Origin: Pseudomonadota bacterium
Lineage (GTDB): Bacteria > Desulfobacterota > Syntrophorhabdia > Syntrophorhabdales > Syntrophorhabdaceae
Direction of reading: 5' to 3'
Assembly (NCBI GenBank): GCA_026388255.1
Contig: JAPLKC010000043.1
Coordinates: forward strand, 1-64,000
Length of the DNA: 64,000 nucleotides
Within the stretch, counting starts at the first letter, position 1, and every line of letters begins with the position of its first letter. The notes beneath the pieces were generated by a model. The model did no database searches and was not told where the DNA came from. It saw only the letters and a list, made by a program, of their open reading frames with translations. The position numbers were made by a program, and so were the translations under genes. This document shows positions 1 to 64,000 of this stretch, one piece after another.

Positions 1-215
1 CAGATCGCCACGTCCATCGCCCGGGGCATCGGGGTGAACGCGGCCTTGGCCGACGCGATCGCGCTGGGCCACGACTGCGGGCACGGCCCCGGCTGGCACG
101 CCAGCGAGGACGCGTTCGACGCGTACGTCCCCGGCGGGTTCGACCACGGCCCGTGGGGCGCCGACGTCTCGCTCGCCGACCTCAACCTCTGCGCGCAGAC
201 CCTCGACGGCATCCA
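1..215 (+). CDS. Fragment of an HD-domain dGTPase-like dNTP triphosphohydrolase (foreign, both ends cut)
   Basis: The frame is open from base 1 and encodes about 71 residues. They carry the HD-superfamily metal-site pattern ALGHDCGHGPGWHASE, followed by GFDHGPWGADV and LNLCAQTLDGI, as in deoxyguanosinetriphosphate triphosphohydrolases, which remove triphosphate from dNTPs. The family normally continues after DGI with an asparagine/histidine-rich stretch, but here the similarity stops at about base 215 and the frame runs into unrelated sequence. Base composition is unlike everything after it: 43 of the first 60 bases are G or C, with almost only G/C third positions, typical of an actinobacterium. 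I infer that it does not belong to this genome. Confidence 0.75.
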
Positions 216-220
216 TTCAT
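212..220. other. Probable chimeric junction (assembly or library artefact)
   Basis: Within these bases a high-GC dGTPase-like reading frame (frame 1) gives way to a moderate-GC RND transporter reading frame (frame 2). Both genes are cut in mid-protein and no transposon end, tRNA or repeat is visible at the join. A contig-end misassembly explains this better than recombination. Confidence 0.65.
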
Positions 221-1810
221 ACGTTTCTTGGAGGGCACGAAGGGAAAGGGTTCAAATTTGTTGAGATTATGAGCGATTACTATGCGCGGTTCATCAGGAC
301 TTTAATGCAAAAGTCCCGGACGGTACTTCTCGCTTCTTCAGGGGTTGTTCTGGCAGGATTCATTGTCGGCTTTTTGGTAATGGGTACTCAATTCCTTCCC
401 AAAATGGATGAAGGGAATATCTATATCAGAATATCACTCCCTTACTCTGTTGCGCTCAGCAAAACCCATGAGACTGCGAAAAAGGTCAGAAGTATGCTCC
501 TTGAATTTCAAGAGATAAAGACAGTTGCTGTTCGTGTGGGAAGGCCGGAAGATGGAACTGACCCGACAGGCCCGTTCAATAACGAGTATTATGTTGGTTT
601 AAAACCATACAACCAATGGAAAAGAGGTATAACAAAAGAGGTTCTGGAAGATGAAATAAGGGAAAAACTTAACAAATCTGTTCCTAATGCTATTATCAGC
701 GTTTCCCAATATATGCAGGATAACCTTGAAGAAATGATGTCCGGTGTAAAGGGTGAAAATGCGGTGAAAATATTTGGAGAAAACCTTGCCGAACTTGATC
801 GTTTAGCAAAAGATTTCAAGGAAATAATCGAAAAGGTTCCCCAGATTAAAGAAGTGGGAATTTATCGGGAGCTTGGTCAACCCAATTTATTGATAGACGT
901 AAACAGGGCAAATGCAGCAGCTCTCGGGCTTAATGTGGGCGAGATTCTGGATATGGTTTCTGCGGCATTGGGCGGTAAGGTGGCAAGCCAGATTATAGAA
1001 GGTGAAAAAAGTTTTGCCCTCCAGGTAAGCTTTCCTGTTGAGTACAGAAAAGAACCGGAACGAATATCGAGCATCCCCATTATTTTACCTTCCGGAGGGG
1101 TTATACCGTTATCAAGAGTAGCAAATATAAGGTATGACACAGGCGCGTCATTCATTTACAGGGAAAATTATAAAAGATATATTCCCATCAAATTCGGAGT
1201 TGATTCAAAAGACCTGGGAGGTACAGTAAAAAAGGCTCAGAAAGAAACCCGGAATGTAAAACTTCCCGAAGGATATTTTACCGAATGGAGCGGTATATTT
1301 AACGAAATGGAGGAGGCCTTCAGAAGATTTTACATTTCAATACCTTTGGCAATTTTCCTTATTATGATCCTGCTGTATGTATTCCATGGAAATATGCGAA
1401 ACGTACTGCTCACAACGGTGGCGCCCGTCTGCGCTGTCTTTGGCGGCGTCATCAGCCTCCTCGTAACAGGTCAGTCTCTCAGTATCTCTGCGATAGTCGG
1501 TTTTATATCGATCATCGGCATATCGACATTTAAAACGTGTATTTTAATAAGCCATTATCTTGAGGTGTATAAGGAAAAGAAAAATCGTCAGGAAGCTATT
1601 ATTGAAACAGTACGGGAAAAATTCAGGTCAATTCTTATGGTCGGTCTTACCGCCTCATTGGGACTTCTTCCTGCCGCTCTGGCCCATGGTGTGGGGAGTC
1701 AAATCCAAAAACCGCTTGCTATTGTTGTTGTTGGTGGAATGCTCATAGGTACAGGCATTATTCTTCTTGTTATGCCGTTGCTGTTCAAGTTTGTACAAAT
1801 TGAGGAGTAA
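218..1810 (+). CDS. RND efflux transporter, CusA/CzcA type, C-terminal half (5' truncated)
   Basis: Inner-membrane proton-driven RND pump subunit; relatives form a tripartite complex that exports metal ions or organic compounds. About 530 residues remain of a family length near 1000-1050, beginning just before a transmembrane segment (VLLASSGVVLAGFIVGF). FLPKMDEGN, the periplasmic porter domain and a final membrane block with GASFIYREN, FNEMEEAFRRF and GLLPAALAHGVGSQIQKP follow, which are typical HME-RND landmarks. The frame is open upstream of the first Met (269) back to about 218 with plausible RND residues, so the 5' cut lies at the chimeric junction and not at a true start. Substrate cannot be told from this half. 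Confidence 0.85.
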   Translation, partial: HTFLGGHEGKGFKFVEIMSDYYARFIRTLMQKSRTVLLASSGVVLAGFIVGFLVMGTQFLPKMDEGNIYIRISLPYSVALSKTHETAKKVRSMLLEFQEIKTVAVRVGRPEDGTDPTGPFNNEYYVGLKPYNQWKRGITKEVLEDEIREKLNKSVPNAIISVSQYMQDNLEEMMSGVKGENAVKIFGENLAELDRLAKDFKEIIEKVPQIKEVGIYRELGQPNLLIDVNRANAAALGLNVGEILDMVSAALGGKVASQIIEGEKSFALQVSFPVEYRKEPERISSIPIILPSGGVIPLSRVANIRYDTGASFIYRENYKRYIPIKFGVDSKDLGGTVKKAQKETRNVKLPEGYFTEWSGIFNEMEEAFRRFYISIPLAIFLIMILLYVFHGNMRNVLLTTVAPVCAVFGGVISLLVTGQSLSISAIVGFISIIGISTFKTCILISHYLEVYKEKKNRQEAIIETVREKFRSILMVGLTASLGLLPAALAHGVGSQIQKPLAIVVVGGMLIGTGIILLVMPLLFKFVQIEE

Positions 1811-1841
1811 TCAATTGTTAAAATACAGAAGGGGGTCTAAA

Positions 1842-2072
1842 GTGTCGCAATTCATAAGGATCAAACATTATATTATCAATCTGGAAACGCTGACCTATAT
1901 TCGCCTGGCAGAAGATTACATCGACTTCGGATTTGCCTTCCCTACAGAAAAGGCTGGCGGGCACAACTATGTAAGGCTTGAAAAGGGAGTAGATTTGGAC
2001 GATACGGATTTTAAGGAGGTGAGAGACTTTGCTCTCGGACTACCTGATCCGGATAGGGTTATTGTTGTATAA
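1842..2072 (+). CDS. Small hypothetical protein, 76 aa
   Basis: I place the start at a GTG preceded by a G-rich Shine-Dalgarno (cagaaggggg), 31 bases after the RND stop. The protein begins VSQFIRIKHYIINLETLTYI. It is soluble, with acidic and hydrophobic residues alternating as in a small beta-rich protein, and ends in a short hydrophobic tail (DRVIVV). I do not recognise the family. Its position suggests co-transcription with the pump gene. The good ribosome site and sense-like codon use make it likely real. Confidence 0.5.
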   Translation: MSQFIRIKHYIINLETLTYIRLAEDYIDFGFAFPTEKAGGHNYVRLEKGVDLDDTDFKEVRDFALGLPDPDRVIVV

Positions 2073-2594
2073 ATATTGACAAGGAATCTCCCTCTAAATT
2101 TAAGCACTGTCAATAAATACTGACATCTTGAATACATCATTGGGCAACAGGCCGTATTTAGTGGACACCAAAGCTGACGTACAATACAAAGTCGGGGGTG
2201 TCAACATGGAAATGGCTCAAAAAAAGTATTCACAAAGCGGTTTGTTTTGCCTTGTATGATATTTCTTCTGTTTTTCCGGGTTATATAAGTTACTTGCATC
2301 CTTTTTCATTATCCATATTTTTGTCTAATTCAAACTCATCGTTTTCGCTTTATTGGGTACGTTGCATTAAAACTATCGGACATATAGACAACAGAGGGGT
2401 TCATATTATTGGATGTGTATAGTCTCTTCGCAGAAACTTCCCACTTGTCGAACTGAAGCGAGCTTGTTGCAAAGCCTGCCTGTGCGATGTATTTGCCTTT
2501 TGTATTTCAGTTGACATGTATTCCCGGTATTTGTATAAAGTAGCTCAACCGACAGGGAAAGCATCTGGAATCAACTGCATAAGGACGGTATGGA
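2073..2594. other. Intergenic region, no convincing gene
   Basis: About 520 bases with no reading frame that looks like a protein. One 74-codon frame (2198-2422) is rich in Phe, Ser and Tyr with no family feature. An 8-bp inverted repeat (tattgaca near 2083, tgtcaata near 2109) is the only visible structure. Confidence 0.5.
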
Positions 2595-2939
2595 ATGGAT
2601 AAAAAGAAGATAAAGGTTTTAATTCGTGACCTTGTCATTTTCTGGTTTTTGGTGATTATTTTTATTCTTATCTGGAGACATAATATTGCTGCTACCTGTT
2701 TTATAGTAATTGTTTATCTCATACGGTATTTCCTGTGGCCTGACAATGAAGATCATGTTGTGTTTGTTGCCGGTGCAGTTCTCGGTTCAATTGCCGAGAT
2801 TATTGCCACAAAAGCCGGTACCTGGAGCTATACACTTCCTACCTTTCTCAATATACCCCTCTGGCTTCCTTTTGCCTGGGGTTTTGTTTCTGTCCTGATT
2901 ATTCGAATAGCCCAGACCTTCCTGAGAAACAGGGACTGA
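2595..2939 (+). CDS. Small integral membrane protein, 114 aa
   Basis: The ATG follows an AAGGA ribosome site. There are about four hydrophobic segments (roughly residues 8-26, 29-46, 55-72 and 86-106) with a conserved-looking element GTWSYTLPTFLNIPLWLPFAW between the last two. That WSY...PLWLPFAWG pattern occurs in small uncharacterised bacterial membrane proteins, but I cannot assign a function. It probably sits in the inner membrane and ends close to a degraded gene fragment. Confidence 0.6.
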   Translation: MDKKKIKVLIRDLVIFWFLVIIFILIWRHNIAATCFIVIVYLIRYFLWPDNEDHVVFVAGAVLGSIAEIIATKAGTWSYTLPTFLNIPLWLPFAWGFVSVLIIRIAQTFLRNRD

Positions 2940-2941
2940 AA

Positions 2942-3100
2942 CTGGTCCATGACCTGCGTCGCCATAACTACGTATCGAAAGAAATTGAAAAATGGGGTTC
3001 AGGGTTAAAGAGGATAAAAACTTCGTTGACCCTCGAATATCATGGTGATAGAGTATTGTTGTTCCCGGTGCAATTCACTACAGGAAGGTTAACACTATGA
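2942..3100 (+). pseudogene. Possible remnant of a RecG-like/AlbA_2 ATP-binding regulator C-terminus
   Basis: A frame without a start reads ...RHNYVSKEIEKWGSGLKRI... and stops inside the alcohol dehydrogenase start codon. IEKWGSGLKRI is close to the signature (IE-WG-GI-RI) near the end of AlbA_2/HATPase_c_4 putative transcriptional regulators, and the basic HN stretch before it also fits. Only about 50 residues survive out of several hundred, so this would be a dead 3' fragment. The match is short, so the call is tentative. Confidence 0.35.
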
Positions 3101-4131
3101 GAGCAATGATATTGAACAGGATATGCAACATCAGTGAAAACAAGCATCCCCTTGAATTAACGGATTTGCCCATCCCTGTGCCGAAGGAAGATGAAATCCT
3201 TATCCGGGTATCTACCTGCGGCGTCTGCCATACCGAACTTGATGAGATTGAGGGCAGAACTCCCCCGCCCCGATTTCCTGTTGTCCCTGGACACCAGATT
3301 GTGGGAAAAATAGAGAAAACAGGTGAAAAGGTAAAAAAACTGAAAGCAGGCGACAGGGTGGGCGTCGGATGGATCCACTCTGCCTGCGGAACATGCAGGT
3401 TCTGTCTTGAAGGCGATGAAAACCTCTGCATACAGTTTGAAGCCACGGGCAGGGATGTTAACGGAGGATATGCCGAGTATGCCGCTGTCCCTGAAAAATT
3501 CGCCTACATGATCCCCGATATATTTTCCGATATAGAGGCGGCTCCGCTTTTATGCGCCGGCGCAATCGGGTACCGGTCGATACGGCTCACAGGCATTAAA
3601 AACGGCGACACCCTCGGGCTCATAGGATTCGGCGCATCTGCCCATATTGTCCTGCAGATGGCGCAATACAAGTACCCGAAATCAAAGATATTTGTCTTTG
3701 CCCGCAGTGACGGGGAACGTACCTTTGCACGGGAACTCGGCGCTCACTGGTCAGGCGACATTGAAGACGAACCACCGGAACAACTTCGTTGTGCCATTGA
3801 TACAACCCCGGTCTGGAAACCGATCTTGGAGGGATTAAGGCATCTTGAGAGGGGCGGTCGGCTTGTCATTAATGCGATACGAAAGGAGGAGATAGACAAG
3901 GAAACTCTTCTCGATCTTGACTATCCGGGCCATCTCTGGCTTGAGAAAGAGATAAAAAGCGTTGCCAATGTGGCAGGCAGGGATATCAGCGAATTTCTTG
4001 AATTGGCGGCAAAAATACCAATCAAACCGGAGGTGCAGGAATACATGCTTGAAGATGCCAACACAGCTCTCGTCGAACTCAAGGAAAGAAAGATTCGCGG
4101 GGCAAAGGTGCTGAGAATCGGCGAAACATAG
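3097..4131 (+). CDS. Zinc-dependent alcohol dehydrogenase family protein
   Basis: Medium-chain NAD(P)-dependent oxidoreductase, 344 aa, full length. The catalytic zinc site is visible as CGVCHTELDEIEG (Cys near 43) with PGHQIVGKI; the structural zinc site as CGTCRFCLEGDENLC. The Rossmann region contains LGLIGFGASAHIVLQMA in place of the usual GxGxxG, a GFGASA variant seen in the AdhP-like group that lacks a typical zinc-ADH dinucleotide loop. An AGGAAGG site precedes the ATG. The downstream kinase converges on it. Substrate is probably a primary alcohol or aldehyde but is not determined. Confidence 0.85.
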   Translation: MRAMILNRICNISENKHPLELTDLPIPVPKEDEILIRVSTCGVCHTELDEIEGRTPPPRFPVVPGHQIVGKIEKTGEKVKKLKAGDRVGVGWIHSACGTCRFCLEGDENLCIQFEATGRDVNGGYAEYAAVPEKFAYMIPDIFSDIEAAPLLCAGAIGYRSIRLTGIKNGDTLGLIGFGASAHIVLQMAQYKYPKSKIFVFARSDGERTFARELGAHWSGDIEDEPPEQLRCAIDTTPVWKPILEGLRHLERGGRLVINAIRKEEIDKETLLDLDYPGHLWLEKEIKSVANVAGRDISEFLELAAKIPIKPEVQEYMLEDANTALVELKERKIRGAKVLRIGET

Positions 4132-4153
4132 CACCCACAGTTTTTTTCATGCC

Positions 4154-6181
4154 TCAGCAAGAGACCTGTGCATCCAGTATTTCCCTTATTTTATTTAACA
4201 AATCGTACGATGTTAATGGTTTTTGAATAAAGTTAACTGTTTTATCTTGAACCCCTTTATCAATAACAACATCGCCGGTATAGCCGCTGGTGAAGAGCAC
4301 CTTGATGTCGGGATTAATCTTCTTTATCTCCTCATATGCCTCTTTCCCGTTCTTTTTGGGCATAACAACATCGAAGAGAAGAAGGTCTATTTCATCTTTA
4401 TGTTCAAAAAAACTCCGGAGGGCATCCTCTCCATCAACGGCCTCAATGACGGTATAGCCTGCCATGCCGAGCACCATCGTGGCAAGGGTTCGTAATTCAG
4501 TATTATCCTCAGCTATAAGGATTGTTTCTGTACCGCCCTTAACCTCCAGAATCCCGTTTTTCTCTTCGTCTTTTATTGTTTTTATTGCCGGGATGAATAT
4601 ACAAAACGTTGTACCCACGCCCTGGTCACTGTATGTATCAATAAACCCGTTATGCTGCTTGATAATGCCGTATACCATAGAGAGGCCGAGCCCTGTACCC
4701 CTGCCTACCTCCTTTGTGGTGAAGAAGGGGTCGTATATGTGCTCTTTTGTCTTTTTATCCATGCCAATGCCGGTATCTTTTACCAATATCAGGGCATATT
4801 CGCCAGATTTGTCATATCCCTGCATCTGCAGAAATTCGGTATCCGCTTTTACCTTTTTTGTTTCGATAACTAACCTGCCTCCTTTTGGCATAGCATCACG
4901 TGCGTTTGTGGTAAGATTCATCAATACCTGGTCTATCTGTGTTTTGTCGGCCATAATGGTAACATCTGTATTTTCAAGTATTACTTCCAAATCTATGTCT
5001 TCTGTTAAGAGTCTCTTTAACAGTGTTTCCATTGCCTTTATAAGGGTATTAACCTTGTAAGGCTTAAGCTCTATTACCTGTTTCCTGCTGAAGGCCAAAA
5101 GGTTCTGGGTAAGACCTGCAGCCTTTTCTGATGATGTGAGTATGTGTTCCAGATACATCCTTCTCGGATCATCCTTGTCCATCTTCATCTTTAAGATATC
5201 CCCATACCCCATAATAGCAGAAATGATATTATTGAAGTCATGGGCAATGCCGCCGGCAAGTTGACCGATAGACTCTATTTTTTGTGATTGGAGAAGCTGG
5301 GCTTGCAGTTTTTCCCTATCTTCCTCTGCCCGTTTCTGCCCGGTTATATCCGTCAGAGCGGTAATGCTGTAATCTTTCAAATGCGTTGTTCTGAATTCTA
5401 TACACTTGGTCTGCCCATTCTTACAGGTAATGATGAACTCTATATCGGCGCCCTTGCCTCCTTCGTGTAATCTGTCTGTTTTCCATGCATCAATAACTTT
5501 TCTCCTGTATTCCGGATCAGGATATGCCTTCTCGAACCAGCCTGTCCCGATAGTAATATCCTGAAGGTTGTAACCGGTAATATTGGTAAATTCCGGGTTG
5601 AGGTACTGATATTTACCGCTTTTATCTATGAGCGCAATGCCGACAGGCTGGTGTTCGAGGATGGTAAAAAGGGTTTTTCTCTCATCCTGCAGGGCTTCTA
5701 TAGCTTTTTTCCGCTCTGTTATATCGAGAAGCGTCCCTATAATTGCCGGTTTCCCTTGATACATAATACGTGTAGTGTATGCTTCAACATTTTTTATATC
5801 GCCGTTTTTTGCAAGTATTCTGAATTCAAAATTAAGGGATTCGATTTCTCCTGACAGCCTTTTATGCATATTTTCTTTTACCCTGGGCCAGTCTTCGGGC
5901 AAGACCAGGTTTATCGGTCCTTTTTTGTCTATAATTTCATTGACTGTTAAACCATGTACTTCAGCGAACCTTGCGTTAACATATCTGAATAGGCCATCCT
6001 GAACAATATACATCCCGGCAAGCGATTTCTCTGCCATCTCCCTGAACTTGTTCTCCGATTCCTGCAGGGCCTGTTCTGTCCGCTCTCTCCTGGTTTCTGC
6101 TTTTTCAAGTTCAGCAATACGTTGGCGCAATTCAGACAATTCTTTGATAAGCCGCTCTTTGTTCTTGTTTTTATCTTCCAT
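4154..6181 (-). CDS. Hybrid PAS sensor histidine kinase with receiver domain
   Basis: Cytoplasmic sensor of about 675 aa with no transmembrane segment. In order: N-terminal coiled coil (ELSELRQRIAELEKAETRR), PAS 1 (about 40-160), PAS 2 (about 165-290), HisKA with the H-box LAGGIAHDFNNIISAIMGYG, HATPase (DTGIGMDK, GRGTGLGLSMVYGI) and a C-terminal receiver (LLLFDVVMPKKNGKEA). I chose the ATG at 6181 over an in-frame TTG at 6202. It resembles the kinase at 31971-33986 in layout. Such kinases often lack a paired regulator and signal through an HPt protein; none is visible nearby. Confidence 0.9.
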   Translation of the reverse strand: MEDKNKNKERLIKELSELRQRIAELEKAETRRERTEQALQESENKFREMAEKSLAGMYIVQDGLFRYVNARFAEVHGLTVNEIIDKKGPINLVLPEDWPRVKENMHKRLSGEIESLNFEFRILAKNGDIKNVEAYTTRIMYQGKPAIIGTLLDITERKKAIEALQDERKTLFTILEHQPVGIALIDKSGKYQYLNPEFTNITGYNLQDITIGTGWFEKAYPDPEYRRKVIDAWKTDRLHEGGKGADIEFIITCKNGQTKCIEFRTTHLKDYSITALTDITGQKRAEEDREKLQAQLLQSQKIESIGQLAGGIAHDFNNIISAIMGYGDILKMKMDKDDPRRMYLEHILTSSEKAAGLTQNLLAFSRKQVIELKPYKVNTLIKAMETLLKRLLTEDIDLEVILENTDVTIMADKTQIDQVLMNLTTNARDAMPKGGRLVIETKKVKADTEFLQMQGYDKSGEYALILVKDTGIGMDKKTKEHIYDPFFTTKEVGRGTGLGLSMVYGIIKQHNGFIDTYSDQGVGTTFCIFIPAIKTIKDEEKNGILEVKGGTETILIAEDNTELRTLATMVLGMAGYTVIEAVDGEDALRSFFEHKDEIDLLLFDVVMPKKNGKEAYEEIKKINPDIKVLFTSGYTGDVVIDKGVQDKTVNFIQKPLTSYDLLNKIREILDAQVSC

Positions 6182-6496
6182 TTTATACCAATTCGCCTTC
6201 AAGAGTATTGATTGCCTCGCGGGTTAATACTACGAAGCTTACTTCGAGATGGTTGCCCCGCAACTTATCACGGGGTAATTCATTTAACATTGTTGCCTCG
6301 CCTTTGATGCCCCATCCGCTTGCAGCATGGTGATTCATTACAATTAGGAGCATACAATATTGTATACAATACTTCAAAGATTATTTTTCAGAGGATTACG
6401 GGCAAAATTATATTTATCATCCAACAACGTAAGGCAAAAGGTATTTGTAAATCATGATATTATTATGGAAAAAGCCAGTATTCGACACTCATAATT
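6182..6496. other. Intergenic region with palindromes, no convincing gene
   Basis: About 315 bases. A 64-codon minus-strand frame (6183-6377) contains LPRDKLRGNHLEVSFVVLTR, which is the translation of a palindrome-rich stretch. It looks like a dispersed repeat, not a protein. No promoter stands out. Confidence 0.45.
6233..6275. repeat. Paired small palindromes, candidate dispersed repeat
   Basis: Two hairpins lie side by side: CGAAG-CTTA-CTTCG (6233-6246) and CCCCG-CAACTTATCA-CGGGG (6256-6275), followed by TAATTCATT. A related element (CGCAG-TAAG-CTGCG followed by GGGGAATTTG) occurs at 34488-34510. On the complementary strand both read CCCCGCAnCTTA-like, which suggests members of one genome-wide palindromic family. 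Confidence 0.4.
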
Positions 6497-7390
6497 TCAT
6501 AAGCCTTTTCCTGTCAGTATCCGGAGTATCTCCACGTATCGTGCCTGTGTCTTGTCGACTATTTCGGCCGGCAGTTCCGGACCTGGATATTTTTTGTTCC
6601 AGTCGAGCGTATTAAGATAATCTCTCACAATCTGTTTATCATAGCTGTCCTGAGGTTTTCCCGGTTGATAACCTTTTATCGACCAGAACCTCGATGAGTC
6701 AGGGGTCAACATCTCGTCTATAACTATCATTTCTCCGTCCAGCATGCCGAACTCGAACTTTGTGTCTGCTATTATAACACCCTTCTCTTCGGCAATTTTG
6801 CATGCCTTTTCATATATGCTTATACTTGTATCTCTCAGTTTTTTTGCCACCGCTTCACCTATCAGATCAATTGTTTCATTATAGGTAATGCTCATATCGT
6901 GGCCTTCATCAGCCTTTGTGGTTGGTGTAAAAATAGGCATCTCCAGTTTTGATGATTCCCGGAGGCCTTTGGTCAACGGTATTCCGCAAATATTCCCTTT
7001 TTCCTTATAATCGTTCCATCCCGAGCCTGCAAGGTATCCCCTGACCACACACTCAACGGGTATCACCTTTGCTTTCTTAACGATCATGCTCCGGTCTTTC
7101 AGTTGTCCACCATACTTTTTCAAAGGCTCGGGATATTTTTCAACATCCGTCTCCAGTATATGGTTACTGATAATATCTTCCATCTCATGAAACCAGAACC
7201 CGGAAAGCTTTGTTAAAACCCTGCCTTTATCAGTGATGCCGGTAGGTAAAACCACATCGAAGGCGGATAACCTGTCGGTGGTAACGATTAAAAGCCTATC
7301 ACCCAGATCATATATATCCCTGACCTTCCCTTTTTTGGGAACACCTATCTCAGCAAAATTAGTTTCCCTTAAAGTTTTGTCCGTATCCAT
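6497..7390 (-). CDS. purC: Phosphoribosylaminoimidazole-succinocarboxamide synthase
   Basis: SAICAR synthetase joins aspartate to CAIR using ATP in de novo purine synthesis. At 297 aa it is the long (yeast-like) form. Visible motifs are KGKVRDIYD near residue 20, LSAFDVVLP, VECVVRGYLAGSGW, the acidic metal/ATP site IADTKFEFG and DEMLTPDSSRFW. The start ATG has GGAAGGG six bases upstream. No other purine gene is adjacent. Confidence 0.95.
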   Translation of the reverse strand: MDTDKTLRETNFAEIGVPKKGKVRDIYDLGDRLLIVTTDRLSAFDVVLPTGITDKGRVLTKLSGFWFHEMEDIISNHILETDVEKYPEPLKKYGGQLKDRSMIVKKAKVIPVECVVRGYLAGSGWNDYKEKGNICGIPLTKGLRESSKLEMPIFTPTTKADEGHDMSITYNETIDLIGEAVAKKLRDTSISIYEKACKIAEEKGVIIADTKFEFGMLDGEMIVIDEMLTPDSSRFWSIKGYQPGKPQDSYDKQIVRDYLNTLDWNKKYPGPELPAEIVDKTQARYVEILRILTGKGL

Positions 7391-7437
7391 ATGACCCTTC
7401 CTTTTTTATTTTTTATATATTATGAAGTAATGTCTTT

Positions 7438-8130
7438 TCATGTCTCCGGTTCGAACTCGCTTTTTGATGCGCCGCAGACAGGACATACCCAGTTTTCAGG
7501 CAGTTTCTCAAAGGCTGTGCCGGGTTTTATGCCGGCATCAGTATCACCATTTGCCGGGTCATATACATATCCGCAGACATTACACTTATATTTGCCGGCG
7601 ATAGCGGGCTTTTCCCCGGGCTCCTCTTCTTTAACATACGTCGGGGCTGTTTTCGGAGATTTACCGCCCTTTATCTGATGGTAATATGCATAGGTCATCG
7701 GCTCTCCATCGCTTAAGGTATCACAGTCAACCACTTTTCCGATAAAAATAGAATGTGTACCCACGTCGGTAACACCGATGACCTCGCATTCAAGATAGCC
7801 TGCGCTATATTCCAGTACGATGGGGGCGCCTGTTAAACCGGTTTTAAACTTTACGTCTTTAAACTTATCAATGTCCCTGCCTGATTTGAACCCGAAATTC
7901 CCGATCAGCGTCATAGGCGCCTCATTTGAAAGAATGGAAATCGCAAATATTTTGCTTTCCATAATACACTCATGTGTCAGGTTGAGTTTATTTATGCTTA
8001 TTGCTATTGTTGGAGGTTCAGAGGTAATCTGAAACGCTGTGTTGGCAATTTGTCCATTCAGCTTGCCTTCCTTTTTAGAACCGACGATATACATCCCGTA
8101 ACAAATCTTCTGGATAGCCTTTAAGTTCAT
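7438..8130 (-). CDS. High-molecular-weight rubredoxin (flavin reductase-rubredoxin fusion)
   Basis: 230 aa. The first ~155 residues are an FMN-binding flavin-reductase-like domain ([37 protein letters not shown]). After a short Pro/Glu linker comes a rubredoxin with iron ligands CNVC (183, 186) and CPVC (216, 219). In acetogens and sulfate reducers such proteins pass electrons from NADH:rubredoxin reductase to oxygen- or NO-reducing flavodiiron proteins. That role is known for the family; here it is inferred. It lies upstream of purC (gap ~47 bases, same strand) and is divergent from the K+ channel gene. It supports an anaerobe with oxidative-stress defence. Confidence 0.88.
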
Positions 8131-8281
8131 ATAATGATCCTCCCTGTTTCGCAGTGTAAGGACAAATTATAAACTATTTTTGTTTAAAAGGGTATTTTAA
8201 AGCTTTTCCCGTTGACAAGCCTGAAAATCTCCTGATATCATTAGATTTATACCTAACAAAAGCTGATAGGTGTCATATACA

Positions 8282-9106
8282 ATGCATGCCATAAAGACAC
8301 GTTTGAAGATCTTTTTGATTATCTTTTTTGCACTGATAGTCACCGGGACCTTTGGTTTTATGCTTATCGAGAAAAAATCGCTTATCGATTCCGCCTATTT
8401 TGTTGTTGTTACCATGGCCACCGTAGGGTACGGGGACATCCATCCCATAACCCTGTCAGGCAAGATATTCACCATAATCCTCGTTATTATGGGCGTGGGC
8501 ACATTTCTTGGCGTGATAGGCAATTTAACCGAAATCATGCTCGCCAAAAGAGAGATCGAGAGCCGTATGGAGAAGCTGAACATGGTTATCGGTGTTTTTT
8601 TCAGCGAAGTAGGCATGGGCCTTATGGACAGGTTTTCCCGATATGATCCTGAGTTTGATATAATACGACCGGAACTGCTTATCACCGCTCAATGGACAGA
8701 TAAGGATTTTCACACTGCAAGAGAAAATGCCCATAGACATAACTATGGCGTGGATATAGAAAAAGTTGATCTTGAAAACCTGAAGAAGTTTCTCTTTGAA
8801 AGGAGAGGTTTTCTGGTAAGACTTCTGGAAAATCCGGTGCTGATGGAACATCAATCGTTTACCGATCTCCTCCGTGCCACATTCCACCTGACAGAAGAGT
8901 TGGCTTACCGCAATAACTTTCTCGACCTTCCGAAACCGGACGGAGATCACCTTGCTGTGGATATCAAGCGAGTATTCCATCTGATCGTAAGCGAGTGGCT
9001 GGATTATATGAGATACCTGAAAAGAAATTATCCTTTTCTATTCTCTCTTGCCATGAGGACAAATCCCTTTGATGAAAAAGCCTCTGTGGTCATAAACAGG
9101 GCATAA
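8282..9106 (+). CDS. Two-TM potassium channel with cytoplasmic domain
   Basis: Inner-membrane ion channel of 274 aa from the ATG at 8282, chosen because AGGTG stands 8 bases upstream; an in-frame GTG at 8270 lacks a ribosome site. TM1 is about residues 8-28, the pore helix leads to the selectivity filter TVGYGD (47-52) and TM2 is about 61-84. The rest is a soluble helical region of unknown type, not a TrkA-N/RCK domain since no GxGxxG is seen. It could be gated by an unrecognised ligand. Confidence 0.85.
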   Translation: MHAIKTRLKIFLIIFFALIVTGTFGFMLIEKKSLIDSAYFVVVTMATVGYGDIHPITLSGKIFTIILVIMGVGTFLGVIGNLTEIMLAKREIESRMEKLNMVIGVFFSEVGMGLMDRFSRYDPEFDIIRPELLITAQWTDKDFHTARENAHRHNYGVDIEKVDLENLKKFLFERRGFLVRLLENPVLMEHQSFTDLLRATFHLTEELAYRNNFLDLPKPDGDHLAVDIKRVFHLIVSEWLDYMRYLKRNYPFLFSLAMRTNPFDEKASVVINRA

Positions 9107-9165
9107 ATGAAAACAGACATATGCAAAATGTTGTGCTATAATAGATAGTCAAGGACAGACTGCAG

Positions 9166-10848
9166 ATGGACGCAGAAAAAATAGACCAAATAGAATGCTC
9201 GCCCGAAGAAGATAGGATAACCGAGTTACTCACAAAACCGGCATCCTTTATCAGGGAGTTCATCGAAGATCAGCTTGAAAAAACAAGGAAGCTGACCATG
9301 ATCGGTGTTGCCCTGTCTGCTGAAAAAAACATCGACAGGCTTCTCGACATGATTGTTGAGGAGGCAAGATATTTTACCAATGCTGAAGGAGGGACACTGT
9401 ATATCATGTCCGATGACGGGCAAGAACTCCATTTTGCCGTCGTCCAAAGTTCTACTCTCAATATCCATATGGGTGGAACAAGCGGAAAAATTACCTGGCG
9501 TCCGGTATTACTGGTAAACACGGACGGCACACCGAATTATTCAAATGTCTCTACCTACGCTGCCCTGTCAGGCAAGGTGGTCAATATTCCCGATGTGTAT
9601 GATGCAGAGGGATTTAATTTTGAAGGCACACGTACATTTGACAAAAGAAACGGGTACAGGTCAAAATCAATGCTTGTTGTCCCGATGAGAAATCACGAAA
9701 ATGACATCATTGGCGTGCTTCAGCTTTTAAATGCAAGCGATATATCGACAGGTGAAGTTGTTCCCTTCTCTGCCGATAACCGCCGGATGACAGAATCGTT
9801 GGCATCACAGGCAGCGGTAGCCCTCACCAACAACCTGCTCATCCACGGACTGGAAAACCTTTTGGAATCATTTATTAAATCAATCGCTGCTGCAATCGAT
9901 GAAAAATCTCCCTATACCGGTGGTCATGTGAGGCGCGTTGCAGAGCTGACAATGACCATTGCAAACAAGATAAATACATCCACAGAAGGTTTTTATGCGG
10001 ATACGCATTTTAATGAAGACCAGATGAAAGAACTTCGGATAGCCGCATGGCTCCATGATGTAGGCAAGGTAACAACGCCGGAATATGTCGTTGACAAAGC
10101 AACAAAACTTGAAACTATTTGTGACCGGATTGAACTGTTGAAAACCCGTTTTGAGGTATTAAAGAGAGACCACGAAATCGAGTTTCTAAAAAAAGTGGGC
10201 GGGCAAGGACCATCCTTAGAAAAGGGCAATGTTGTTTATAATGGAAACGATTTTATTAAAACACTTGAAGAAGACCTGATGTTCCTTGACGGTGCCAATG
10301 ATGGGAGCAAATTTATGACTGACGAAATGGTTAAGAGGGTAAACGAAATTGCAGGCAGCCGGTGGACTGCAGATGGCACGTTAAAATCCATACTTACCGA
10401 TGATGAAATCCGTAATCTTTGTATCAGGAACGGAACTCTTACTGAAGATGAAAGAAACATTATCAATAATCATGCCAAGGTTACTCATAAGATGCTCTCT
10501 CAATTGCCTTTCCCGAAGAAATTGAAGCATGTTCCGTATTATGCAGCAACACATCACGAAAGACCTGATGGTTCGGGCTACCCTCTTGGCCTTAAGGGAG
10601 ATCAACTCCCTCTTCAATCACGCATGCTTGCGCTGGCTGATATATTTGAAGCCCTTACCGCTAAAGACAGGCCGTATAAAAAGGGGAAAGCCATCTCCGA
10701 GGTAATTAAGATCATGAAATTCATGGTGAAAGATAACTATATCGATCCTGAACTGTTTGACTTCTTTATAAAAGAGCAAATATATTTAGATTATGCAAAA
10801 GAAGAGCTCGCACCCCAACAAATCGATCTCGATAAGATTGAGTTATAA
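9166..10848 (+). CDS. GAF domain HD-GYP phosphodiesterase
   Basis: 560 aa, cytoplasmic. A GAF domain (about 50-215; ends with SLASQAAVALTNN) is followed by an HD-GYP domain, the class that hydrolyses cyclic di-GMP. Visible motifs are GGHVRRV, the HD pair in LHDVGK, the distal HHE at 463-465 and DGSGYPLGLKGDQLP. An unusual insert of about 100 residues separates LHDVGK from the HHERPDGSGYP part. AAGGA lies upstream of the ATG. It follows the channel gene by 59 bases and is probably co-transcribed, so a ligand-sensing c-di-GMP hydrolase linked to ion flow is possible. Confidence 0.9.
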   Translation: MDAEKIDQIECSPEEDRITELLTKPASFIREFIEDQLEKTRKLTMIGVALSAEKNIDRLLDMIVEEARYFTNAEGGTLYIMSDDGQELHFAVVQSSTLNIHMGGTSGKITWRPVLLVNTDGTPNYSNVSTYAALSGKVVNIPDVYDAEGFNFEGTRTFDKRNGYRSKSMLVVPMRNHENDIIGVLQLLNASDISTGEVVPFSADNRRMTESLASQAAVALTNNLLIHGLENLLESFIKSIAAAIDEKSPYTGGHVRRVAELTMTIANKINTSTEGFYADTHFNEDQMKELRIAAWLHDVGKVTTPEYVVDKATKLETICDRIELLKTRFEVLKRDHEIEFLKKVGGQGPSLEKGNVVYNGNDFIKTLEEDLMFLDGANDGSKFMTDEMVKRVNEIAGSRWTADGTLKSILTDDEIRNLCIRNGTLTEDERNIINNHAKVTHKMLSQLPFPKKLKHVPYYAATHHERPDGSGYPLGLKGDQLPLQSRMLALADIFEALTAKDRPYKKGKAISEVIKIMKFMVKDNYIDPELFDFFIKEQIYLDYAKEELAPQQIDLDKIEL

Positions 10849-10979
10849 GCATCGAACAGACACGCCCGGGCGATGATCAGCTCAGGATATCCCATTATAT
10901 TAAAGAGTAATTCATGTACTAATTCAATGTACTGTTGAGAATTTCGTAAAAAATATGTTAGCATAGTCTTTAAAAAGCC

Positions 10980-11540
10980 ATGGATATTTTAAAAACAATT
11001 CAGGAAAGAAGGAGCATAAGAAAATATAAAACCGATCCGGTGCCTGAAGAGATTCTCTTTGAGATTCTTGAGGCGGCAAGACGGGCACCTTCATGGGCAA
11101 ACACACAAACATGGCGGTTTATCATTGTAAAAGACGATCTGACAAAAAGGCTTTTATCAGACACACTCGGATCGAATAACCCCGCCAGGAACGCACTTAT
11201 TGAAGCCCCGTTAACAATATGTCTTGCCTCAAAAAGAGGCGTATCCGGTTTTTATAAAGGGCAATGCTCTACAGATAAGGGGGATTATTGGTTCATGTTC
11301 GATGCGGGAATTGCTATGGAGCACCTCGTGCTTGCAGCATGGAATTTCGGTCTCGGCACATGCCATGTCGGTCTCTTTGATGCAGGGCAAGTAGAGGACA
11401 TATTAAATATCCCCGATGATTATGCAATTGTCGAAATGACACCCCTTGGATATTTTGATATTGTACCTGCTATAACACCAAGAAAGACCTTCCAGGATAT
11501 CGTATATCTCAACCAATTCGGCGAACCGTATAAAAAATAA
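10980..11540 (+). CDS. Nitroreductase family protein
   Basis: 186 aa FMN-dependent NAD(P)H oxidoreductase. The family start MDILKTIQERRSIRKYKTDP and the FMN-contact region ARRAPSWANTQTWRF are clear, and MEHLVLAAWNFGLGTCHVG gives the second FMN element. These enzymes reduce nitroaromatics, quinones or enones; the natural substrate is unknown. No clear ribosome site precedes the ATG. It is followed 20 bases later by the aminotransferase gene. Confidence 0.88.
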   Translation: MDILKTIQERRSIRKYKTDPVPEEILFEILEAARRAPSWANTQTWRFIIVKDDLTKRLLSDTLGSNNPARNALIEAPLTICLASKRGVSGFYKGQCSTDKGDYWFMFDAGIAMEHLVLAAWNFGLGTCHVGLFDAGQVEDILNIPDDYAIVEMTPLGYFDIVPAITPRKTFQDIVYLNQFGEPYKK

Positions 11541-11560
11541 ATAAAGAAAAAGGATTTCCA

Positions 11561-12664
11561 ATGAACATACCGGTTATAAACTTGAAAGAACAATACAAAA
11601 AGGTAAAAAAGGATATTTCGAAGAGTTTGGAGGAGATTCTGTCGGAGCAAAGACTGATCCTCGGCAAATACTGTACCTTGCTTGAAAACGCTATTGCAGA
11701 TTATGCCGGTGTGCCTTATGCAATAACATGTGCAAACGGCACCGATGCATTAATCCTTTCTCTCATGGCGCTCGGCATAAAAGAGGGTGACGAGGTCATT
11801 ACAACACCGTATACATTTTTTTCAACAGCAAGCTCTATTGCCCTTCTGGGGGCAAAACCGGTGTTTGTTGACGTGAGGAAGGAAGACCTTAATATTGACC
11901 CTGTGCTTATTGAGCTCGCAATAACACCGAAAACAAAGGCTATCACAGTAGTTCATCTCTTTGGAAAACTCTGCGATATGGACAGTATATGTAAAATCGG
12001 AAAAAAATACGGAATTCCTATTGTTGAGGATATGGCGCAATCACTCGGCGCCCGGCGAAATGGAAACATGTCCGGAAGCTTTGGAGACATAGCATCCCTG
12101 AGCTTTTACCCGACAAAAAACCTGGGTGGCATAGGTGAAGGCGGGATGGTGCTTACAAAGAGAAAAGACCTCGGCGAGAAGGCAAAAAAACTCAGGGTTC
12201 ACGGCATGGGTAATGCCACTTACCATCATGAAATGATAGGCATAAACAGCAGGCTTGACGAGATAAAGGCATGCGCCCTTGTTGCTAAATTTCCCTACCT
12301 TGAATCATGGAATGCAAAAAGGATTGAAAACGCAAAATTTTACAACAAAAAACTGGGTGGTTTGCCTATTATGCTTCCTCAGCTTGACAACGATACATCC
12401 CACATTATCCATCAATACGTTATAAGGGTAAAAGAGAGGGACAGGCTCCAGGGTTTTTTAAAAGAGAAGGGTATTCAGACAGGGATATATTATCCTGTCC
12501 CGCTTCATCTCCAGGAATGCTTCGGCTACCTGGGTTATGCAAAAGGTTCTTTTCCCGTCTCAGAAGATGCTGCTTTAACAAGCCTCGCTCTTCCGGCATA
12601 CCCTGAACTGAAAAAGACGGAGAAAAACTATATTATAGATGCCATAAAGGAATTCTTTCATTAA
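11561..12664 (+). CDS. DegT/DnrJ/EryC1/StrS family sugar aminotransferase
   Basis: PLP enzyme of 367 aa that makes amino sugars for surface polysaccharide or antibiotic-like sugars from keto-sugar nucleotides. The N-terminus (IPVINLKEQYKKVK), CANGTDALILSL, EDMAQSLGARRNG and the PLP lysine in SFYPTKNLGGIGEGG (Lys186) are all present, so it should be active. No other sugar-nucleotide genes are nearby. It is the last gene before the tRNA-Sec. Confidence 0.92.
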   Translation: MNIPVINLKEQYKKVKKDISKSLEEILSEQRLILGKYCTLLENAIADYAGVPYAITCANGTDALILSLMALGIKEGDEVITTPYTFFSTASSIALLGAKPVFVDVRKEDLNIDPVLIELAITPKTKAITVVHLFGKLCDMDSICKIGKKYGIPIVEDMAQSLGARRNGNMSGSFGDIASLSFYPTKNLGGIGEGGMVLTKRKDLGEKAKKLRVHGMGNATYHHEMIGINSRLDEIKACALVAKFPYLESWNAKRIENAKFYNKKLGGLPIMLPQLDNDTSHIIHQYVIRVKERDRLQGFLKEKGIQTGIYYPVPLHLQECFGYLGYAKGSFPVSEDAALTSLALPAYPELKKTEKNYIIDAIKEFFH

Positions 12665-12838
12665 TAGACTGTTGTTAAGAGTGCTTTTGTCCATTCGATC
12701 CGTTTGTATGAATTTCGCCTTTATTACAGATGTCCCTTTACGGACAGGCAGGCAAGACAGGGGTCGGCCATACTTATGGAAATTTCCGGATACAAGTAGA
12801 TTGACAAAAATGCATACATTTAATACATTATTCACAAT

Positions 12839-12934
12839 GGAAGTGCCAAGGCGCCTGGTGGGTCTCCTGGTCTTCAAAACCAGTGCACGGGTGTAGAGCC
12901 CGTGGGTGGGTTCGATTCCCATGCACTTCCGCCA
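12839..12934 (+). tRNA. selC: tRNA-Sec (anticodon TCA)
   Basis: 96 bases including an encoded CCA. The acceptor stem has 8 pairs (GGAAGTGC with GCACTTCC), as expected for selenocysteine tRNA. The anticodon arm CTGGT-CTTCAAA-ACCAG carries TCA at 12874-12876, a long variable arm pairs CACGGG with CCCGTG, and the T loop is TTCGATT. This reads UGA as selenocysteine with SelA, SelB and SelD, none of which is in this window. yedF at 53 kb fits the same trait. Confidence 0.96.
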
Positions 12935-12955
12935 TAACTTGTTGATTTAATTAAT

Positions 12956-13001
12956 TGTGATCGGTACAATAAGTTGGTCCTTTTAACCAGCTTATGCTAC
13001 C
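12956..13001 (+). repeat. Diverged copy of the insertion-sequence-like end repeat
   Basis: These 46 bases match the minus strand of 28247-28292 with three mismatches. The arms GGTACAATAAGTTGGT and ACCAGCTTATGCTACC form an imperfect hairpin around CCTTTTA. It begins 22 bases after the tRNA-Sec gene, a place where mobile DNA often integrates. No transposase gene is present. Confidence 0.7.
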
Positions 13002-13354
13002 CAACAAAGTTTTACGAATATTATCTCAATTTTGCTGATAATGCGGAAAAAATGAATGACGGGGATAGCAGGTTAGCACCCGTAATTCTCATAAATAACT
13101 GTCCTGTTTAATCAAAAACAGGTTCCAAAAGATGGTAAAATTGCTTCATGGTCATTCATATGCAGGTCAGGTTAAGCATTGTTGTGATAGACCACTTATA
13201 ATAATCAGGAAATTACTCAAACAAGGAAGGCTCTCATTCTTGATAATATGGCGTTCAGCTTCCCTCTCTACTCTCTAAACTTCCTCTCTGCCTCCCAAGA
13301 CAGCCAAACCTCAGTGAAAAGATTATTTATTAATGTAATCAATGACAAAGTTCC
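13002..13354. other. Intergenic region, nothing clear
   Basis: About 350 bases between the repeat and the convergent end of the CoA-transferase gene. The only structure I see is a short hairpin (CCTGTTT...AAACAGG near 13109-13128). No coding frame looks real. Confidence 0.4.
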
Positions 13355-14125
13355 CTACTTTCCCAGCACGATCCCTGTCGGGTCTATTTCCTCCCGTAGA
13401 AGTTTCAGATATTCCGGGGGAGGGGTCGGACTTTCTCTGATCACATCAGGGGGAATAATATCAAAACTGGAGTTCGCCTTTACCGATTCTATGGTCTCAC
13501 CGGGATGGAGAGAAAGAAGCTCTATTCTTTTCGATTCTGTATGAAACCCATAGATTGCAAACTGAGTCACAAGCCTGTATGGCCCTGTCCCTCTCGGCAG
13601 ACCCGCTTTCTCTCTGGAACCAGGACCGTCAAGATATCCCGCGCTGGTCAGAAAGTCAAGTTTATTGACAAAGGTCTGCTTAGATTGTTTTGCAGTTATA
13701 ATAATAAGCTTTTGAGAGAAAGATGCCACATCCGCGGCGCCTCCTGATCCGGGCAGTCTGGTTTTGGGGTGGTCGTGGTCTCCAATCACCGTAGTATTCA
13801 GGTTCCCGTATATATCGATCTGTGCAGCCCCAAGGAAACCATAGTCAATGTACCCTGCCTGTGATAGAGACATAATATCGTGCATACTGCTTGCCATAAT
13901 GCTTTTATGGAAGGTCCTCCCCTGTCCGACGGAAATGGGGAGTTCCGGTATGCGGGGGCCTATCCCTCCGGCCTCGAAGACAATGAGAAGGTTGGGGGCA
14001 TGGGTTTTCTGGGCAAGCATGGCGGCGATTATCGGAAGACCCGTACCCACGAAGACGGACTTTTTGTCTTCAAGCATTAAGGCTCCCAGATATGCAAGGT
14101 ATTCCCTTATATTATAGTTTTCCAT
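13355..14125 (-). CDS. CoA-transferase family I, beta subunit (glutaconate/3-oxoacid type)
   Basis: 256 aa. It resembles GctB-type subunits: GTGLPIIAAMLAQK, the probable catalytic glutamate in VFEAGGIGPR (Glu51, close to Glu54 of Acidaminococcus glutaconate CoA-transferase), and the glycine loop LPGSGGAADV. With the alpha subunit it moves CoA from a donor such as acetyl- or succinyl-CoA to a carboxylic acid. It is the last gene of the catabolic cluster, 6 bases after the alpha gene. Substrate unknown. Confidence 0.9.
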   Translation of the reverse strand: MENYNIREYLAYLGALMLEDKKSVFVGTGLPIIAAMLAQKTHAPNLLIVFEAGGIGPRIPELPISVGQGRTFHKSIMASSMHDIMSLSQAGYIDYGFLGAAQIDIYGNLNTTVIGDHDHPKTRLPGSGGAADVASFSQKLIIITAKQSKQTFVNKLDFLTSAGYLDGPGSREKAGLPRGTGPYRLVTQFAIYGFHTESKRIELLSLHPGETIESVKANSSFDIIPPDVIRESPTPPPEYLKLLREEIDPTGIVLGK

Positions 14126-14131
14126 AGTTCC

Positions 14132-15142
14132 TCACTTTCTCCAGGGAGCGCTCATGGGCTCTCTCATGGATTCTCTTCGTCTGAGATAATTCATCTGCCT
14201 GATGCCTCCGCAAAGCTCGAGATATTCTTCAAAATTGTGTACCCCGAATACATATTTCTGGAGATAGGCCTGCACGCCATCTTGGGTCTTAGCCATACCG
14301 AGCCATTCCGAGATATGTTCCTCATCGTAGAAGTAGACACCTGGCATCTCGCAGGGATGGGAGCCGTAGGGCGATTCAATAACTGCGTCAACACAGAAGA
14401 AGGGGATGACCGTCCTCCATGGTTCATCGCGGATCATCTCATCATTGACAATCTCTTCCGCTGTGACAATGAGCCTGCGGGCGCATCGGGCTAATTCGAA
14501 ATCTTCCACTGTAATGCCGTCGATCTGGGCGTTTCCGTAAACATCAGCGCGGTTGACATGTATAAATGCCGCATCAGGGTAGGCCGCCGGAATAAGCACA
14601 ATGGGATTTCCCGTATATGGATCCCTCGCGGTTTTGCAGGAACTGTATTTCAACGTATCGGTCCCGAGTAAGGTGCGGGAGGGAATAAAGGAAAGACCCA
14701 TCATACCTGCAAGGAACCGCCATTGATACCCGCCGTTGCTTGTTTCTGCAAGGACTTTGCACTCCCCGCTTTCTACCATCCTTTTTCCTGCCGGGGAGAG
14801 GCCTCTTAACTCGTGACCAAAGGAGTAAGCGGGTTCTACCCTGTTCACACACCCGGAACCGACAAGAAGATCGAGGTCGTGAACTGCTGTTTTTCCTGCC
14901 ATGGCAAGATTTCTCTTCTTCTGTCTTATTATCTCGTAGATGATCTCCATGGAGACTCTGACATGACCAAAGCCTCCGCTTGCAATATAGTCCCCATCTC
15001 CGACAAACTGTTCTACCGCCTCTTTGGCAGTCATCAGCTTGCTTTTCAGTTCCCGGGACTTCTTTTTCTGCACCCATTCGCGGGCCTCATCGGGGTGATG
15101 CCATCCGATAAGCTCGCCCGATCCTTCATCCAGTATTTCCAT
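14132..15142 (-). CDS. CoA-transferase family I, alpha subunit
   Basis: 336 aa from the ATG at 15142, chosen for its AAAGGAG ribosome site; the frame is open further upstream but would overlap the cyclase gene. MTAKEAVEQFVGDGDYIASGGFG and VHVNRADVYGN-type text (IHVNRADVYGNAQIDG) are typical of the alpha subunit, which binds the CoA moiety. It pairs with the beta gene directly downstream. Expected to work as a heteromer in the cytoplasm. Confidence 0.9.
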   Translation of the reverse strand: MEILDEGSGELIGWHHPDEAREWVQKKKSRELKSKLMTAKEAVEQFVGDGDYIASGGFGHVRVSMEIIYEIIRQKKRNLAMAGKTAVHDLDLLVGSGCVNRVEPAYSFGHELRGLSPAGKRMVESGECKVLAETSNGGYQWRFLAGMMGLSFIPSRTLLGTDTLKYSSCKTARDPYTGNPIVLIPAAYPDAAFIHVNRADVYGNAQIDGITVEDFELARCARRLIVTAEEIVNDEMIRDEPWRTVIPFFCVDAVIESPYGSHPCEMPGVYFYDEEHISEWLGMAKTQDGVQAYLQKYVFGVHNFEEYLELCGGIRQMNYLRRRESMREPMSAPWRK

Positions 15143-15167
15143 GCTTTCTCCTTTATCCTTCTGATCT

Positions 15168-15971
15168 TTATTCTTCCCAAACAAGGGCAACGGGTCTTAC
15201 CCATCCGGCACTTGCCCGTTTTACCTTAATAGGGAAACAACAAATAGTGAACCCGTAGGGACGGCCTATGGCGGAGAGATTGGCCATTTTCTCCATGTGA
15301 CAGTAACCTATCTCTATCCCGGCAAAATGGGCCTCCCATATGACCTTGCGGTCTTTTGTCTCTTCAAAGTCTTTGGCCTGAACAGAGAGGGGGCGGTCAA
15401 AGCTCCAAGCATCGATCCCCATTATCCTCACCCCTTTTCTCGCGAGAAAGAGGGTGGCCTCCCTGGTCATACCGGGACCCTTTGAGAGATATTCAGGCTT
15501 ACCCCAGAAAGCATCGGCGCCTGTATGAATAATCACTATGTCCATGGGCTTAATGTCGTAGCCTATCCTTTTCAATTCATCTTTGATGTCTGATACGGTA
15601 ATGCTATAGGAGTCTCCCTTATGACGAAAATCGAGAAGCGCCCCATCGTGGAAGCACCACTCGAGGGGTATCTCATCGATAGTCATGGAAGGCAGGCCGT
15701 TGTCCTGTGTTGGATGGTAATGGTATGGGGCATCCATATGGGTACCTGAGTGGGTAGTAAGGGTTATGGACTCGGCGGCCCAGCCGAGACCTTGAGGGAG
15801 GTCTTTGTCCTCCAATCCCGGGAAGAACTGCTTCATTGTTCTTCCGCCCTCGATATGGTCAATGTACTCTATCTTTGGTATAGAGACAGGCGGGTCACTT
15901 GGAAGGTCGGACTCTACGGTGATGCTCAAGTCAATAAAACGTGTATGTTTCCTATGTATATTATTGTTCAT
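15168..15971 (-). CDS. Cyclase family protein (kynurenine formamidase-like metal hydrolase)
   Basis: 267 aa. The family metal motif HSGTHMDAPYHY lies near residue 95, the starting element RFIDLSITVESDLPSDPP is present and GIDAWSFDRPL follows later. Relatives hydrolyse amides or open rings, for example kynurenine formamidase, isatin hydrolase and cyclohexanedione-type hydrolases. In this operon, ring opening or C-C/amide hydrolysis ahead of CoA activation is a sensible guess. GGGAGG precedes the ATG. Gaps of 27 and 25 bases to the neighbours support one transcript. Confidence 0.85.
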   Translation of the reverse strand: MNNNIHRKHTRFIDLSITVESDLPSDPPVSIPKIEYIDHIEGGRTMKQFFPGLEDKDLPQGLGWAAESITLTTHSGTHMDAPYHYHPTQDNGLPSMTIDEIPLEWCFHDGALLDFRHKGDSYSITVSDIKDELKRIGYDIKPMDIVIIHTGADAFWGKPEYLSKGPGMTREATLFLARKGVRIMGIDAWSFDRPLSVQAKDFEETKDRKVIWEAHFAGIEIGYCHMEKMANLSAIGRPYGFTICCFPIKVKRASAGWVRPVALVWEE

Positions 15972-15998
15972 ATTTTTTGGCCTCCCTTCCCATTTTTC

Positions 15999-16250
15999 TC
16001 AGGATTTATTACGTTCAACACTGTTTCGAAGGATGCCGATACCTTCCACTTTCAACTCGACAACGTCTCCGGGCTTGATCCACTTGTTCAGCTCTTTGCC
16101 GCAGCCATTACCCACTGTTCCCGAACCTATAAACTCTCCGGGATAGAGGGGGTCTTCCATGGACAGATATGTAATCAACTCGGAAACTCGAAATGCATAT
16201 CGCTGCTCCTGCCATCCGACTACATTCTTGTTTTTATAGCTTACGGACAT
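15999..16250 (-). pseudogene. C-terminal remnant of a fumarylacetoacetate hydrolase family protein
   Basis: Only 83 residues remain of a family length near 280. The end is unmistakable: SELITYLSMEDPLYPGEF, then GSGTVGNGCGKEL and KPGDVVELKVEGIGILRN, matching the substrate loop and C-terminus of FAA-hydrolase/acetopyruvate hydrolase-like proteins. The frame is closed by TAG at 16272-16274, which abuts the 3' end of the Fe-S gene, and no ribosome site precedes the first Met. The catalytic metal-binding half is missing, so it is most likely dead, cut by a deletion within the operon. Confidence 0.8.
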
Positions 16251-16280
16251 GCCCGCCCGTATATTTTTCGGCTAAAAAAA

Positions 16281-16814
16281 TTACAGCGGCACAAGCTTCC
16301 ATCGTGCCGAGACATAACATACTTTTCCCATATACACCTTATGTCTGCCTTCGGTTGCTTTGTCGAGTTCACGAGGCGTTACGTACTGGAGAGACCCACC
16401 TGAGCAGTGCTGGACACAGCTCGGAATAAGGCCGTATTCGAGGCGGTCGATACACATCGAACATTTCCACGCTGTACTTTTCTTCGGGTTGATCTGAATA
16501 GCGCCGAAAGGACACGCGTGCACGCAGTAACCGCATTCTTTGCACGCAGTGTTATCGACCAGAACAACTCCGTCTTTTCTTTTCGAGATAGCACCATGGG
16601 GGCATACCGCCATACACAGCGGGTCGTCGCACTGAAGGCATGTGGTAAACACAAAATCCGTGGTCAGTTCGCCATTTATGCTTCTTGGTTCTATGGTAAC
16701 CACCGAGACCGCCCTCGGCCCCGGGGGCAGATCATTCTCCTGTTTGCAGGCAACCTCGCATGCAAAACAGCGTATGCACCTGTCTATATCAATCAGCAGC
16801 GTCCCGGTTTCCAT
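16281..16814 (-). CDS. 4Fe-4S dicluster electron-transfer subunit of a molybdopterin oxidoreductase
   Basis: 177 aa with the HycB/DmsB/NrfC pattern of four cysteine groups: CIRCFACEVACK, CLQCDDPLCMAVCP, CKECGYCVHACP and CSMCIDRL. It should carry four [4Fe-4S] clusters and shuttle electrons to or from the catalytic subunit encoded 3 bases upstream. There is no Tat signal, so the complex is probably cytoplasmic. GGAGGG precedes the start. Confidence 0.92.
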   Translation of the reverse strand: METGTLLIDIDRCIRCFACEVACKQENDLPPGPRAVSVVTIEPRSINGELTTDFVFTTCLQCDDPLCMAVCPHGAISKRKDGVVLVDNTACKECGYCVHACPFGAIQINPKKSTAWKCSMCIDRLEYGLIPSCVQHCSGGSLQYVTPRELDKATEGRHKVYMGKVCYVSARWKLVPL

Positions 16815-16817
16815 TCC

Positions 16818-19217
16818 TTAAGCCCTCCTGATTCTGCAGAGTTGGCAACGGAGCTGCGCCGATCCGATGGCGCGCGCGGAATGCGCATCATGGGTAAGTC
16901 TGTTGGCATTATTCCTGCCTGGCCATTGGGATGGTGCCAGGAGCACTCGTGGGTCTATCCCTTCCGTGAGGTAGGCATTTCCCTCAATACTACCCCTTGG
17001 GGATTCGACGATAACGGGGTCCCCCTGCCCTATTCCATGTTCGAGGGCCGTCTTCGGGTTGATGTAAACAAGGAAATCGGGGATTATCTCCCGGAGTACC
17101 GGAATGTTACGCAGTTCGGTGTGTCTGTATATAGCTTCCTTCCTTCCCGTCGTTAGTATAAGTGGAAATTCCCTGGCTATTTCAGGTGAGCTTATCGGAC
17201 TTTCCGAAGGTTCTGTGTGGAGTGGGAGAGGATCAAACCCCATAGATTCGAGCTTTTTTGAATAAAGTTCTACTTTGTAGGAAGAATGGAGACGTGAAAA
17301 ACCAAGGTTGGTAAACCCTGTCTTTTCATATTTCCTGTATGTATATGGGACCGTGTACCTACCCATATTCCTGAACTCTTCAAAAGTCATACCTGAAGGT
17401 TCGAGAATGGCGCCGCACATAGACTCTTCGTCTTTGAACATTAGATTGCCAAACCCGAGTCTAATAGCCAGTTCATTAATAATCTTATAATCGGACCAGC
17501 ATTCATTCACTTCTACTGCTTTCTGCTGAAGATGAATGTCATTGTAAGTCACCTGAAAAAACGTTTGGACAGACGAACGCTCCATCCATGTGGCTACAGG
17601 CAGGACAATATCAGCTAGAAGAGCTGTGGGAGTCATAAAAAAATCAGCAACAGCAATAAACTCCAGTTTTTTCAAAGCCTTCATTACCATTGTGCTATTG
17701 CCGTATGAAAGCGCCGGGTTAGATCCCTGGCAGTACATTGCCTTTATAGGGTACGGTTTTCCCGTAAGAATGGCCTTCCAGACCGTTGGGGCGTGTGCTG
17801 TGGGAGACCAGGAGTCTTTGCCTGCAAGGAGAGGAAATCTCTTACTGCCCAGCCTCTTTTCATGGTCTTCTTCTGTCAGAAGTTGATTAAGACTGATATT
17901 GGGATTAACCGGACGCGGCATGGGAAGTATGTTGCCACCTGGTACATCAATATTGCCCGTAATTGCTGCAAGTATTCCAAGCGACATACAGGACGATATG
18001 GTATCGGCGTTCTGCTCGGTTGCGACACATTGCATGAGCAGTGCCGGTGTTGTCATGGCATAAAGTCTCGCAGCTTCAATGATTTTCTGTGAAGGAACCC
18101 ATGTTATTTCTTCGGCTTTCCGAGGAGGGTAATCCTGGACTCTCTCCTTCAATTCCTCAAATCCGTTGCACCATATATCAACAAAATCTTTGTCGTAAAG
18201 ACCTTCATTGATTATCACATTGAGCATCCCCAAGGCCAGGGCAGCATCGCTCCCGGGCCTCAACTGCAGCCAGAGGTCCGCTTTGGAGGCTATCTCGGAA
18301 AAAATAGGGTCAACTACAATTAATTTTGCACCCAATGCCCTGGCATCCATCATCCACGAACATTTTATGGGAGATGTGTTGGGAGGATTCATGCCCCACA
18401 CGAGCATACACTTTGTCACCTCCGGGTGAAGAAAAAGGTCCGGGCATTCAAGGGCAGGGGCAATGCCGAGAAGCTGCTGAGAGGTAAACCTGGGCCAGAG
18501 ACACTGTGCGTAACCGGGACCCACTAACTGATGACGAAATGCATTGGCAAACCGCTCGAAATATTGAACCCATCCTCTCGCAGTACCCGTTGCGAGAAGC
18601 ACGGCATCCTTTCCATAATCCCCTTCGATCTCTTTGAGTCTCCGGGCTATGGTGTCCAAAGCTTCATCCCAGGAAATCTTTTCCCAATTACCGGAGCCCC
18701 GGCGGCCGACACACTTCAGCGGATGTCTCAGTCTCTCGGGATGCTGAATCTGGTACTTCGAGGCCAGACCCTTTGCGCAGAGTATTCCCCTCGTAGTGGG
18801 AGAGCTTGGATCACCCTCAACCTTCACTACCTTTCCGTCTTTCACAAAAACCAGTGCATCACATCCATTATTGCAGTTACAGCAGGAACTCTTGAATACT
18901 GTCGCCCCGGTCCGCTCGTCCAGCCTCGTGGACTGAAGCCTTTCACTCCGCCTTTGAGGCACGTATCCGGGGGCTGCGACTTTTTCAAGACAATCGCCGA
19001 TCAAACGGGAGGCAAGGGTTTCTTTCTTACATTTCGGGCAGAGCATTAAGAAGCTCAAATCCTTGCAATCACCCCTCTCACTGAGAAGAACGGTAAGCTT
19101 CATAAGCAGCTTTGCTGAAATAACCGGTTGCCCGCACTTCAGGCATGGCATTTTCGATGCTGCCTCGGTTTTTCTTCGTTTATCACTCACAATTTCTTTT
19201 CCGATTGTCTTCATCAC
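16818..19217 (-). CDS. Molybdopterin (Mo/W-bis-MGD) oxidoreductase with N-terminal zinc-ribbon-like extension
   Basis: 799 aa, DMSO-reductase superfamily. Residues 25-63 hold two CxxC pairs (CLKC 25/28, CPKC 60/63) that look like a zinc ribbon. The [4Fe-4S] motif follows at Cys112, 115, 119 and 147. NWEKISWDEALDTIA, VWGMNPPNTSP, AKLIVVDP and LRPGSDAALALGM mark the pterin domains, and PIKAMYCQGSNPALS plus the C-terminal molydopterin-binding domain complete it. The probable metal ligand is Cys239 (GYAQCLWPRF), not selenocysteine. No Tat signal. Enzymes of this fold include formate dehydrogenase, acetylene hydratase and pyrogallol transhydroxylase; the substrate here is open. Confidence 0.88.
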   Translation of the reverse strand: MMKTIGKEIVSDKRRKTEAASKMPCLKCGQPVISAKLLMKLTVLLSERGDCKDLSFLMLCPKCKKETLASRLIGDCLEKVAAPGYVPQRRSERLQSTRLDERTGATVFKSSCCNCNNGCDALVFVKDGKVVKVEGDPSSPTTRGILCAKGLASKYQIQHPERLRHPLKCVGRRGSGNWEKISWDEALDTIARRLKEIEGDYGKDAVLLATGTARGWVQYFERFANAFRHQLVGPGYAQCLWPRFTSQQLLGIAPALECPDLFLHPEVTKCMLVWGMNPPNTSPIKCSWMMDARALGAKLIVVDPIFSEIASKADLWLQLRPGSDAALALGMLNVIINEGLYDKDFVDIWCNGFEELKERVQDYPPRKAEEITWVPSQKIIEAARLYAMTTPALLMQCVATEQNADTISSCMSLGILAAITGNIDVPGGNILPMPRPVNPNISLNQLLTEEDHEKRLGSKRFPLLAGKDSWSPTAHAPTVWKAILTGKPYPIKAMYCQGSNPALSYGNSTMVMKALKKLEFIAVADFFMTPTALLADIVLPVATWMERSSVQTFFQVTYNDIHLQQKAVEVNECWSDYKIINELAIRLGFGNLMFKDEESMCGAILEPSGMTFEEFRNMGRYTVPYTYRKYEKTGFTNLGFSRLHSSYKVELYSKKLESMGFDPLPLHTEPSESPISSPEIAREFPLILTTGRKEAIYRHTELRNIPVLREIIPDFLVYINPKTALEHGIGQGDPVIVESPRGSIEGNAYLTEGIDPRVLLAPSQWPGRNNANRLTHDAHSARAIGSAQLRCQLCRIRRA

Positions 19218-19219
19218 TT

Positions 19220-19924
19220 CTACAGGCCCAGATATGCTTTTCTTACATGTTCACTTTCAGTTAATTCACATCCTGTGCCTTGGAGGCAAATCTGACCGTT
19301 TTCTACCACATAGGCCCGTCTTGCCAGCTCCAGGGTCTGGATGACTTCCTGGGAAACAAGGAGAATGGTAATACCCTGCTCATTCAGTTTTTTCAGAGTC
19401 ATTAGAATGTCGGTTGATAATTTGGGCGACAGGCTCATGGTGGGTTCGTCCAGGATAAGGACTGACGGACGCGACATCAATCCCCGACCTATGGCAAGCA
19501 TCTGCTGTTCGCCGCCTGAAAGGGTTTTGGCAAGCTGGTTCTGCCGGTCCTTGAGAATAGGAAAAAGGTCGTATACCTGTTGGAACGATTCCTCGATAAG
19601 TCTTCGGGGTCGCTTGAGATAGGCACCCAATTGAAGGTTTTCCTTTACCTTCATAAGAGGAAAAATCCTTCTCCCTTCCGGAACCTGAACAATCCCTAAT
19701 TCGCAGATCCGCCGGGGTGAGAGACCATCAAGTCTTTGTCCGTGGAATTCAATAGATCCTGCCGATATTCTCGTGAGACCCGAGATGGCGCGAAGAAGGG
19801 TCGATTTGCCGGCTCCGTTTGAGCCTATTATCGCCACAAATTCGTGATCGGCAACATCAATTCTAACATCCCTGAGGGCCTGCAGCTTACCGTATGATAC
19901 GCTTACATTATTTACACTTAGCAT
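19220..19924 (-). CDS. livF: Branched-chain amino acid-type ABC transporter ATPase
   Basis: 234 aa LivF. Walker A GSNGAGKSTLL, family marker GRRIFPLMKVKENL, signature LSGGEQQMLAIGRGLM and Walker B SVLILDEPTMSL are all intact. It energises import with LivG, LivH and LivM. It overlaps livG by 17 bases and ends 2 bases before the oxidoreductase gene, linking uptake to catabolism. Substrate may be an aromatic or organic acid, since this transporter class takes those too. Confidence 0.92.
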   Translation of the reverse strand: MLSVNNVSVSYGKLQALRDVRIDVADHEFVAIIGSNGAGKSTLLRAISGLTRISAGSIEFHGQRLDGLSPRRICELGIVQVPEGRRIFPLMKVKENLQLGAYLKRPRRLIEESFQQVYDLFPILKDRQNQLAKTLSGGEQQMLAIGRGLMSRPSVLILDEPTMSLSPKLSTDILMTLKKLNEQGITILLVSQEVIQTLELARRAYVVENGQICLQGTGCELTESEHVRKAYLGL

Positions 19925-20678
19925 ATGCTGCCCCCAAATACGCCTCGATCACCCTCGGGTTCCGAACAATCTCTTCGACCTCACCATCAGCAATTTTACG
20001 GCCGTAATCCAATACCATGATTCTGCTGCATGTTTCCATGAGGGCACTCAGGACGTGTTCGATCATTAAGATTGTAATTCCAAGTTCTTCGGATATCCTG
20101 AAGATAAGTTCAATGCCTTCCTTAACCTCGGAATCGTTTAAACCTGCGAAGACCTCATCAAGAAGGATCAGCTTGGGATTGATAGACAAGGCTCTGCCAA
20201 TCTCCAGACGTTTTCTCTCGGCCATAATCAGATCACCCGCCATTGCATCCTTTTTGTCTGCCAGACCCACAAATTCCAGAACCTCGAGAGCCCTTTGCCT
20301 GCCTGTCACAATATTGCTTTCGCTGGCGCCATAGAGAACCCCGACTGCGATATTGTCAAGGGCACTCAGCTCTTCGAAGGGTCTGACAAATTGAAAGGTC
20401 CTCCCGATACCCAGCCGGGCAATTCTGGATGGCTTCCATCCCCCGATAGAAGTGCCATTGAAGGTAACCTTACCGCCATCGGGTGCATAAAATCCCGATA
20501 TTGAATTGATGAGAGTAGTCTTACCGGAGCCATTGGGACCGATAAGCCCCATGATTTCTCCCTCTTTTACAACAAAATCGACTTCGGAAACAGCCGTCAA
20601 ACCGCCAAATCTCTTGGTTACCTTTTCTCCTGTGAGAATAGGCTTTGAATCGGGGGAATGTTTTGCGTGTTTCATCAT
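19908..20678 (-). CDS. livG: Branched-chain amino acid-type ABC transporter ATPase
   Basis: 256 aa LivG. Walker A GPNGSGKTTLINSISG, the LivG-specific region GIGRTFQFVRPFEELSALDN and Walker B KLILLDEVFAGL are clear, and the C-terminus has the usual VIEAYLGAAY. The signature LSGGQ is replaced by DLIMAERKRLEIGRAL, as LivG proteins often show divergence there. The start overlaps the HMGL gene stop by 4 bases (ATGA), implying coupled translation. Confidence 0.92.
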   Translation of the reverse strand: MMKHAKHSPDSKPILTGEKVTKRFGGLTAVSEVDFVVKEGEIMGLIGPNGSGKTTLINSISGFYAPDGGKVTFNGTSIGGWKPSRIARLGIGRTFQFVRPFEELSALDNIAVGVLYGASESNIVTGRQRALEVLEFVGLADKKDAMAGDLIMAERKRLEIGRALSINPKLILLDEVFAGLNDSEVKEGIELIFRISEELGITILMIEHVLSALMETCSRIMVLDYGRKIADGEVEEIVRNPRVIEAYLGAAYAKCK

Positions 20679-21919
20679 TTGATTTGAAGAACCTCCCTGG
20701 CCATGGATTCGAAGATCTCATCGGAAATGGACCATTTACGCACAATTGATTCGCGCTTGACCTTTTCCACAAGCTCATCGACCTGTTCTTTTGTGGCCGT
20801 AAAGCCAAATTTCTCCAGTTTATCCCTGACAATGGTCCCGCCGCTCATTTTACCGAGAATAAGGTTGACACCCCTGCGGCCGATTAACTCTGGTGCAAAA
20901 GCTTGGGTGCTGAAAGGTTTGTCTGTTTTGGCCATCCTTAGGGTCATGTCAACGACCATCCCTGACTCAAAGGTAAACTCGTTGTCCCCAATGATGGGTT
21001 TGTTGGAAGGAATAGGTATCTTGGCAATTTCCGATATAAGGCGGGAGGTGGGATATATGCGGTCAAGCCTTACGCCGGTATCGACCCCGAGAAGCAGTTC
21101 GGTACCCATAACTACTTCTTCGGTGGACGCATTTCCTGCTCTTTCACCAAGGGTGTTCATTGCAGTGTGGACCGTTACAGCCCCTGCCGCGATACCTGAA
21201 AGCATGACTGAGGTAGCCAGCCCGTAATCATTGTGAGCATGAAGGGCAACGGTAACATTCGGCGCCCATTCTTTGACTTTTCTTACCATATACATGGTTG
21301 TTAACGGGAGCCCAAAACCCATAGTGTCCGTATAGGTTATCTGATCAACTCCTGCTTCATTAGCCACTGCTTTGTATAATCTCTCAAGGAACGGCATGGG
21401 CGTTTTTGTGGCTTCCCAGGGCATGACCGAGGTTTCAAGCCCCAATTTCTTTGCAAGGGCCGCTGCTTTCACCAATTTTTCAACCATCTGATCCTCACTG
21501 AGACTCCACACAACCTCGCCGAACCATGGGGACGCTGGACATTCCACAACAACGCCGTCCGCACCGGCTTCAGCAGCAAACTCGACTTCTTTTTCAGCCC
21601 ATCTGCAGAGAAAAACTATCTTGGTCTTTCGTCCGGCCTTTCGCATCTTTACAAGTTCCTTTGCCACTTCTCTGTCATCGGATGAAATGATTGGGAGGAG
21701 TTCTACGCTGTACACACCCATGTCATCGAGGGCCTCATATATCCGAAGCTTTTCGTCCGGCTTGAGTGCTACATGCGGTGTCTGTTCAGCTTCCCGTAAT
21801 GTTACGTCATGGATACGGACCTTTTCAGGCAATGTATACTGCTGCCTGATCTCATCCAGGTAATTGAACTCTGTTACCCAGTATTTATCTGTCAACCATT
21901 TGTTTTTTTCTTCTGTCAT
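20675..21919 (-). CDS. HMGL-like (pyruvate carboxyltransferase domain) aldolase or lyase
   Basis: 414 aa TIM-barrel enzyme of the DRE-TIM family that includes isopropylmalate and homocitrate synthases and HMG-CoA lyase. The family motif HDVTLREAEQTPHV (Asp38, Arg42) and the metal site LHAHNDYGLA near residue 230 are present, as is GERAGNASTEEVVMG. The sequence between HMGL and the C-terminal half looks like the uncharacterised homocitrate-synthase-like group. A leucine-type regulatory domain is absent. Lying between livM and livG it is probably a dedicated C-C forming or cleaving step of this pathway, not leucine synthesis. AGGAGG precedes the ATG. Confidence 0.85.
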   Translation of the reverse strand: MTEEKNKWLTDKYWVTEFNYLDEIRQQYTLPEKVRIHDVTLREAEQTPHVALKPDEKLRIYEALDDMGVYSVELLPIISSDDREVAKELVKMRKAGRKTKIVFLCRWAEKEVEFAAEAGADGVVVECPASPWFGEVVWSLSEDQMVEKLVKAAALAKKLGLETSVMPWEATKTPMPFLERLYKAVANEAGVDQITYTDTMGFGLPLTTMYMVRKVKEWAPNVTVALHAHNDYGLATSVMLSGIAAGAVTVHTAMNTLGERAGNASTEEVVMGTELLLGVDTGVRLDRIYPTSRLISEIAKIPIPSNKPIIGDNEFTFESGMVVDMTLRMAKTDKPFSTQAFAPELIGRRGVNLILGKMSGGTIVRDKLEKFGFTATKEQVDELVEKVKRESIVRKWSISDEIFESMAREVLQIK

Positions 21920-21977
21920 TTATGTAACCTCCTGTTCATACTATTTTTATTATGAATCATAACGGTCTTTATATGTC

Positions 21978-22943
21978 TTAATTGGACTCTCGACTCGTTT
22001 TTCCTTCTACTTTGCTTTTCCTGAACAGACCTATCAGGCCGTTCGGCAAATACATGATTACCACCACAAGAAGGAGTCCGTATATTATTCTGGAGACCTC
22101 TGCACCTATGCCGGCTGCGGCAGTCAGTAATTCATTAATGATTATCAGAATGCTTGCTCCTACAATCGGACCAACCCATGATTTCCGGCCTCCAAGGAGA
22201 GCCATGAGGACCACAAGGACGGAGATATTCACATCGAAAATAAAATCCGGGTGAATATAACTCCTGTAGTATGCATAAATCCCTCCCACCACGCCTGCAA
22301 GAAATGCACTGATAACAAATGCCCATATCTTCAGCCATGTTGCGTTGACACCCTGGGTCTCGGCACTGTCCTCGTCATGAAATATCGACCTTAAACCGAG
22401 TCCGAATTTGGACCGCTCGACCCACATGGCAATAAGAATCACAATGAACATAAGAGCAAGCATAATTTCATAGAAAATCACCCGGTTTGCAAACATACTT
22501 ACCTTCATGAAGGGCAGCCAGAGCCCTGTTGATGATCCGAGAGACTCCACATTAATGACGACAACCCGGGCTGATAAGCCAAGACAGAATGTGACAAGGA
22601 CAAAATAAGGACCTCTCAGTCTGAGGCAGGGCCAGGCTATGATACCTGCCACTATAGCTGCGATCACACCTCCCAGGACCGAAGTGTAAAAGGGAGAGAG
22701 GCCCAGCTTGAGCAGCATGATTGAGCTTGTGTATGCTCCAATACCAAAGAATGCCGCATGACCGAAGTTCATGTACCCAGTGTATCCGCCGAATATGTTC
22801 CAGCCGCATGAAAGTGCTGCGTACATAAAAAGGCTGAACATGGCTGAAAGGTAGTAGACGTCAGGCCTTAGGAAAGGAAAAAGACCCAAGCCTATGACAA
22901 CCAGAAATAAGATTAAAATTGAGCGGTTCTTCTTTTCCATCAC
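21978..22943 (-). CDS. livM: Branched-chain amino acid-type ABC transporter permease
   Basis: 321 aa inner-membrane permease with about nine hydrophobic segments. LivM marks are GYTGYMNFGHAAFFGIGAYT and DEDSAETQGVNATWLKIWAF, the cytoplasmic coupling loop. It forms the channel with LivH. Ten bases separate it from livH; 58 separate it from the HMGL gene. Confidence 0.92.
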   Translation of the reverse strand: MMEKKNRSILILFLVVIGLGLFPFLRPDVYYLSAMFSLFMYAALSCGWNIFGGYTGYMNFGHAAFFGIGAYTSSIMLLKLGLSPFYTSVLGGVIAAIVAGIIAWPCLRLRGPYFVLVTFCLGLSARVVVINVESLGSSTGLWLPFMKVSMFANRVIFYEIMLALMFIVILIAMWVERSKFGLGLRSIFHDEDSAETQGVNATWLKIWAFVISAFLAGVVGGIYAYYRSYIHPDFIFDVNISVLVVLMALLGGRKSWVGPIVGASILIIINELLTAAAGIGAEVSRIIYGLLLVVVIMYLPNGLIGLFRKSKVEGKTSRESN

Positions 22944-22953
22944 TTCTCCGGAT

Positions 22954-23835
22954 TTATTGCTGAAAAAGACCCGTAGGCTTTACCAACAGTAACAGAATTA
23001 TTATTCCGAACAACACAAGGTTAATCCACGTCAAAGGGATGAGTGCAGAACTGATGCCTATGATAAGGCCTATAATAAGGCCTGATATGGCAGTTCCGAG
23101 AATGCTCCCCACTCCGCCGAGAATCACCACTGCAAAGACAAAAATGATCCAACCGTAATGTGTTGCCGGTTCAATCGAGTACATAAGACTCATGCAGGTA
23201 CCGGCGATCCCGGCGGTTGCCAGGGATACGCCATAGGTAACTGCAGTTATGGTGCTTGTTCTGATGCCCATCAGAACAGCCCCTTCCCGATCCTGCCATA
23301 TAGCCCTGGCTGCTTTTCCGAGAAAGGTATGGTGAAGAAAGATATATACAATCCCGACAGTGACGGCTGCAATGCCGAAACTGATGAGATGATTGACTGA
23401 AAGGGCTATATCGCCGATAAATATCGATTTCCCTGAAAAATCTGTTGTCACCAGCCTCGGAGTTGCTTTGCAGAAATAAAGCAGCATGTTCTCTACAATA
23501 ATGGTTATACCGAAGGTGAGCACCAGGGACGCCGATGTAAGGTCCCTGGTTTTTCGTGCAGTTAATCGGATAACCGTCCGATCCATGATGACTCCGATTA
23601 TAAAAAGAACCGGGATAACAATCACCAGGGAAACAAGGGGATGGACACCATAGAGTTCCAGGAGCCAGTAAGTGATGTATGCCCCTACCAGTGCAAACAC
23701 GGGGTGGCTCAGGTTTACCACATGGCTTATACCAAGTATGAGACTGAAACCTACGGCAAGGACCGTGAAAATTCCGCCCAGAAGGAGTCCACTCACTATA
23801 CTCTGGATGAATTGGTTTAATGATATTCCCTGCAA
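22954..23835 (-). CDS. livH: Branched-chain amino acid-type ABC transporter permease
   Basis: 293 aa with about eight membrane segments. GLLLGGIFTVLAVGFSLILG at the start, LSHPVFALVGAYITYWL and the coupling-loop text AIWQDREGAVLMGIRTS are typical of LivH. In most LivH the text after the first loop is NFAHG; here it is NLSHP. It lies between livK and livM on one transcript. Confidence 0.92.
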   Translation of the reverse strand: MQGISLNQFIQSIVSGLLLGGIFTVLAVGFSLILGISHVVNLSHPVFALVGAYITYWLLELYGVHPLVSLVIVIPVLFIIGVIMDRTVIRLTARKTRDLTSASLVLTFGITIIVENMLLYFCKATPRLVTTDFSGKSIFIGDIALSVNHLISFGIAAVTVGIVYIFLHHTFLGKAARAIWQDREGAVLMGIRTSTITAVTYGVSLATAGIAGTCMSLMYSIEPATHYGWIIFVFAVVILGGVGSILGTAISGLIIGLIIGISSALIPLTWINLVLFGIIILLLLVKPTGLFQQ

Positions 23836-23907
23836 AGTATTTCTCCTAACAATATTTATTGAGCTGCAACAATTTCATAACGGAGAAAACAACGTTCTCT
23901 TCTCCGA

Positions 23908-25107
23908 TTATTTCCCCCATGGTGGTTTGGGATATATTGGTTTTGCTGTTGTGGCTATCGGGTAGATCACCTCTGCCTTACCGTTGATCACCTGCATCAC
24001 GTAGGAATATGGCAATGGCAAGCCTTTTTCATCGAATCTGTATTTGCCGCTGATTATGGTGATCTCGTTCTTCCTCAGGAAATTCTTTATGTCATCCTGT
24101 TTAAGTGTTTTTGCACCTTCAACACCCTTCTGGAGTGTCTCGATCCAGCTATAGCCGAAGAGGAAGTATTCAGGGGCATCACGTTCACCCCACTTTTCCT
24201 TTGCAAGCTTATTGAGTTCCTTGATCCCCGGATAAGGAAGGCTGTTTACCATAATGACTGCCTGGAATACATAGTTGGCATCTGCACCGAGCGTCTTTGT
24301 CCAGGCCGGAGATGTGGCGGCAATAGACTGCTGGAAGAACTTCGGGTTGTAGCCCAGTGATTTGGCGGAACGTACGGTGAGAACTGCATCCGGGAAAAAT
24401 TGAGTACAGTAAAGAAGCTCCGCACCCCGCTCCTTGGCTTTGGAGATAATAGCATCGGCGCTTGTCAGAGGAGGATCATATGATTCCTCAAGAACAATCT
24501 TCATACCCAGTTTTTCTGCCCATTTACGCTCAGGGATAATACCTGAACGGCCTATGGGATTGTTCAGTCTGATAAAGGCAACTGATTTCGGTCTGTCTTT
24601 GGCAGGCAAACTGTCAAGAAACATAAAAAAGGCGGCGCTAAGCCACTCTCCCATCATAGGAGTAGCGCTGAAGGAATACTGAAACCCCTGACTGAAAGAT
24701 GCCATGTGACCACCCTGGGAGATATAAATCATGCCGTATTTTTCTGCCACAGGCATCTGAGCGGCACAAGTGTTTCCAGGATATCCACCGATGAGGAGAT
24801 CAGCTTTGTCTACCGTGATGGCTTTTTCAAGAAGCATGACCCCTTTGTCCGGTTTACCCTCGTCATCATATATTACGAGCTCCACAGGACGGCCCAAAAG
24901 CCCTCCGGCCTTATTAATTTTTTCAACCCAATATTCATAGCCCCGTTTTACCCATTTTGCGTTATCCGCAACCGGGCCGGTTATGGGAAGGGTGCCGCCA
25001 ATTTTTATAGGCTTTCCCTTTGGTTCAGCCGCAGTCGCTAAAGACATTGCGAGCAACGTCATAAAACATACACAGATTAAAATTACGAATAATCTCCCTC
25101 TTTTCAT
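23908..25107 (-). CDS. livK: ABC transporter substrate-binding protein, LivK/amide type
   Basis: 399 aa periplasmic binding protein from the ATG at 25107 with GGAGG upstream; an in-frame TTG four codons earlier is not needed. A signal peptide (MKRGRLFVILICVCFMTLLA, cleavage likely after TAA) leads to KIGGTLPITGPVADNAKWVK, the Peripla_BP_6 fold. It captures the pathway's substrate outside the inner membrane. First gene of the cluster, downstream of the sigma-54 promoter at 25365. Confidence 0.9.
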   Translation of the reverse strand: MKRGRLFVILICVCFMTLLAMSLATAAEPKGKPIKIGGTLPITGPVADNAKWVKRGYEYWVEKINKAGGLLGRPVELVIYDDEGKPDKGVMLLEKAITVDKADLLIGGYPGNTCAAQMPVAEKYGMIYISQGGHMASFSQGFQYSFSATPMMGEWLSAAFFMFLDSLPAKDRPKSVAFIRLNNPIGRSGIIPERKWAEKLGMKIVLEESYDPPLTSADAIISKAKERGAELLYCTQFFPDAVLTVRSAKSLGYNPKFFQQSIAATSPAWTKTLGADANYVFQAVIMVNSLPYPGIKELNKLAKEKWGERDAPEYFLFGYSWIETLQKGVEGAKTLKQDDIKNFLRKNEITIISGKYRFDEKGLPLPYSYVMQVINGKAEVIYPIATTAKPIYPKPPWGK

Positions 25108-25364
25108 TTTAACCTCCAAAAATTATTTTGCATCTTAAACCATTATACAACCATGTTTTGTTTTTCATCGTAATAATACAAATTATTACACATTGTATGC
25201 AGCCCATTCAGATCTGGCAAGCTCCTGCCGATAAACACTGCCAGCAACTCTCGGAACATGTGTCAGCAGTTTTTTTGAATTTTCTATAATCATGAATCCT
25301 TTCGTGCATTGTAAAACTATACGCTTCATTTAACAGATAAATTGATCAGCACTAAATAACTAAT

Positions 25365-25381
25365 TGCACTACTCATGCCAA
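25365..25381 (-). promoter_or_regulatory. Sigma-54 (-24/-12) promoter for the catabolic operon
   Basis: The minus strand reads TTGGCATGAGTAGTGCA. Compared with the RpoN consensus YTGGCACGRNNNTTGCW, 11 of 13 defined bases agree if I count the flanks, and the invariant GG and GC are ten bases apart. Transcription would start near 25354, giving a leader of about 245 bases to livK. A sigma-54 activator gene ends 180 bases upstream on the same strand, which is the usual arrangement. Confidence 0.65.
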
Positions 25382-25480
25382 AGGATGTTCGCAAATACTT
25401 CAAGGAGACAATATATTGATTTGATTGATATTTTGTGATACCCGACAGATCCCGTAAAATGATGTGAAAGCACCATTAGC

Positions 25481-25495
25481 CCACAGCTTTTGTGG
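25481..25495. promoter_or_regulatory. Candidate activator-binding inverted repeat
   Basis: CCACA-GCTTT-TGTGG is a perfect inverted repeat about 100 bases upstream of the -24 element, with a further half-site TTTGTGG near 25519. This is where enhancer sites of sigma-54 activators lie. No protein-binding consensus is known for this regulator, so the call rests on position and symmetry. Confidence 0.35.
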
Positions 25496-25560
25496 TTATC
25501 CGCAGAATATAAGATTATTTGTGGCTTTTTTAGAAAGAGATGGTGGAGAAGAAAATCGGT

Positions 25561-27687
25561 TCAGATTATTGGGCGCTGGATGCCCAATTTTTTCATCCAA
25601 TATCTTAGCGTGCTCGCCTTGAGGCCCAGGCACCGGGCAGCCCCGGTAGGCCCTTCAATCTTCCAGTTGGTATCTTTAAGCGCTTTATTGATTTCTCGTT
25701 TGTATTTTTCAAGCTGCTGCTCTTTATTTGGAGACTTGCCTGAAAAGCGGAGCGGTATTTCAATATGAAGGTTGCCGCCACTGCTTGTGATCACCGCTCT
25801 TTCGATGACATTCTCCAATTCTCTGATGTTTCCAGGCCAGGAATAATTTTGCAATTCCTTAATCGTTTTCATAGAGATTGCATCAAATTGTTTCCCGATT
25901 CGCTTTCCATGTTTGTCTGCAAACCATCTCACGAATAGGGGTATATCTTCCACACGTTCTCTGAGCGGAGGAACATAGATCGGGAAAATACTCAAACGGT
26001 ACCAAAGATCCTCACGGAATCTTCCAGCTTCCACTTCCTTTTCAAGATCCCGGTTTGTCGCCGCAATCACCCGCACATCCGTCTTAATTGTGATACTTCC
26101 ACCGACCCGCTCAAATTCTCCATCCTGAAGCACACGGAGCAGTTTTGCCTGAAGCTCAAAGGGAAGTTCGCCGATCTCATCGAGAAAGAGGGTCGTACCA
26201 TTTGCAAGCTCGAACCGGCCCAATCGTCTCGACTGGGCGCCGGTGAAGGCGCCTTTCTCGTGACCGAAGAGCTCGCTTTCTATTAGACTTGGCGTAAGAG
26301 AGGCACAGTTAACTTGAATCAAGGGCCTATCCTTGATTTTACTTGCGTTGTGGATGGCTCTTGCGATAAGCCCTTTCCCTGTACCCGTCTCGCCGAGCAA
26401 GAGGACGGTAGCATATGTAGGAGCTACTTGCTTTACCTTTACAAGAATCTGCTTCAGTGCAGCGCTTTTCCCCACAATGTCGCTAAAATCGTGTCCAAGG
26501 TTGATCTCTTCTCTGAGGTATGTGTAGTCGGCCTCAAAACGCTCTTTGAGTTTTCTTATCTCTGAAAGTGCGTTTTGTAACTTTTCCTCCGATTGCTTCC
26601 GTATTAGCGCATTCGCAAAGATCTCTCCGAAAAGACGCAGCCTGGGGATCAAATCTTGAGACCAGGTTCGATGTTTTTTGGTGGTCGTGAGAACAAGAGC
26701 ACCCACGGTCGAACACGCAACTGATACGGGGATTGATAAGATAGATTTGACACCTATTCTAAGATAGAATTGTCTCACCCTTTCTGCTTCTTTGGGAAGT
26801 TCATCAAGGGTTGTCAGTTGCAGGGGTTCGCCCTTTGACCATTTTTCGAAGACATATTGAAGATCTTCAAAAAAGTTTGGGTCGCTTTGCATCCGTTCCT
26901 CGATAACTTTGCCGGTCACATTCTCCTTCTCCGGCACCCAGACAAAGGGTAAATCAAATCTAAATGAATGCTTGTCCTCATCGAGAAGATAAAAAACAGA
27001 TCTATCAACATCCAGAAGCTGCCCCAAACGGCCGAGATCATTTCTTATGACCTTTTCAACATTATTAGTGGGTAAATTGATGTAGGTAGCGGATATTTCA
27101 GATAAAAGATGTTCAAACCGTAAGAGTTCATGAATCTGATCCGCCGATTTTTTGCGCTCCATGGCACCGGCAAGGATCCCCCCAAGATGACGGAACTCTA
27201 CTACCAGTTCATCTGTCCAGATACTGCCATCATGATTTGAAGCAAGAAAAAGTATCCCACGGATTGGTTTGCACGCCTCAAGGGGCACTATCAGGGCAGA
27301 TTTGATACCTTTATTTGCACAAAAACACCTACCTGCCATCTCATTCTGAGGTAGATCATCAGGCAAATGGGCCAAGGCAAACGTCCTCCCATTGAAAAAA
27401 TCCGGAAAAATCCACTGAATATCTTCGTCAGTGATTGTGGCCGCAGATCCATCGGTTTCCTGATTTGTATAAGAATATATGATAGTGGCTTTTTTTCCGT
27501 CATCCGACAATCCAGTCAGGACAATCCAGTCAAACATGCCAAATTCCTGTGTAAGTTTGAGTCCTTTTTCGATCTCCTGATGAATATCGTAGGGCTGCAT
27601 TCCAATCAGCTTTGCGGAAAGTTCGAGCAGCGATTTTCTAAACCGATGCATCTTATCCAAGGACGCTTTTTTCTGCGTTAATTTCAT
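25561..27687 (-). CDS. Sigma-54-dependent transcriptional activator with GAF sensor domains
   Basis: 708 aa from the ATG at 27687 (AAGGA upstream; longer frame ignored). Two GAF-like domains occupy about residues 20-185 and 205-375, then a short coiled coil. The AAA+ core has Walker A GETGTGKG (432-439), the sigma-54 contact GAFTGA (479-484) and Walker B FLDEIGELP. The Fis-type HTH is at the C-terminus (GAARCLGLKASTLRYWMKKL). This is FhlA-like architecture: ligand binding to GAF domains controls ATP-driven opening of sigma-54 promoters. Its target is probably the livK promoter just downstream. Confidence 0.92.
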   Translation of the reverse strand: MKLTQKKASLDKMHRFRKSLLELSAKLIGMQPYDIHQEIEKGLKLTQEFGMFDWIVLTGLSDDGKKATIIYSYTNQETDGSAATITDEDIQWIFPDFFNGRTFALAHLPDDLPQNEMAGRCFCANKGIKSALIVPLEACKPIRGILFLASNHDGSIWTDELVVEFRHLGGILAGAMERKKSADQIHELLRFEHLLSEISATYINLPTNNVEKVIRNDLGRLGQLLDVDRSVFYLLDEDKHSFRFDLPFVWVPEKENVTGKVIEERMQSDPNFFEDLQYVFEKWSKGEPLQLTTLDELPKEAERVRQFYLRIGVKSILSIPVSVACSTVGALVLTTTKKHRTWSQDLIPRLRLFGEIFANALIRKQSEEKLQNALSEIRKLKERFEADYTYLREEINLGHDFSDIVGKSAALKQILVKVKQVAPTYATVLLLGETGTGKGLIARAIHNASKIKDRPLIQVNCASLTPSLIESELFGHEKGAFTGAQSRRLGRFELANGTTLFLDEIGELPFELQAKLLRVLQDGEFERVGGSITIKTDVRVIAATNRDLEKEVEAGRFREDLWYRLSIFPIYVPPLRERVEDIPLFVRWFADKHGKRIGKQFDAISMKTIKELQNYSWPGNIRELENVIERAVITSSGGNLHIEIPLRFSGKSPNKEQQLEKYKREINKALKDTNWKIEGPTGAARCLGLKASTLRYWMKKLGIQRPII

Positions 27688-27789
27688 TGAGTTTTCCTTA
27701 TACATCTTTAACATTCTATATGCATGAATGCAACAATGAACCCGACAATTATCTTTAAACTGCATACAGAATGCGGGCTTCTACCTTAA

Positions 27790-28005
27790 ATTGAATTTCC
27801 CTGGTCCATTGCTAATATTATCTACCAACGCCATGAAAGCATGGATGGCCCAAGATACCCGAAAAGACTGAAAGGGGATGAGATACTCATAGAAGCACGC
27901 ATCATTGCCATAGCCGATGTGGTAAAAGCTATGCTTCACGCAGACCATACAGAACTGAAAAGGAATAGATGCAAGGAAATAGAAAAGAATAAAGTATATT
28001 TGTAA
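27790..28005 (+). pseudogene. C-terminal fragment of an HD-GYP domain protein
   Basis: A 71-codon frame with no start, opened by TAA at 27787-27789, reads IEFPWSIANIIYQRHESMDG, then PRYPKRLKGDEILIEARIIAIADVV, and stops with TAA. This is the HD-GYP end (FPWPIA, HHE, DGSGYPRGLKGDEIL, ARIIAVADVVEAM). The metal-binding HHE is RHE and GSGYP is GPRYP, so the copy is degenerate as well as truncated. The parent gene is not in the window. Confidence 0.8.
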
Positions 28006-28126
28006 AAAAAGCATGTCGTGATTATGATAATTCTATGTTGTTGTTTTTATAGGAATAAATCGTATTTCTAAAATGGGTGTGTGAGGGGCTTGGTGCGCTT
28101 CCGCCAATTATTCTTTATATTTTCCC

Positions 28127-28297
28127 AATAATGTGATCGGTACCATAAGTTGGTCTTTGTCGTTTGGTACCATAAATTGGTCTTTGTCGTTTGGTACCAT
28201 AAATTGGTCTTTGTCGTTTGGTACCATAAGTTGGTCTTTGTCGTTTGGTACCATAAGTTGGTTAAAAGGACCAACTTATGGTACCGATCACATTATT
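28127..28297. repeat. 27-bp tandem repeat inside 29-bp perfect inverted ends (IS-like termini)
   Basis: Five units of GGTACCATAAGTTGGT begin at 28139, 28166, 28193, 28220 and 28247; the first four are followed by an 11-base CTTTGTCGTTT spacer, giving a 27-bp period. The whole is bounded by a perfect 29-bp inverted repeat (28127-28155 against 28269-28297). Unit five and the right arm form a 16-bp hairpin with a 7-base loop. IS21-family elements carry repeated subterminal sequences starting with TGT, so this may be two IS ends joined after loss of the transposase genes. A diverged half lies at 12956-13001. Confidence 0.85.
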
Positions 28298-28973
28298 CCC
28301 CATACTCGTCAAGATATCGTTCAATATATTCCGTCACCTTTTCGTTTGGTTGATATATGCCAAAGTGGCCTTCACAGAGCACGTCTACTTTAAGAGCAAG
28401 GAGCTTTTCCATAGATTTCTGCCAATGAGACATGTTGGCCCCGAATTCTGTAAGGAAGGGGCCGTGGATATCCTGACCGAAAAGTACTCTCTTTTCCCCC
28501 CTGTCGAGATAAACCGAGATAGACCCCGGCGAATGGCCGGGCGTGTGAAGACACACAATCTCCTGCCCTCCGAAATTAAAGCGTTCCTCCTTTGTATCAA
28601 ACTTCACATCAACCGGTAAAGGTTCAAAACGAACACCATACCAGTAAGCTGCTGTCATCGTGTCGTCGCCTCGCTCCACAACATCAGCATCGAGGGCATG
28701 CATGATTATACGTGAGCCGAGCCTTTTCCGCAATTCGTATGCACCGCCGACATGGTCAATATGACAATGCGTAAGGATTATTGTTGAAAGTCTGGTAGGG
28801 TCAAAACCCAGTTCTTCAATATTCCGTATAATCATGTCAACGCTTGAACCCGCTCCGGTGTCAATAAGCACCATCTCTCCAAGGTTCAACAGATAGATCG
28901 AGCAATCCCGTGAATCCGTAAGGTCCGAATCTCCAACGAGATATATATCGTTTATGATTTCCTTTGGTCCCAT
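28293..28973 (-). CDS. MBL-fold metallo-hydrolase
   Basis: 226 aa from the ATG at 28973 (AAAGGAG upstream). The zinc motif THCHIDHVGG has Cys in the first variable position of HxHxDH, followed by the later histidines in HTPGHSPGSIS, FGQDIHGP and CEGHFG. The fold covers glyoxalase II, lactonases and other hydrolases; substrate not predictable. Its stop codon lies inside the right arm of the inverted repeat, so the element inserted at the very end of this gene. Confidence 0.85.
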   Translation of the reverse strand: MGPKEIINDIYLVGDSDLTDSRDCSIYLLNLGEMVLIDTGAGSSVDMIIRNIEELGFDPTRLSTIILTHCHIDHVGGAYELRKRLGSRIIMHALDADVVERGDDTMTAAYWYGVRFEPLPVDVKFDTKEERFNFGGQEIVCLHTPGHSPGSISVYLDRGEKRVLFGQDIHGPFLTEFGANMSHWQKSMEKLLALKVDVLCEGHFGIYQPNEKVTEYIERYLDEYGE

Positions 28974-29091
28974 TTTTTCTCCTTTCACGCGCATGTTGTT
29001 TGTCAGTTTATTATTAAGACCTTTTCAAAAGTGCCCTGATTGTTATTCTCTGTTATGTCCCGTCTGCACGGGATTACTGCCCGCTTCGCTC

Positions 29092-29152
29092 TACTGGCGG
29101 AAGCCGGAATCCAGTAAATTCAATAACTTCTGGATACCGGTTTCCGCCAGTA
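29092..29152. repeat. Imperfect 23-bp inverted repeat
   Basis: Arms 29092-29114 and 29130-29152 pair at 21 of 23 positions around a 15-base loop, with core GGCGGAAGCCGGAATCCAG. The text resembles dispersed GGAATCCAG palindromes common in many proteobacterial genomes. The rest of the ~350 bases between 28974 and 29323 holds no visible gene. Confidence 0.65.
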
Positions 29153-29323
29153 TGAAGGCATTTTAGAGTTTTGCAAATGTCTTATTTTTAAATTCCTCAG
29201 AATAACAAATATTAACATGTTTTTAATGGCTTGGAAAGAAAGTGTGATCGATTAAAATCCATATAGACATTTTATCAGGATTTTTTTATAGTAAACATAA
29301 AAAACTCTTATAAAGGAGCATAC

Positions 29324-30895
29324 ATGAGAAAGTTCAAAGGATTACTGACGGCAGTCTTTTGCATTATGGTGCTGTTTTGGCTTCAGGCCGCGTCGTCAGC
29401 AGCTGCCTTCAACGCTGAAAGCTATAAAACTTTCGTTAAGGGTGAAATGAAAACATGGAATGTGCCCGGCGCCGCAATCCTGGTCATAGAGGATGGAAAG
29501 GTTGTCTTCTCAGAAGGTTTCGGCTACAAGGATATGGAAAAAAAGACTAAAGTAACGCTAAAAACCCTTTTTGGCATCGGTTCATGCAGTAAGGCCTTCG
29601 TCTCCCTTCCCATAGGCATGCTTGTTGATGAGAAAAAGATTGATTTTGACAAGCCTGTCCGTGAATACTACCCCGCCTTTCAGCTCAATGACCCCTATGC
29701 CACAGAGTACGTGACAATACGGGATTTACTATCGCACAGAACAGGCCTCCCCAGATATGATACAGCCATTGATCCGAAAGACGCATCTAGGGATGAGGCA
29801 ATGAAAAAGCTTAAATATTTTAAGCTGAATAAAGGGATCAGAGAGCGTTTTCAATATTGTAATTTTCACTATCTGGCAGCAGGGGCCATAGTGGATAAAG
29901 TCTCAGGGATTACATGGGAGGAATTTGTTTTAAACAGAATATTCAAACCTCTGAATATGAACAGCTCCAGTCTCTCTCCCGAAGATTTAAAAAAATCCCC
30001 TGATTATGCTTTTCCTTACAAAATGAATATGGAAGCATTAAAGAAATTCCCTGAAAATCAGGCAGAGTATGTCAGCGTGCCTTTAAAGAAACTTCCTGTT
30101 GAGAATATAGGGGTATACGGGCCTGCGGGCTCCATCAATTCCAACCTTGAAGATATGGCAAAGTGGGTCTTGCTGCACTTGAATCAGGGTAAAATCGGGG
30201 ATAGACAATTGATTTCAAGGGACGTTTTGACCGAGCTTATTACTCCGCAGATATTGACAGGCGGGCTGCTTAAATATGAAGAAGTTCTGCCCGGGAGCTA
30301 TGGAATGGCATGGGGGATAACACCCTACCGGGGACATTATCTTGTCAGCCACGACGGCATGATTGAAGGGTTTACCGCGCATGTAGGCTTTATTCCAAGG
30401 AAAAACATCGGTCTGGTAATCCTTACCAACAGAGCGGACAACTATGAGTTTATTGCCTCCGTATCCTATTCCACGTATGATAGAGCGCTGGGTTTAAAAG
30501 AAATATCCTGGAATAAGAGGTTTATTGATGAATATCCGGCTGCTTTGGCAAATTTGAAAGCAAGCAGGGAAACTGAGGAAAAGAACAGGAAAAAGGATAC
30601 AAAGCCGTCCCATGCTCTGGCCGATTATGCCGGAAAATATGAGCATCCGGCCTTCGGTGCCGTGAAAATAGAGCTTAAAGACAACAATCTCGTATTTTCT
30701 TTAAGGGATATTAAAGATACGATCACAACGCTCAAACACTTCCAGTACGACACCTTTAAAACATCGAGCAAAAGCATTATCGGAGGCTTTGATATGAAAA
30801 TGACCTTCATGATGAATGAAAACAGCGATATAGACAGACTATTATTGCCCTTTGAGCCGGCTGTTAAAGATATTGTCTTCAGGAAGGTAAAGTAG
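29324..30895 (+). CDS. Secreted serine hydrolase, beta-lactamase class C/PBP4* fold
   Basis: 523 aa with a signal peptide (hydrophobic 8-25, cleavage near SSAAA). The nucleophile motif SxxK is SCSK (87-90), YCN in FQYCNFHY is the YxN motif, and HDG in LVSHDGMIEG replaces KTG. A C-terminal DUF3471-like domain (about 425-523) follows an acidic/basic linker. Family members are peptidases, esterases or D-amino acid hydrolases in the periplasm; it need not confer drug resistance. A clear ribosome site (AAAGGAG) precedes it. Confidence 0.88.
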   Translation: MRKFKGLLTAVFCIMVLFWLQAASSAAAFNAESYKTFVKGEMKTWNVPGAAILVIEDGKVVFSEGFGYKDMEKKTKVTLKTLFGIGSCSKAFVSLPIGMLVDEKKIDFDKPVREYYPAFQLNDPYATEYVTIRDLLSHRTGLPRYDTAIDPKDASRDEAMKKLKYFKLNKGIRERFQYCNFHYLAAGAIVDKVSGITWEEFVLNRIFKPLNMNSSSLSPEDLKKSPDYAFPYKMNMEALKKFPENQAEYVSVPLKKLPVENIGVYGPAGSINSNLEDMAKWVLLHLNQGKIGDRQLISRDVLTELITPQILTGGLLKYEEVLPGSYGMAWGITPYRGHYLVSHDGMIEGFTAHVGFIPRKNIGLVILTNRADNYEFIASVSYSTYDRALGLKEISWNKRFIDEYPAALANLKASRETEEKNRKKDTKPSHALADYAGKYEHPAFGAVKIELKDNNLVFSLRDIKDTITTLKHFQYDTFKTSSKSIIGGFDMKMTFMMNENSDIDRLLLPFEPAVKDIVFRKVK

Positions 30896-30912
30896 TATCA
30901 GCAGGGGGCATT

Positions 30913-31656
30913 ATGATTGACAATACATCCTTTACTGTCCGCGATATGCCGAAGGAAGAAAGGCCCAGAGAAAGGCTTCTCCGGCTTGGCCCGGAAGCGC
31001 TTTCCTCGCCGGAACTTCTGGCGCTGATTATCGGTCGCGGAGTTTCAAAGAGATCAGTCATGACCATCGCTCAGGAATTATATGCAAAATTCCGCAGCGT
31101 CAGGGGCATAAGCGAAGCAACCATAGAAGAACTTTCAGAAATTAAAGGCATCGGCCCGGCAAAGGCAATACAACTCAAGGCGTCTTTCGAGCTTGCAAAA
31201 AGGCAGGAACTGGAAACCGAGAATGGATTTGAGGGCATGGATGTCAAGAATCCTCAGAGTGTTGTTAAAGCTATACGGGCAAGTATCAAGGATATGAAAA
31301 AAGAGCATTTTATGCTCATTATACTTAACACGAGAAATAAGATTATTCGCATTGAAAACATCTCTGTAGGCACCCTCAACGCCAGTCTGGTACATCCCAG
31401 AGAAGTTTTCAATAAAGCGATTGCCCACACCGCGTCATCGGTGGTTATCGCCCATAACCACCCCTCCGGTGACCCGGAACCCTCTGAAGAGGACCTGAAA
31501 ATTACCCGCCGTCTTATAGACGCAGGCAGAATACTCGGCATTGAAGTCCTTGACCACATTATCATAGGAAAATATTCCGCAAAAAGCACGATTATCGGGG
31601 AAAGCAAACCCGAAAAAGAAAGCTATTGCAGCTTCAAGGAAAAAGGGCTCATATAG
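30913..31656 (+). CDS. radC: RadC family JAMM-domain protein
   Basis: 247 aa. N-terminal helix-hairpin-helix (ISEATIEELSEIKGIGPAKA) and a C-terminal JAMM metal site (HNHPSGDPEPSEED) are complete, as in housekeeping RadC. Despite the name its role in DNA repair is not established. It starts 17 bases after the hydrolase gene and is probably co-transcribed. Confidence 0.93.
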   Translation: MIDNTSFTVRDMPKEERPRERLLRLGPEALSSPELLALIIGRGVSKRSVMTIAQELYAKFRSVRGISEATIEELSEIKGIGPAKAIQLKASFELAKRQELETENGFEGMDVKNPQSVVKAIRASIKDMKKEHFMLIILNTRNKIIRIENISVGTLNASLVHPREVFNKAIAHTASSVVIAHNHPSGDPEPSEEDLKITRRLIDAGRILGIEVLDHIIIGKYSAKSTIIGESKPEKESYCSFKEKGLI

Positions 31657-31970
31657 ATAAGAGCCGATATTCGGGTTTTAGAGATAGTTTTATCACAGGC
31701 ATCGGGGCCTATTTTATTGTAATCGTTTTAGATGAGAATTTTAATAGCCGCAGTTTTTCCCGCCCGTCTCATAGCTCTGGCGGACAGGAACCTGCGTAAA
31801 TAAAAATGTGGAACAAAAGCATAACAGCACAGGAAATCAGGAATCTCAATATCTACCCCTGGGCAGCATTATCGTGGAAGAACAGATTCGTTCATCCATT
31901 GACACAACGAGCGAATCCTTAAAGCCCTTATGTAGTCAATCAATAGATTGAAAATTAGCACGACAAACGA
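31657..31970. other. Intergenic region, nothing clear
   Basis: About 310 bases between convergent radC and the hybrid kinase. No hairpin followed by a T run and no coding frame that looks real. Confidence 0.4.
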
Positions 31971-33986
31971 TCAATTACCATGAAGTATTTTTTCCACTAA
32001 ATTCTTCACTTCTTTTCTCTTGAAAGGCTTTTTCAGGGCCCCCTGAAAGCCGTAATCGGCATAGTTCACAATGACAGGATCATCCACATAGCCGGAAGCA
32101 ATTATGGCCTTGATAGATGGGTCGATCTTTAACATCCACTCCATGGCAAACTGACCCCCCAATCCCTGGCGAACCGTCAGATCCAGAAGCACCAGATCAA
32201 AGGGCGCCCCGGAATGGAGAGCTTTTCTGTAAGTATCAAGCGCCTCCTGTCCATCCTTCACATCCGTTACATCATAACCCAGTCGCTCCAGATAGGCCCG
32301 CTCGATCGCACGAATCTGAGGCTCATCGTCCATGATAAGGACCCGGAACGTATCGGTCGATAATGTCTTCTTAAACTCTTTTTCCTTGGCCGGATCCATC
32401 GGTTCCGGAAGATAAAGGGCAAAAGAAGTGCCTTTTCCCGGTTGAGATTTCACTGTGATATGGCCGCCGTGTTTCTTCAAAACAGAATAACAGACCGCCA
32501 GCCCAAGTCCAAGTCCCTTCTGGGCATCCATCTCCTTGGTAGTGAAATAGGGATCAAATATCTTCGACAGATGCTCATAGGGGATGCCTATGCCCTCATC
32601 GGTAAAGGTCATTTTGAGATACGGTCCCCCTTTGAGGGCAAGATCTTCTCCGTCAGGTATCTCAACATTCTCAACCTGCACCGTAAGATTCCCTCCCTGG
32701 GGCATGGCCTCCACAGCGTTCGTCGTCAAATTGTAAAAACACTGCTTCATCTGTAGTTTGTCTACCTCAACAGGTCTGAGATTATCCATAAAGTCGAACT
32801 TCACACTGACTTTTGTTCCCTTTGCTGTCCTGTGGACAGCATCCCTGATGATCTCAGTAACATCAAAGATTTTCATGTGGGGACCCCCGCCCCGGGAAAA
32901 CGTGATCAGCTTGCTGGTCAGATCCTTTGTCTGCTCAATACTTTGCATAGCAGTCAACAGCCGTTTGCGAGAAACATGATCAGCGGGCAGGTTTATGAGG
33001 GCCAGATCAATATACCCCCACGCTATAGCCATCAGATTGTTGAAGTCATGGGCAATCCCACCGGCCAAAACACCCAGGGACTCCAGTTTGTGAGCCCGGA
33101 GCAGTTCCTCCTCCATCCGCTTACGGTCGGTGATGTCGCGCGAAATGGAGAGAGCAGCCTGTCTGCCAAGATACTGGAACTTGCGGATGTTGCTCTCCAC
33201 GGGGATTCTAAGTCCATCCTTCGTCACATGAATCGTATCAACGAGAATGTCTACCTGTGAAGTAAGGCTAATTCGTTTGTCGGCAATCCGTTCATATTCT
33301 TCCGGCAACGTGATGTCCCGTGGCGCGAGGGACAGCAGCTCCTCCCTCGTATAACCCAGACGGCGACAGGCCACATCGTTGACCTGGAGAAAACGCCCGG
33401 GCAGACCTTCCTCGTCCAAATCGTGCAAGAAAACGGCGTCGTTGATGCTCTCGAAAAGAATGCGGTATTTCCCCTCGCTCTCCCATAGCGCCTCCTCCGC
33501 CAGCTTGCGGTCAGTGATGCCCTCAACTGTCCCTTCTTGGTAAATTAACGCACCTTCATCGTTTCTAATTGCACGGGCATTTAGGGATGCCCACACAGGT
33601 TTTCCGTCTTTATTGAGGAGTTGTGTCTCAAACCCCTTGATTATCCCTTCCGCTTCAAGGGTGTTTTTGAACGTTTCGCGATCTGCCGGATTTGCATAAT
33701 ATTGTCCGCCGATATCAGTGATTTGCTCCATGAATTCCTGCGGGGAATTATAACCTAAGAGCTTTGCCAGGGCAGGATTAGCGGAGAGCAATCTTCCTTC
33801 CATTGTGGCCCGAAAGATACCTTCTACAGCGTTTTCAAAGAGGGAACGGTATTTGGTTTCGCTCTCATGCAACGCTTCCTCAACTCGCTTAAGTTCGGTT
33901 TCCGTTTGTTCCAGTTCGTGGATTCTCTTTTTTAATACAGATATCTCTTTGATCAGTTCCGGCTTTGTCATGGATGGATCTTTCAT
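31971..33986 (-). CDS. Hybrid PAS sensor histidine kinase with receiver domain
   Basis: 671 aa, cytoplasmic. N-terminal coiled coil (KELSVLKKRIHELEQ-like), PAS 1 (about 40-165), PAS 2 (about 170-300), HisKA H-box LAGGIAHDFNNLMAIAWGY, HATPase (DEGIGIPYEH, GLGLGLAVCYSVLKKHGG) and a C-terminal receiver with the phospho-acceptor in LVLLDLTVRQGLGG. AGGAAGG precedes the ATG. It has the same order of domains as the 4154-6181 kinase, and the signal is unknown. No partner regulator is adjacent. Confidence 0.9.
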   Translation of the reverse strand: MKDPSMTKPELIKEISVLKKRIHELEQTETELKRVEEALHESETKYRSLFENAVEGIFRATMEGRLLSANPALAKLLGYNSPQEFMEQITDIGGQYYANPADRETFKNTLEAEGIIKGFETQLLNKDGKPVWASLNARAIRNDEGALIYQEGTVEGITDRKLAEEALWESEGKYRILFESINDAVFLHDLDEEGLPGRFLQVNDVACRRLGYTREELLSLAPRDITLPEEYERIADKRISLTSQVDILVDTIHVTKDGLRIPVESNIRKFQYLGRQAALSISRDITDRKRMEEELLRAHKLESLGVLAGGIAHDFNNLMAIAWGYIDLALINLPADHVSRKRLLTAMQSIEQTKDLTSKLITFSRGGGPHMKIFDVTEIIRDAVHRTAKGTKVSVKFDFMDNLRPVEVDKLQMKQCFYNLTTNAVEAMPQGGNLTVQVENVEIPDGEDLALKGGPYLKMTFTDEGIGIPYEHLSKIFDPYFTTKEMDAQKGLGLGLAVCYSVLKKHGGHITVKSQPGKGTSFALYLPEPMDPAKEKEFKKTLSTDTFRVLIMDDEPQIRAIERAYLERLGYDVTDVKDGQEALDTYRKALHSGAPFDLVLLDLTVRQGLGGQFAMEWMLKIDPSIKAIIASGYVDDPVIVNYADYGFQGALKKPFKRKEVKNLVEKILHGN

Positions 33987-34238
33987 CTTACCTTCCTATG
34001 GTATAAAATAGTAAGGAAAAATATCAAGATACTAAGAATACTATCTTTTGAATGCAAAAATGTCAATGCTTCAGGTTATTTATTACTATTTGAAAGCTAC
34101 TATGAAAGTTAAAAAGCTGTCTGTGTTTGTTTCGGGAAGCTATACGTAACATATCCTGCTTTCTCTCTTAATATTGGTTACTTACATCCTATTTTCCTTT
34201 TACTCATGGCACCTTCTTCTTGTAAATATAGCACAGGA

Positions 34239-34400
34239 TCATCCGCTACATTCAGTCATTTTTGGAGTAAACGGCAATCCGTTCAAATTAATACCCGTTT
34301 TTGCCACTTGAATAGCAAGATTTCTGTGCACTTCAGGCAGTACGCGTACATAAATTTGCGCCGTATCTTTTACAGGAAATCGGTGGAGGATATGATTGAA
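34239..34400 (-). pseudogene. Remnant of a HicB-family antitoxin
   Basis: A minus-strand frame without a start reads IYVRVLPEVHRNLAIQVAKT followed by GINLNGL and ends at TGA (34239-34241). This matches the ribbon-helix-helix tail of HicB antitoxins (consensus roughly F-vRlPpeLHr-La-eAa--GvSLN-l). The N-terminal HicB domain and any HicA toxin gene are missing. The rest of the 33987-34544 gap holds nothing I can name. Confidence 0.6.
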
Positions 34401-34487
34401 AAAGGTGTATAATATAAGATGGTTTTATGAAGATGGTGGATCAATTAACTGACCCACTGCGAGAAGGTAGAGCGTTAAAGTAAAAAA

Positions 34488-34510
34488 CTTTCGCAGTAAG
34501 CTGCGGGGAA
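34488..34510. repeat. Palindrome of the CCCCGCA family
   Basis: CGCAG-TAAG-CTGCG (34492-34505) followed by GGGGAA. Similar to the element at 6256-6275 when read on the other strand. It lies upstream of the MBL hydrolase gene's ribosome site but shows no T run, so it is unlikely to be a terminator. Confidence 0.35.
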
Positions 34511-34544
34511 TTTGTCCGCTTGAAATTAAAAGGAGGGTACAATT

Positions 34545-35201
34545 ATGAAGATTAAATTTTATGGACACTCGGCATTTATGATAACAACTGATACGGGCAT
34601 AAGAATTATTACCGACCCTTACCAATCAGGCGCCTTCGGCGGGGCGCTGTCATACGGTGAAATTACCGACGAAGCCAATATCGTACTTGCAAGCCATGAC
34701 CATGAGGACCATAATTATACAAAAGATATTAAGGGAAAATTTACGCACATAACAAAAGCCGGTACTCATAATGTTAACGGTCTGAAAATAAAGGCAATTC
34801 CAAGTCATCACGACACATCAAAAGGCAAGGACAGGGGTAACAACCTCATATTTGTTGTATATGCCGATGAACTCACAATAGTGCATGCCGGTGATTTGGG
34901 CCATACCCTGGAGAAGGAAGCTCTCGAGGAAATCGGAAAAGTCGATATCCTGCTAATTCCTGTCGGGGGTTTTTACACCATTGACGCACAGGAGGCTACG
35001 AAAGTTATGGATGATCTGAAGCCTGCCATCACCATACCGATGCACTTTAAAACTGATAAATGCAATTTTCCCATCTCGGATGTCACGGAATTTATCGGGG
35101 ACAAAAAAGGCGTTAAGAGGGCAAAAGCTTCTGAAATTGAGATCAAAAAAGAGTCGCTGCCAAAAGAACATGAAATAATAGTTCTGGAACCTGCATTATA
35201 G
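34545..35201 (+). CDS. UPF0173-type MBL-fold metal-dependent hydrolase
   Basis: 218 aa. Begins MKIKFYGHSAFMI, the standard start of this family, and has the zinc motif ASHDHEDHN, AIPSHHD, HAGDLGH and IPMHF. Family members hydrolyse lactones or phosphate esters; true substrate unknown. Strong AAAAGGAGGG ribosome site. Twelve bases separate it from the hpt gene, indicating an operon running to chrA. Confidence 0.9.
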   Translation: MKIKFYGHSAFMITTDTGIRIITDPYQSGAFGGALSYGEITDEANIVLASHDHEDHNYTKDIKGKFTHITKAGTHNVNGLKIKAIPSHHDTSKGKDRGNNLIFVVYADELTIVHAGDLGHTLEKEALEEIGKVDILLIPVGGFYTIDAQEATKVMDDLKPAITIPMHFKTDKCNFPISDVTEFIGDKKGVKRAKASEIEIKKESLPKEHEIIVLEPAL

Positions 35202-35213
35202 GAGATATTTGAT

Positions 35214-35738
35214 ATGCTTAAACCTTTATTTACAAAAGAAGAAATTGACAATGCTGTGAGAGGCCTTGCTTTATCTATCGAAAGAGACTTTGACGACGAG
35301 GAAATTTATTTTGTTTGCCTTCTGAAAGGCTCTTTTATGTTTATGTCAGACCTCATACGATATATTAAAAACCCGTCAAAAATTGATTTTATGAGGGTTT
35401 CGTCCTATGGAAACGCTATGGAATCCAAAGGGGAAATCATTGTCACAAAAGACATTGAAGAAGACATACAAGATAAGAACGTGATAATCGTCGAAGACAT
35501 TATTGATTCAGGGCTCACGCTGAGGAGTATAAAAAAGATGCTCCTTGAAAGAAATCCAAAATCCTTGAAGATTTGCGCGCTTCTTGATAAAAGGGCAAGG
35601 CGGCAAGTGGAAATGGAAGGCGATTATGTGGGGCTTACTATAGAAGACGGTTTTGTTGTGGGCTACGGGATTGATTACGCAGAGCAATATAGAAATCTCC
35701 CGGAAATATGCGTGGTTGAAAAAGACTGCGTGGAATGA
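35214..35738 (+). CDS. hpt: Hypoxanthine phosphoribosyltransferase
   Basis: 174 aa purine-salvage enzyme converting hypoxanthine or guanine and PRPP to IMP or GMP. The PRPP loop NVIIVEDIIDSGLTLRSI, the CLLKGSFMF region and the late FVVGYGIDYAEQYRNLPEI are diagnostic. Full length. Embedded in an operon of small redox and hydrolase genes. Confidence 0.94.
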   Translation: MLKPLFTKEEIDNAVRGLALSIERDFDDEEIYFVCLLKGSFMFMSDLIRYIKNPSKIDFMRVSSYGNAMESKGEIIVTKDIEEDIQDKNVIIVEDIIDSGLTLRSIKKMLLERNPKSLKICALLDKRARRQVEMEGDYVGLTIEDGFVVGYGIDYAEQYRNLPEICVVEKDCVE

Positions 35739-35780
35739 GCAGGTTGTGAACAACATAGCATCTTCAATGTGGAGGTAAAT

Positions 35781-36263
35781 ATGCAGGTATTGGTTATGTA
35801 TCATTCGAGGTCCGGCAACACTAAAAGAATGGCCGAGGAAATTGCAAAGGGAGTCAATGAGGCAGAGGGCTTAATCTGCTTGGTAAAACCGGTAACAGAA
35901 GTCACAAAAGAAGATTTTTTGTCTTCGGATGGCATTATTGCAGGCTCTCCTGTTTATTTCGGTTCAATGGCAGCCGAATTGAAAGCGGTTTTTGATAAGC
36001 TTGTTGTTGTTCGCAAACAGATGGGCGACAAGGTGGGCGCTGCCTTTGCAACTTCCGGCGATCTTTCCGGCGGAAAAGAAACCACTATGATCTCCATTAT
36101 CCAGGCATTTCTCATATACGGAATGATTGTAGTTGGCGACCCCTTAGATGCAACAGGTCATTACGGTGTTGCATGCACAGGCGCACCGGATGAAAAAACA
36201 GTCCTTAACGCAAGGAAACTCGGAAAAAGGGTTGCATTGCTGGTTAAAAAATTAAAAGGTTGA
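35781..36263 (+). CDS. Flavodoxin-like NAD(P)H:quinone oxidoreductase family protein
   Basis: 160 aa from the ATG at 35781 with GGAGG five bases upstream; an upstream in-frame GTG overlaps that site and is rejected. The FMN phosphate loop YHSRSGNTKRMAEEI is at the N-terminus, then SPVYFGSMAAELKAVFD and the FMN-ring text ATSGDLSGGKETT. It is WrbA- or flavodoxin-like, a small cytoplasmic electron carrier or quinone reductase. Confidence 0.88.
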   Translation: MQVLVMYHSRSGNTKRMAEEIAKGVNEAEGLICLVKPVTEVTKEDFLSSDGIIAGSPVYFGSMAAELKAVFDKLVVVRKQMGDKVGAAFATSGDLSGGKETTMISIIQAFLIYGMIVVGDPLDATGHYGVACTGAPDEKTVLNARKLGKRVALLVKKLKG

Positions 36264-36317
36264 GTTTATTAACTCCACAGCAAAGTGGAACTGGACAAAC
36301 TATCATGGAGGATTAGA

Positions 36318-36878
36318 ATGACAGCAGAACAGCATGACAGGCAAGGCTTGATTGCAAGAGAGGATTGTGTCCTTGTGATTATCGATGTCCAGGAGAAATT
36401 AGTGCCGGCAATATCGGACAAAGAAAACGTTGTTGAGAATGTGCTTCGGCTTGTCAGATTCGCAAATATAATGAGGCTGCCCATAGTGGTAACTGAGCAG
36501 GAAAAGCTTGGCAATACAATTCCTGAAGCAAATAAAGAACTGGAATATGCTCATCGGATAAAAAAAGTTCATTTCAATTGTTTTTTCTGTGGTGACTTTT
36601 CTGACTGGATTAACAAGCTTGGAAAAAGCACCCTTATTCTTGCGGGGCTTGAGGCTCACATCTGTGTGGCCCAGACTGCAATCTTTGCACTGCCCCGCTT
36701 CAATGTGCACATTATGAGCGACGCTGTTTCTTCCAGGGCAAGGGGAAACCATATCGTTTCCATGGAAAGGATGCGCCAGTGCGGCGCTGTAATATCATCC
36801 ACCGAGATGTTCATTTATGAGTTATTACAAAAGGCAGGAACCAATGAGTTTAGGTCTGTCCTCCCGCTTGTAAAGTAG
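36318..36878 (+). CDS. Isochorismatase family cysteine hydrolase
   Basis: 186 aa from the ATG at 36318 (GGAGG upstream). Catalytic Asp in VLVIIDVQEKLVPAI, and the nucleophile Cys in LAGLEAHICVAQTA are present. Family members hydrolyse amides such as nicotinamide or N-carbamoyl compounds, and many are YcaC-like with unknown substrate. It follows the flavodoxin by 54 bases and precedes chrA by 10. Confidence 0.88.
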   Translation: MTAEQHDRQGLIAREDCVLVIIDVQEKLVPAISDKENVVENVLRLVRFANIMRLPIVVTEQEKLGNTIPEANKELEYAHRIKKVHFNCFFCGDFSDWINKLGKSTLILAGLEAHICVAQTAIFALPRFNVHIMSDAVSSRARGNHIVSMERMRQCGAVISSTEMFIYELLQKAGTNEFRSVLPLVK

Positions 36879-36888
36879 CGATTCGTCA

Positions 36889-38049
36889 GTGCAAAACCCT
36901 TCTTACTCAAAACTATTTTTTGCATTTCTGAAACTCGGTGCAGGCGCTTTCGGCGGACCGGCCCTGGTCGAATACATACGCAAGCTGTCAGTGGAACACA
37001 ATGCGTGGCTTGATAATGAGGCCTTCAAAGATGGTGTTGCTCTGTGCCAGTCCATTCCTGGCGCAACGGCCATGCAAATGGCTACATATGTCGGCCTGAA
37101 AACCAACGGCATTTCAGGGGCAGTTCTTTCATGTTCAGGTTTTGTGCTGCCCGCTTTTTTATTGATGCTGGCATTTTCAGCACTATACACACATTTTCAC
37201 GACTTGCCCCACATTATCTCAATATTTGCTGGACTTAATATCATCATTGTTGCCATAATGCTGAACGCAACATATTCTTTCGGAAAAACATCGTTGAAAG
37301 ATTATAAAGATGCCGGATTAGCATTTGTTTCTGCGGGATTGCTATGGGTCGGCATTAGCCCTTTTCTGGTTGTGTCAGGAGCGGCTTTGCTGGGCATTTT
37401 AGTGTTTAAGGGTGAAGGCGTTGTTGTAAGCAGTGCAGGAAGAGGAACTGCTTTGTTTCACATGAAACATATTCTCTTTTTTTCTATTGCCCTTGTTTCA
37501 GGCTTTGTTTTTCTATATTTTTTCAGCATTAAGTTGTTACAGCTTTCCGCCGTAATGTTCAAAGTGAATCTTTTTGCCTTTGGCGGCGGATACAGCGCCT
37601 TGCCTCTTATGCTCCATGAGGTTGTTAATGTCAGGGGATGGATGAACAATAAAACCTTTATGGACGCGATAGCACTCGGACAGGTTACTCCAGGGCCGAT
37701 CATTATCACCTCAACTTTTGTGGGCTATCTGGTTGACGGACTGTCCGGCGCCATAGTCAGCACACTCTCAAGCTTTGCATCGTCGTTTTTTGTATTAATA
37801 ATCTCTGTCCCCTTTTTCGAAAAGTTAAGGATTTCCAGATATTTTTACAGTGTAACAAGGGGTGTGCTTGTAACATTTGTCGGACTCCTTTTATACGTTT
37901 CTGTCAATTTTTTCCTTGCAATCCAATGGGATATTATTAAAATAATCTTTGCGTTCCTTACATTGCTTGCTTTGTACAAGAAAATCAATATTCTTTATGT
38001 CGTGCTTTCAGGAATACCCATATCAATATTACTATTCAGTAAGCCATAG
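36889..38049 (+). CDS. chrA: Chromate transporter family protein (ChrA, two-domain)
   Basis: 386 aa inner-membrane protein with about ten hydrophobic segments in two CHR domains (about 8-180 and 200-386). Each has the GAxxFGGP-like signature: LKLGAGAFGGPALVEY in the first, VNLFAFGGGYSALPLM in the second, and QSIPGATAMQMATYVG/GQVTPGPIIITSTFVGY. Such proteins export chromate or related oxyanions; function in this host is inferred. GTG start without an obvious ribosome site, last gene of the hpt operon. Confidence 0.88.
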   Translation: MQNPSYSKLFFAFLKLGAGAFGGPALVEYIRKLSVEHNAWLDNEAFKDGVALCQSIPGATAMQMATYVGLKTNGISGAVLSCSGFVLPAFLLMLAFSALYTHFHDLPHIISIFAGLNIIIVAIMLNATYSFGKTSLKDYKDAGLAFVSAGLLWVGISPFLVVSGAALLGILVFKGEGVVVSSAGRGTALFHMKHILFFSIALVSGFVFLYFFSIKLLQLSAVMFKVNLFAFGGGYSALPLMLHEVVNVRGWMNNKTFMDAIALGQVTPGPIIITSTFVGYLVDGLSGAIVSTLSSFASSFFVLIISVPFFEKLRISRYFYSVTRGVLVTFVGLLLYVSVNFFLAIQWDIIKIIFAFLTLLALYKKINILYVVLSGIPISILLFSKP

Positions 38050-38110
38050 ACTTTCATTGTTCCTTTTTTCAAAACTTCTACCAGCTACTATTGTGTATAA
38101 TATTTTCCTC

Positions 38111-38139
38111 TTGACAAGAAGACCATATTATTTTTAAAT
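38111..38139 (+). promoter_or_regulatory. Probable sigma-70 promoter of the aminotransferase operon
   Basis: A perfect -35 (TTGACA, 38111-38116), a 17-base spacer and TTAAAT (38134-38139, 4 of 6 consensus bases) precede a start near 38146. This would give a leader of about 170 bases ahead of the aminotransferase gene. Confidence 0.5.
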
Positions 38140-38192
38140 GTACAAGTATGGATAAATTCGCAGGGTTTTTTGGATATTATTACTTTAGAAGC

Positions 38193-38245
38193 TTGCACCC
38201 AGGCATAAATTTGCTTTAATATAAGCAAAGAGCCATGGGTGCAAA
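38193..38245 (+). promoter_or_regulatory. Candidate antiterminator of a leader attenuator
   Basis: TTGCACCCA (38193-38201) pairs perfectly with TGGGTGCAA (38236-38244), and a neighbouring GGC pairs with GCC. The pairing encloses a small hairpin TTTGCTT-TAATAT-AAGCAAA. It competes with the terminator stem because TGGGT belongs to both. I do not recognise a known riboswitch class or leader peptide in it. Confidence 0.45.
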
Positions 38246-38265
38246 ACCCATGGCTCTTTTAGTTT
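38227..38265 (+). terminator. Intrinsic terminator-like hairpin
   Basis: A perfect 14-bp stem (38227-38240 with 38246-38259, core GAGCCATGGGT) around the loop GCAAA, followed by TTAGTTT, near 180 bases after chrA and 60 before the aminotransferase start codon. It could end the chrA transcript or act as the off state of the leader. Confidence 0.75.
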
Positions 38266-38318
38266 AGGGGCTGTGGAACTAATGTCCATGGTCTTTTTTG
38301 CTATTTTAGGAGGAAATA

Positions 38319-39503
38319 ATGATAGTTTCAAACAAGATGAGAAGGCTTATCCGGAACCAGGAGGGATGGACAAGGAAGATGTTTGAAGAAGGTATGCAGA
38401 TGAAAAAGGCTCTGGGCGAAGATAAAGTTTATGACTTTTCTCTCGGGAACCCTGATGTGGAACCCCCTCAGGCATTAAAGTCTGCCCTGATAGACATACT
38501 TACACAAACAACGCCCGGTATGCACAAATACATGGAGAACAGCGGTTACCAAATCGTAAGGGAGGGGATTGCCGAGTACCTGAAGATGCATTATGGGTTA
38601 CCGTTTACAGGCAAGCACGTTTTCATGTCTGTTGGGTGTGCAGGCGGTATTAACATACTTTTTAAAAGCATGTTAAACAAGGGCGATGAAATTATCGTGC
38701 CAAACCCCTTCTTCTGGGAGTTTAAAAACTATATTGAAAACTTCGGCGGCATAATGAGGCTTGTTGATACAAAAGAGGATTTTCAGCTCGATATAGAAAA
38801 AATCGAAGCCGCAATAAACGATAAAACAAAGGCTATTCTTATAAACAGCCCGAACAATCCGACAGGGGCCGTATACAGTGAAGAAAGCCTAAAGGAACTG
38901 GCAGGATTACTATACAGGAAAAGAGAGGAGGGTAAAGAGATATATATTGTGGCGGACGAAGCATATAAAAAGATTGTCTATGACGACATTATGCTGCCGA
39001 ACATCTTTAAGATTTATGACTTTGCTATAAGTATTACCTCCCATTCAAAAGACCTTGCCCTACCCGGCGAGAGAATTGGATACATCGCTATATCGCCCAA
39101 TATAAAGGAGATTGATCTTCTTATCTCAGGGCTCATCATATCCATAAGGGCTCTGGGATTTGTGAATGCCCCTGCTCTTTTTCAACGCGCCGCAGGCATG
39201 TTTCAGGAAAGCTCTGTAGATGTCATGGAATACAAAAAAAAGAGGGATATTATTTACAATACACTTATTGAATCAGGCTTTGAATGCGTTAAACCCGGCG
39301 GCGCGTTTTACCTGTTTCCGAAATCTCCCATTAAGGACGAGCTTGCATTTGTCAAGAGAGTGCAGAAGGAGGAGAGGATTCTTGTTGTGCCGGGAAGAGG
39401 GTTTGGCAGAAGCGGCTATTTCAGAATTGCATACTGTGTGACTATGGAGAAAATAATGAATGCCCTCGATGGTTTCAGAAGAATAGGCAAGCGATATTCG
39501 TAA
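38319..39503 (+). CDS. PLP-dependent aminotransferase class I/II
   Basis: 394 aa aspartate-aminotransferase fold. GNPDVEPPQALKSAL near the N-terminus, NSPNNPTGAVYS, DEAYKKIVYDD and the PLP lysine in TSHSKDLALPGERIGY are visible, and the C-terminal FGRSGYFRIAYC carries the substrate carboxylate-binding Arg. AGGAGG precedes the ATG. Substrate could be aspartate, alanine or aromatic amino acids. Tandem paralogue follows after 11 bases. Confidence 0.92.
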   Translation: MIVSNKMRRLIRNQEGWTRKMFEEGMQMKKALGEDKVYDFSLGNPDVEPPQALKSALIDILTQTTPGMHKYMENSGYQIVREGIAEYLKMHYGLPFTGKHVFMSVGCAGGINILFKSMLNKGDEIIVPNPFFWEFKNYIENFGGIMRLVDTKEDFQLDIEKIEAAINDKTKAILINSPNNPTGAVYSEESLKELAGLLYRKREEGKEIYIVADEAYKKIVYDDIMLPNIFKIYDFAISITSHSKDLALPGERIGYIAISPNIKEIDLLISGLIISIRALGFVNAPALFQRAAGMFQESSVDVMEYKKKRDIIYNTLIESGFECVKPGGAFYLFPKSPIKDELAFVKRVQKEERILVVPGRGFGRSGYFRIAYCVTMEKIMNALDGFRRIGKRYS

Positions 39504-39514
39504 GGAGGCAACAA

Positions 39515-40693
39515 ATGGTCATTTCAAATAAGATTTCAGAATTAATGAAGAGCTCTTCCTGGATTCGGGCCATGTTTGAAGAAGGGGAGAAGCTGAAAAA
39601 ACAATACGGTCAGGACCAAATATTTGATTTTACCCTGGGCAATCCAATTACAGAGCCTCCGGATGAGTTAAAAAGGGAACTTATAAAGATAGTTTCATCT
39701 GATATAAAAGGCAAGCACAGGTATATGACAAACAGCGGCTATGAAGACGTGAGGGAAGAAATTGCGGCATTTTATCGGGAGCGTTCAGGGCTTGATTTTA
39801 CAAAAAACAACATTATAATGACGGTAGGATCGGCAGGGGGCATCAACGTTGCATTGAAGTCGCTTCTTGACCCGGGAGATGAAGTAATTGTGCCGTGCCC
39901 GTTTTTTGTGGAGTTCATGTTCTATGTAGGGAACCACGGTGGTGTAATGAAGCTCGTAGACACAAAGGATAATTTTCACCTCGATATAGAAAAGATTAAA
40001 GAGGCGATTACCGATAGAACAAAGGTAATTATTATAAATTCTCCTCATAACCCTACGGGCGTTGTGTATAACAAAAAAGAGCTTAAAGAGCTGGCATCTG
40101 TACTCAATGAAAGAAAAAGGAAGGGGCAGAGAATATTTGTTATCTCCGATGAGGCATACAGGAAGATCATCTATGACAATATTCAGTTTCCGGATTTATT
40201 CCTCCTTTATGAGGATACCATTACAATTACGTCTCATTCAAAGGATCTCGCTTTGCCTGGTGAAAGAATAGGGTATATTACTATATCTCCCCTTATGAAG
40301 AATGCAAGCAAGCTCATCGATGCTGCCATATTTGCAAATAGAATCCTCGGGTTCATCAATGCCCCCGCAATCATGCAGAGGCTTGTCGCTAAGTTTCAGA
40401 GGAAGAGTGTAGATATAGCAGATTATCAGAGAAAGAGGGATGTCATATACAATATACTTGTAGACGCAGGTTTTGAAGTTGTAAAGCCTGAAGGTGCCTT
40501 TTATATTTTCCCGAAGTCACCGATAAAGGATGATATTAAATTTGTAAGCAACCTTCAAAAACATCGTGTACTTGCAGTTCCAGGGGTCGGCTTTGGCAAG
40601 CAGGGCTATTTCAGGATCGCATATTGTGTTGAAATGGATATTATTGAGCGTTCAAGACCATTTTTTAAAGAGGTACTGGCCAAAGCCAGATAG
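39515..40693 (+). CDS. PLP-dependent aminotransferase class I/II (paralogue of the previous gene)
   Basis: 392 aa, collinear with the gene just upstream in every motif: FTLGNPITEPPDELK, NSPHNPTGVVYN, DEAYRKIIYDN, TSHSKDLALPGERIGY and the final GYFRIAYC. It arose by tandem duplication, since the spacing and lengths match. Different residues around the substrate site (VGSAGGINVAL against VGCAGGINIL) suggest divided substrate range. Strong AAGGAGG site. Confidence 0.92.
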   Translation: MVISNKISELMKSSSWIRAMFEEGEKLKKQYGQDQIFDFTLGNPITEPPDELKRELIKIVSSDIKGKHRYMTNSGYEDVREEIAAFYRERSGLDFTKNNIIMTVGSAGGINVALKSLLDPGDEVIVPCPFFVEFMFYVGNHGGVMKLVDTKDNFHLDIEKIKEAITDRTKVIIINSPHNPTGVVYNKKELKELASVLNERKRKGQRIFVISDEAYRKIIYDNIQFPDLFLLYEDTITITSHSKDLALPGERIGYITISPLMKNASKLIDAAIFANRILGFINAPAIMQRLVAKFQRKSVDIADYQRKRDVIYNILVDAGFEVVKPEGAFYIFPKSPIKDDIKFVSNLQKHRVLAVPGVGFGKQGYFRIAYCVEMDIIERSRPFFKEVLAKAR

Positions 40694-40799
40694 TGAAACA
40701 ATAGTGATGCACAGAGAAAAATATTATCCTTTCCGTAGTTTTATGAACATATGCTGTGTATTGAAGAATGGAGTTGCAGATTATTTAACTTTTTAGTTT

Positions 40800-41522
40800 C
40801 TATTTTTTTAATGCGGTCAAGATCGTTCCGGTATCTATGTGTTTGGCAAATGTATCTGCGAGCAGCTCTCTGTCCATACCTTCTTTTAGTAAGCCCTTTA
40901 AATGAGGAAAAACACCGAGTATGGGCACTTTTATGTGCCATCTTAATGCTTCAGGATTAGTTTGTGCTGCAAGGTCATTTACCCCGCTGTCGTTGTTTAA
41001 AATCACACCGATAATTTTTATACCTCTCGACTGCAGGTAGCTGCAGGTAAGTAATGTATGGTTTATAGTGCCCAAGCCAATTCTTGATATTATGATGGTG
41101 GGCACATCCCACTTTTCTATGAGATCAGCATAAAAAAAATCTTTTTTGATCGGTACGAGTACGCCTCCGGCTCCTTCTATTACAACAATATCGTGTTTTT
41201 TTGTAATCTTTTTGTATATCCTGTCAACAATATCGATATCTATTTGAATATGCTCAAGGTTTGCTGCAACCTCCGGCGCAAGGGGAGCTTCAAACATATA
41301 GGGATTTATATCGTCAAGGTCGTCTGTACTGCCAGATGCCTCTCTCAAGCAGATTGCGTCCCAGGGAAGCAGATCTTTATTTCTCTTTGAAATCCCGGTT
41401 TCAAAGGGCTTCATTACGCCTACGTTTAAATTTTCCCGAAGCGATAAGAAGGCGGACATACTTGCTGCTATTGTGGTTTTACCAACTCCTGTATCTGTGC
41501 CGGTTATAAAGAGCGTTTTCAT
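40800..41522 (-). CDS. bioD: Dethiobiotin synthetase
   Basis: 240 aa. ATP-dependent carboxylation ring closure in biotin synthesis. P-loop TGTDTGVGKTTIAASM at the start, GVMKPFETGI and VIEGAGGVLVPI are classic for BioD. Starts at the stop codon of the DUF350-like gene (TAATG), so the two are translationally linked. No other bio gene is in view. Confidence 0.93.
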   Translation of the reverse strand: MKTLFITGTDTGVGKTTIAASMSAFLSLRENLNVGVMKPFETGISKRNKDLLPWDAICLREASGSTDDLDDINPYMFEAPLAPEVAANLEHIQIDIDIVDRIYKKITKKHDIVVIEGAGGVLVPIKKDFFYADLIEKWDVPTIIISRIGLGTINHTLLTCSYLQSRGIKIIGVILNNDSGVNDLAAQTNPEALRWHIKVPILGVFPHLKGLLKEGMDRELLADTFAKHIDTGTILTALKK

Positions 41523-41731
41523 TATCTAACAATCGTGGAAAGGAGGATTGCAAGGCCGATAAAAATACATGCGCAGATTAATGAAAGTCCTATGTTGCCT
41601 TCTTCCGAGATTTTTTTCTCAAAATCGGTTGAAAATATTGCGCCAACAATCTTCACCGAAACCAATACAATAATCATATAAACTGCGGAATAAACAAACA
41701 TTTCAACAATATTTCCAAGTAGTTTCCACAT
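41522..41731 (-). CDS. Small membrane protein, DUF350-like
   Basis: 69 aa with two membrane helices (about 8-30 and 48-68). The text YMIIVLVSVKIVGAIFS, STDFEKKISEEGNIGLSLI and ILLSTIV resembles the DUF350 repeat unit found in paired membrane proteins. Function unknown. Between rex and bioD; 10-base gap from rex. Confidence 0.6.
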   Translation of the reverse strand: MWKLLGNIVEMFVYSAVYMIIVLVSVKIVGAIFSTDFEKKISEEGNIGLSLICACIFIGLAILLSTIVR

Positions 41732-41741
41732 ACAAAACCCC

Positions 41742-42383
41742 TTAGTTTGTTAGGTAGTATACAAGATTGTCAAGAGCAGCTGTAAAGAAAACGTTTCTTA
41801 CTTTAACAGGGTCTTCGGCTCTAACCGGCGCAGGTGAAAAATTTAAAATCCCCTTTATGTTTGCATCAACTAGGAGGTCTGCAACTTTCTGAGCCTCCTG
41901 CGGGGGCGTTGTTATGATGCCTATTTCAATCTTTCTTGATTCTATCACTTCTTTTAACATTTCCATATGAAGAATCTCGACAGGCTTTCCTACCTTTTCC
42001 GATATCTGCCCGATAACTTTGACAGGGTCTATATCAAAGGCAGCTGCTATCCTATAATTTTGTTTTAAAAAGTCTTTATATACAAGGAGGGCACTTCCAA
42101 TGTTTCCAATACCAATAACGGCAATCCTCCACTCCCTGTTCACACCAAGTATTTCTTTTATATGATGCTCGAGCTCTTTTATGTTGTAGCCCATACCTCT
42201 GATACCGAATTCGCCGAAATATGCAAAATCTTTTCTCACCTGAGCCGCATTAACATTGCATATTGTCGCAAGAAGCGCACTCGATGCTACTTTTTCATTT
42301 TTCGTTTCAAGGTCTTCAAGACATTTTAAATAGTTTGATAATCGTCTTACCGTAGCCCCTGGAATCTTAGGGTATTTAGCCAT
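41742..42383 (-). CDS. rex: Redox-sensing transcriptional repressor Rex
   Basis: 213 aa. N-terminal winged helix (IPGATVRRLSNYLKCLEDL, AAQVRKDFAYFGEFGIRG) and a Rossmann NAD-binding domain (IAVIGIGNIGSALL), as in full-length Rex. It represses fermentation and respiration genes and leaves DNA when NADH is high. It heads a three-gene set with the DUF350-like gene and bioD. No convincing Rex palindrome is seen upstream, as the TGTTA half-sites there are in direct, not inverted, order. Confidence 0.94.
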   Translation of the reverse strand: MAKYPKIPGATVRRLSNYLKCLEDLETKNEKVASSALLATICNVNAAQVRKDFAYFGEFGIRGMGYNIKELEHHIKEILGVNREWRIAVIGIGNIGSALLVYKDFLKQNYRIAAAFDIDPVKVIGQISEKVGKPVEILHMEMLKEVIESRKIEIGIITTPPQEAQKVADLLVDANIKGILNFSPAPVRAEDPVKVRNVFFTAALDNLVYYLTN

Positions 42384-42692
42384 TTCTGCACCTTTTTAAA
42401 TTAAATTATCCTATATTTACTAACAGTTATTAACATAAAATGCAAGAGTAATATTTAACAAGCTACCAAATATTATAGGCATCTAATACGGTCAGCCAAG
42501 GCAGTAAGAGAAATATTTATCAAGCAGATATTATTTTTTGTAGCTTCCTTATACCTAATATATCCTGCCGGGAAGCATGTTGATATAACCTGGTAGCTTA
42601 TATTTAGCTGGTAAGGGAAATATAAAGCAATAGAACGTGGGGGCTCTCTGCGTAATGGCTTAAACATGCTTCTATATAATTCTAAATTAGAA
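42384..42692. other. Intergenic region between tRNA-Ala and rex
   Basis: About 310 AT-rich bases. AAGCTACCA (near 42465) and TGGTAGCTT (near 42591) form a 9-bp inverted repeat about 115 bases apart. No coding frame, and no riboswitch that I can recognise. Confidence 0.4.
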
Positions 42693-42767
42693 TGGTGGAG
42701 GTGGCGGGAATCGAACCCGCGGCCCTCTCGTTGCGAACGAGATGCTCTCCCGCTGAGCTACACCCCC
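42693..42767 (-). tRNA. tRNA-Ala (anticodon CGC)
   Basis: 75 bases with encoded CCA. The acceptor stem GGGGGTG pairs with CACCTCC and contains the G3-U70 wobble, the alanine identity element. Anticodon arm TCTCG-TTCGCAA-CGAGA gives CGC, which reads GCG. Normal D and T arms. It lies between rex and the response regulator gene. Confidence 0.95.
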
Positions 42768-42841
42768 ATCTTTAAACCACAATGTGATTATATTATTTTA
42801 TATGTGTTTCAATATCAAGATATTTATTGCCTGTTAAGCCG

Positions 42842-43204
42842 TTAATTAATGCCCAGAAGCCTTTTTATCGTTAGTTTCATCTCGCTCATGTCTGCAGATT
42901 TCACCACATACGCATCTGAAACCCAGCTTGAAAAATCCTGTTTAAACTCTCCGTAAGCTGAGCATAAAATTACAAGCTGATCCTTGTTCAGGTTTTTAAT
43001 TTCGTTCAATGCTTGTATTCCATCCATTCCGGGCATTTTTATATCCATCACAATTAAATCAAACCTTGCACCTTTCACTTTTTCAATCGCTTCGAACCCG
43101 TTTGAAGCGATCTCTATCTGGTATCCCTCTTCCTCGAGCTCTTCCTTAAAAAGAAACCGTATATTATCTTCGTCATCCACAACCAATATTCTTATCGCAT
43201 TCAT
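42842..43204 (-). CDS. Single-domain response regulator
   Basis: 120 aa receiver only: acidic pair in ILVVDDEDNIR, phospho-acceptor Asp in DLIVMDIKMPGMDG, LILCSAYG switch Thr/Ser, and a KSADM lysine. No output domain, so it acts by phosphotransfer or protein contact. Its start overlaps the histidine kinase stop by 4 bases. Confidence 0.93.
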   Translation of the reverse strand: MNAIRILVVDDEDNIRFLFKEELEEEGYQIEIASNGFEAIEKVKGARFDLIVMDIKMPGMDGIQALNEIKNLNKDQLVILCSAYGEFKQDFSSWVSDAYVVKSADMSEMKLTIKRLLGIN

Positions 43205-44940
43205 AAAAACTCCTCTTTTATTGTATTTTCTTTTAAAGGGAGGTAAACAAAGAACGTGACGCCTTTCCCTGCCATATTTTTTATTTCAATTCTTCCGAGA
43301 TGGTTCATAATGATTCTGTTTGATATGGCAAGACCTAAACCTGTACCTTTTTCTTTAGTTGTAAAAAAAGGATTAAATATATTATCTATAACTGCCGGGT
43401 CTATCCCGCCCCCAGTGTCAGTTATGGAAACAACCAGAAAGGGATCGTCGTCCAGCACGGTCTGTTCTGTTTGTATGGTTATTTTTCCAAGACCATGCAT
43501 GGCTTCGTAAGCGTTCACTATTATGTTTATAAATACTTGCTTAATCTGTTGAATATCACACAATATCGTCGGAAGATTGTTGTCGGTTTTTTTGTCTATT
43601 TCTATTTTCTCCCATGTCGGAACAGATGAAAAAAGATAGAGGATCTCGTCAATACAATCGTTCATATTGCACGTTTCTCTGGGGGCATGCGTTTCTTTTA
43701 CATAATCAAGGATTTCGTTAAGAACAGCCTCAAGCCTCGAAACCTCTTTTATAATTATATCCACATACCTGTTCTCTGTCCGGTCCAAAGACAACTTCTT
43801 CGCAAGTCTTTTCGCAAAGCCGCCTATGATTACAAGCGGATTTTTTATCTCGTGGGCAATATTTGCAGTCATCTCGCCAAGACTTCTGAATTTTTCCTGT
43901 TCTATCAGTCTTTTCTGTGCATTATTTAATTCCTCTATTACATTCCTTAGCTTCAAATTCAATAAAGTGTTTTCAAACCCGTTTGTTATATAATTTACTA
44001 TGGTATTAACAAGGTATTGCCCGCTTTGCTCTAAGGTAAAATTTTGTTGCGATTTTGTCCCGCCTATCGTTATTATTCCTATGACTCTATCTCTTGACAC
44101 AATAGGCATCGAATACATGGAAAAACTTATCGGCGGCATATCACCCTGATCTAATAAATGATTCTTTATGATAACTGCGCTTTTCTGCTGCACTGCCTCT
44201 TTCTCAAGTCTGTTGACATGGTTTTCCGTTGCAGGGTCTATTTCGCCGTAGGTAATTCTTTCTAAATCAAACTTAAGGAAAGCATGCTCCAGCTTAATCG
44301 TAACAAATGTTGCATTCAAGGCTTTTGCTACAATCAATCCGATGTTTTTAAAAAGCGTATGGGGTTCTGTGTTCGATGTCAGAAGCTTGCCAAGCTCAGA
44401 AAGAGTTACAAGCTCACTGATCCTTTTTTTAGAAGAGATAAGCATTTCGTTAGTCTTTAAAACCCCTCCAATTTCTCTTGAAATTATGGATAAAAGGATT
44501 TTTTCCGAATCGTGTATGAATTCCCTGGTCGAAGAGCATGTCACCAGCACACCATAAAGATAGCTGTCATCGGTCAGAGGGTGAAAAGAAAACGTCTTAT
44601 ATTTCTCAATACACCCGTCAAGCTCAGGATAAAAAAGACAACCAAACCTCAAAGGAATGTCTCTCTTTGAAAAATATTGGGGCATTCTTTTTTGTGCTAT
44701 ACTGCCAATTATGCCCTCACCGATATGGCATCTGTACATGCAAAGTATTTTAAATAAAAGGCTTTTCTGGTTCATATATTTACATGTAAGCCTTCTGTCC
44801 TCGTCGTAAGTAAAGACAATCGCTTCATCAAAATACATTTCCTTTGCTATAATGTTAAGGATTGCGTTAATTCTCGATATTATTTCGAGGTTTGAGTGGG
44901 ATATTTCAATAATTTTTCCAAATAAATCAACGGGATTCAT
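43201..44940 (-). CDS. GAF-domain sensor histidine kinase
   Basis: 579 aa from the ATG at 44940. N-terminal GAF-like domain (about 15-165), second GAF (about 180-325; ends VNTIVNYITNGFENTLL), coiled coil, HisKA with NIAHEIKNPLVIIGGFAKRL, then HATPase (DTGGGIDPAVIDN, GTGLGLAISNRI). No membrane segments, so it senses a cytoplasmic signal. It overlaps glgA by 14 bases and the receiver gene by 4, so the pair may tune glycogen metabolism. Confidence 0.9.
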   Translation of the reverse strand: MNPVDLFGKIIEISHSNLEIISRINAILNIIAKEMYFDEAIVFTYDEDRRLTCKYMNQKSLLFKILCMYRCHIGEGIIGSIAQKRMPQYFSKRDIPLRFGCLFYPELDGCIEKYKTFSFHPLTDDSYLYGVLVTCSSTREFIHDSEKILLSIISREIGGVLKTNEMLISSKKRISELVTLSELGKLLTSNTEPHTLFKNIGLIVAKALNATFVTIKLEHAFLKFDLERITYGEIDPATENHVNRLEKEAVQQKSAVIIKNHLLDQGDMPPISFSMYSMPIVSRDRVIGIITIGGTKSQQNFTLEQSGQYLVNTIVNYITNGFENTLLNLKLRNVIEELNNAQKRLIEQEKFRSLGEMTANIAHEIKNPLVIIGGFAKRLAKKLSLDRTENRYVDIIIKEVSRLEAVLNEILDYVKETHAPRETCNMNDCIDEILYLFSSVPTWEKIEIDKKTDNNLPTILCDIQQIKQVFINIIVNAYEAMHGLGKITIQTEQTVLDDDPFLVVSITDTGGGIDPAVIDNIFNPFFTTKEKGTGLGLAISNRIIMNHLGRIEIKNMAGKGVTFFVYLPLKENTIKEEFL

Positions 44941-46384
44941 GCTTCTCAATAGCTTTTTTATAGAGTCCCATATATTCCTTTGCCGACCTTTGCCACGAGA
45001 AATCCTCGCTCATACATCTTTTTATAAGAGAAATCCATGTGCTTTTGTTTTCGTAAACTTTTAACGCCCTTTTTATTGTATCAAGCATTTCTTTTTTTGT
45101 GTAATCGTAGAATTTAAATCCTGTGCCGCGTTCAGGTTCTTTTGTATAATCCGTAATTGTATCCTCAAGCCCGCCCACACCCCTTACAACAGGAACGGTG
45201 CCATATCTGAGGCTGTACAACTGGTTTAAGCCGCACGGTTCATATCTTGACGGCATAAGAAACATGTCCGCGCCTGCCTCAATTAAGTGTGCAAGCTTAT
45301 TATCGTAGGCTATTTTCAATGAAAATGATTTCGGAAACTTTTTGGATAATTCCGTAAAAAGATCATGATATTTTCTCTCCCCTGTTCCAAGAATTATATA
45401 TTGTGTCCCAAGTGAGAGCATTTCTTCAAGGGAAGATGCTATTAGATCAAAACCTTTCTGGTCGGCAAGTCTTGATATGGTGCCGATCAGCGGGATGTCC
45501 TCGGCCACCGGGAGCTCAAATACTTCCTGGAGCAATGCTTTGCATATTTTTTTGTTTGTCGTGTCCTTGTTGTCATAATGAGCAGGGATATAGGGATCTT
45601 TTTCTGGACTCCAGTCTTCATAATCTATCCCGTTTATTATACCGTAAAGGTCTGATTTCCTTGTCTGCAATACACCGTCAAGGCCGAAGCCAAACTCCGG
45701 TGTCTGTATTTCCTCGCTGTATTTCCTGCTTACTGTGTTGATTATGTCCGAAAAAACTATACCCCCCTTTAAAAAGTTGATATTACCGAAAAATTCAAGG
45801 TAATCGGGCGCAAAATACTCCCAGCCTACATTCAAAAGATGCATATCATATTGCCAGAAAACTCCCTGGTATCCAAGGTTGTGGATAGTAAACAGACTTG
45901 CAATATTTTTTAAAACCGGCTCATCTTTGTACAATGTCTTTAAAAACATCGGCGCAAGGGCAGTTTCCCAATCGTTGCAATGCAATACATCGGGCACAAA
46001 CCCTGTTACCTTTATTGCCTCAAGGATGCTTTTTGAAAAAAAGATAAATCTTTCAGCGTTATCAAGGTAGTCTCCATCAGGTGTGCTGTACAGATAATCT
46101 CTGTAATAATACTCATCTTTCTCCACAAGATATGCGGTAACACCATCATACTCGGTCAACGCAATCTCTCCGTCAATGTATCCCTGAGATATAGGGCACG
46201 AAAATTTGTAGTTTTTATATTTAATTGGAAATCCTTGCTCTTCAATTCCTTTGTGCTTCGGTAGTATTATTCTCACATCAACGCCTAATTTTTTCAGCGC
46301 CTTCGGGAGCGAGCCCGTCACATCAGCTAGACCGCCGGTCTTAATGAACGGAAAAACTTCAGGAGATGCTATTAAAACATTCAT
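44927..46384 (-). CDS. glgA: Glycogen synthase, ADP-glucose type
   Basis: 485 aa GT5 enzyme adding glucose from ADP-glucose to glycogen. N-terminal KTGGLADV (15-22) binds ADP-glucose; GLNQLYSLRYGTVPVVRGVGG near the C-terminus is the acceptor/donor motif with Glu/Gly typical of GT-B synthases. Full length. Nine bases follow galT. It is upstream of the sensor kinase in the same operon. Confidence 0.94.
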   Translation of the reverse strand: MNVLIASPEVFPFIKTGGLADVTGSLPKALKKLGVDVRIILPKHKGIEEQGFPIKYKNYKFSCPISQGYIDGEIALTEYDGVTAYLVEKDEYYYRDYLYSTPDGDYLDNAERFIFFSKSILEAIKVTGFVPDVLHCNDWETALAPMFLKTLYKDEPVLKNIASLFTIHNLGYQGVFWQYDMHLLNVGWEYFAPDYLEFFGNINFLKGGIVFSDIINTVSRKYSEEIQTPEFGFGLDGVLQTRKSDLYGIINGIDYEDWSPEKDPYIPAHYDNKDTTNKKICKALLQEVFELPVAEDIPLIGTISRLADQKGFDLIASSLEEMLSLGTQYIILGTGERKYHDLFTELSKKFPKSFSLKIAYDNKLAHLIEAGADMFLMPSRYEPCGLNQLYSLRYGTVPVVRGVGGLEDTITDYTKEPERGTGFKFYDYTKKEMLDTIKRALKVYENKSTWISLIKRCMSEDFSWQRSAKEYMGLYKKAIEKHESR

Positions 46385-46393
46385 ATTACCCCC

Positions 46394-47395
46394 TTAAACA
46401 TTTGTTTCTTTAAGGTATGCCGTAGCTTCTTCCGGTGGTGTTGGGTTGATATAGAAGCCTGTTCCCCATTCAAACCCTGCCATTTTTGTCAGTCTTGGTA
46501 TAATCTCCATATGCCAGTGGAAATAAGGCATATCGCCAAAGCCCGATGGCGTTGTGTGAAGTATGTAGTTGTATGGAGGTGAATTAAGTGCTTTGTCATA
46601 CTTTTTTAAAACAAGAGAGGTAATCTCTGAAATTGCATAATAGTTATCATCTTTTTCGTGCTGATCAAAATAGGCCTCGTGCTTCTTCGGCAGCACCCAG
46701 ACTTCAAAAGGGAATCGGGCAGCATATGGGGAGAGCGCTATGAACTTGTCGTTTTCCATAACAACTCTAACATTATCTTCTTTTTCCTGTGTAATAATGT
46801 CACAAAAAATGCATCTGTCTTTATATTTAAAGTATGCCAGTCCGCCATCGATTTCTTCCGAAACCTTTTTAGGAACAATAGGGAGCGCTATAAGTTGTGA
46901 GTGTGAGTGGTCGAGAGATGCCCCTGCAATAGAACCGTGATTCTTAAATACCATTATATACTTAAACCGTTTATCATTTGCAAGATCCAGCATTCTTTCC
47001 CTGTAAGCTACAAAAACTCTCTGTATTTCGTGCGCATCCATTTTTGATAAAGTTTGTCCATGTAACGGGGTCTCTATAATAACCTCATGTGCCCCTAATC
47101 CGTTCATTTTGTCGTAAAGGCCAATCCCTTCTTTGTCAAGCCCTCCTTCAATTCTTAATGCCGGAAATTTGTTCGGAACAACCCGCAGTATCCAGTTCGG
47201 GCTATTGGACTGGGACAAATGCGGCCTTATAGCATAGACTTCAGGAGGTGTCATATTTTCATTGCCTTGGCAAAGCGGGCACATCCCTGCTTTCTGGGGA
47301 GGGTTTTCCTCTGTAAGAAAAACAGGTCTTTTCCCCCTTTCTGTTGATATGATAACCCATCTGCTAGTAATAGGGTCTTTTCTTAATTCGGGCAT
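46394..47395 (-). CDS. galT: Galactose-1-phosphate uridylyltransferase (GalT/GalT-like)
   Basis: 333 aa HIT-superfamily nucleotidyltransferase. The active-site text is LDHSHSQLIALPIVP (H-S-H-S-Q), and a zinc site is suggested by CPLCQGNE near the start with C-terminal FHWHMEII. It moves UMP between glucose-1-P and galactose-1-P; relatives in bacteria act as ADP-glucose phosphorylases, so in front of glgA that alternative is worth noting. First gene of the glg operon. Confidence 0.9.
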   Translation of the reverse strand: MPELRKDPITSRWVIISTERGKRPVFLTEENPPQKAGMCPLCQGNENMTPPEVYAIRPHLSQSNSPNWILRVVPNKFPALRIEGGLDKEGIGLYDKMNGLGAHEVIIETPLHGQTLSKMDAHEIQRVFVAYRERMLDLANDKRFKYIMVFKNHGSIAGASLDHSHSQLIALPIVPKKVSEEIDGGLAYFKYKDRCIFCDIITQEKEDNVRVVMENDKFIALSPYAARFPFEVWVLPKKHEAYFDQHEKDDNYYAISEITSLVLKKYDKALNSPPYNYILHTTPSGFGDMPYFHWHMEIIPRLTKMAGFEWGTGFYINPTPPEEATAYLKETNV

Positions 47396-47470
47396 ATGTT
47401 AAACCTTTCCGCTATATTTTTATGCTGTTGCTTTTGACTTGGCTTGCAACAAATGGTAAGAAATACGTTA

Positions 47471-48145
47471 ATGATACCCTTAAAAGATAATATTCCAACG
47501 CGCATCAAACCCATTATAACAACAAGTATTATCTTTGTAAATATATTAATTTTTCTTTGGCAGAGGCTTTCCCTAACCTCTGTTGAAAGCAATAACATAT
47601 ATAAATATTATGGGCTGGTTCCACATGATTTTTTCATGGCTTTTACAAGCAAATACGAACTGCTTCCTTACAACGTGTTAACTGTTTTTACATCCATGTT
47701 TCTTCACGGGGGATTTATTCACCTTGGCGGGAACATGTTGTATCTGTGGATTTTCGGCAACAACATCGAGGATTCCATGGGACACGGACGATTTATTTTC
47801 TTTTATATTTGCTCAGGCATTGCCGCAGCTCTTTTTCAGCTTCTGTATGATCCGTCCTCGGCTGTCCCGATGATCGGTGCAAGTGGCGCTGTATCCGGTA
47901 TTCTCGGTGCATATCTGTTGCTTTTTCCTCATGCGCGCATAAAAACTCTGATATTCATATTAATATTCATAAAGGTCGTTGAACTTCCGGCCGTTGTGCT
48001 TCTTACCATATGGTTTTTTATACAACTTGTTTTCTCTCAAACAGAAGGTATTGCCTGGTACGCCCATATAGGTGGGTTTATTTTCGGGCTGATAACGATT
48101 AAGATGTTCACATCAAAAAAAGTGACAAAACGGCGTTTCACGTGA
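47471..48145 (+). CDS. Rhomboid family intramembrane serine protease
   Basis: 224 aa from the ATG at 47471 (MIPLKDNIPTRIKP is the usual family start; the frame is open further upstream). About six transmembrane helices. Catalytic Ser in GASGAVSG and His in AHIGGFIFG form the rhomboid dyad, with HGGFIHLGGNMLYLWIFG before. It cleaves substrate proteins within the membrane. It overlaps the radical SAM gene by 4 bases and diverges from galT. Confidence 0.9.
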   Translation: MIPLKDNIPTRIKPIITTSIIFVNILIFLWQRLSLTSVESNNIYKYYGLVPHDFFMAFTSKYELLPYNVLTVFTSMFLHGGFIHLGGNMLYLWIFGNNIEDSMGHGRFIFFYICSGIAAALFQLLYDPSSAVPMIGASGAVSGILGAYLLLFPHARIKTLIFILIFIKVVELPAVVLLTIWFFIQLVFSQTEGIAWYAHIGGFIFGLITIKMFTSKKVTKRRFT

Positions 48146-49485
48146 AACGTTTAAAGGCTCTTCTTATTAATCCGTATATTTATGATTTTTCAGCATACAG
48201 CTACTGGTCAACCCCGCTTGGCTTGTTATATCTTGGCAGTGTTTTAAGAAAAAACGGCATGGAAATAAAACTTATTGATTGTCTCAGGGTGGAGGAAAAT
48301 AAAAGAAAAGAGGACGGAAGGGCACCTTTTATAAAGGAAAGGGTTAATAAGCCTCAACCATTGAAAGGCATAAGAAAAAGATTAAAAAGATACGGCATCT
48401 CAAAAGAAGTCTTAATAAAAGAGCTTTCTTCGGTGGAAAGTCCGGACCTGATTCTTATTACTTCGATCATGACATACTGGTATGCCGGCGCAAAAGAAGT
48501 ATCCGATGCGACAAGAAACTTATTTCCCGGGGCCAAAATTGTGATTGGCGGTATTTACCCTTCATTGTGTTATGAGCACGCCTTAAAGGCAATGACAAGC
48601 GCTGATCTTATTGTTAAAAATAACGAAATAAACAGCTTTTACGGCTTTATAGAGAAAGAGTTAACTACCGCGCTATCTTATAAGCCCGATATGTACGATC
48701 TTGATAATCTCCCCTATCCGTGTTTTGATTTGTATTACCATATCCCCTTTGTCCCCTTGCTTACGTCTTACGGGTGTACTTACAAATGCACATACTGTGC
48801 AACACCATATATGCATCCGAATATAGTACGAAGGAAACCGGAAAGCACTGCAGATGAGATTTTATTCTGGCATAACTACGGTTTAAATAGTTTCGTAATC
48901 TATGACGACAACTTTCTGTTTAATAAAGAGCTGTTTGCAAAACCCTTGCTTAGACATATTATAGAACTTCCCTTTCCCGTTAAAATATATAATCCCAATG
49001 CCCTGAATGCTGCACTGGTAGATGAAGAATTGGCCTTTCTTCTTCTGGGGGCAGGGTTCAAAGACATAAGGATAGGACTTGAGACGGTTAATCCTCTTAT
49101 TCAGAAATCAACCGGTGGAAAAGTGAATCCGAGGACATTTGAAAATGCCTTGAGCTGTCTGATTAAAGCAGGGTTTCCTGCCAGTACAATCAGTATCTAC
49201 ATGCTTGCCGGCCTGCCTTTTCAGAAGTGGGAAGATGTGAAAACAACCATAGATTATATTACGGATTTCGGTGTACGGGCACATATTGCAGAATACACAC
49301 CGATTCCACACACTTCTATGTTTGACGAATTTAAATCTTTTGCCCGTTACCCTTTGACAGATGATCCGGCGTACCAGAATAATGCCCTGTTTCCCTTTGC
49401 ATGGCAGGGATTTACAGAAAATGACCTGATGTTTTTAAAACAATATGCAAGAGAAAAGAACGCCAATGTTGATAAAACGGATTAA
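48142..49485 (+). CDS. B12-binding-like radical SAM protein
   Basis: 447 aa. N-terminal cobalamin-binding-like Rossmann region (LLINPYIYD, LGLLYLGSVLRKNG, IVIGGIYPSL) without an obvious B12 histidine loop, then a radical SAM barrel with the cluster motif CTYKCTYC (TSYGCTYKCTYCATPY) and GLETVNPLIQKSTGGK. Such proteins carry out methylations or ring rearrangements. The start GTG overlaps the rhomboid stop by 4 bases. Substrate unknown. Confidence 0.9.
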   Translation: MKRLKALLINPYIYDFSAYSYWSTPLGLLYLGSVLRKNGMEIKLIDCLRVEENKRKEDGRAPFIKERVNKPQPLKGIRKRLKRYGISKEVLIKELSSVESPDLILITSIMTYWYAGAKEVSDATRNLFPGAKIVIGGIYPSLCYEHALKAMTSADLIVKNNEINSFYGFIEKELTTALSYKPDMYDLDNLPYPCFDLYYHIPFVPLLTSYGCTYKCTYCATPYMHPNIVRRKPESTADEILFWHNYGLNSFVIYDDNFLFNKELFAKPLLRHIIELPFPVKIYNPNALNAALVDEELAFLLLGAGFKDIRIGLETVNPLIQKSTGGKVNPRTFENALSCLIKAGFPASTISIYMLAGLPFQKWEDVKTTIDYITDFGVRAHIAEYTPIPHTSMFDEFKSFARYPLTDDPAYQNNALFPFAWQGFTENDLMFLKQYAREKNANVDKTD

Positions 49486-49511
49486 ATGATGTTAAATTCT
49501 AAATCAAGCAC

Positions 49512-49593
49512 GCGAGAGTGGCGGAATTGGCAGACGCACTGGACTTAGGATCCAGCGGGTTAAACCGTAGGGGTTCAAATCCCCTCTCTCGCA
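49512..49593 (+). tRNA. tRNA-Leu (anticodon TAG)
   Basis: 82 bases, class II. The acceptor stem GCGAGAG pairs with CTCTCGC; anticodon arm CTGGA-CTTAGGA-TCCAG gives TAG. It has a long variable arm (GGGTTAAACCGTAGG) and T loop TTCAAAT. No CCA is encoded. Confidence 0.95.
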
Positions 49594-49785
49594 AATAATA
49601 AAATCTTAAAGTTGTTTTTCATGCTGACAAAATTTTCTAAACTTTAAAAATATTTTTGCTTATTTTTAAGAAATTTTTGCACCTTCAAATTTCATCGCTG
49701 TTGAAAAAATACGGCATTATCCATATAAAACCATATCCACCCTTCATAATTTGCGCTACAGCCCATTTTTAGCAAATAAAGGTTG

Positions 49786-49920
49786 GTGACCGGTTTAAAA
49801 TTTCAAGACATTGTGGACATGGACCCAAAGCGAGCAGAATGGATGTTTTTTGCCGGAACGACAAAAAGACTTATTCATCTTATTGGTGTAACCAACCATG
49901 AAACGTTTTTTGATCCATGA
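49786..49920 (+). CDS. Possible small protein of 44 aa
   Basis: GTG start with AGG six bases upstream (aaaggttg); frame reads VTGLKFQDIVDMDPKRAEWM and on to FDP then TGA. Codons look like coding DNA (charged and hydrophobic residues mixed) but I recognise no family. It could be a fragment or a genuine small gene. The rest of the 49594-50016 gap is AT-rich and has nothing clear. Confidence 0.3.
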   Translation: MTGLKFQDIVDMDPKRAEWMFFAGTTKRLIHLIGVTNHETFFDP

Positions 49921-50016
49921 TAAAAAAGCGATTAGGGATTCACGTACCAGTTATTTTTTTAGTGCAAACAGGATTGTATTTTTTCGTACATTCCTTTATG
50001 CTAATAGCGGTTTCAA

Positions 50017-50811
50017 ATGAAAGGGCGGAAAAAAAGTTTTTCAAAGATAATAAAGGTTGTTTTTCTTATCGTCGTTTTTGCTTTCATTACCGGCGCAGGC
50101 TATTATTTTGTCTTCCCCGATATATCAAGGATGAAAAAGGAGAACCCGGGTAAGACATCTTTTATGGAGTACCGTGAAAAAGAATGGGAAAACAAAGGTA
50201 AAAAACTGAAGATTCGGAAAAAATGGGTTTCCCTGTCCAATATATCTCCCTACCTTATCAAGGCAGTAATTATTGCAGAAGATGACAAATTCTGGTCACA
50301 TCATGGGTTTGATGTAGAGGCTATTCAGAAGGCGCTTGAAAAGAATATTGAGAGGGGGGCATTTAAAGTTGGTGGAAGCACCATTAGTCAGCAGCTTTCG
50401 AAAAACCTCTACCTTACCCCGGCAAGGAACCCCATGCGGAAGTTGAAAGAGGCGGTCCTGACCTGGAGAATAGAGAGGACGCTCTCTAAGAGGAGAATCC
50501 TTGAACTTTACCTCAACGTGGCAGAATGGGGCGAAGGCATATTCGGGGTTGAAGCAGCATCGCTCCATTATTATGGTAAGCCTGCATCAGCCTTGAGCCC
50601 GGAAGAAGCTGCCAGACTTGCCGTTGTACTCCCAAACCCGAGGAAACTCCGTGTTGACGGGGAGTCGCGCTATGTTGAAAGGCGTGCAAAAATCATCTAC
50701 GACATTATGGTAAAACGGGGCATAGTTATACCTGAATACGAAGATGTAATGCAAAATCTCTCTGAAGAAAAATCCATAAATAATATTCCCGCTGTAAACG
50801 GTAAGCCATGA
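50017..50811 (+). CDS. mtgA: Monofunctional peptidoglycan glycosyltransferase
   Basis: 264 aa. One N-terminal membrane anchor (about 8-30) and a GT51 catalytic domain: first catalytic Glu in AVIIAEDDKFWSHHGFD, then GGSTISQQLSKNLYLTP, RNPMRKLKEAVLTWRIER and LELYLNVAEWGEGIFGVEAA. It polymerises lipid II in the periplasmic face of the inner membrane. No transpeptidase domain. Confidence 0.93.
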   Translation: MKGRKKSFSKIIKVVFLIVVFAFITGAGYYFVFPDISRMKKENPGKTSFMEYREKEWENKGKKLKIRKKWVSLSNISPYLIKAVIIAEDDKFWSHHGFDVEAIQKALEKNIERGAFKVGGSTISQQLSKNLYLTPARNPMRKLKEAVLTWRIERTLSKRRILELYLNVAEWGEGIFGVEAASLHYYGKPASALSPEEAARLAVVLPNPRKLRVDGESRYVERRAKIIYDIMVKRGIVIPEYEDVMQNLSEEKSINNIPAVNGKP

Positions 50812-50833
50812 ACTGTGGACAGGTTTTATTATA

Positions 50834-52702
50834 ATGCTTATAGTTACAGGCCTTTCAAAAACATACGGCAGACAGGTTCTCTTTGACAATGTCTCCTTTT
50901 CGGTAAATCCTGGCGAACGTATCGGCCTCACCGGGAGAAATGGTTCGGGCAAGACAACGCTCTTCAGGCTCATACTTGGCGAGGAAGAACCTGATTCGGG
51001 CGATGTCGGTATCCCTAACGGATATACAATCCAATATCTCTCCCAACATATCAATTTTACTAAAAGCTCTGTCCTGGAAGAGGCTTGCCTGGCGTTGAAG
51101 GTTGCCGAGGATGGCAGGGATGAGGCCTACAGGGTAAAATCCATTCTCTCCGGCCTTGGTTTTTCTCCGGGCGAATTTCACCGGAACCCATATCATTTAT
51201 CGGGCGGTTTCCAGGTACGCCTGAATCTTGCAAAGATATTGGCCTCGGGGCCGAACCTCCTGCTTCTTGACGAACCCACAAACTACCTCGACATTGTGTC
51301 GGTGAGGTGGCTCATACAATTTTTGCGGATATGGAAAAATGAGCTAATCCTTATTACACATGACCGTGCGTTTATGAATAGCGTGACTACCCACACAATG
51401 GGCATTCACAGGCAAAACATCCGCAAGATTGCAGGTTCAACGGAAAAACTATATCAGCAGATACTCCAGGATGAAGAGGTTTACGAAAAGACCCGGGTAA
51501 ATGATGAGAGAAAGATAAAAGATGTTGAGCTTTTTGTTAACCGGTTCAGGGCTCAGGCATCGAGGGCAAAGGCTGTCCAGTCAAAGGTAAGGATGCTTGA
51601 GAAAAGGGAAAAGCGTGAGAAATTGACAGAACTTCCTGAACTTGATTTTACCTTTAACTCGGCGCCATTCCCCGGAAAATGGCTTGTAGAGGCTGATAAT
51701 GTATCATTTTTCTTTTCAGAAGATGTTCCTCCTCTGATTCATGCCTTTCGGGTTGCCATTAAAAAAAATGACCGTATCGCTATTATCGGTAAGAATGGAA
51801 AGGGTAAGACAACCCTGCTAAACCTGCTTGCGGGTGAGTTTCAACCTAAGCAAGGCGAAATCAGATACAACCAGAATCTGAAACTTGCCTATTTCGGACA
51901 GACTAACGTCGCGAGGCTTGATCCGGACAAAACAGTACTCGAAGAAGTGCTCAACGCCCACCCGGCCCACAGCCTTGGTTCTGCAAGGGGCATCTGCGGG
52001 TCAATGATGTTCGACGGCGACAACGCGTTGAAAAAAGTTGCTGTTCTGTCCGGCGGCGAAAAGAGCAGGGTGTTGATAGGAAAGCTTCTTGTAAGTCCCG
52101 CAAACCTGATTCTACTTGACGAGCCTGACAACCACCTTGACACCGAGTCAATAGACTCTCTCATAGAAGCAATCGACACATTTACAGGGGCTGTCCTCTT
52201 TGTAACTCACAGCGAAATGATACTCAGGGCAATCGCGACAAAGTTAATTGTCTTTGACAATGGGAAAATAAGTATCTTCGAAGGCACATACGACGATTTT
52301 CTCGAAAGGATCGGCTGGGAAGACGAAAAAACGATCACAAAGGCGAATAATGGAAAGACGATAGAATCTCAGAATAAAGGGGCAAGCAGGAAGGACTTGC
52401 GGCGGGTGCGTGCCCGTTTGATCGAAAGCCGCTCAAAAGTATTAGGGCCACTCCAGCAAGAGATTGAAATACTTGAAAAGGCTATAACAAAACTGGAAAA
52501 CCGGATAGAAGACGACAACCAAACCCTTATCCGTGCGTCTAACGTGGGTGACGGAAAGACAATCACATCACTTTCGATCTCTATTCACAACTCAAAGATA
52601 GAGATAGAACGGCTTTTTGATGATTTGGACAGGCTTACCGGTGAACATCACAGAAAATCAATGGAATTTGAGGAACAATTTAACGAATTGAACGGAACGT
52701 AG
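50834..52702 (+). CDS. ABC-F family ATP-binding protein
   Basis: 622 aa with two nucleotide-binding domains and no membrane part. Walker A GRNGSGKTTLFRLI and GKNGKGKTTLLNLL, signatures LSGGFQVRL and LSGGEKSRV, Walker B LLLDEPTNYLD and ILLDEPDNHLD. A linker of about 80 residues joins them, and a C-terminal coiled coil (about 540-620) completes the Uup/EttA pattern. Such proteins act on the ribosome in translation, not in transport. It begins 22 bases after mtgA. Confidence 0.93.
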   Translation: MLIVTGLSKTYGRQVLFDNVSFSVNPGERIGLTGRNGSGKTTLFRLILGEEEPDSGDVGIPNGYTIQYLSQHINFTKSSVLEEACLALKVAEDGRDEAYRVKSILSGLGFSPGEFHRNPYHLSGGFQVRLNLAKILASGPNLLLLDEPTNYLDIVSVRWLIQFLRIWKNELILITHDRAFMNSVTTHTMGIHRQNIRKIAGSTEKLYQQILQDEEVYEKTRVNDERKIKDVELFVNRFRAQASRAKAVQSKVRMLEKREKREKLTELPELDFTFNSAPFPGKWLVEADNVSFFFSEDVPPLIHAFRVAIKKNDRIAIIGKNGKGKTTLLNLLAGEFQPKQGEIRYNQNLKLAYFGQTNVARLDPDKTVLEEVLNAHPAHSLGSARGICGSMMFDGDNALKKVAVLSGGEKSRVLIGKLLVSPANLILLDEPDNHLDTESIDSLIEAIDTFTGAVLFVTHSEMILRAIATKLIVFDNGKISIFEGTYDDFLERIGWEDEKTITKANNGKTIESQNKGASRKDLRRVRARLIESRSKVLGPLQQEIEILEKAITKLENRIEDDNQTLIRASNVGDGKTITSLSISIHNSKIEIERLFDDLDRLTGEHHRKSMEFEEQFNELNGT

Positions 52703-52737
52703 CGCCCTGGTAAAGACATGAAAAGCATGGAACTGCC

Positions 52738-52971
52738 TTATGGTAAAAGTTCTCGTATCTCGCTTATGCGGATGGTTGATTCGAGAGCATCTATGATCGC
52801 GTCCTTCTGCTCAGGAAGGAAGCGCAGGCAGACTCCGCAGTCAGAGCTTATGCTTCGCGGTACCGGAATGAGCTTGTGAGGTATGCCTGCTTTTTTGAGT
52901 ATCTTCTCTGCCTTCATCGCGTGGCTTACCGAGTCGAATAAGGCCACGCAATAGTTTCTATCATCTTTCAT
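52738..52971 (-). CDS. DUF3343 domain protein
   Basis: 77 aa. It starts CVALFDSVSHAMKAEKILKK and has ...IPHKLIPVPRSISSDCG followed by CLRF, as in DUF3343. Members are often encoded beside yedF in selenium-using bacteria; function unknown. The start overlaps the yedF stop by 4 bases. Confidence 0.8.
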   Translation of the reverse strand: MKDDRNYCVALFDSVSHAMKAEKILKKAGIPHKLIPVPRSISSDCGVCLRFLPEQKDAIIDALESTIRISEIRELLP

Positions 52972-53585
52972 GGCTTGATGATCCTTCCCGCCGTTGAAAG
53001 AGCCCCTGCAATGTCATACATATTTGATATGCTCCCTGCACCGATTTTATTGGTCAGATTAAAAAAGTTTGCGCAGGCGCCGCATATCAGGAGCTTCACG
53101 CCCTTTTCCTGAAGCGCTAACAGGTCATCAATAACATCAGAGTCGGAAGCTGTAAACTTTACGCCGGTATTATAAAAAATCATGATATCCGGCCCATAAT
53201 CCAGATCAACAGCAGTGTGTATGAAGGCCTTCATGAGGACAGCGCCCAGATCATCGTTTCCATGTCCCATGACGTTTGATGAAATGACAAACACCGTAGG
53301 CCCATGCGCAGAAGTCGGCGTATCTTCGGGGCGCCGGCACACCGACGGCGCATCTCCTCCAGCCTGTCTATTCTGTTGTTTCTTAATGTGTATCCTGAAA
53401 ATACCGCCGGGTTCCTCCGTCATGTCAACTGCACAGCCTGAACTTGCGGCAAGGCGATTCACGTTTTCTCTTGCAGTCTCGTTATCTACAATAACAGTCA
53501 CTTCATCGTGCAAATTCAAAGCCTTCTTTGCGAGAACAACCGGTTCAGGGCATGCAAGCCCCTTTGCATCAATTAATTCCGACAT
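52968..53585 (-). CDS. yedF: Sulfurtransferase-like selenium metabolism protein YedF
   Basis: 205 aa. N-terminal TusA/SirA domain (DAKGLACPEPVVLAKKAL; the CPEP Cys is residue 11) fused to a DsrE-like C-terminal domain (FVISSNVMGHGNDDLGAVLMKAF; LLICGACANFF with Cys pair). This fused form is a marker of the selenium-utilisation trait, linking the site to the tRNA-Sec at 12.8 kb. It probably handles a sulfur or selenium group on cysteine. Forms an operon with the DUF3343 gene. Confidence 0.88.
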   Translation of the reverse strand: MSELIDAKGLACPEPVVLAKKALNLHDEVTVIVDNETARENVNRLAASSGCAVDMTEEPGGIFRIHIKKQQNRQAGGDAPSVCRRPEDTPTSAHGPTVFVISSNVMGHGNDDLGAVLMKAFIHTAVDLDYGPDIMIFYNTGVKFTASDSDVIDDLLALQEKGVKLLICGACANFFNLTNKIGAGSISNMYDIAGALSTAGRIIKP

Positions 53586-53652
53586 GTTTTCCTCCTTATT
53601 GCTGCAAGGGTTGAGAGTATTGTACCGGCGATTTCTTCTGATTTATTCATTC

Positions 53653-54942
53653 TCAAAAGAGGTTCATTTGTTTATGTGCCCTGTCCTTTGCCAGTTCATA
53701 CCTTAAAGGTTTGTTTCTTTTAACAATCAAGCCATTATCTATTGCCTGTTTTAACCAGACCTTCATCCGGGTCTCTGTTATATTGAATTTTTCATGGAGC
53801 CCTTCTGATTCCAGGGGTCCATTGGCCAGCATTAGTTCAAGCTTCAAACAGAAAACATCATACAATGATTTATCCTGCCATTCTTTGCTTGCTGTCTTGT
53901 CTCCCTTCATGTCGTCAGAGAGAAGGTCTTCCTCCGTCCCTGAGTGATATATTGTTTGCTGTTCAGTCACGCTTTGCCCGATATTTTGTTCAGCCAACCC
54001 CTTGTCAATGTTCTTCGGTTTTAATATTGCATTCAAATTACTTTCGAATATTTCTTTCGGTAACCATTTGCCGCCACGCTGAACTATTAAAGAGTTGCCG
54101 GAATATTTGCCGGTGCTCCACTTAACCCAGACAGGCGCCCACCCCTTTCTCAAATTCTCCAGAGCCCCATTCCATGTTCCGCCTGTTGTTCCCGAATGAA
54201 CGACAATTGTTGCGTCGGAAATGCAATAGATATACTTGTTGCGGGCCATTGCGTTTCCTGCATTAAACCCTGCCTCCGGGTAAAATGGTGAGATAAGGAC
54301 GAGATTCTGTTGTTTCAGTGCAGCTCTGTATTTCTGTGAGAATACCGCTTTAAAAAGGTTGTCGGCCAGAACTCCGATAACTGTTCCATCCCTTTCAAGA
54401 GCAGAAAGCATGGCAGCCTCGTCAATACCACGGGCTCCGCCGGACACGACCGATCTTTCCGAATCAACCAGTTTTTTTCCGAGGGTGCGGGCAAAGTCCA
54501 GATCCTCATTGTCGGCATCTCTCGATCCTACAACGCCAATGCAGCTTGAATTTAATAACCTTTTATTCCCGCATCCGAACAAAACCGGGGGAGAATGATT
54601 TTTAAGTCGCTCTTTCAAGAGTCCGGGATATTCACTATCTGAACGCACTAAAACCCAGATTCCAACCCGCTGCCATTTTTCAACAGCAAGAGCGAGGGCT
54701 GTTCCCCGATTCAACAAATATTGAATTCTTTCTATAGAACATTTTTCATTCTTCCAGCCATAGAAAAGTTCCACGGGGTCACCTGTCAATAAATCTCCTA
54801 TTTGCAAGCCCTTATCGTTAAACCAACCGGAAAGGATGTTCCACTCACTGATGTTGAGCGGCTCAGGGTCTCCTTTTCCCGGTTTACTTATATGTGTTGT
54901 TAAAAGAAGAACTACCTGTGTATTGCTCGATATTTTCGTCAT
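53653..54942 (-). CDS. DprA-like DNA-processing protein
   Basis: 429 aa. A Rossmann domain with the DprA motif SGGARGID (about 165-172) inside SCIGVVGSRDADNEDLDFAR... is complete, including NKYIYCISDATIVVHSGTTG and a C-terminal winged helix. The 100 residues before the Rossmann fold and the acidic tail (about 320-360) are longer than in transformation DprA. It follows the RecQ-fusion gene by 4 bases, which argues for joint function, perhaps in phage defence or DNA uptake. Confidence 0.85.
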   Translation of the reverse strand: MTKISSNTQVVLLLTTHISKPGKGDPEPLNISEWNILSGWFNDKGLQIGDLLTGDPVELFYGWKNEKCSIERIQYLLNRGTALALAVEKWQRVGIWVLVRSDSEYPGLLKERLKNHSPPVLFGCGNKRLLNSSCIGVVGSRDADNEDLDFARTLGKKLVDSERSVVSGGARGIDEAAMLSALERDGTVIGVLADNLFKAVFSQKYRAALKQQNLVLISPFYPEAGFNAGNAMARNKYIYCISDATIVVHSGTTGGTWNGALENLRKGWAPVWVKWSTGKYSGNSLIVQRGGKWLPKEIFESNLNAILKPKNIDKGLAEQNIGQSVTEQQTIYHSGTEEDLLSDDMKGDKTASKEWQDKSLYDVFCLKLELMLANGPLESEGLHEKFNITETRMKVWLKQAIDNGLIVKRNKPLRYELAKDRAHKQMNLF

Positions 54943-54946
54943 TCCC

Positions 54947-57055
54947 TTATCTCCCCGCAGTCGTCGCTAATGCTAATGGATAAACCTTTGTGCAACCAGC
55001 TTTCCTTAAAAGCGCGCCTGTCACTGTCAGGGTCCATCCTGAATCTACAATATCATCAACCAGCAACGCAGGAGCCTTTGGAACCTGATTCCGTATTTCA
55101 AAAACACCATCAAGATTACGGCATTGGTAGAAGCGGTTATTTTTCAATTTCTGCGGTTCGTTCTTTTTGATTTTTTCAATAACAGGCAAAAAGGGGATTT
55201 GCAGCTTCGATGCAACCCGGCGTGCGAAATCGGGCGCCAGTTCGGGGTGGATTAAAGACGGCACGCATGTTACCCATAAAGGAACCGGTGCAGGTCTCCA
55301 TCTCTCAGAAACCATCTTTGCAACAGCATCAACGAGAATATCATCGAAATGCCCTGCATTTTTATTGGTAATTACCACATGACCCCAACCGGCATCGCCC
55401 CATCGTGCCAGGATACGCCCGGGTTCCGATGCAAGACCCTGTTTTTCAAATTTTCCATGAAATCCATAGATTGGAAATGCATCTTTCAGGATCAGCTTCT
55501 TCGGCTCCAGTATTATCTCCCCGTGGCGAAGAAACTCCGCTGCCGATACACCGAGAATACGAGAGCATTCCAAAGGTAACGCAATGTCCGGCCTGCAGTT
55601 TGCACATTTTCCGCAGGAACTATCATCAGGATCATTTAATGCATTACGAAGAAATTTCATCAGGCAGTCCTTGCTGTCGATATATTGCTGGACCTCTTCC
55701 CACTCATGTAATCGTTGACCTGTGAGAAAAGCGACTCGTTCCTTATCTATATCATAATTGGATGTTGTCCTGAACCACTTACTTCCTTCCTTTATTACAG
55801 GCGCCGGATTATCAACCCGAAGAATTTTTAATACATGCTCGATCTGTGATTGCCTCAAATTGACCTTTCCCTGCAATTCCTGAATAGACAGTCCATCAGA
55901 ATCATCCAGTATGTTCAATATCTTTTTAACGTGATTTTCATCCGGAAAGGCCGATTTCCAGAAATACTCATGAATTTCATGGTCCTCCTCCCCGGAAAGC
56001 AATACCCCGTATGCATGCTTAATTGCCCGGCCTGCCCTGCCTACCTGCTGATAATATGCGACAACTGAGCCGGGAGATTGAAAATGAATTACAAAACCGA
56101 GATCAGGCTTGTCGTACCCCATGCCAAGAGCAGTAGTGGCGACAAGGGCTTTCAAATCGTTCCGCAGAAGCCTTTCTTCGAGATTTTTGCGGTATGCGTC
56201 TGAATCAGGAAAATCAGGGTGTTCTACATCCGAATGATACGCTGCAGCGACAATTCCGTTCCTTTGAAGCCAGCTCGCCACTATTTCTGCATCGCGTTTC
56301 GTGAGGGTATAAACGATGCCGGTTCCGTGTAAGCGAGGAATCTGCTCTGCAAGCCAGGCAAGTCGTGCAGCCTGGTCTTTCAATCGTATATTCTGCAAGG
56401 TAAGGCTTTCCCTTATGAGCGGTCCTCGTACTAACAGAATGTCGCCGAGTTGATTTTTAATATCAAGAATAACTCTGTTATTGGCGGTCGCAGTTGTACC
56501 CAATACGGGCATGTTGGGCGGCATCTGTTGTAACACGCTGACAATTCTCCGGTAATCAGGGCGGAAGTCGTGCCCCCAATCTGAAATACAATGAGCCTCA
56601 TCTATCACCAGAAGCCCGAGGCGCTGACCAACCGGCATGAGAATATCTTTTATGAAATCGTCATTCGACAGTCTTTCGGGAGATATAAGCATTACATCTA
56701 CCTGATTATCAAGCATCTGATCTTTAACCGATTTCCATTCATCCTGATTCGTCGAATTTATTGTAACAGCACGAATCCCGATTCTTTCCGCCGCGGTAAT
56801 CTGATTCCGCATAAGCGCCAACAACGGCGAAATGATAACTGCAGGACCCTGCCCCCAGTCCCGGAGTATTTTAGCGCTTATGAAATAGACAATGCTCTTG
56901 CCCCATCCTGTACGCTCAACCAATAGTATTTTCTTACGATTATGGATTAAAGCGTCTATGGTTTCCCACTGACCGTCACGAAAACCGGCTGTTTCATCAT
57001 CCAGGGCTGTTCTGAGAAGTTTTGTGGCATTTTCTTTTGTCCAGACAGGTTTCAT
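54947..57055 (-). CDS. RecQ-type DNA helicase fused to a C-terminal phosphoribosyltransferase domain
   Basis: 702 aa. Superfamily II helicase: Walker A VERTGWGKS, DEAH in LLVIDEAHCISDWGHDFRPDY, TTATANNRVI and QVGRAGR. A zinc-binding cluster (CGKCANC near 505-510) follows. After that comes an uncharacterised region, then a PRTase domain (about 590-702) with the PRPP loop LLVDDIVDSGWTLTVTGALL, as in ComF-like proteins. Helicase residues and PRPP motif are intact. Operonic with the DprA-like gene. Confidence 0.88.
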   Translation of the reverse strand: MKPVWTKENATKLLRTALDDETAGFRDGQWETIDALIHNRKKILLVERTGWGKSIVYFISAKILRDWGQGPAVIISPLLALMRNQITAAERIGIRAVTINSTNQDEWKSVKDQMLDNQVDVMLISPERLSNDDFIKDILMPVGQRLGLLVIDEAHCISDWGHDFRPDYRRIVSVLQQMPPNMPVLGTTATANNRVILDIKNQLGDILLVRGPLIRESLTLQNIRLKDQAARLAWLAEQIPRLHGTGIVYTLTKRDAEIVASWLQRNGIVAAAYHSDVEHPDFPDSDAYRKNLEERLLRNDLKALVATTALGMGYDKPDLGFVIHFQSPGSVVAYYQQVGRAGRAIKHAYGVLLSGEEDHEIHEYFWKSAFPDENHVKKILNILDDSDGLSIQELQGKVNLRQSQIEHVLKILRVDNPAPVIKEGSKWFRTTSNYDIDKERVAFLTGQRLHEWEEVQQYIDSKDCLMKFLRNALNDPDDSSCGKCANCRPDIALPLECSRILGVSAAEFLRHGEIILEPKKLILKDAFPIYGFHGKFEKQGLASEPGRILARWGDAGWGHVVITNKNAGHFDDILVDAVAKMVSERWRPAPVPLWVTCVPSLIHPELAPDFARRVASKLQIPFLPVIEKIKKNEPQKLKNNRFYQCRNLDGVFEIRNQVPKAPALLVDDIVDSGWTLTVTGALLRKAGCTKVYPLALATTAGR

Positions 57056-57248
57056 AGATCCTCGGCTACAATTTGATGTCGCACTTGGCTTTGTGTAATA
57101 TTGGTTTTTCCTCGCAAATATTTTGCCATTTAAGATAGTAGAGTGTCAATTTATCAAATGTCAAAACTTGCCTATACCTCCTTAAAGTTCAATGTTTTTT
57201 TGATTGCCCTTAACTATGGGCGATTTCGGAGAAATACAATCAACAGTA

Positions 57249-57307
57249 ATTCACTATTCACTGCTTTTTTCACATTTTCTGCTTTTTAACTATTCACTAT
57301 TCACTGC
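57249..57307. repeat. Heptad-type direct repeats left of the parB-like gene
   Basis: ATTCACTATTCACTGC occurs at 57249-57264 and again at 57292-57307. The TTCACTA heptamer repeats inside it. A third perfect copy is at 58359-58374, beyond the other side of the gene. Confidence 0.8.
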
Positions 57308-57312
57308 CCCTC

Positions 57313-58242
57313 TCACACTTGTGGTGGTCTTTTCTTACCGTATGGAGCCATGGGCGCCTGTTGTTGTACAAAATCACAGAAAACCTGTAGTTCATAAAGA
57401 AACTTTTCAATATCTTCCCTCAAATAGGTTCCAAGGCCCGTCTCAAAGGTTGTTTTTATTGATACAAGACTTTTAACCTGTTTTTTCATGGATTTGGGCT
57501 TTGTGTTGCTTGAATCCGGCTCGACCTTCTTGTATGCGGTAAGCATCCTTTCTAATGTGGCATTGGTCACCGGTGTTTTTATGACAGCATCGAATATCTT
57601 CATACGATCTGGGCATTCGAGGTTTGCGGCAAAGAGATATCCTTGAGAAACCGGGAGGTTTTCTGCAGAAATTGCGGCCTGAATTTCAGGAGAAAGTTTT
57701 AAAAGTGAAATCGTGCGGAACAAAGTAGGATAAGACTTTGCAGAGATTTCGATAATTGCGTTCACAGTGAACGCAATTGGTTCTGGGAGGTCCTCTGGTC
57801 TCCGGTTATACATCACCAAATCGCTCATCACCCCGTTCACATCATACCCTTTATCAGGATGTTTTGCCTGAATAAAAGAGAGTATCCCTTTAGCCTGATC
57901 TATGGGATTCAAGTCCTCCCGTTGGAGGTTCTCTGTAAGTTGAAGGGCTATGGTATCACCTAATTCTTTGCCTGCTTCAATAACTCTAACCGGTACGGAT
58001 TCAAGTCCGAGTTGCCGGGCTGCAACGAGACGTCTCTCCCCGCAGATAAGTAAATATGTTCCGTCGTCCTGTCCTGTTACAATAAGAGGCTCCAGGATGC
58101 CCTTATCTTTGATGGACTGCACAAGCGATTTGAATGATTCTGTTTCAATATTGATGCTTGACCTAACCTGTTCCAATACCACGATGTTTTCTACGGGAAT
58201 GTACAAAAACTCTGGATTTACAGTTGTTTTCTTTGTTACCAT
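57313..58242 (-). CDS. ParB-like nuclease/partition-domain protein
   Basis: 309 aa. N-terminal ParB/Srx fold: VENIVVLEQVRSSI, LICGERRLVAARQLGLESVP (GERR box) and LQLTENLQREDLNPIDQAKG. The rest is helical with no clear KorB or HTH motif and a basic segment (KPKSMKKQVK). No parA neighbour, so it may be a free-standing regulator or plasmid-derived nuclease. A repeat pair flanks the gene. Confidence 0.82.
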   Translation of the reverse strand: MVTKKTTVNPEFLYIPVENIVVLEQVRSSINIETESFKSLVQSIKDKGILEPLIVTGQDDGTYLLICGERRLVAARQLGLESVPVRVIEAGKELGDTIALQLTENLQREDLNPIDQAKGILSFIQAKHPDKGYDVNGVMSDLVMYNRRPEDLPEPIAFTVNAIIEISAKSYPTLFRTISLLKLSPEIQAAISAENLPVSQGYLFAANLECPDRMKIFDAVIKTPVTNATLERMLTAYKKVEPDSSNTKPKSMKKQVKSLVSIKTTFETGLGTYLREDIEKFLYELQVFCDFVQQQAPMAPYGKKRPPQV

Positions 58243-58648
58243 AGTGTTCTCCCTCTTTGAAATTCAGTGAATCTCCCGTCAAGCGAGAGCAGGCGTCGTA
58301 AGTAGATAGTGAATAGCCATAACCTATTCACTGCCATCATCACTATCCACCATTCACCATTCACTATTCACTGCCTTTAATCCCCCTTGATGTCGCTATT
58401 TATTGTAGGTATTTAGAAACAATGTGTCAAGATGTTTCCGATTTTTCTGCGTGGCATACTGGCGACCCTGTGCTCCCCTGCGTCGAACAAATTAGTTGGG
58501 AATATGTTTTATTAAAATTATTAGATTCACCTACCTACAAGTCGTAGTATACGGCATTTTGTCAGTGATCATGGATTACTGATTGAAATGCGTAATAAAC
58601 CCATAGTCGAACACATGTTTAATACATCAAGGATTAATCCTTTCTTGA
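58243..58648. repeat. Intergenic repeat block right of the parB-like gene
   Basis: A 9-bp hairpin AGTGAATAG-CCATAAC-CTATTCACT lies at 58308-58332, then several TTCAC(C/T)A heptads and the 16-base direct repeat at 58359-58374. The remaining ~270 bases have no coding frame that looks real. Confidence 0.65.
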
Positions 58649-59503
58649 CTAAAGGTTGCCGAATACTTCGAGTTTCATCATATTTTTTCCATTATGTTTT
58701 ACAGAGTACATAATTGTGTCGGGTATGTTGATCATCTCATCAACCGAGTCTGGCGGTTTTAGGTAAATAACAATACCAATGCTGAAGGTTACGGGCCAGC
58801 CGTTCTTTTTCATGGCCTCCAAGAGGTTATCACAAATCTTGTTGATGAATGTCCGGACAGATGCTTCATTGCCTGTTTCCGGAAAGATTATAGCGAACTC
58901 GTCGCCCGAAAGCCTTGCAAAAACATCTGTAACGCGCAAATTGACACGTAGTGTATCGGTGACTGTTCGTAATAGGTTGTCACCGGCTATGTGTCCAAAG
59001 TTATCATTGATTAATTTGAAGTTGTCGAGATCGATGTATGCAACGGTAAACGGATGTTTGTATCTAAGTGCTCTTTTCATTTCTGAATCTGCGAATTCGT
59101 AAAACTGTCTACGGTTCATAGCTCCCGTCAAGGCGTCTGTCCTGGAAAGGGTTTTTTCATGATCAAGTGCACCCTTCAAGGCAGATAAAAGATATGTAAA
59201 GGCAATAAAGGTTAGTGATATTACTATGGTGTTCCAGTAAAAAATGACTTGGTGTGAGTAGTTTGCTATCAAAAACCAAGCAAGAAACCATACTACAGAA
59301 CCGACAAGTGACATAAGAAGGCCAATTTTATTCCCACCATACCATGTTGCCATAAAAATGGGAATCAAATAGAATAATATGATTGAGATCTCTGCGCCGC
59401 TTATATAATCAATAAGGCCGATTAATATCGTCAGCAAAAGGCTCAGAAGAAAGATAAATGATCTGGAGCGTTTTTGAAGGTATTCAGGCAAGCGGATTAA
59501 CAT
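58649..59503 (-). CDS. Membrane-bound diguanylate cyclase (GGDEF domain)
   Basis: 284 aa. Five or six hydrophobic segments (about 15-110) with a short coiled link, then GGDEF: DALTGAMNRRQFYEF, DLDNFKLINDNFGH and the active site LSGDEFAIIF (SGDEF, a tolerated variant of GGDEF). An RxxD inhibition site is not clear. It makes c-di-GMP from two GTP in response to an unknown membrane signal. Confidence 0.9.
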   Translation of the reverse strand: MLIRLPEYLQKRSRSFIFLLSLLLTILIGLIDYISGAEISIILFYLIPIFMATWYGGNKIGLLMSLVGSVVWFLAWFLIANYSHQVIFYWNTIVISLTFIAFTYLLSALKGALDHEKTLSRTDALTGAMNRRQFYEFADSEMKRALRYKHPFTVAYIDLDNFKLINDNFGHIAGDNLLRTVTDTLRVNLRVTDVFARLSGDEFAIIFPETGNEASVRTFINKICDNLLEAMKKNGWPVTFSIGIVIYLKPPDSVDEMINIPDTIMYSVKHNGKNMMKLEVFGNL

Positions 59504-59682
59504 TTTACCTCACATAACTATTTGAAGATTACCATTTAAAATCTTACACAGTTTCCAAATTTTATCAAGTGAGGAAGGAACGTTGCGTTTCAGGCAAAAC
59601 TGCGATGGCTTGACCCCGGGAAGGCATTCCTTGAGAATTTCAAAGTTGCCAATTACCTTAATCAAACATTGCTCACAGCCTG

Positions 59683-60030
59683 TCACCCCTTCTTAACCGG
59701 CTCCACATCCACCTCGCCTCCGAAGGCATCGAGGAGGGCATCGTTCAGCTTCTTTATATCCTCTTCATTTTCCAACACGATGACCAATTCCCTGTCATCC
59801 AGCACCTTTAATTTTCCAAACTTTTTTACCACATCTATAACCTGCTGCGGGTCCGTTGTAACCCACCTCTTCATCCGGCGGACAAGTTCCTCGCCATTAA
59901 ATGCCCTCTCAATCGTAAGGTCCACCCTCCTTCTTTTTGCTTCCCAACCGACAAGGGCCGGCTGCGCAACCATGGGGGTAACGGGGTCATGCATTGCCGC
60001 ACATCTGAACCATAGCTTAGCCCTGACCAT
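59683..60030 (-). CDS. Conserved hypothetical protein, 115 aa
   Basis: Start set at the ATG at 60030 with AGGAG upstream; the frame is open further 5' but without a ribosome site. Begins MVRAKLWFRCAAMHDPVTP and ends with KKLNDALLDAFGGEVDVEP. Basic N-terminus and acidic alpha/beta C-terminus, no membrane segment. I cannot name the family. It diverges from the J-domain gene. Confidence 0.6.
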   Translation of the reverse strand: MVRAKLWFRCAAMHDPVTPMVAQPALVGWEAKRRRVDLTIERAFNGEELVRRMKRWVTTDPQQVIDVVKKFGKLKVLDDRELVIVLENEEDIKKLNDALLDAFGGEVDVEPVKKG

Positions 60031-60149
60031 ATAAACTCCTTTTGTTGTCCTGATTTTATTATCCATAAAATAATAGTTTACATTTATAATGTCAAGCAAC
60101 TGCATAACAAAATCATTTAAAAACCGGAACTGATAGTATAAAATCACAT

Positions 60150-61004
60150 ATGGCAGGTTCTAACATGGATAATTTGATAAATAATTGCTATCAGATCCTC
60201 GGGCTTTCGCCTGGTGCATCAAAGGAGGAAATTAAGGAAGCCTTCAAAAAGATCAGGGATGAATTGAGCACAAAAGAGGATGAATGGGAAAGGCTCAAAG
60301 AAATAAACTGGGCATACGAAGTCCTGGTGGATAGCGTTGCCGCTGCTACCGGAAAAGACAATGTCCCGGAAGACGATAAGGCGAAGCGAAAGAGATACAA
60401 AGACAACGGAGAGTCAGATGTTATAACCCTTAAGGATTTCCTCTTCTCTGTGGGAGACAAGATCAACCCCTTCCTGTTTGCAGGCAGGGCCTTGGTTTTT
60501 CTTATTACCATTATCTGGGGTTTTAAATATATTACGCACTCTGTTGCGAGCAACTACGCCGGTGAGTCCTTCCTCCATAATGTAAGCCTCCCGTTCCATG
60601 AAGCCGGGCACATTATCCTTTCCCCTTTGGGAGACTTTATGTGCGTGCTTGGCGGAAGTCTGTTTCAGATCCTGATTCCCGCAATCTGTATGGGGGCATT
60701 CTTAAAACAAAACGATGTATTCGGCGCATCAATTGCCCTGTGGTGGATCGGGCAGAACTTTGTTGATTGTGCGCCGTATATAAATGATGCGCGCGCTCAG
60801 GAGTTGATGCTTCTGGGGGGCGTAACCGGCCAGGATGTACCCGGCATTCACGACTGGAATAATATCCTGGGAACGCTTGGTTTATTAAAACTCGATCATT
60901 TTATAGCCAATACATCCCATTGGTTCGGGATATTATTGATGCTTGCCGCCTTTCTGTGGGGAGGATTGCTGCTCTGGCTCCAGTGGAAGAATATAGATTC
61001 CTGA
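60150..61004 (+). CDS. J-like domain fused to a membrane M50-type zinc peptidase
   Basis: 284 aa. Residues 12-60 look like a DnaJ N-terminal domain (CYQILGLSPGASKEEIKEAF) but lack the HPD tripeptide (RDELS there), so the Hsp70-stimulating residue is missing. Then about five membrane helices hold HEAGH (HExxH, near 151) and a late NDARAQELMLLGG-type helix. M50 proteases cut within membranes. A second Met at 60165 is possible. The combination of a broken J-domain with this peptidase is unusual. Confidence 0.75.
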   Translation: MAGSNMDNLINNCYQILGLSPGASKEEIKEAFKKIRDELSTKEDEWERLKEINWAYEVLVDSVAAATGKDNVPEDDKAKRKRYKDNGESDVITLKDFLFSVGDKINPFLFAGRALVFLITIIWGFKYITHSVASNYAGESFLHNVSLPFHEAGHIILSPLGDFMCVLGGSLFQILIPAICMGAFLKQNDVFGASIALWWIGQNFVDCAPYINDARAQELMLLGGVTGQDVPGIHDWNNILGTLGLLKLDHFIANTSHWFGILLMLAAFLWGGLLLWLQWKNIDS

Positions 61005-61157
61005 CAGGTAAGCTCGCGGTTCCAGTCTCCTGCATTAAATGTCCCAGATCACTCAATGTCACACACAGTGAGCGAGAAGGGGAGGCCGGGGGAGATACTT
61101 TGTTTGTACTTGAGTCATCATAACAATTTTTGCTATGATATTCGCTGGAGGAAAGAC

Positions 61158-61913
61158 ATGAAGCTTGAAGGAAGAGTTGCTTTACTTACGGCAGCAGCCG
61201 GTGCCGGCATCGGTCAGGCAGTTGCCAGAACATTCGCCCGGGAAGGCGCATACGTTGTGGTGACAGATGCTCACAAAGACCGGTCTGTTTCAGTTGCCGA
61301 AGCATTAAAACGCGAATACGGCATTGAAGCCCTTGGCATCGGATGTGACGTGACAAGTCGCAACGATGTGGAAAATGCTGTAAATATTGTGCTTGAGAAA
61401 TTCGGGCGCATAGACATACTCTTCAACAATGCCGGAACGAACCGTCCTGCACAGGTAACAGATATAACCGACGAGGAGTGGGAACTGGTAATAAATGTCT
61501 CGTTGCGCGGGACATTCTATTGCTGCAGGGCAGTCCTGCCTGCCATGATGAAACAGGACTATGGACGTATCGTGAGCGTCACATCTGTTGCGGCATTCAG
61601 GGGGCTCAAGGCGGGCCACGCCCACTATGCGGCCGCCAAAGCCGGGGTTATGGCCTTTACACGATGCCTTGCCGCTGAGGCGGCACAACACCATATAACT
61701 GCAAACACAATCGCGCCGAGCTTTATATATAACGAATTTATTCCCCATATCTATCCGGAAGATGAGATAGAGCGGATGTACGAGGAAATACCCTATCCGA
61801 GGAAAGGGGCGCCCCAGGACATTGCGAATACCGCCCTGTTCCTTGTATCCGATGAAGGAGAATATATTACCGGTCAGACAATATGTGTCACCGGCGGAAG
61901 CTGGATGAGATGA
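61158..61913 (+). CDS. Short-chain dehydrogenase/reductase
   Basis: 251 aa from the ATG at 61158 (GGAGGAAAGAC upstream; longer frame ignored). Cofactor loop LTAAAGAGIGQAVART, NNAGTN, catalytic Ser in SVTSVAAF and HYAAAKAG (YxxxK) are present. NAD(P)-dependent oxidoreductase, FabG-like size. A 54-codon gene starts on its stop codon. Confidence 0.92.
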   Translation: MKLEGRVALLTAAAGAGIGQAVARTFAREGAYVVVTDAHKDRSVSVAEALKREYGIEALGIGCDVTSRNDVENAVNIVLEKFGRIDILFNNAGTNRPAQVTDITDEEWELVINVSLRGTFYCCRAVLPAMMKQDYGRIVSVTSVAAFRGLKAGHAHYAAAKAGVMAFTRCLAAEAAQHHITANTIAPSFIYNEFIPHIYPEDEIERMYEEIPYPRKGAPQDIANTALFLVSDEGEYITGQTICVTGGSWMR

Positions 61914-62074
61914 GTGAGGCCGGGGAAAATCCGGAAGGTACTATTAATTATCTTGTTGCGAAGAGGCTTATGGAAATATCGGAAGCCCTTGAGAAGAAAA
62001 AGGACAAGGATAAAGAAGGGGAAGTGATTGCCTCTAAGGGCGGAAACGATCACCTGGAAGAAGGTCAAAAATAA
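61910..62074 (+). CDS. Small charged protein, 54 aa
   Basis: ATG overlaps the SDR stop (ATGA), so translation is probably coupled. It reads MSEAGENPEGTINYLVAKRL then a Lys/Glu-rich helix (EISEALEKKKDKDKEGE). Likely a soluble helical protein of unknown role. Confidence 0.5.
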   Translation: MSEAGENPEGTINYLVAKRLMEISEALEKKKDKDKEGEVIASKGGNDHLEEGQK

Positions 62075-62089
62075 AATTGGGGGTGTTTT

Positions 62090-62215
62090 ATGTCGTCTTT
62101 AAAAATGAAAGGTATGTTTTTATGCATCCTTTTGGCAGGCCTCTTGTTTTTAGGCAGTTGCAGCTCCATGCAACCGTTTTTCACCGGGGAGCCCTTTACG
62201 CTGGATAAAAAATAA
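62090..62215 (+). CDS. Very short lipoprotein, 41 aa
   Basis: ATG with GGGGGTG upstream. Hydrophobic signal followed by lipobox LFLGSC (Cys 24), then SSMQPFFTGEPFTLDKK and TAA. Only about 18 residues would remain after processing. Too short for family assignment, but the start, signal and lipobox are all good. Confidence 0.6.
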   Translation: MSSLKMKGMFLCILLAGLLFLGSCSSMQPFFTGEPFTLDKK

Positions 62216-62295
62216 CAACGGGCAATATCATACCGGATACGTTGATCTGAAAGGGTTTACAGATCTCTTTTTTACGATTATGTTCCAGCATTTAT

Positions 62296-62883
62296 TCAAA
62301 GATCATATTTTAAGCGATTGCTGCTTTCCGATATCTTGCCTTCAATAAAAAGCTGCTCCATTATTGTCTCAATATCTTTTTCATCCATACGGCCGGAGAA
62401 CGTATTTTTAAGGTGTGTTGCCAGCGATGATTTAGTTCGGGGTCTCCTGGGCGCAGGTATCTTTGAAAGATTTATTACAACTGCATCCGTATGGGTGGAT
62501 TTCGGAGATCCCTGGTCGGAAGACGGCATCTGTGAAAGGTTAACTATACGCTTTACCTTCAAGCCCAAACGATTTGCGTACTGGACTACAGAATCGAAAC
62601 CTTTGTCTTTCGAAAGAAGGTATATCTCTCCTGCTTTTTCTTTTTCCATACTAAGCCTGCCGAGTTCGAAGATCATATGGAAATCGAGATTATTCTTTCC
62701 GTTGCCCTCGATCTTGATCCACCTTAATGAACTGCCAAAGGACTGTGTTGATTCAACAAGCTCAAAGGGTATCTTGTTTTGCGATTTGCCGACAAAGAAC
62801 CAAACCTCTACAATACCTGGGTCTAAGCTGTTCAACGTCAGGCCCTGGACATTTTCATAATCAATCATAAGTATAATTTTCAT
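62296..62883 (-). CDS. PIN/NYN-like nuclease domain protein
   Basis: 195 aa. Begins MKIILMIDYENVQGL with the first acidic metal ligand (Asp8), then GNGKNNLDFHMIFELG and LLSKDKGFDSVVQYANRLG supply the other acidic residues of a PIN-like fold (PIN_7/NYN). A basic C-terminal helical tail (APRRPRTKSS) with a possible winged helix follows. Probably an RNase; target unknown. Convergent with the small lipoprotein gene. Confidence 0.75.
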   Translation of the reverse strand: MKIILMIDYENVQGLTLNSLDPGIVEVWFFVGKSQNKIPFELVESTQSFGSSLRWIKIEGNGKNNLDFHMIFELGRLSMEKEKAGEIYLLSKDKGFDSVVQYANRLGLKVKRIVNLSQMPSSDQGSPKSTHTDAVVINLSKIPAPRRPRTKSSLATHLKNTFSGRMDEKDIETIMEQLFIEGKISESSNRLKYDL

Positions 62884-63210
62884 AGATGCCCCCGTTCAGG
62901 AAAGATTGTATATTATTATCGTTCTCATGTTAATCAAAAAATTAACCTGTCTTAATTATAGCCCCATAGCCTACTGTAATCAACAGAAGAAAAACCTGTG
63001 AAACCAATATTTATAAATAGAAGCAACTCCCTGTATATGTAAAATTATCCGCAGGTATTTCCTTTTTCAATACAAAATAATATTTTTATACGATAACAGT
63101 TTAAACCCATTAATTAATGGTAGTCGATTTAATTAATAATTAACGGCAAATTCATAGAAAATTAACAATAATAATAGAAAATATTAAAAATATTTAATAC
63201 AGGAGGAAAC
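62884..63210. other. AT-rich upstream region of the porin
   Basis: About 330 bases, strongly AT-rich from 62930 on, with runs such as TTAATTAATTAATGG near 63106. It likely holds the porin promoter, but I cannot place -35 and -10 elements reliably. Confidence 0.4.
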
Positions 63211-63249
63211 ATGATTATCAAACCAACAGCAACAAGGAGGAAGAAATGA
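63211..63249 (+). CDS. Twelve-codon leader peptide overlapping the porin start
   Basis: A perfect AGGAGG site five bases before ATG starts a short frame, MIIKPTATRRKK, whose stop TGA overlaps the porin start (AAATGA). The porin's own AAGGAGGAAG site lies inside the last codons of this frame. The pattern suggests translational coupling. Confidence 0.4.
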   Translation: MIIKPTATRRKK

Positions 63250-64000
63250 AAAGATCAGCTATTTTGATAATTGCAGCACTACTCTTAGTGCCTGCAATAT
63301 CCTTCGCAGACAGCGAAATGGCGGTTTTGTTAAAAACACTCCAGAAAAAGGGGATCATCACATCTTCAGAAGCTGAGAGTATTGCGAAAGAAACCAGGGA
63401 GATTGCCGCCAAAGAAGAAGCAAAGGCAAAAGAGGTGTCGGTAGCGAAGAAGGATGAAGCAAAGAAGGCATGGGAAGTACCGGATTTTCTAAAGAATACG
63501 AAATTCAAGGGCGACCTCAGACTGCGTGGTGAACTTTCTGACAGGGCTGAGACATCGTCCGGTACAAGAGAAAGGGCTCGGTATAGACTGAGACTGGGCA
63601 CGGAGACGGCAATAACCGACCAGGTTACAGTAGGCGTTGGTCTTGGCAGTGGAGAATATGCCAGTACTTTAGCCGGTGCAAATGGCAATGCACGCTCCCA
63701 AAATCAGACAATGAGCGATGCCTTTACCAGGAAACCGCTCTGGATAGACTATGCATACGCCAAGTACGAACCAACAAAGTGGTTCTCCATTGTTGGCGGT
63801 AAGTTCAATAACCCTGTATGGCAGCCCTCCGACTTTCTCCTAACCAAGGATATAAACCCTGAAGGTGCTGCGATCAACCTGAGAGGTAGCGTATCTCCCT
63901 ATGTCGATCTCTTTTTTGACGGAGCATTCTATCTTCTTTCAGAAAGAACGTCCGACCCCGATGCCATTATGTATGTGGCCCAGCCCGGTATTAAATTTAA
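63246..64000 (+). CDS. Putative outer-membrane porin (3' end outside window)
   Basis: 251 codons to the window edge with no stop. Signal peptide MKRSAILIIAALLLVPAISFA (cleavage after SFA), then a helical coiled-coil linker rich in Lys and Glu (about 40-80), as in SlyB/porin N-termini. From about residue 88 alternating aromatic strands appear (FKGDLRLRGELSDR, RYRLRLGTETAI, WFSIVGGKFNNPVW), the putative-porin family pattern. Trimeric channel in the outer membrane; substrate unknown. AAGGAGG ribosome site. Confidence 0.85.
   Translation, partial: MKRSAILIIAALLLVPAISFADSEMAVLLKTLQKKGIITSSEAESIAKETREIAAKEEAKAKEVSVAKKDEAKKAWEVPDFLKNTKFKGDLRLRGELSDRAETSSGTRERARYRLRLGTETAITDQVTVGVGLGSGEYASTLAGANGNARSQNQTMSDAFTRKPLWIDYAYAKYEPTKWFSIVGGKFNNPVWQPSDFLLTKDINPEGAAINLRGSVSPYVDLFFDGAFYLLSERTSDPDAIMYVAQPGIKF

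Follow-up and report, generated by a model that had tools for sequence, protein, structure and literature searches.

The eleven-gene block at positions 13355-25119 of the window (the whole 64,000-nucleotide stretch of DNA analysed here) belongs, as we hold with high confidence, to a composite island of catabolic genes, inserted 3' of the tRNA gene selC. On the best reading of its genes, the operon would serve the uptake and opening of a candidate cyclic beta-dicarbonyl-type or oxo-acid compound. Our best explanation overall, to which we give about even weight, is a composite selC island with a proposed succession of import, oxidation, ring opening and CoA activation; that all enzymes of the island act on one substrate is a claim we lean slightly against. 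What can be seen is a catabolic operon apparently caught during assembly: one module is whole, the gene at the joint is broken, and the block sits next to selC as an insertion. It provides a concrete and testable candidate for an anaerobic catabolic step.

Organization of the operon

All eleven open reading frames lie on the minus strand, running from 25119 (or from an ATG at 25107) down to 13355 in the order LivK-LivH-LivM-HMGL-LivG-LivF-Mo-FeS-cyclase-CoA-transferase A/B. The uptake system consists of a LivK-type periplasmic binding protein (23908-25119, with the alternative ATG; Peripla_BP_6, E 1e-47), LivH-type (22954-23835) and LivM-type (21978-22943) permeases, and LivG-type (19908-20678) and LivF-type (19220-19924) ATPases; an HMGL-like protein of the homocitrate/isopropylmalate synthase family (20675-21919) sits between livM and livG. 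These genes are followed by a Mo/W-bisPGD oxidoreductase of the DMSO reductase superfamily (16818-19217), an Fe-S electron-transfer subunit of the DmsB/TtrB type (16281-16814), a PF04199 'cyclase' metal hydrolase of an LPSDPP subfamily (15168-15971), and the GctA-like (14132-15190; E 1.4e-41 to 1POI_A) and GctB-like (13355-14125; E 2.8e-48 to 1POI_B) subunits A and B of a CoA-transferase.

Spacing between the genes ranges from -23 to +72 bases, the sole exception being a gap of 309 bases (15972-16280), and three pairs overlap: HMGL/LivG by 4 bp, LivG/LivF by 17 bp and cyclase/CoA-transferase A by 23 bp. Pfam scores were well over the gathering cut-offs for both CoA_trans domains, Cyclase PF04199, 4Fe-4S, Molybdopterin/Molydop_binding/Molybdop_Fe4S4, HMGL-like plus HCS_D2, and Peripla_BP_6. 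Coordinates and domains thus bear out the original prediction of eleven same-strand genes with several overlapping pairs, and the uptake system, the Mo enzyme with its Fe-S partner, the HMGL-like protein, the ring-opening-type hydrolase and what is very probably a true CoA-transferase do form one operon-like block.

A variable island beside selC

The left edge of the island is marked by selC itself (tRNA-Sec, anticodon TCA; 12839-12934, plus strand; ARAGORN). A genome of the same genus (G023) matches the window collinearly over 8663-12937, and collinearity resumes at 28293. The 15.4 kb in between, which start at the 3' end of selC (12937) and include the operon and a sigma-54 activator, are missing there, and an unrelated 4.5 kb takes their place. 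Because the block is absent between collinear flanks of so close a relative, we regard the operon as part of a variable island at selC. Its genes differ from the flanks in GC3 (0.51 against 0.45, p 1.5e-4), and related hairpin repeats flank it on both sides: a repeat/hairpin copy beginning TGTGATCGGTACAATAAGTTGGTC on the left (12956-13008; DNA fold z -1.96) and 27-bp tandem units of GGTACCATAARTTGGTCTTTGTCGTTT on the right (28132-28292), which end in a long, nearly perfect hairpin (z -8). No integrase gene was found among the island ORFs, and the genome from which the window comes shows no second, duplicated tRNA end. A 20-bp repeat at 16220/28033 was rejected as a target-site duplication, its alignment score of 36 standing against a shuffle maximum of 50.

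Directly upstream of the operon lies a GAF/sigma-54-interaction activator of the FhlA/NifA-like kind (25561-27765, minus strand), the likely regulator. A possible sigma-54 -24/-12 site, TGGCATGAGTAGTGCA (25365-25380, minus strand), about 250 bp upstream of livK, fits 9 of the 11 consensus bases; the evidence is weak, and the 64 kb have 14 such sites on both strands. Further out, a plus-strand remnant of an HD-GYP domain gene (27778-27987) resembles the window's own 9166-10848 (31% over 73 aa, E 1e-9). The activator, the insertion next to selC and a truncated gene in the 309-bp gap had all escaped the original prediction.

Two modules and a broken gene between them

The operon can be divided into module A, LivKHM-HMGL-LivGF-Mo-FeS, and module B, the cyclase with the GctAB-type CoA-transferase. 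Module A recurs intact and in the same order in a genome of another Desulfobacterota order (G091; 64-79% identity), where it is followed by an aldehyde dehydrogenase; cyclase and CoA-transferase are absent from that locus, and no close cyclase relative was found in G091. Measured by its own condition for refutation, the original prediction is thus partly contradicted: module A stands apart in G091, and the HMGL gene and the Mo-FeS pair occur in unconnected loci in both G043 and G044.

The 309-bp gap holds a remnant of a fumarylacetoacetate (FAA)-hydrolase-family gene (16008-16199, minus strand), of which the C-terminal ~61 aa are left and ~260 N-terminal residues are missing. It matches L015:3099-4112 (77% over 61 aa, E 3e-26) and was found again in G000. 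In G043 the full-length gene belongs to the HMGL cluster, and in G044 it adjoins the cyclase (49%). We read the truncated gene as a recombination scar joining modules A and B. With at least this one gene broken, the pathway may have changed or be in decay. There is also a terminator-like hairpin between the modules (16309-16287), weak and of a kind whose count is not above the shuffled number, which makes two transcripts possible.

The original prediction had taken the whole set for one joined pathway acting on one compound, and this is not supported as claimed: the junction carries a broken gene, and the nearest relative of the CoA-transferase accompanies a pyrogallol transhydroxylase in G029. 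On a rival view the two modules are neighbours by an accident of insertion, A handling an oxo or hydroxy acid taken up through LivK and B a ring compound that arises within the cell. The broken gene and gap at the junction, the solitary module A of G091 and the relatives of module B that come with other transporters (TRAP in G029, for instance) all point that way, but an FAA-hydrolase gene of this type (73-77% to the remnant) belongs to an HMGL-BKACE-Liv-cyclase cluster of G043, and HMGL, Liv, FAA hydrolase and cyclase thus do go together elsewhere. We consider this rival view less likely than not.

Proposed ring opening and CoA activation

The cyclase retains the invariant PF04199 metal-binding residues H74, H78, D80 and H84, and its subfamily is present in 60 of 395 genomes. 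In 6 of the 19 loci examined, a comparable Liv set is found no more than ~7 kb away, and a BKACE gene is adjacent in 5; two BKACE proteins tested (L087, L105) reached 416 and 396 bits against NF053538 (3,5-dioxohexanoate:acetyl-CoA; cut-off 430). By analogy, the Liv and BKACE neighbourhood recalls cyclic 1,3-diketone opening, and the linkage of cyclase, Liv and BKACE marks a widespread and apparently undescribed ring-opening system in Desulfobacterota. That the window cyclase itself opens a cyclic beta-dicarbonyl-type ring seems to us an even call.

The CoA-transferase pair shares both subunits and the catalytic-Glu motif (FEAGG, Glu51 of subunit B) with the class I enzyme glutaconate CoA-transferase GctAB (1POI), from which it differs by a ~49-residue N-terminal extension on subunit A. 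Going by these residues, it very likely works as a CoA-transferase; an AibAB-type decarboxylase was ruled out because the catalytic Glu, replaced in AibB, is kept. Its orthologs in G029 (70-71% for A, 77-78% for B) adjoin a BKACE and a pyrogallol transhydroxylase scoring 1109 bits to the 4V4C large subunit.

This neighbourhood raises the question of trihydroxybenzene (pyrogallol/phloroglucinol) degradation, with the Mo enzyme as transhydroxylase, the cyclase as dihydrophloroglucinol cyclohydrolase (DPGC) and the CoA-transferase activating triacetate. The 4V4C-type loci (G029, L105/L130) share with the window a Mo enzyme with Fe-S subunit and the CoA-transferase orthologs (70/78%), and in Clostridium scatologenes a PF04199 cyclase opens dihydrophloroglucinol, within an anaerobic phloroglucinol cluster of PGR, DPGC, TfD and TAL (PMC10470551). 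Like that cluster, the island places a PF04199 cyclase beside oxo-acid cleavage or CoA-activation genes, and relatives of the window cyclase adjoin BKACE, the family of TAL. However, the DPGC substrate residues Trp20/Tyr22, which G029's own cyclase carries (WPY), read D and P in the window (LPSDPP versus IPLWPY); the Mo enzyme belongs to another subfamily, putatively of the Cys-ligand type (27% to pyrogallol-phloroglucinol transhydroxylase; E 1.3e-15 to pyrogallol hydroxytransferase against roughly 1e-100 to acetylene hydratase); no 4V4C-type enzyme was found in G000 at E 1e-150; and the island has no SDR reductase, dehydrogenase or BKACE, while its Mo-FeS and HMGL genes have no counterpart in the C. 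scatologenes cluster. Given the missing DPGC residues and 4V4C-type enzyme, we rule out membership in the known pathway, and the trihydroxybenzene reading as a whole is highly improbable.

The Mo/W enzyme and the HMGL-like protein

The Mo/W oxidoreductase has no Tat signal and carries an N-terminal Cys4 extension. Its best solved relative is acetylene hydratase (2E7Z, E 6.5e-100), and a conserved Cys may be shared with this and related Desulfobacterota Cys-type enzymes: Cys239 is invariant in 10 homologs and aligned with the PsrA Cys, but a HMMER alignment sets Arg243 opposite Cys141 of acetylene hydratase and Sec140 of FDH, and the AlphaFold model (mean pLDDT 62) is too poor for placing the metal ligand. 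The Fe-S gene, with 16 Cys for four 4Fe-4S sites, begins 3 bp downstream, and the pairing holds in 4/4 loci of the long, Cys4-extended subfamily (G043, G044 and G091 included). That the enzyme hydrates an unsaturated acid or a C-C triple bond ahead of CoA activation, as the kinship with acetylene hydratase and the invariant Cys in the metal-ligand region might suggest, is highly improbable: catalytic Asp13, next to the 4Fe-4S Cys motif, is replaced by Asn116 and a four-cluster partner fits redox chemistry instead. Identity with acetylene hydratase, a monomer without an electron-transfer partner, was ruled out on the same two grounds.

The HMGL-like protein shares with homocitrate and 2-isopropylmalate synthases (6KTQ, 3RMJ) the TIM barrel, HCS_D2, catalytic Arg42 and the metal ligands (Glu43, His227 and His229; R-[DE] motif and HxH), but reads REAEQ in place of REGEQ/RDGEQ. 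Both histidines of H-x-[SA]-G-x-H, a motif that five solved synthases show in the linker/second domain, are lost (FTFESGMVVD in the window), a loss common to L009, G043, G044 and G091; F/Y/V and V/A replace them in 5/5 members. The earlier label 'aldolase-like' is reasonable, although the nearest family is that of the synthases. The reaction can be inferred from the lost residues only; a structure model had the expected fold with the active site not placed (pLDDT under 50 at 305-320). A scan of genome contigs with HMGL gave one short contig only, and no relatives were found on plasmids.

Of ~424 genomes, 4 have the HMGL subfamily, and exactly these 4 have the long Mo subfamily as well (chance 8e-8, G043 and G044 counted once); the two enzymes probably act in one pathway. 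Two poorly understood enzyme subfamilies are thereby linked by strict co-occurrence, in a module present in distant lineages. More tentatively, and with some doubt, the Cys4-extended oxidoreductase and its Fe-S subunit, together with the HMGL-like protein that has lost the two histidines, might constitute an undescribed two-enzyme anaerobic route, combining redox chemistry on an imported compound with acetyl-CoA-independent C-C cleavage, in a transporter-embedded module that moves between Desulfobacterota lineages and to which genes for ring opening and CoA activation can be added.

A proposed route

In our preferred reading of the island, the sigma-54 activator would turn the operon on and LivK with LivHMGF would take up a small compound, either cyclic or an oxo acid. 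Oxidation of this compound (hydration being less likely) would fall to the cytosolic Mo/W enzyme, with the electrons leaving by way of the four-cluster Fe-S partner; the cyclase, a metal-dependent hydrolase, would open an acyl or cyclic beta-dicarbonyl ring, giving an open-chain oxo acid; and the GctAB-type transferase would put CoA on this acid for thiolytic cleavage, a job that FAA hydrolase or BKACE may do in relatives. The HMGL-like protein would carry out a metal-dependent cleavage (or decarboxylation) of a 2-hydroxy/2-oxo acid, with no acetyl-CoA condensation. As the island contains no BKACE, thiolase or ring reductase, later steps would need genes elsewhere.

A literature search found no published cluster of this composition, in agreement with the earlier statement that no described pathway with this exact set was known, and a search of Desulfobacterota benzene-activation clusters (PMC13101534, PMC13416013) for the window's gene types found no shared genes. 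The module includes its own transporter, and the ligand of its binding protein could point to the substrate; the Mo-FeS pair of G044 also adjoins a LivK (47%).

A patchwork operon

The operon is real and tightly packed, but it is a patchwork island rather than a single classical pathway. All eleven same-strand genes of the original prediction were found as open reading frames with clear Pfam assignments, on the minus strand and in the order LivK, LivH, LivM, HMGL-like protein, LivG, LivF, Mo oxidoreductase, Fe-S protein, cyclase, CoA-transferase A and B. The several gene overlaps it reported amount to three pairs, and the packing is interrupted by a single 309-base gap (15972-16280). A GAF/sigma-54 activator gene (25561-27765) lies directly upstream, and the -24/-12-like site ahead of livK is weak.

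The idea that these genes form one joined pathway is not supported in that form, and their order was found in other genomes only in part. In G091, a genome from another part of the phylum, the order LivK-H-M-HMGL-G-F-Mo-FeS (module A) is kept at 64-79% identity, but it is followed by an aldehyde dehydrogenase in place of the cyclase and transferase (module B). The junction between the modules holds the last ~61 residues of a fumarylacetoacetate (FAA)-hydrolase gene, in frame for that piece only and 77% identical to a gene in the HMGL-BKACE-Liv-cyclase cluster of genome G043 (recovered in a second search). Close to the right border there is also a remnant of an HD-GYP gene. Given these two remnants and the occurrence of module A alone in G091, the operon is composite: its pieces are observed, and recombination would have joined them.

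The island next to selC

DNA-level similarity to the same-genus genome G023 extends up to 12937, the end of the tRNA-Sec gene (selC, 12839-12934) at the left border of the island, and resumes from 28293, with flanking proteins 73-94% identical. The intervening stretch is 15.4 kb long in the window and includes the regulator together with the entire operon; in G023 it is 4.5 kb long and encodes a CHASE2-like Ser/Thr kinase, a PP2C phosphatase and an FHA protein (L159:11337-15329). Since no close copy of this kinase was found in the window's genome (best 37%), the selC-adjacent spot is variable in both genomes. GC3 is 0.51 in island genes vs 0.45 in flanking genes (p 1.5e-4), and the island contains no integrase ORF. 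Partial tRNA-Sec 3' copies, either adjacent to the complete gene or apart from it, occur in several relatives (G004:C226, G032:C128, G012, G016, G028, G039) and suggest that selC is a target of integration within this class. Elsewhere in the window's genome, a formate-dehydrogenase-like gene (L003, G000:C101:29607-31571) has one in-frame TGA, which is probably selenocysteine and fits the presence of selC.

The repeat GGTACNATAARTTGGTC has seven copies in the window, all at the two island borders, and is absent from ~67 kb of other sequence of this genome; the right-border repeat folds into a very stable hairpin. Tandem 27-bp repeats at 28139-28285 end in a long hairpin and have a degenerate copy at the opposite border (12956-13008); these repeats and the hairpin are possible mobile-element ends.

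Predicted chemistry of module A

Among ~424 distinct genomes, the HMGL subfamily occurs only in the window's genome, G043, G044 and G091, plus a short contig (L009, 56%). The same four genomes carry the Mo subfamily with an N-terminal Cys4 extension (55-70% identity), whose next relatives are at most 48% identical and lack the extension. As the two genes are far apart in G043 and G044, linkage does not explain their co-occurrence there. A simple combinatorial estimate, counting G043 and G044 as one lineage and ignoring further phylogenetic structure, puts its chance at ~8e-8. Of the evidence that both enzymes act in one pathway, which we consider quite probable, this co-occurrence is the strongest piece.

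Hydration by the Mo enzyme would be in keeping with acetylene hydratase, its best solved relative; however, Asp13 of the latter corresponds to Asn116 here, and a gene for an Fe-S subunit (16 Cys) adjoins the Mo gene in four of four loci, so that redox chemistry is more likely. Cys239, invariant in homologs, is a likely metal ligand, though the alignment around it is ambiguous and the model poor.

Synthases rank first in a fold search with HMGL, and 4-hydroxy-2-oxovalerate aldolases further down. The protein retains Arg42, Glu43, His227 and His229 but, unlike the solved homocitrate, isopropylmalate and methylthioalkylmalate synthases compared, has neither histidine of H-x-[SA]-G-x-H. Because the His of the SGxH motif is involved in activating acetyl-CoA in isopropylmalate synthase, we infer from this loss that HMGL carries out no acetyl-CoA condensation and more probably acts as a lyase or decarboxylase. 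A second HMGL-like gene in G091 (34%), with a URO-D-family gene (L018:2081-4793), adjoins another LivKHMGF set and xanthine-dehydrogenase-type genes; this locus is a further putative catabolic cluster.

Cyclase, BKACE and CoA-transferase

The cyclase subfamily is present in 60 of 395 Desulfobacterota genomes. In the 19 loci examined, it lies beside a Liv transporter of the operon's kind in six (L087, L089, L092, L093, L096, L097) and next to a BKACE gene in five (L087, L093, L097, L098, L099). A cyclase-LivKHMGF cluster, in many cases accompanied by BKACE and a TetR-like regulator, recurs (L087:618-7774, L089:6196-11748, L092:880-6992) in many Desulfobacterota and is apparently undescribed. 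Both BKACE proteins scored with the 3,5-dioxohexanoate:acetyl-CoA model NF053538 (L087; L105, next to CoA-transferase A/B) fell just under its cut-off.

Phloroglucinol degradation includes the retro-Claisen opening of a cyclic 1,3-diketone by a PF04199 enzyme (PMC10470551), and by analogy the cyclase-BKACE pairing would follow the same logic. The window cyclase is not dihydrophloroglucinol cyclohydrolase (DPGC) itself: Trp20 and Tyr22 of DPGC are replaced by Asp and Pro, and its subfamily differs by an extra insertion of ~19 residues, so it would work like DPGC at most. The CoA-transferase keeps its catalytic Glu; FAA hydrolase, BKACE and CoA-transferase may be alternative routes for handling the opened oxo acid.

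Trp and Tyr do occupy these positions in the cyclase of a transhydroxylase cluster in genome G029 (L130:8472-11540 and L105:548-7815), which combines a DPGC of W-P-Y signature with an SDR, 3-hydroxyacyl-CoA dehydrogenase, transhydroxylase, BKACE and a GctAB-like transferase. This is a complete-looking putative pyrogallol-to-triacetate cluster, and it is followed by TRAP transporter genes.

Follow-up and report, generated by a model that had tools for sequence, protein, structure and literature searches.

A probable Phe/Tyr-sensing leader-peptide attenuator with twin terminators ahead of two PRK06836-type aminotransferases in Syntrophorhabdaceae

The window, by which we mean the whole stretch of 64,000 nucleotides analysed here, carries a tandem pair of genes for PRK06836-type PLP aminotransferases preceded by a 209-nt leader. 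The chrA gene ends upstream of this leader, at 38049 on the same strand. The features of the locus are as follows:

38111..38139, + strand: sigma-70-type promoter, TTGACA -17- TTAAAT (sequence; orthologous leaders)
38148..38219, + strand: leader peptide ORF, MDKFAGFFGYYYFRSLHPGINLL and stop; ATG 8 nt past the -10 element, putatively leaderless or nearly so, with the start placed from the promoter
38166..38186, + strand: regulatory codons F F G Y Y Y F (sequence; spacing in orthologous leaders)
38193..38204, + strand: arm 2, 5′ strand of the antiterminator, TTGCACCCA GGC, within the leader ORF (pairing; orthologs)
38210..38229, + strand: inner hairpin of the antiterminator, TTTGCTT/AAGCAAA, containing the leader stop codon (folding; orthologs)
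38227..38244, + strand: arm 3, the 5′ arm of terminator 1 (38227-38240) overlapping the 3′ strand of the antiterminator (38236-38244) (pairing, conservation, covariation)
38246..38259, + strand: arm 4, the 3′ arm of terminator 1, then a short U-tract (pairing, conservation, covariation)
38248..38276, + strand: possible relay hairpin 4:5, 38248-38258 with 38266-38276, 11 pairs including G-U (folding)
38266..38299, + strand: terminator 2 (arms 5 and 6, 38266-38296) and its U-tract (folding; 24 of 24 orthologous leaders)
38308..38313, + strand: ribosome-binding site AGGAGG of aminotransferase 1 (sequence)
38319..39503, + strand: PRK06836-type PLP aminotransferase 1 (NF005305, 522.6 bits, cut-off 376)
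39515..40693, + strand: PRK06836-type PLP aminotransferase 2, the tandem paralogue (NF005305, 556.8 bits)

An earlier note on this DNA had pointed to a good promoter upstream of the leader, and the one at 38111-38139 bears this out: its TTGACA is found unchanged in all 24 orthologous leaders, that is, in the window and at 23 other loci. These loci were found by protein and carry titles that are mostly Syntrophorhabdaceae, Syntrophorhabdus or deltaproteobacterial MAGs. The tandem PRK06836 pair is also present in many relatives within the order, and the leader is a single copy in its own 3.83-Mb genome. The promoter of its own and the retention of the leader at the 23 orthologous loci both agree with the note's assignment of the leader to the two aminotransferases.

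The leader ORF reads ATG GAT AAA TTC GCA GGG TTT TTT GGA TAT TAT TAC TTT AGA AGC TTG CAC CCA GGC ATA AAT TTG CTT TAA. The earlier note saw no leader peptide of the Trp or His type; it overlooked this ORF, as well as the second terminator at 38266-38296. Each of the 24 orthologous leaders has an aromatic-rich ORF in this position (for example, MKRSNGFYGFYFYFRSLHPGIILL in L003 and MQRSSVYSFFYFYYFTCLHP in L012), with 110 Phe and 64 Tyr codons before arm 2 when summed over the set. The last Phe or Tyr codon ends exactly 8 nt before GCACCC of the antiterminator strand in 21 of the 24 leaders (5, 10 and 11 nt in the others). Among the 23 leaders having a stop codon, 22 have it 1-16 nt past arm 2, and in the exception, L021, it lies ahead of arm 2. 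L009 has no in-frame stop: the usual TGA is TGG and the frame is open to the aminotransferase start, as might result from an assembly error or from decay of the switch. In a leader-peptide attenuator, a short ORF has its run of codons for the amino acid under control just 5′ of the antiterminator strand and its stop codon near or beyond that strand; ORFs with such a run are predicted in all 24 leaders, and the spacing of codons, arm 2 and stop is, as read from the sequence, the geometry expected of ribosome-mediated attenuation. The distance from the -10 element to the ATG (median 8.5 nt, range 1-18 over the 24 leaders) suggests that the mRNA may be leaderless or almost leaderless.

TTGCACCCA (38193-38201) is complementary over its whole length to TGGGTGCAA (38236-38244), so the pairing described in the earlier note is real, and the TGGGT at 38236-38240 is indeed common to the antiterminator and the perfect 14-bp stem of terminator 1 (38227-38240 with 38246-38259). 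As the note had argued, the two folds exclude each other, both using arm 3. The 209-nt leader has a folding energy of -61.9 kcal/mol, compared with -44.7 +/- 4.45 for shuffled sequences (z -3.87; 0 of 200 shuffles as low). All five arms, 2 to 6, are recognisable in each of the 24 orthologous leaders. Folding these leaders for covariation, a check that the note had proposed, gave mean energies of -25.4 for the antiterminator 2:3 (mean z -4.3) and -22.0 for terminator 1, 3:4 (mean z -5.3), with compensatory changes in terminator 1 across the leaders. The RNAalifold consensus of the 24 leaders consists of terminators 1 and 2, with both-sided changes in 8 of 24 pairs, and has no pairs upstream of the switch, in the region of the leader ORF. 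The inner hairpin has different, still complementary sequences in L006, L014 and L015. None of 2000 permutations was as good as cognate 3:4 or cognate 5:6; with 2:3, 72 of 2000 were as low as the cognate. The two end states have nearly equal mean energies, -45.7 (antitermination) and -46.0 (termination), antitermination being lower in 14 of the 24 leaders. Every leader forms the antiterminator under simple stepwise folding, and when arm 2 is masked the minimum-energy fold of arms 3-6 contains both terminators in only 15 of 24. In their common arm 3, stability and conservation, these elements correspond to the mutually exclusive antiterminator and intrinsic terminator of an attenuator.

We conclude that the leader is very probably a ribosome-mediated transcription attenuator that senses the supply of Phe and Tyr and controls the two PRK06836 aminotransferases. 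The sensed signal is most likely charged tRNA-Phe and tRNA-Tyr, because a Phe/Tyr-rich leader peptide is present both in the window and at the other 23 loci; the new ligand or trigger contemplated in the earlier note is then not needed. The leader peptide, spacing, exclusive pairings, conservation, covariation and twin terminators are taken from the sequence, and from here we infer the start site, the stalling and the termination. Transcription would start at or beside the AUG of the 23-codon leader ORF. When Phe- or Tyr-tRNA is scarce, a ribosome would stall on the FFGYYYF codons and leave arm 2 free, so that the 2:3 antiterminator would form and transcription would read through into the two aminotransferases. 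With a good supply, the ribosome would reach the stop codon and cover arm 2, and 3:4 and 5:6 would form as terminators 1 and 2.

A covariance model, R1, was built from the 24 orthologous leaders. Searched against 46 genomes of the order, it has matches in every one of them (E<=0.01) and frequently several in one genome. We read 84 leaders, namely the 24 model builders and 60 further hits chosen among the matches listed; the hits not preceding PRK06836 genes were chosen by eye, mostly at E<=1e-5. L095-L097 (weak own-genome hits with no aromatic leader) were dropped and L156-L158 were also unused. For L126, L129, L138, L146, L149, L153 and L155 the strand opposite to the listed one was taken, on which L153 has no aromatic leader; L121 is cut by a contig end. 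By downstream gene class (from NCBIfam for representatives only, by eye for the others), family members precede DAHP synthase (F, Y and W leaders, for example SFNFYYWYFYGIKHP), chorismate mutase/prephenate dehydratase (pheA; for example GGWRFYWIGAHL), a second type of aminotransferase (poly-Tyr leaders, ...AYYYYYYYAKGHS), and a TrpB-like enzyme and TRAP-transporter genes (WWWW), with single cases before a GNAT protein, an MBL-fold protein, a thiolase and a binding protein. A stretch of 6 codons with at least 3 F/Y/W is present in 81 of the 84 leaders versus 265 of 1660 control positions, and one with at least 4 in 69 of 84 versus 36 of 1660.

The own genome carries a second aromatic leader, L093 (G000:C85:90783-90900, - strand; MIRRKGWFNFYYFYYYSFRDRSAFLCQIT), whose first hairpin has no U-tract and which lies before a gene for a 527-aa GNAT-domain protein, and a Trp-rich leader with twin terminators, L094 (G000:C45:21844-21958, + strand; MKKDTVKIQWIWWWQAM), before a TrpB-like gene. 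Elsewhere, Trp-rich attenuators (L110, L131, L139, L143 and similar) lie ahead of TRAP-transporter genes, which suggests that a TRAP system imports Trp or some indole compound.

Across the wider phylum, the model has a match at E<=1e-6 in 72 of the 297 genomes, 12 of these 72 being in the window's order. Twenty of the wider-phylum hits were read: 16 have aromatic leaders and 5 precede PRK06836 genes. In two, L168 and L171, Leu-rich leaders and twin CCATGG-type terminators precede what appears, by eye, to be 2-isopropylmalate synthase; judging from these, the design may not be confined to aromatic amino acids. Of 34 PRK06836 loci sampled through the gene and not through the leader, 23 could be recognised, and L028 alone among these carries the leader; the leader is therefore lineage-specific, most such genes outside the order being without it.

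Both terminators are present in 75 of the 84 leaders, and the remaining 9 are all DAHP synthase leaders. Two adjacent intrinsic terminators thus stand behind one leader peptide, as in the ermK attenuator. Between them, the predicted hairpin 4:5 has -14.7 kcal/mol in the window, compared with -12.3 for terminator 2. Over the 24 orthologous leaders the mean energies are -16.6 for 4:5 (mean z -4.3) and -17.4 for 5:6 (mean z -4.5), and 4:5 equals or exceeds 5:6 in stability in no more than 8 of the 24, one of them being the window. In stepwise folding, 2:3 forms and then 4:5, before arm 6 exists, in all 24. In the relay proposed here, arm 4, freed from arm 3, would capture arm 5 before arm 6 is made, and the antiterminator would in this way also disarm terminator 2. 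We think it somewhat better than an even chance that this relay operates.

At least 8 contiguous 4:5 pairs are possible in all 75 twin leaders, a count that the common CCATGG core makes partly automatic. If a U-tract is counted as absent when the longest U-run is 3 or shorter, terminator 1 is without one in 15 of the 75 twin leaders and terminator 2 in 3 (Wilcoxon test on run lengths, 8e-5); the set with a U-less terminator 1 includes 7 of the 8 TRAP leaders, L005 and the own-genome leader L093. Conversely, terminator 1 has a U-run of at least 6 in all 9 single-terminator leaders versus 26 of the 75 twin leaders; both U-tract patterns speak for the relay. In a first permutation test on the 24 leaders, 26 of 2000 permutations were as low as cognate 4:5; 3:6, a pairing required by no model, was also better when cognate (17 of 2000 as low). 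Over the larger set, permutations as low numbered 8 of 5000 when pooled, 0 of 5000 within class and 1 of 5000 within class and family, but 2971 of 5000 permuted terminator-2 units were as low within genus and 3766 of 5000 within genome. Since the pooled and class signals disappear at these levels, leader-specific covariation of 4:5 is not claimed. Three leaders of family f10 have an altered terminator 2 (CCATAGGG), and on inspection their 4:5 is interrupted, which counts against the relay. A C in the core of arm 4 goes with a G in the core of arm 5 in 4 of 4 leaders versus 5 of 71 otherwise (Fisher 1e-4), a comparison that covers three genera only and in which the arm-5 cores of L112 and L139 are apparently misparsed. 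The comparison of 4:5 with 4:6 (94 of 95 favour 4:5) was set aside as biased, the leaders having been found with a model of the same hairpin. Finally, the GCCATGG..CCATGGC hairpin has 5 forward matches at 4 sites in the 3.83-Mb genome; three sites are leaders and the fourth is in C82, and a generic CCATGG terminator was therefore rejected for this genome.

The same Phe/Tyr attenuator could also work with terminator 2 as an uncoupled back-up of constant leakiness and no relay through 4:5. Tandem terminators raise termination efficiency in general, and the permutations within genus and within genome, with no leader-specific matching of 4:5, are what such a back-up would give. However, opening terminator 1 would then be of little use, because terminator 2 comes immediately after. 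Moreover, the 15 twin leaders with a U-less terminator 1 keep the antiterminator and 3:4, and in them an uncoupled switch would control nothing. Terminator 2 also has the core of terminator 1, although the CCATGG hairpin is rare in the own genome. We regard the uncoupled back-up as possible but doubtful.

At gathering scores, Rfam finds only tRNAs in the whole window; at E<=10 the leader region has 13 weak matches, among them no leader family, T-box or riboswitch. Near-hits such as psRNA14 (27.2 bits, where the gathering score is 60) and MIR405 were dismissed as chance hairpin matches. Phe/Tyr control by T-boxes exists elsewhere, but with no T-box in the Rfam scans, and with a leader ORF and spacing that account for control without a protein, selection of the fold by a T-box or an RNA-binding protein is very unlikely. 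The competing folds would also suit a metabolite riboswitch with a new ligand, and the earlier note was right that no known aptamer is among the matches; yet what is conserved upstream of the switch is no folded domain but an ORF whose aromatic codons keep a fixed spacing, which makes a riboswitch more improbable still. The note had also considered that the hairpins might merely end transcription of chrA, which lies upstream on the same strand. A promoter stands between them, and the leader is kept at all 23 orthologous loci whereas a chrA relative is found at none of them (tblastn, E<=1e-10); this explanation has the smallest chance of all. As a separate observation, a selenocysteine tRNA is found at window positions 12839-12930 (+ strand, 74.1 bits), from which the organism probably makes selenoproteins.

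Within the deltaproteobacterial lineages of this phylum, these leaders may form a class in which one stalled ribosome would disarm two tandem terminators by domino pairing (2:3 would free arm 4, and 4:5 would keep arm 5 from arm 6), while in some members the first hairpin, its U-tract lost, would act solely as a transducer. Such a class would control genes for aromatic amino acids and, as judged by eye, for leucine in many families, and for it the balance tips only slightly to the favourable side.

Leader-peptide attenuators are well known from enterobacteria (pheA/pheST, trp and his; Phe_leader in Rfam). The present leader resembles them in its peptide rich in the regulated amino acid, in the strand common to antiterminator and terminator and, as proposed, in read-through upon starvation. 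It differs in matching no Rfam leader family, in its mixed Phe and Tyr codons, in a consensus lacking any conserved 1:2 pause hairpin, and in its predicted start beside the AUG, its two terminators and its aminotransferase genes. The closest precedent is ermK of Bacillus, with a leader peptide and two adjacent Rho-independent terminators (PMC4335068); stalling is drug-induced in ermK, whereas amino acid starvation is proposed here. The mgtCBR leader of Salmonella has tandem attenuators, two attenuation units in one leader (PMC3641672), and uses two ORFs and two signals, in contrast to one ORF and one signal for two terminators here. The attenuator RNA of Sinorhizobium trpL (peTrpL) likewise begins at the ATG of the leader ORF (PMC7298713); it responds to Trp, and the available part of the source mentions no twin terminators. 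In the rimP-leader of some Gammaproteobacteria a second terminator is in tandem with an antiterminator (PMC2965389), with no amino-acid leader peptide mentioned in the portion at hand. Classical actinobacterial attenuators are a further precedent (PMC1262725). In a search on Phe/Tyr attenuators, on Syntrophorhabdus or deltaproteobacterial leader peptides and on tandem terminators, which mostly covered papers outside subscription, no description of this leader is among the results listed. The mechanism is thus known in kind, and the variant lies in the twin terminators with their probable relay, the putative leaderless start and the regulon.

These results replace the idea of a riboswitch for an unknown ligand with a concrete and testable Phe/Tyr attenuator. 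If the relay is true, the position of one ribosome would be handed down the RNA from one strand exchange to the next, an idea for which the first hairpin without a U-tract is a clean test case. The leader also links the widespread and poorly annotated PRK06836 aminotransferases to Phe/Tyr metabolism in these bacteria, and, in an order represented here solely by metagenome assemblies, it brings an aromatic regulon to light.

Follow-up and report, generated by a model that had tools for sequence, protein, structure and literature searches.

A psyrT-psyrA operon in a variable genomic segment

The window analyzed here is a stretch of 64,000 nucleotides from contig JAPLKC010000043.1 (GenBank assembly GCA_026388255.1). 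It contains two adjacent minus-strand genes, encoding a fusion of a RecQ-type helicase with a phosphoribosyltransferase (PRTase) and a DprA-like protein, respectively. In the direction of transcription, psyrT is the first gene and psyrA the second. Their placement and the 4-base spacing, as described in an earlier note on this DNA, are confirmed by the ORF coordinates. The following features are relevant.

53604 to 59687, no strand: variable segment with psyrTA, a ParB-like gene, and a GGDEF gene, delimited by blastn of the window against contig C16 of a same-genus genome (G001:C16) and by the ORFs of that stretch
54947 to 57055, minus strand: psyrT (rqlH), putative toxin of 702 aa with a RecQ-type SF2 helicase core, a RecQ zinc region, and a C-terminal PRTase domain
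53653 to 54942, minus strand: psyrA (rqlI), putative antitoxin of 429 aa with an N-terminal helical region, a DprA/SLOG Rossmann domain, a disordered linker, and a winged-helix domain
54943 to 54946, minus strand: operon junction, a gap of 4 bp between the psyrT stop and the psyrA start, from ORF coordinates
57313 to 58242, minus strand: stand-alone ParB_N/HTH gene adjoining psyrT, with about 40 matches in the genome
57290 to 57306, minus strand: short repeat CAGTGAATAGTGAATAG flanking the ParB-like gene, with further matches at 57247 to 57263 and 58357 to 58373

Pfam models for DEAD, Helicase_C, and Pribosyltran match PsyrT, together with a weak RecQ zinc-binding match, and DNA_processg_A matches PsyrA. 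All catalytic motifs that had been reported as intact could be located in one of the two proteins: GWGKS (residue 50), DEAH (152), QVGRAGR (337), and DDIVDSGWT (667) in PsyrT and SGGARGID (167) in PsyrA. PsyrT also has four RecQ-type Cys residues (464, 481, 484, and 487). Most residues of the Walker, DEAH, and PRTase motifs are invariant across an 18-row family alignment of toxins, which comprises the window protein, an Escherichia coli homolog, and 16 others. By alignment columns read by eye, K53 and D152 of the window PsyrT correspond to K49 and D148, the helicase residues mutated in the study of E. coli RqlH (PMC4670107). The equivalent of the RqlH DIVD motif is present as well, so that these helicase and PRPP-binding residues are intact in PsyrT.

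The predicted structure of PsyrT (pLDDT 86) resembles RecQ catalytic cores. In the AlphaFold2 model of PsyrA (pLDDT 88), a core extending to about residue 308 is followed by a disordered linker (about 311 to 348) and a confidently modeled winged helix (about 350 to 420), which represents a C-terminal HTH; the best PDB matches of this model are E. coli ShosA and DprA proteins. The earlier note had ascribed to PsyrA a long acidic tail that might act in partner control. However, the last 129 residues carry a net charge near -1 to -2 (20 D/E and 19 K/R), and 12 of 78 PsyrA relatives (including L003, L021, L034, L042, L053, and L057) are short forms of 277 to 343 aa that end before the winged helix. 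The idea of an acidic tail is therefore unsupported, and such a tail is ruled out as a partner-control element by the charge count and the structure model. The short relatives are in keeping with the C-terminal HTH of RqlI, which is dispensable for neutralization in E. coli, its truncation still neutralizing the toxin (PMC4670107). They also make natural antitoxins lacking the winged helix available among the surveyed pairs. Another PsyrA relative (L041:12089-13075) has a degenerate SLOG loop (GSR...SGGARG), and the toxin frame adjoining it is full-length and open.

Assignment to the PsyrTA family

Both proteins match dedicated PADLOC models nearly over their full lengths: PsyrT matches the PsyrT model at positions 5 to 685 of 689 (E = 2.3e-292, 969 bits), and PsyrA matches the PsyrA model at positions 2 to 396 of 398 (E = 1e-141, 470.7 bits). 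Because of these matches we identify the pair as PsyrTA, a name derived from Pseudomonas syringae (Sberro et al. 2013, as cited in PMC8790059 and PMC9122126). Judging from the sequence, it is very probably an intact member of the PsyrTA (= RqlHI) family of toxin-antitoxin pairs, carried as an accessory module of patchy distribution. The locus had been put forward as the best candidate in the window for an undescribed system. With dedicated PsyrT and PsyrA models in PADLOC and published experiments on RqlHI (PMC4670107), this claim has to be corrected: the locus is a routine find of the already described PsyrTA/RqlHI, it is not a new system, and it is here given its proper name. The more general proposal of a toxin-antitoxin or defense-type pair, in which a DprA-like protein partners a PRTase toxin, agrees with the PsyrTA/RqlHI identity.

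Genomic site and neighboring genes

Synteny between the window and the same-genus genome G001 covers positions 42690 to 53603 and resumes at 59688, with 80 to 89% identity (blastn). At the corresponding site, G001 has unrelated genes, transporter-like by inspection, in place of psyrTA and the ParB-like and GGDEF genes; the pair is an accessory insertion that G001 lacks at this position. The window's genome encodes a separate RecQ-type protein (contig C106) and a DprA-type protein (C36), and ComF-like and ComEC genes are located on contigs C78 and C88. The variable site, the patchy distribution, and the presence of separate RecQ, DprA, and com genes fit an accessory element rather than a competence or housekeeping function.

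In base composition the pair does not stand out from the rest of the window, and a recent foreign origin is therefore unsupported. No credible defense match was found among ten neighboring genes, where an ABC-F protein gave generic ATPase matches only, and thus no local defense island was seen. A phage-borne origin was considered and rejected: 28 annotated phage records matched PsyrT by tblastn, none of them covering 80% of the query, and among the matches listed the phage records matched only the helicase half. Elsewhere in the window, a selenocysteine tRNA gene is present at 12839-12934 (plus strand), which indicates that the organism probably makes selenoproteins.

The ParB-like gene adjoining psyrT belongs to a family with about 40 copies or fragments in the window's genome (G000) and 38 in G001, and most other genomes of the host family lack it. 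Many of the copies are fragments that contain stops or lie at contig ends, and tandem and broken copies occur. Among the copies whose flanks were read, the ParB-like family is the only gene family widely shared within several kilobases. There are 27 genomic occurrences of the 15-mer GTGAATAGTGAATAG, compared with 0 for the reversed control, and 13 of them are no more than 300 bp away from a ParB-like copy (hand count). On contig C84, the short repeat flanks a ParB-like gene in inverted orientation. The copies may represent a single-gene family that is proliferating, or a mobile element, without a recognized transposase beside it. As a lead, the ParB-like gene is more unusual than psyrTA and merits separate study.

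Relatives of the pair and their neighborhoods

One scan of genome contigs yielded 80 related loci with 55 to 69% identity over the toxin. Their hosts include Proteobacteria, Bacteroidetes, Acidobacteria, Nitrospirae, Omnitrophota, and others. The psyrA gene directly follows psyrT, in the same order, in 79 of the 80, the remaining locus (L077) ending at a contig edge inside the toxin gene; close spacing or overlap at the psyrT-psyrA junction recurs. Two loci (L040 and L061) have an interrupted toxin frame, with the antitoxin gene still adjoining it. In a sample drawn evenly from the phylum, PsyrT was found in 4 of 297 genomes, and the same four have an adjoining PsyrA. Among related genomes, the window's own is the only one of 60 searched that encodes PsyrT. 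An E. coli plasmid carries a pair with 58% (PsyrT) and 42% (PsyrA) identity, placed between the genes for the specificity and R subunits of a type I restriction system.

The nearest neighbors of the relatives are enriched in restriction and other defense genes. Because PADLOC models overlap, counts of neighbor families are a rough measure of enrichment, with 163 PADLOC families matched at 1e-20 by the nearest neighbors (n = 94) compared with 17 families matched by 70 genes located about six genes away. Type I restriction leads the list (R subunits match 6 and S subunits 5 of the 94 nearest neighbors), and HamA (Hachiman), BrxC, and a TOTE protein each occur as a single nearest neighbor. The survey also provides a broad, well-aligned set of pairs from which test proteins can be chosen.

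Proposed function

The experimental basis for a functional proposal comes from extraintestinal E. coli, in which RqlH, a RecQ-PRTase protein, is toxic in the absence of RqlI and induces the SOS response and filamentation (PMC4670107). RqlH is genotoxic through its PRTase, and most of the toxicity is lost when this domain is deleted or its DIVD motif mutated; RqlI binds and restrains RqlH, the PRTase part being required for binding (PMC4670107). In the literature, syrTA (psyrTA), shosTA, and rqlHI are treated together as systems with DprA homologs as antitoxins (PMC9122126). PsyrTA is listed among phage defense systems, the claim of protection being taken from papers that cite Sberro et al. 2013 and Millman et al. 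2022. A native E. coli PsyrTA gave no detectable phage protection in its test panel (PMC12409345), and a phage role is therefore not to be assumed for every member.

By analogy with RqlHI, from which toxicity, the need for the PRTase Asp residues, neutralization, and binding via the PRTase part are carried over, PsyrT would be the toxin. Its C-terminal PRTase would be genotoxic, would need the PRPP-binding residues of DDxVDSxWT, and would depend on the rest of the protein, whereas PsyrA would bind the PRTase part and keep it inactive. A likely trigger would be phage DNA, or DNA that is otherwise abnormal, encountered by the helicase, by the DprA fold of the ssDNA-binding type, or by both. Once restraint is lost, DNA damage and abortive infection could follow. 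We infer this phage trigger and the abortive outcome for the window's host, as well as the chemistry of the PRTase. As for the latter, the helicase might open DNA while the PRTase adds a phosphoribosyl group to the DNA or to nucleobases on it. We regard this specific reaction as unlikely; phosphoribosyl transfer to DNA has already been raised as an idea for RqlHI (PMC4670107). If true, the toxin would damage DNA by a new kind of chemistry, which could be tested on this locus as on many other homologs. The interest of the PsyrTA family rests on what its PRTase does.

Three other readings of the pair were weighed. It could be a DNA repair or genome maintenance operon, in which the helicase, the PRTase, and the DprA-like protein work jointly on damaged DNA, with toxicity arising as a side effect when they are uncoupled. 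In favor of this, Russell and Mulvey suggested that RqlHI acts cooperatively in a beneficial DNA function (PMC4670107), recombination involves proteins with RecQ and DprA folds, and the helicase motifs of PsyrT are intact. However, the pair is patchy and accessory and sits in a variable site, its relatives adjoin restriction genes, a RecQ-type protein is encoded separately in the genome, and E. coli without rqlHI shows no loss of fitness (PMC4670107); we consider a repair role improbable. Still less can be said for natural transformation, the alternative offered in the earlier note, in which the DprA-like protein and a ComF-like PRTase would handle incoming DNA. Homology to DprA and ComF at the domain level is compatible with it, but PsyrA scores 91 bits on the DprA-specific NCBI model TIGR00732, well below the cut-off of 191, and the relatives adjoin restriction and defense genes. 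The earlier note had named a constant position beside competence genes as evidence against a defense role; no such position was seen, the DprA-type, ComF-like, and ComEC genes being on other contigs and none beside the pair. A role in transformation is thus highly improbable.

The third reading takes the pair as an undescribed variant of ShosTA, whose PRTase toxin has gained a RecQ helicase. ShosA models and the ShosA crystal structure do match the DprA region of PsyrA, and the kinship with ShosTA that had been recognized from the sequence holds to this extent. As a family assignment, however, this reading has next to no probability and is refuted by the PADLOC profile scores and the domain content: the PsyrA and PsyrT models give much stronger matches, which span the full length (for PsyrA, 470.7 bits compared with 96.6 for ShosA, the next best PADLOC model), and the RecQ-PRTase fusion is the defining and already described feature of PsyrT/RqlH. 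Membership in the PsyrTA family, with a toxin-antitoxin role modeled on RqlHI, is the reading that we retain.

Comparison with known systems

The ComFA/ComF and DprA proteins of natural transformation share the helicase, PRTase, and DprA folds with the window pair, but they belong to other families and have other neighbors, and the genome's own ComF-like, ComEC, and DprA-type genes sit elsewhere. ShosTA is closer in that it also combines a DprA-like antitoxin with a PRTase toxin and shares the core fold of the antitoxin; nevertheless, its profile match is much weaker and it forms a separate family. To our knowledge, ShosT has no RecQ helicase, whereas the RecQ core of the window PsyrT is complete. 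RqlHI of extraintestinal E. coli (PMC4670107) has the same arrangement as the window pair, a RecQ-like helicase with a PRTase followed by a DprA-homologous partner with a C-terminal HTH, and the residues mutated in RqlH are also present in the window PsyrT. What sets RqlHI apart is only that toxicity, binding, and SOS induction have been demonstrated for it in E. coli. With PsyrTA, the pair shares both proteins, the domain order, the gene order, the operon spacing, and a full-length profile match. Apart from sequence divergence, no difference in kind from PsyrTA was found, the closest relative found having 68 to 69% identity for PsyrT, and the locus alone adds one more host lineage to the family.
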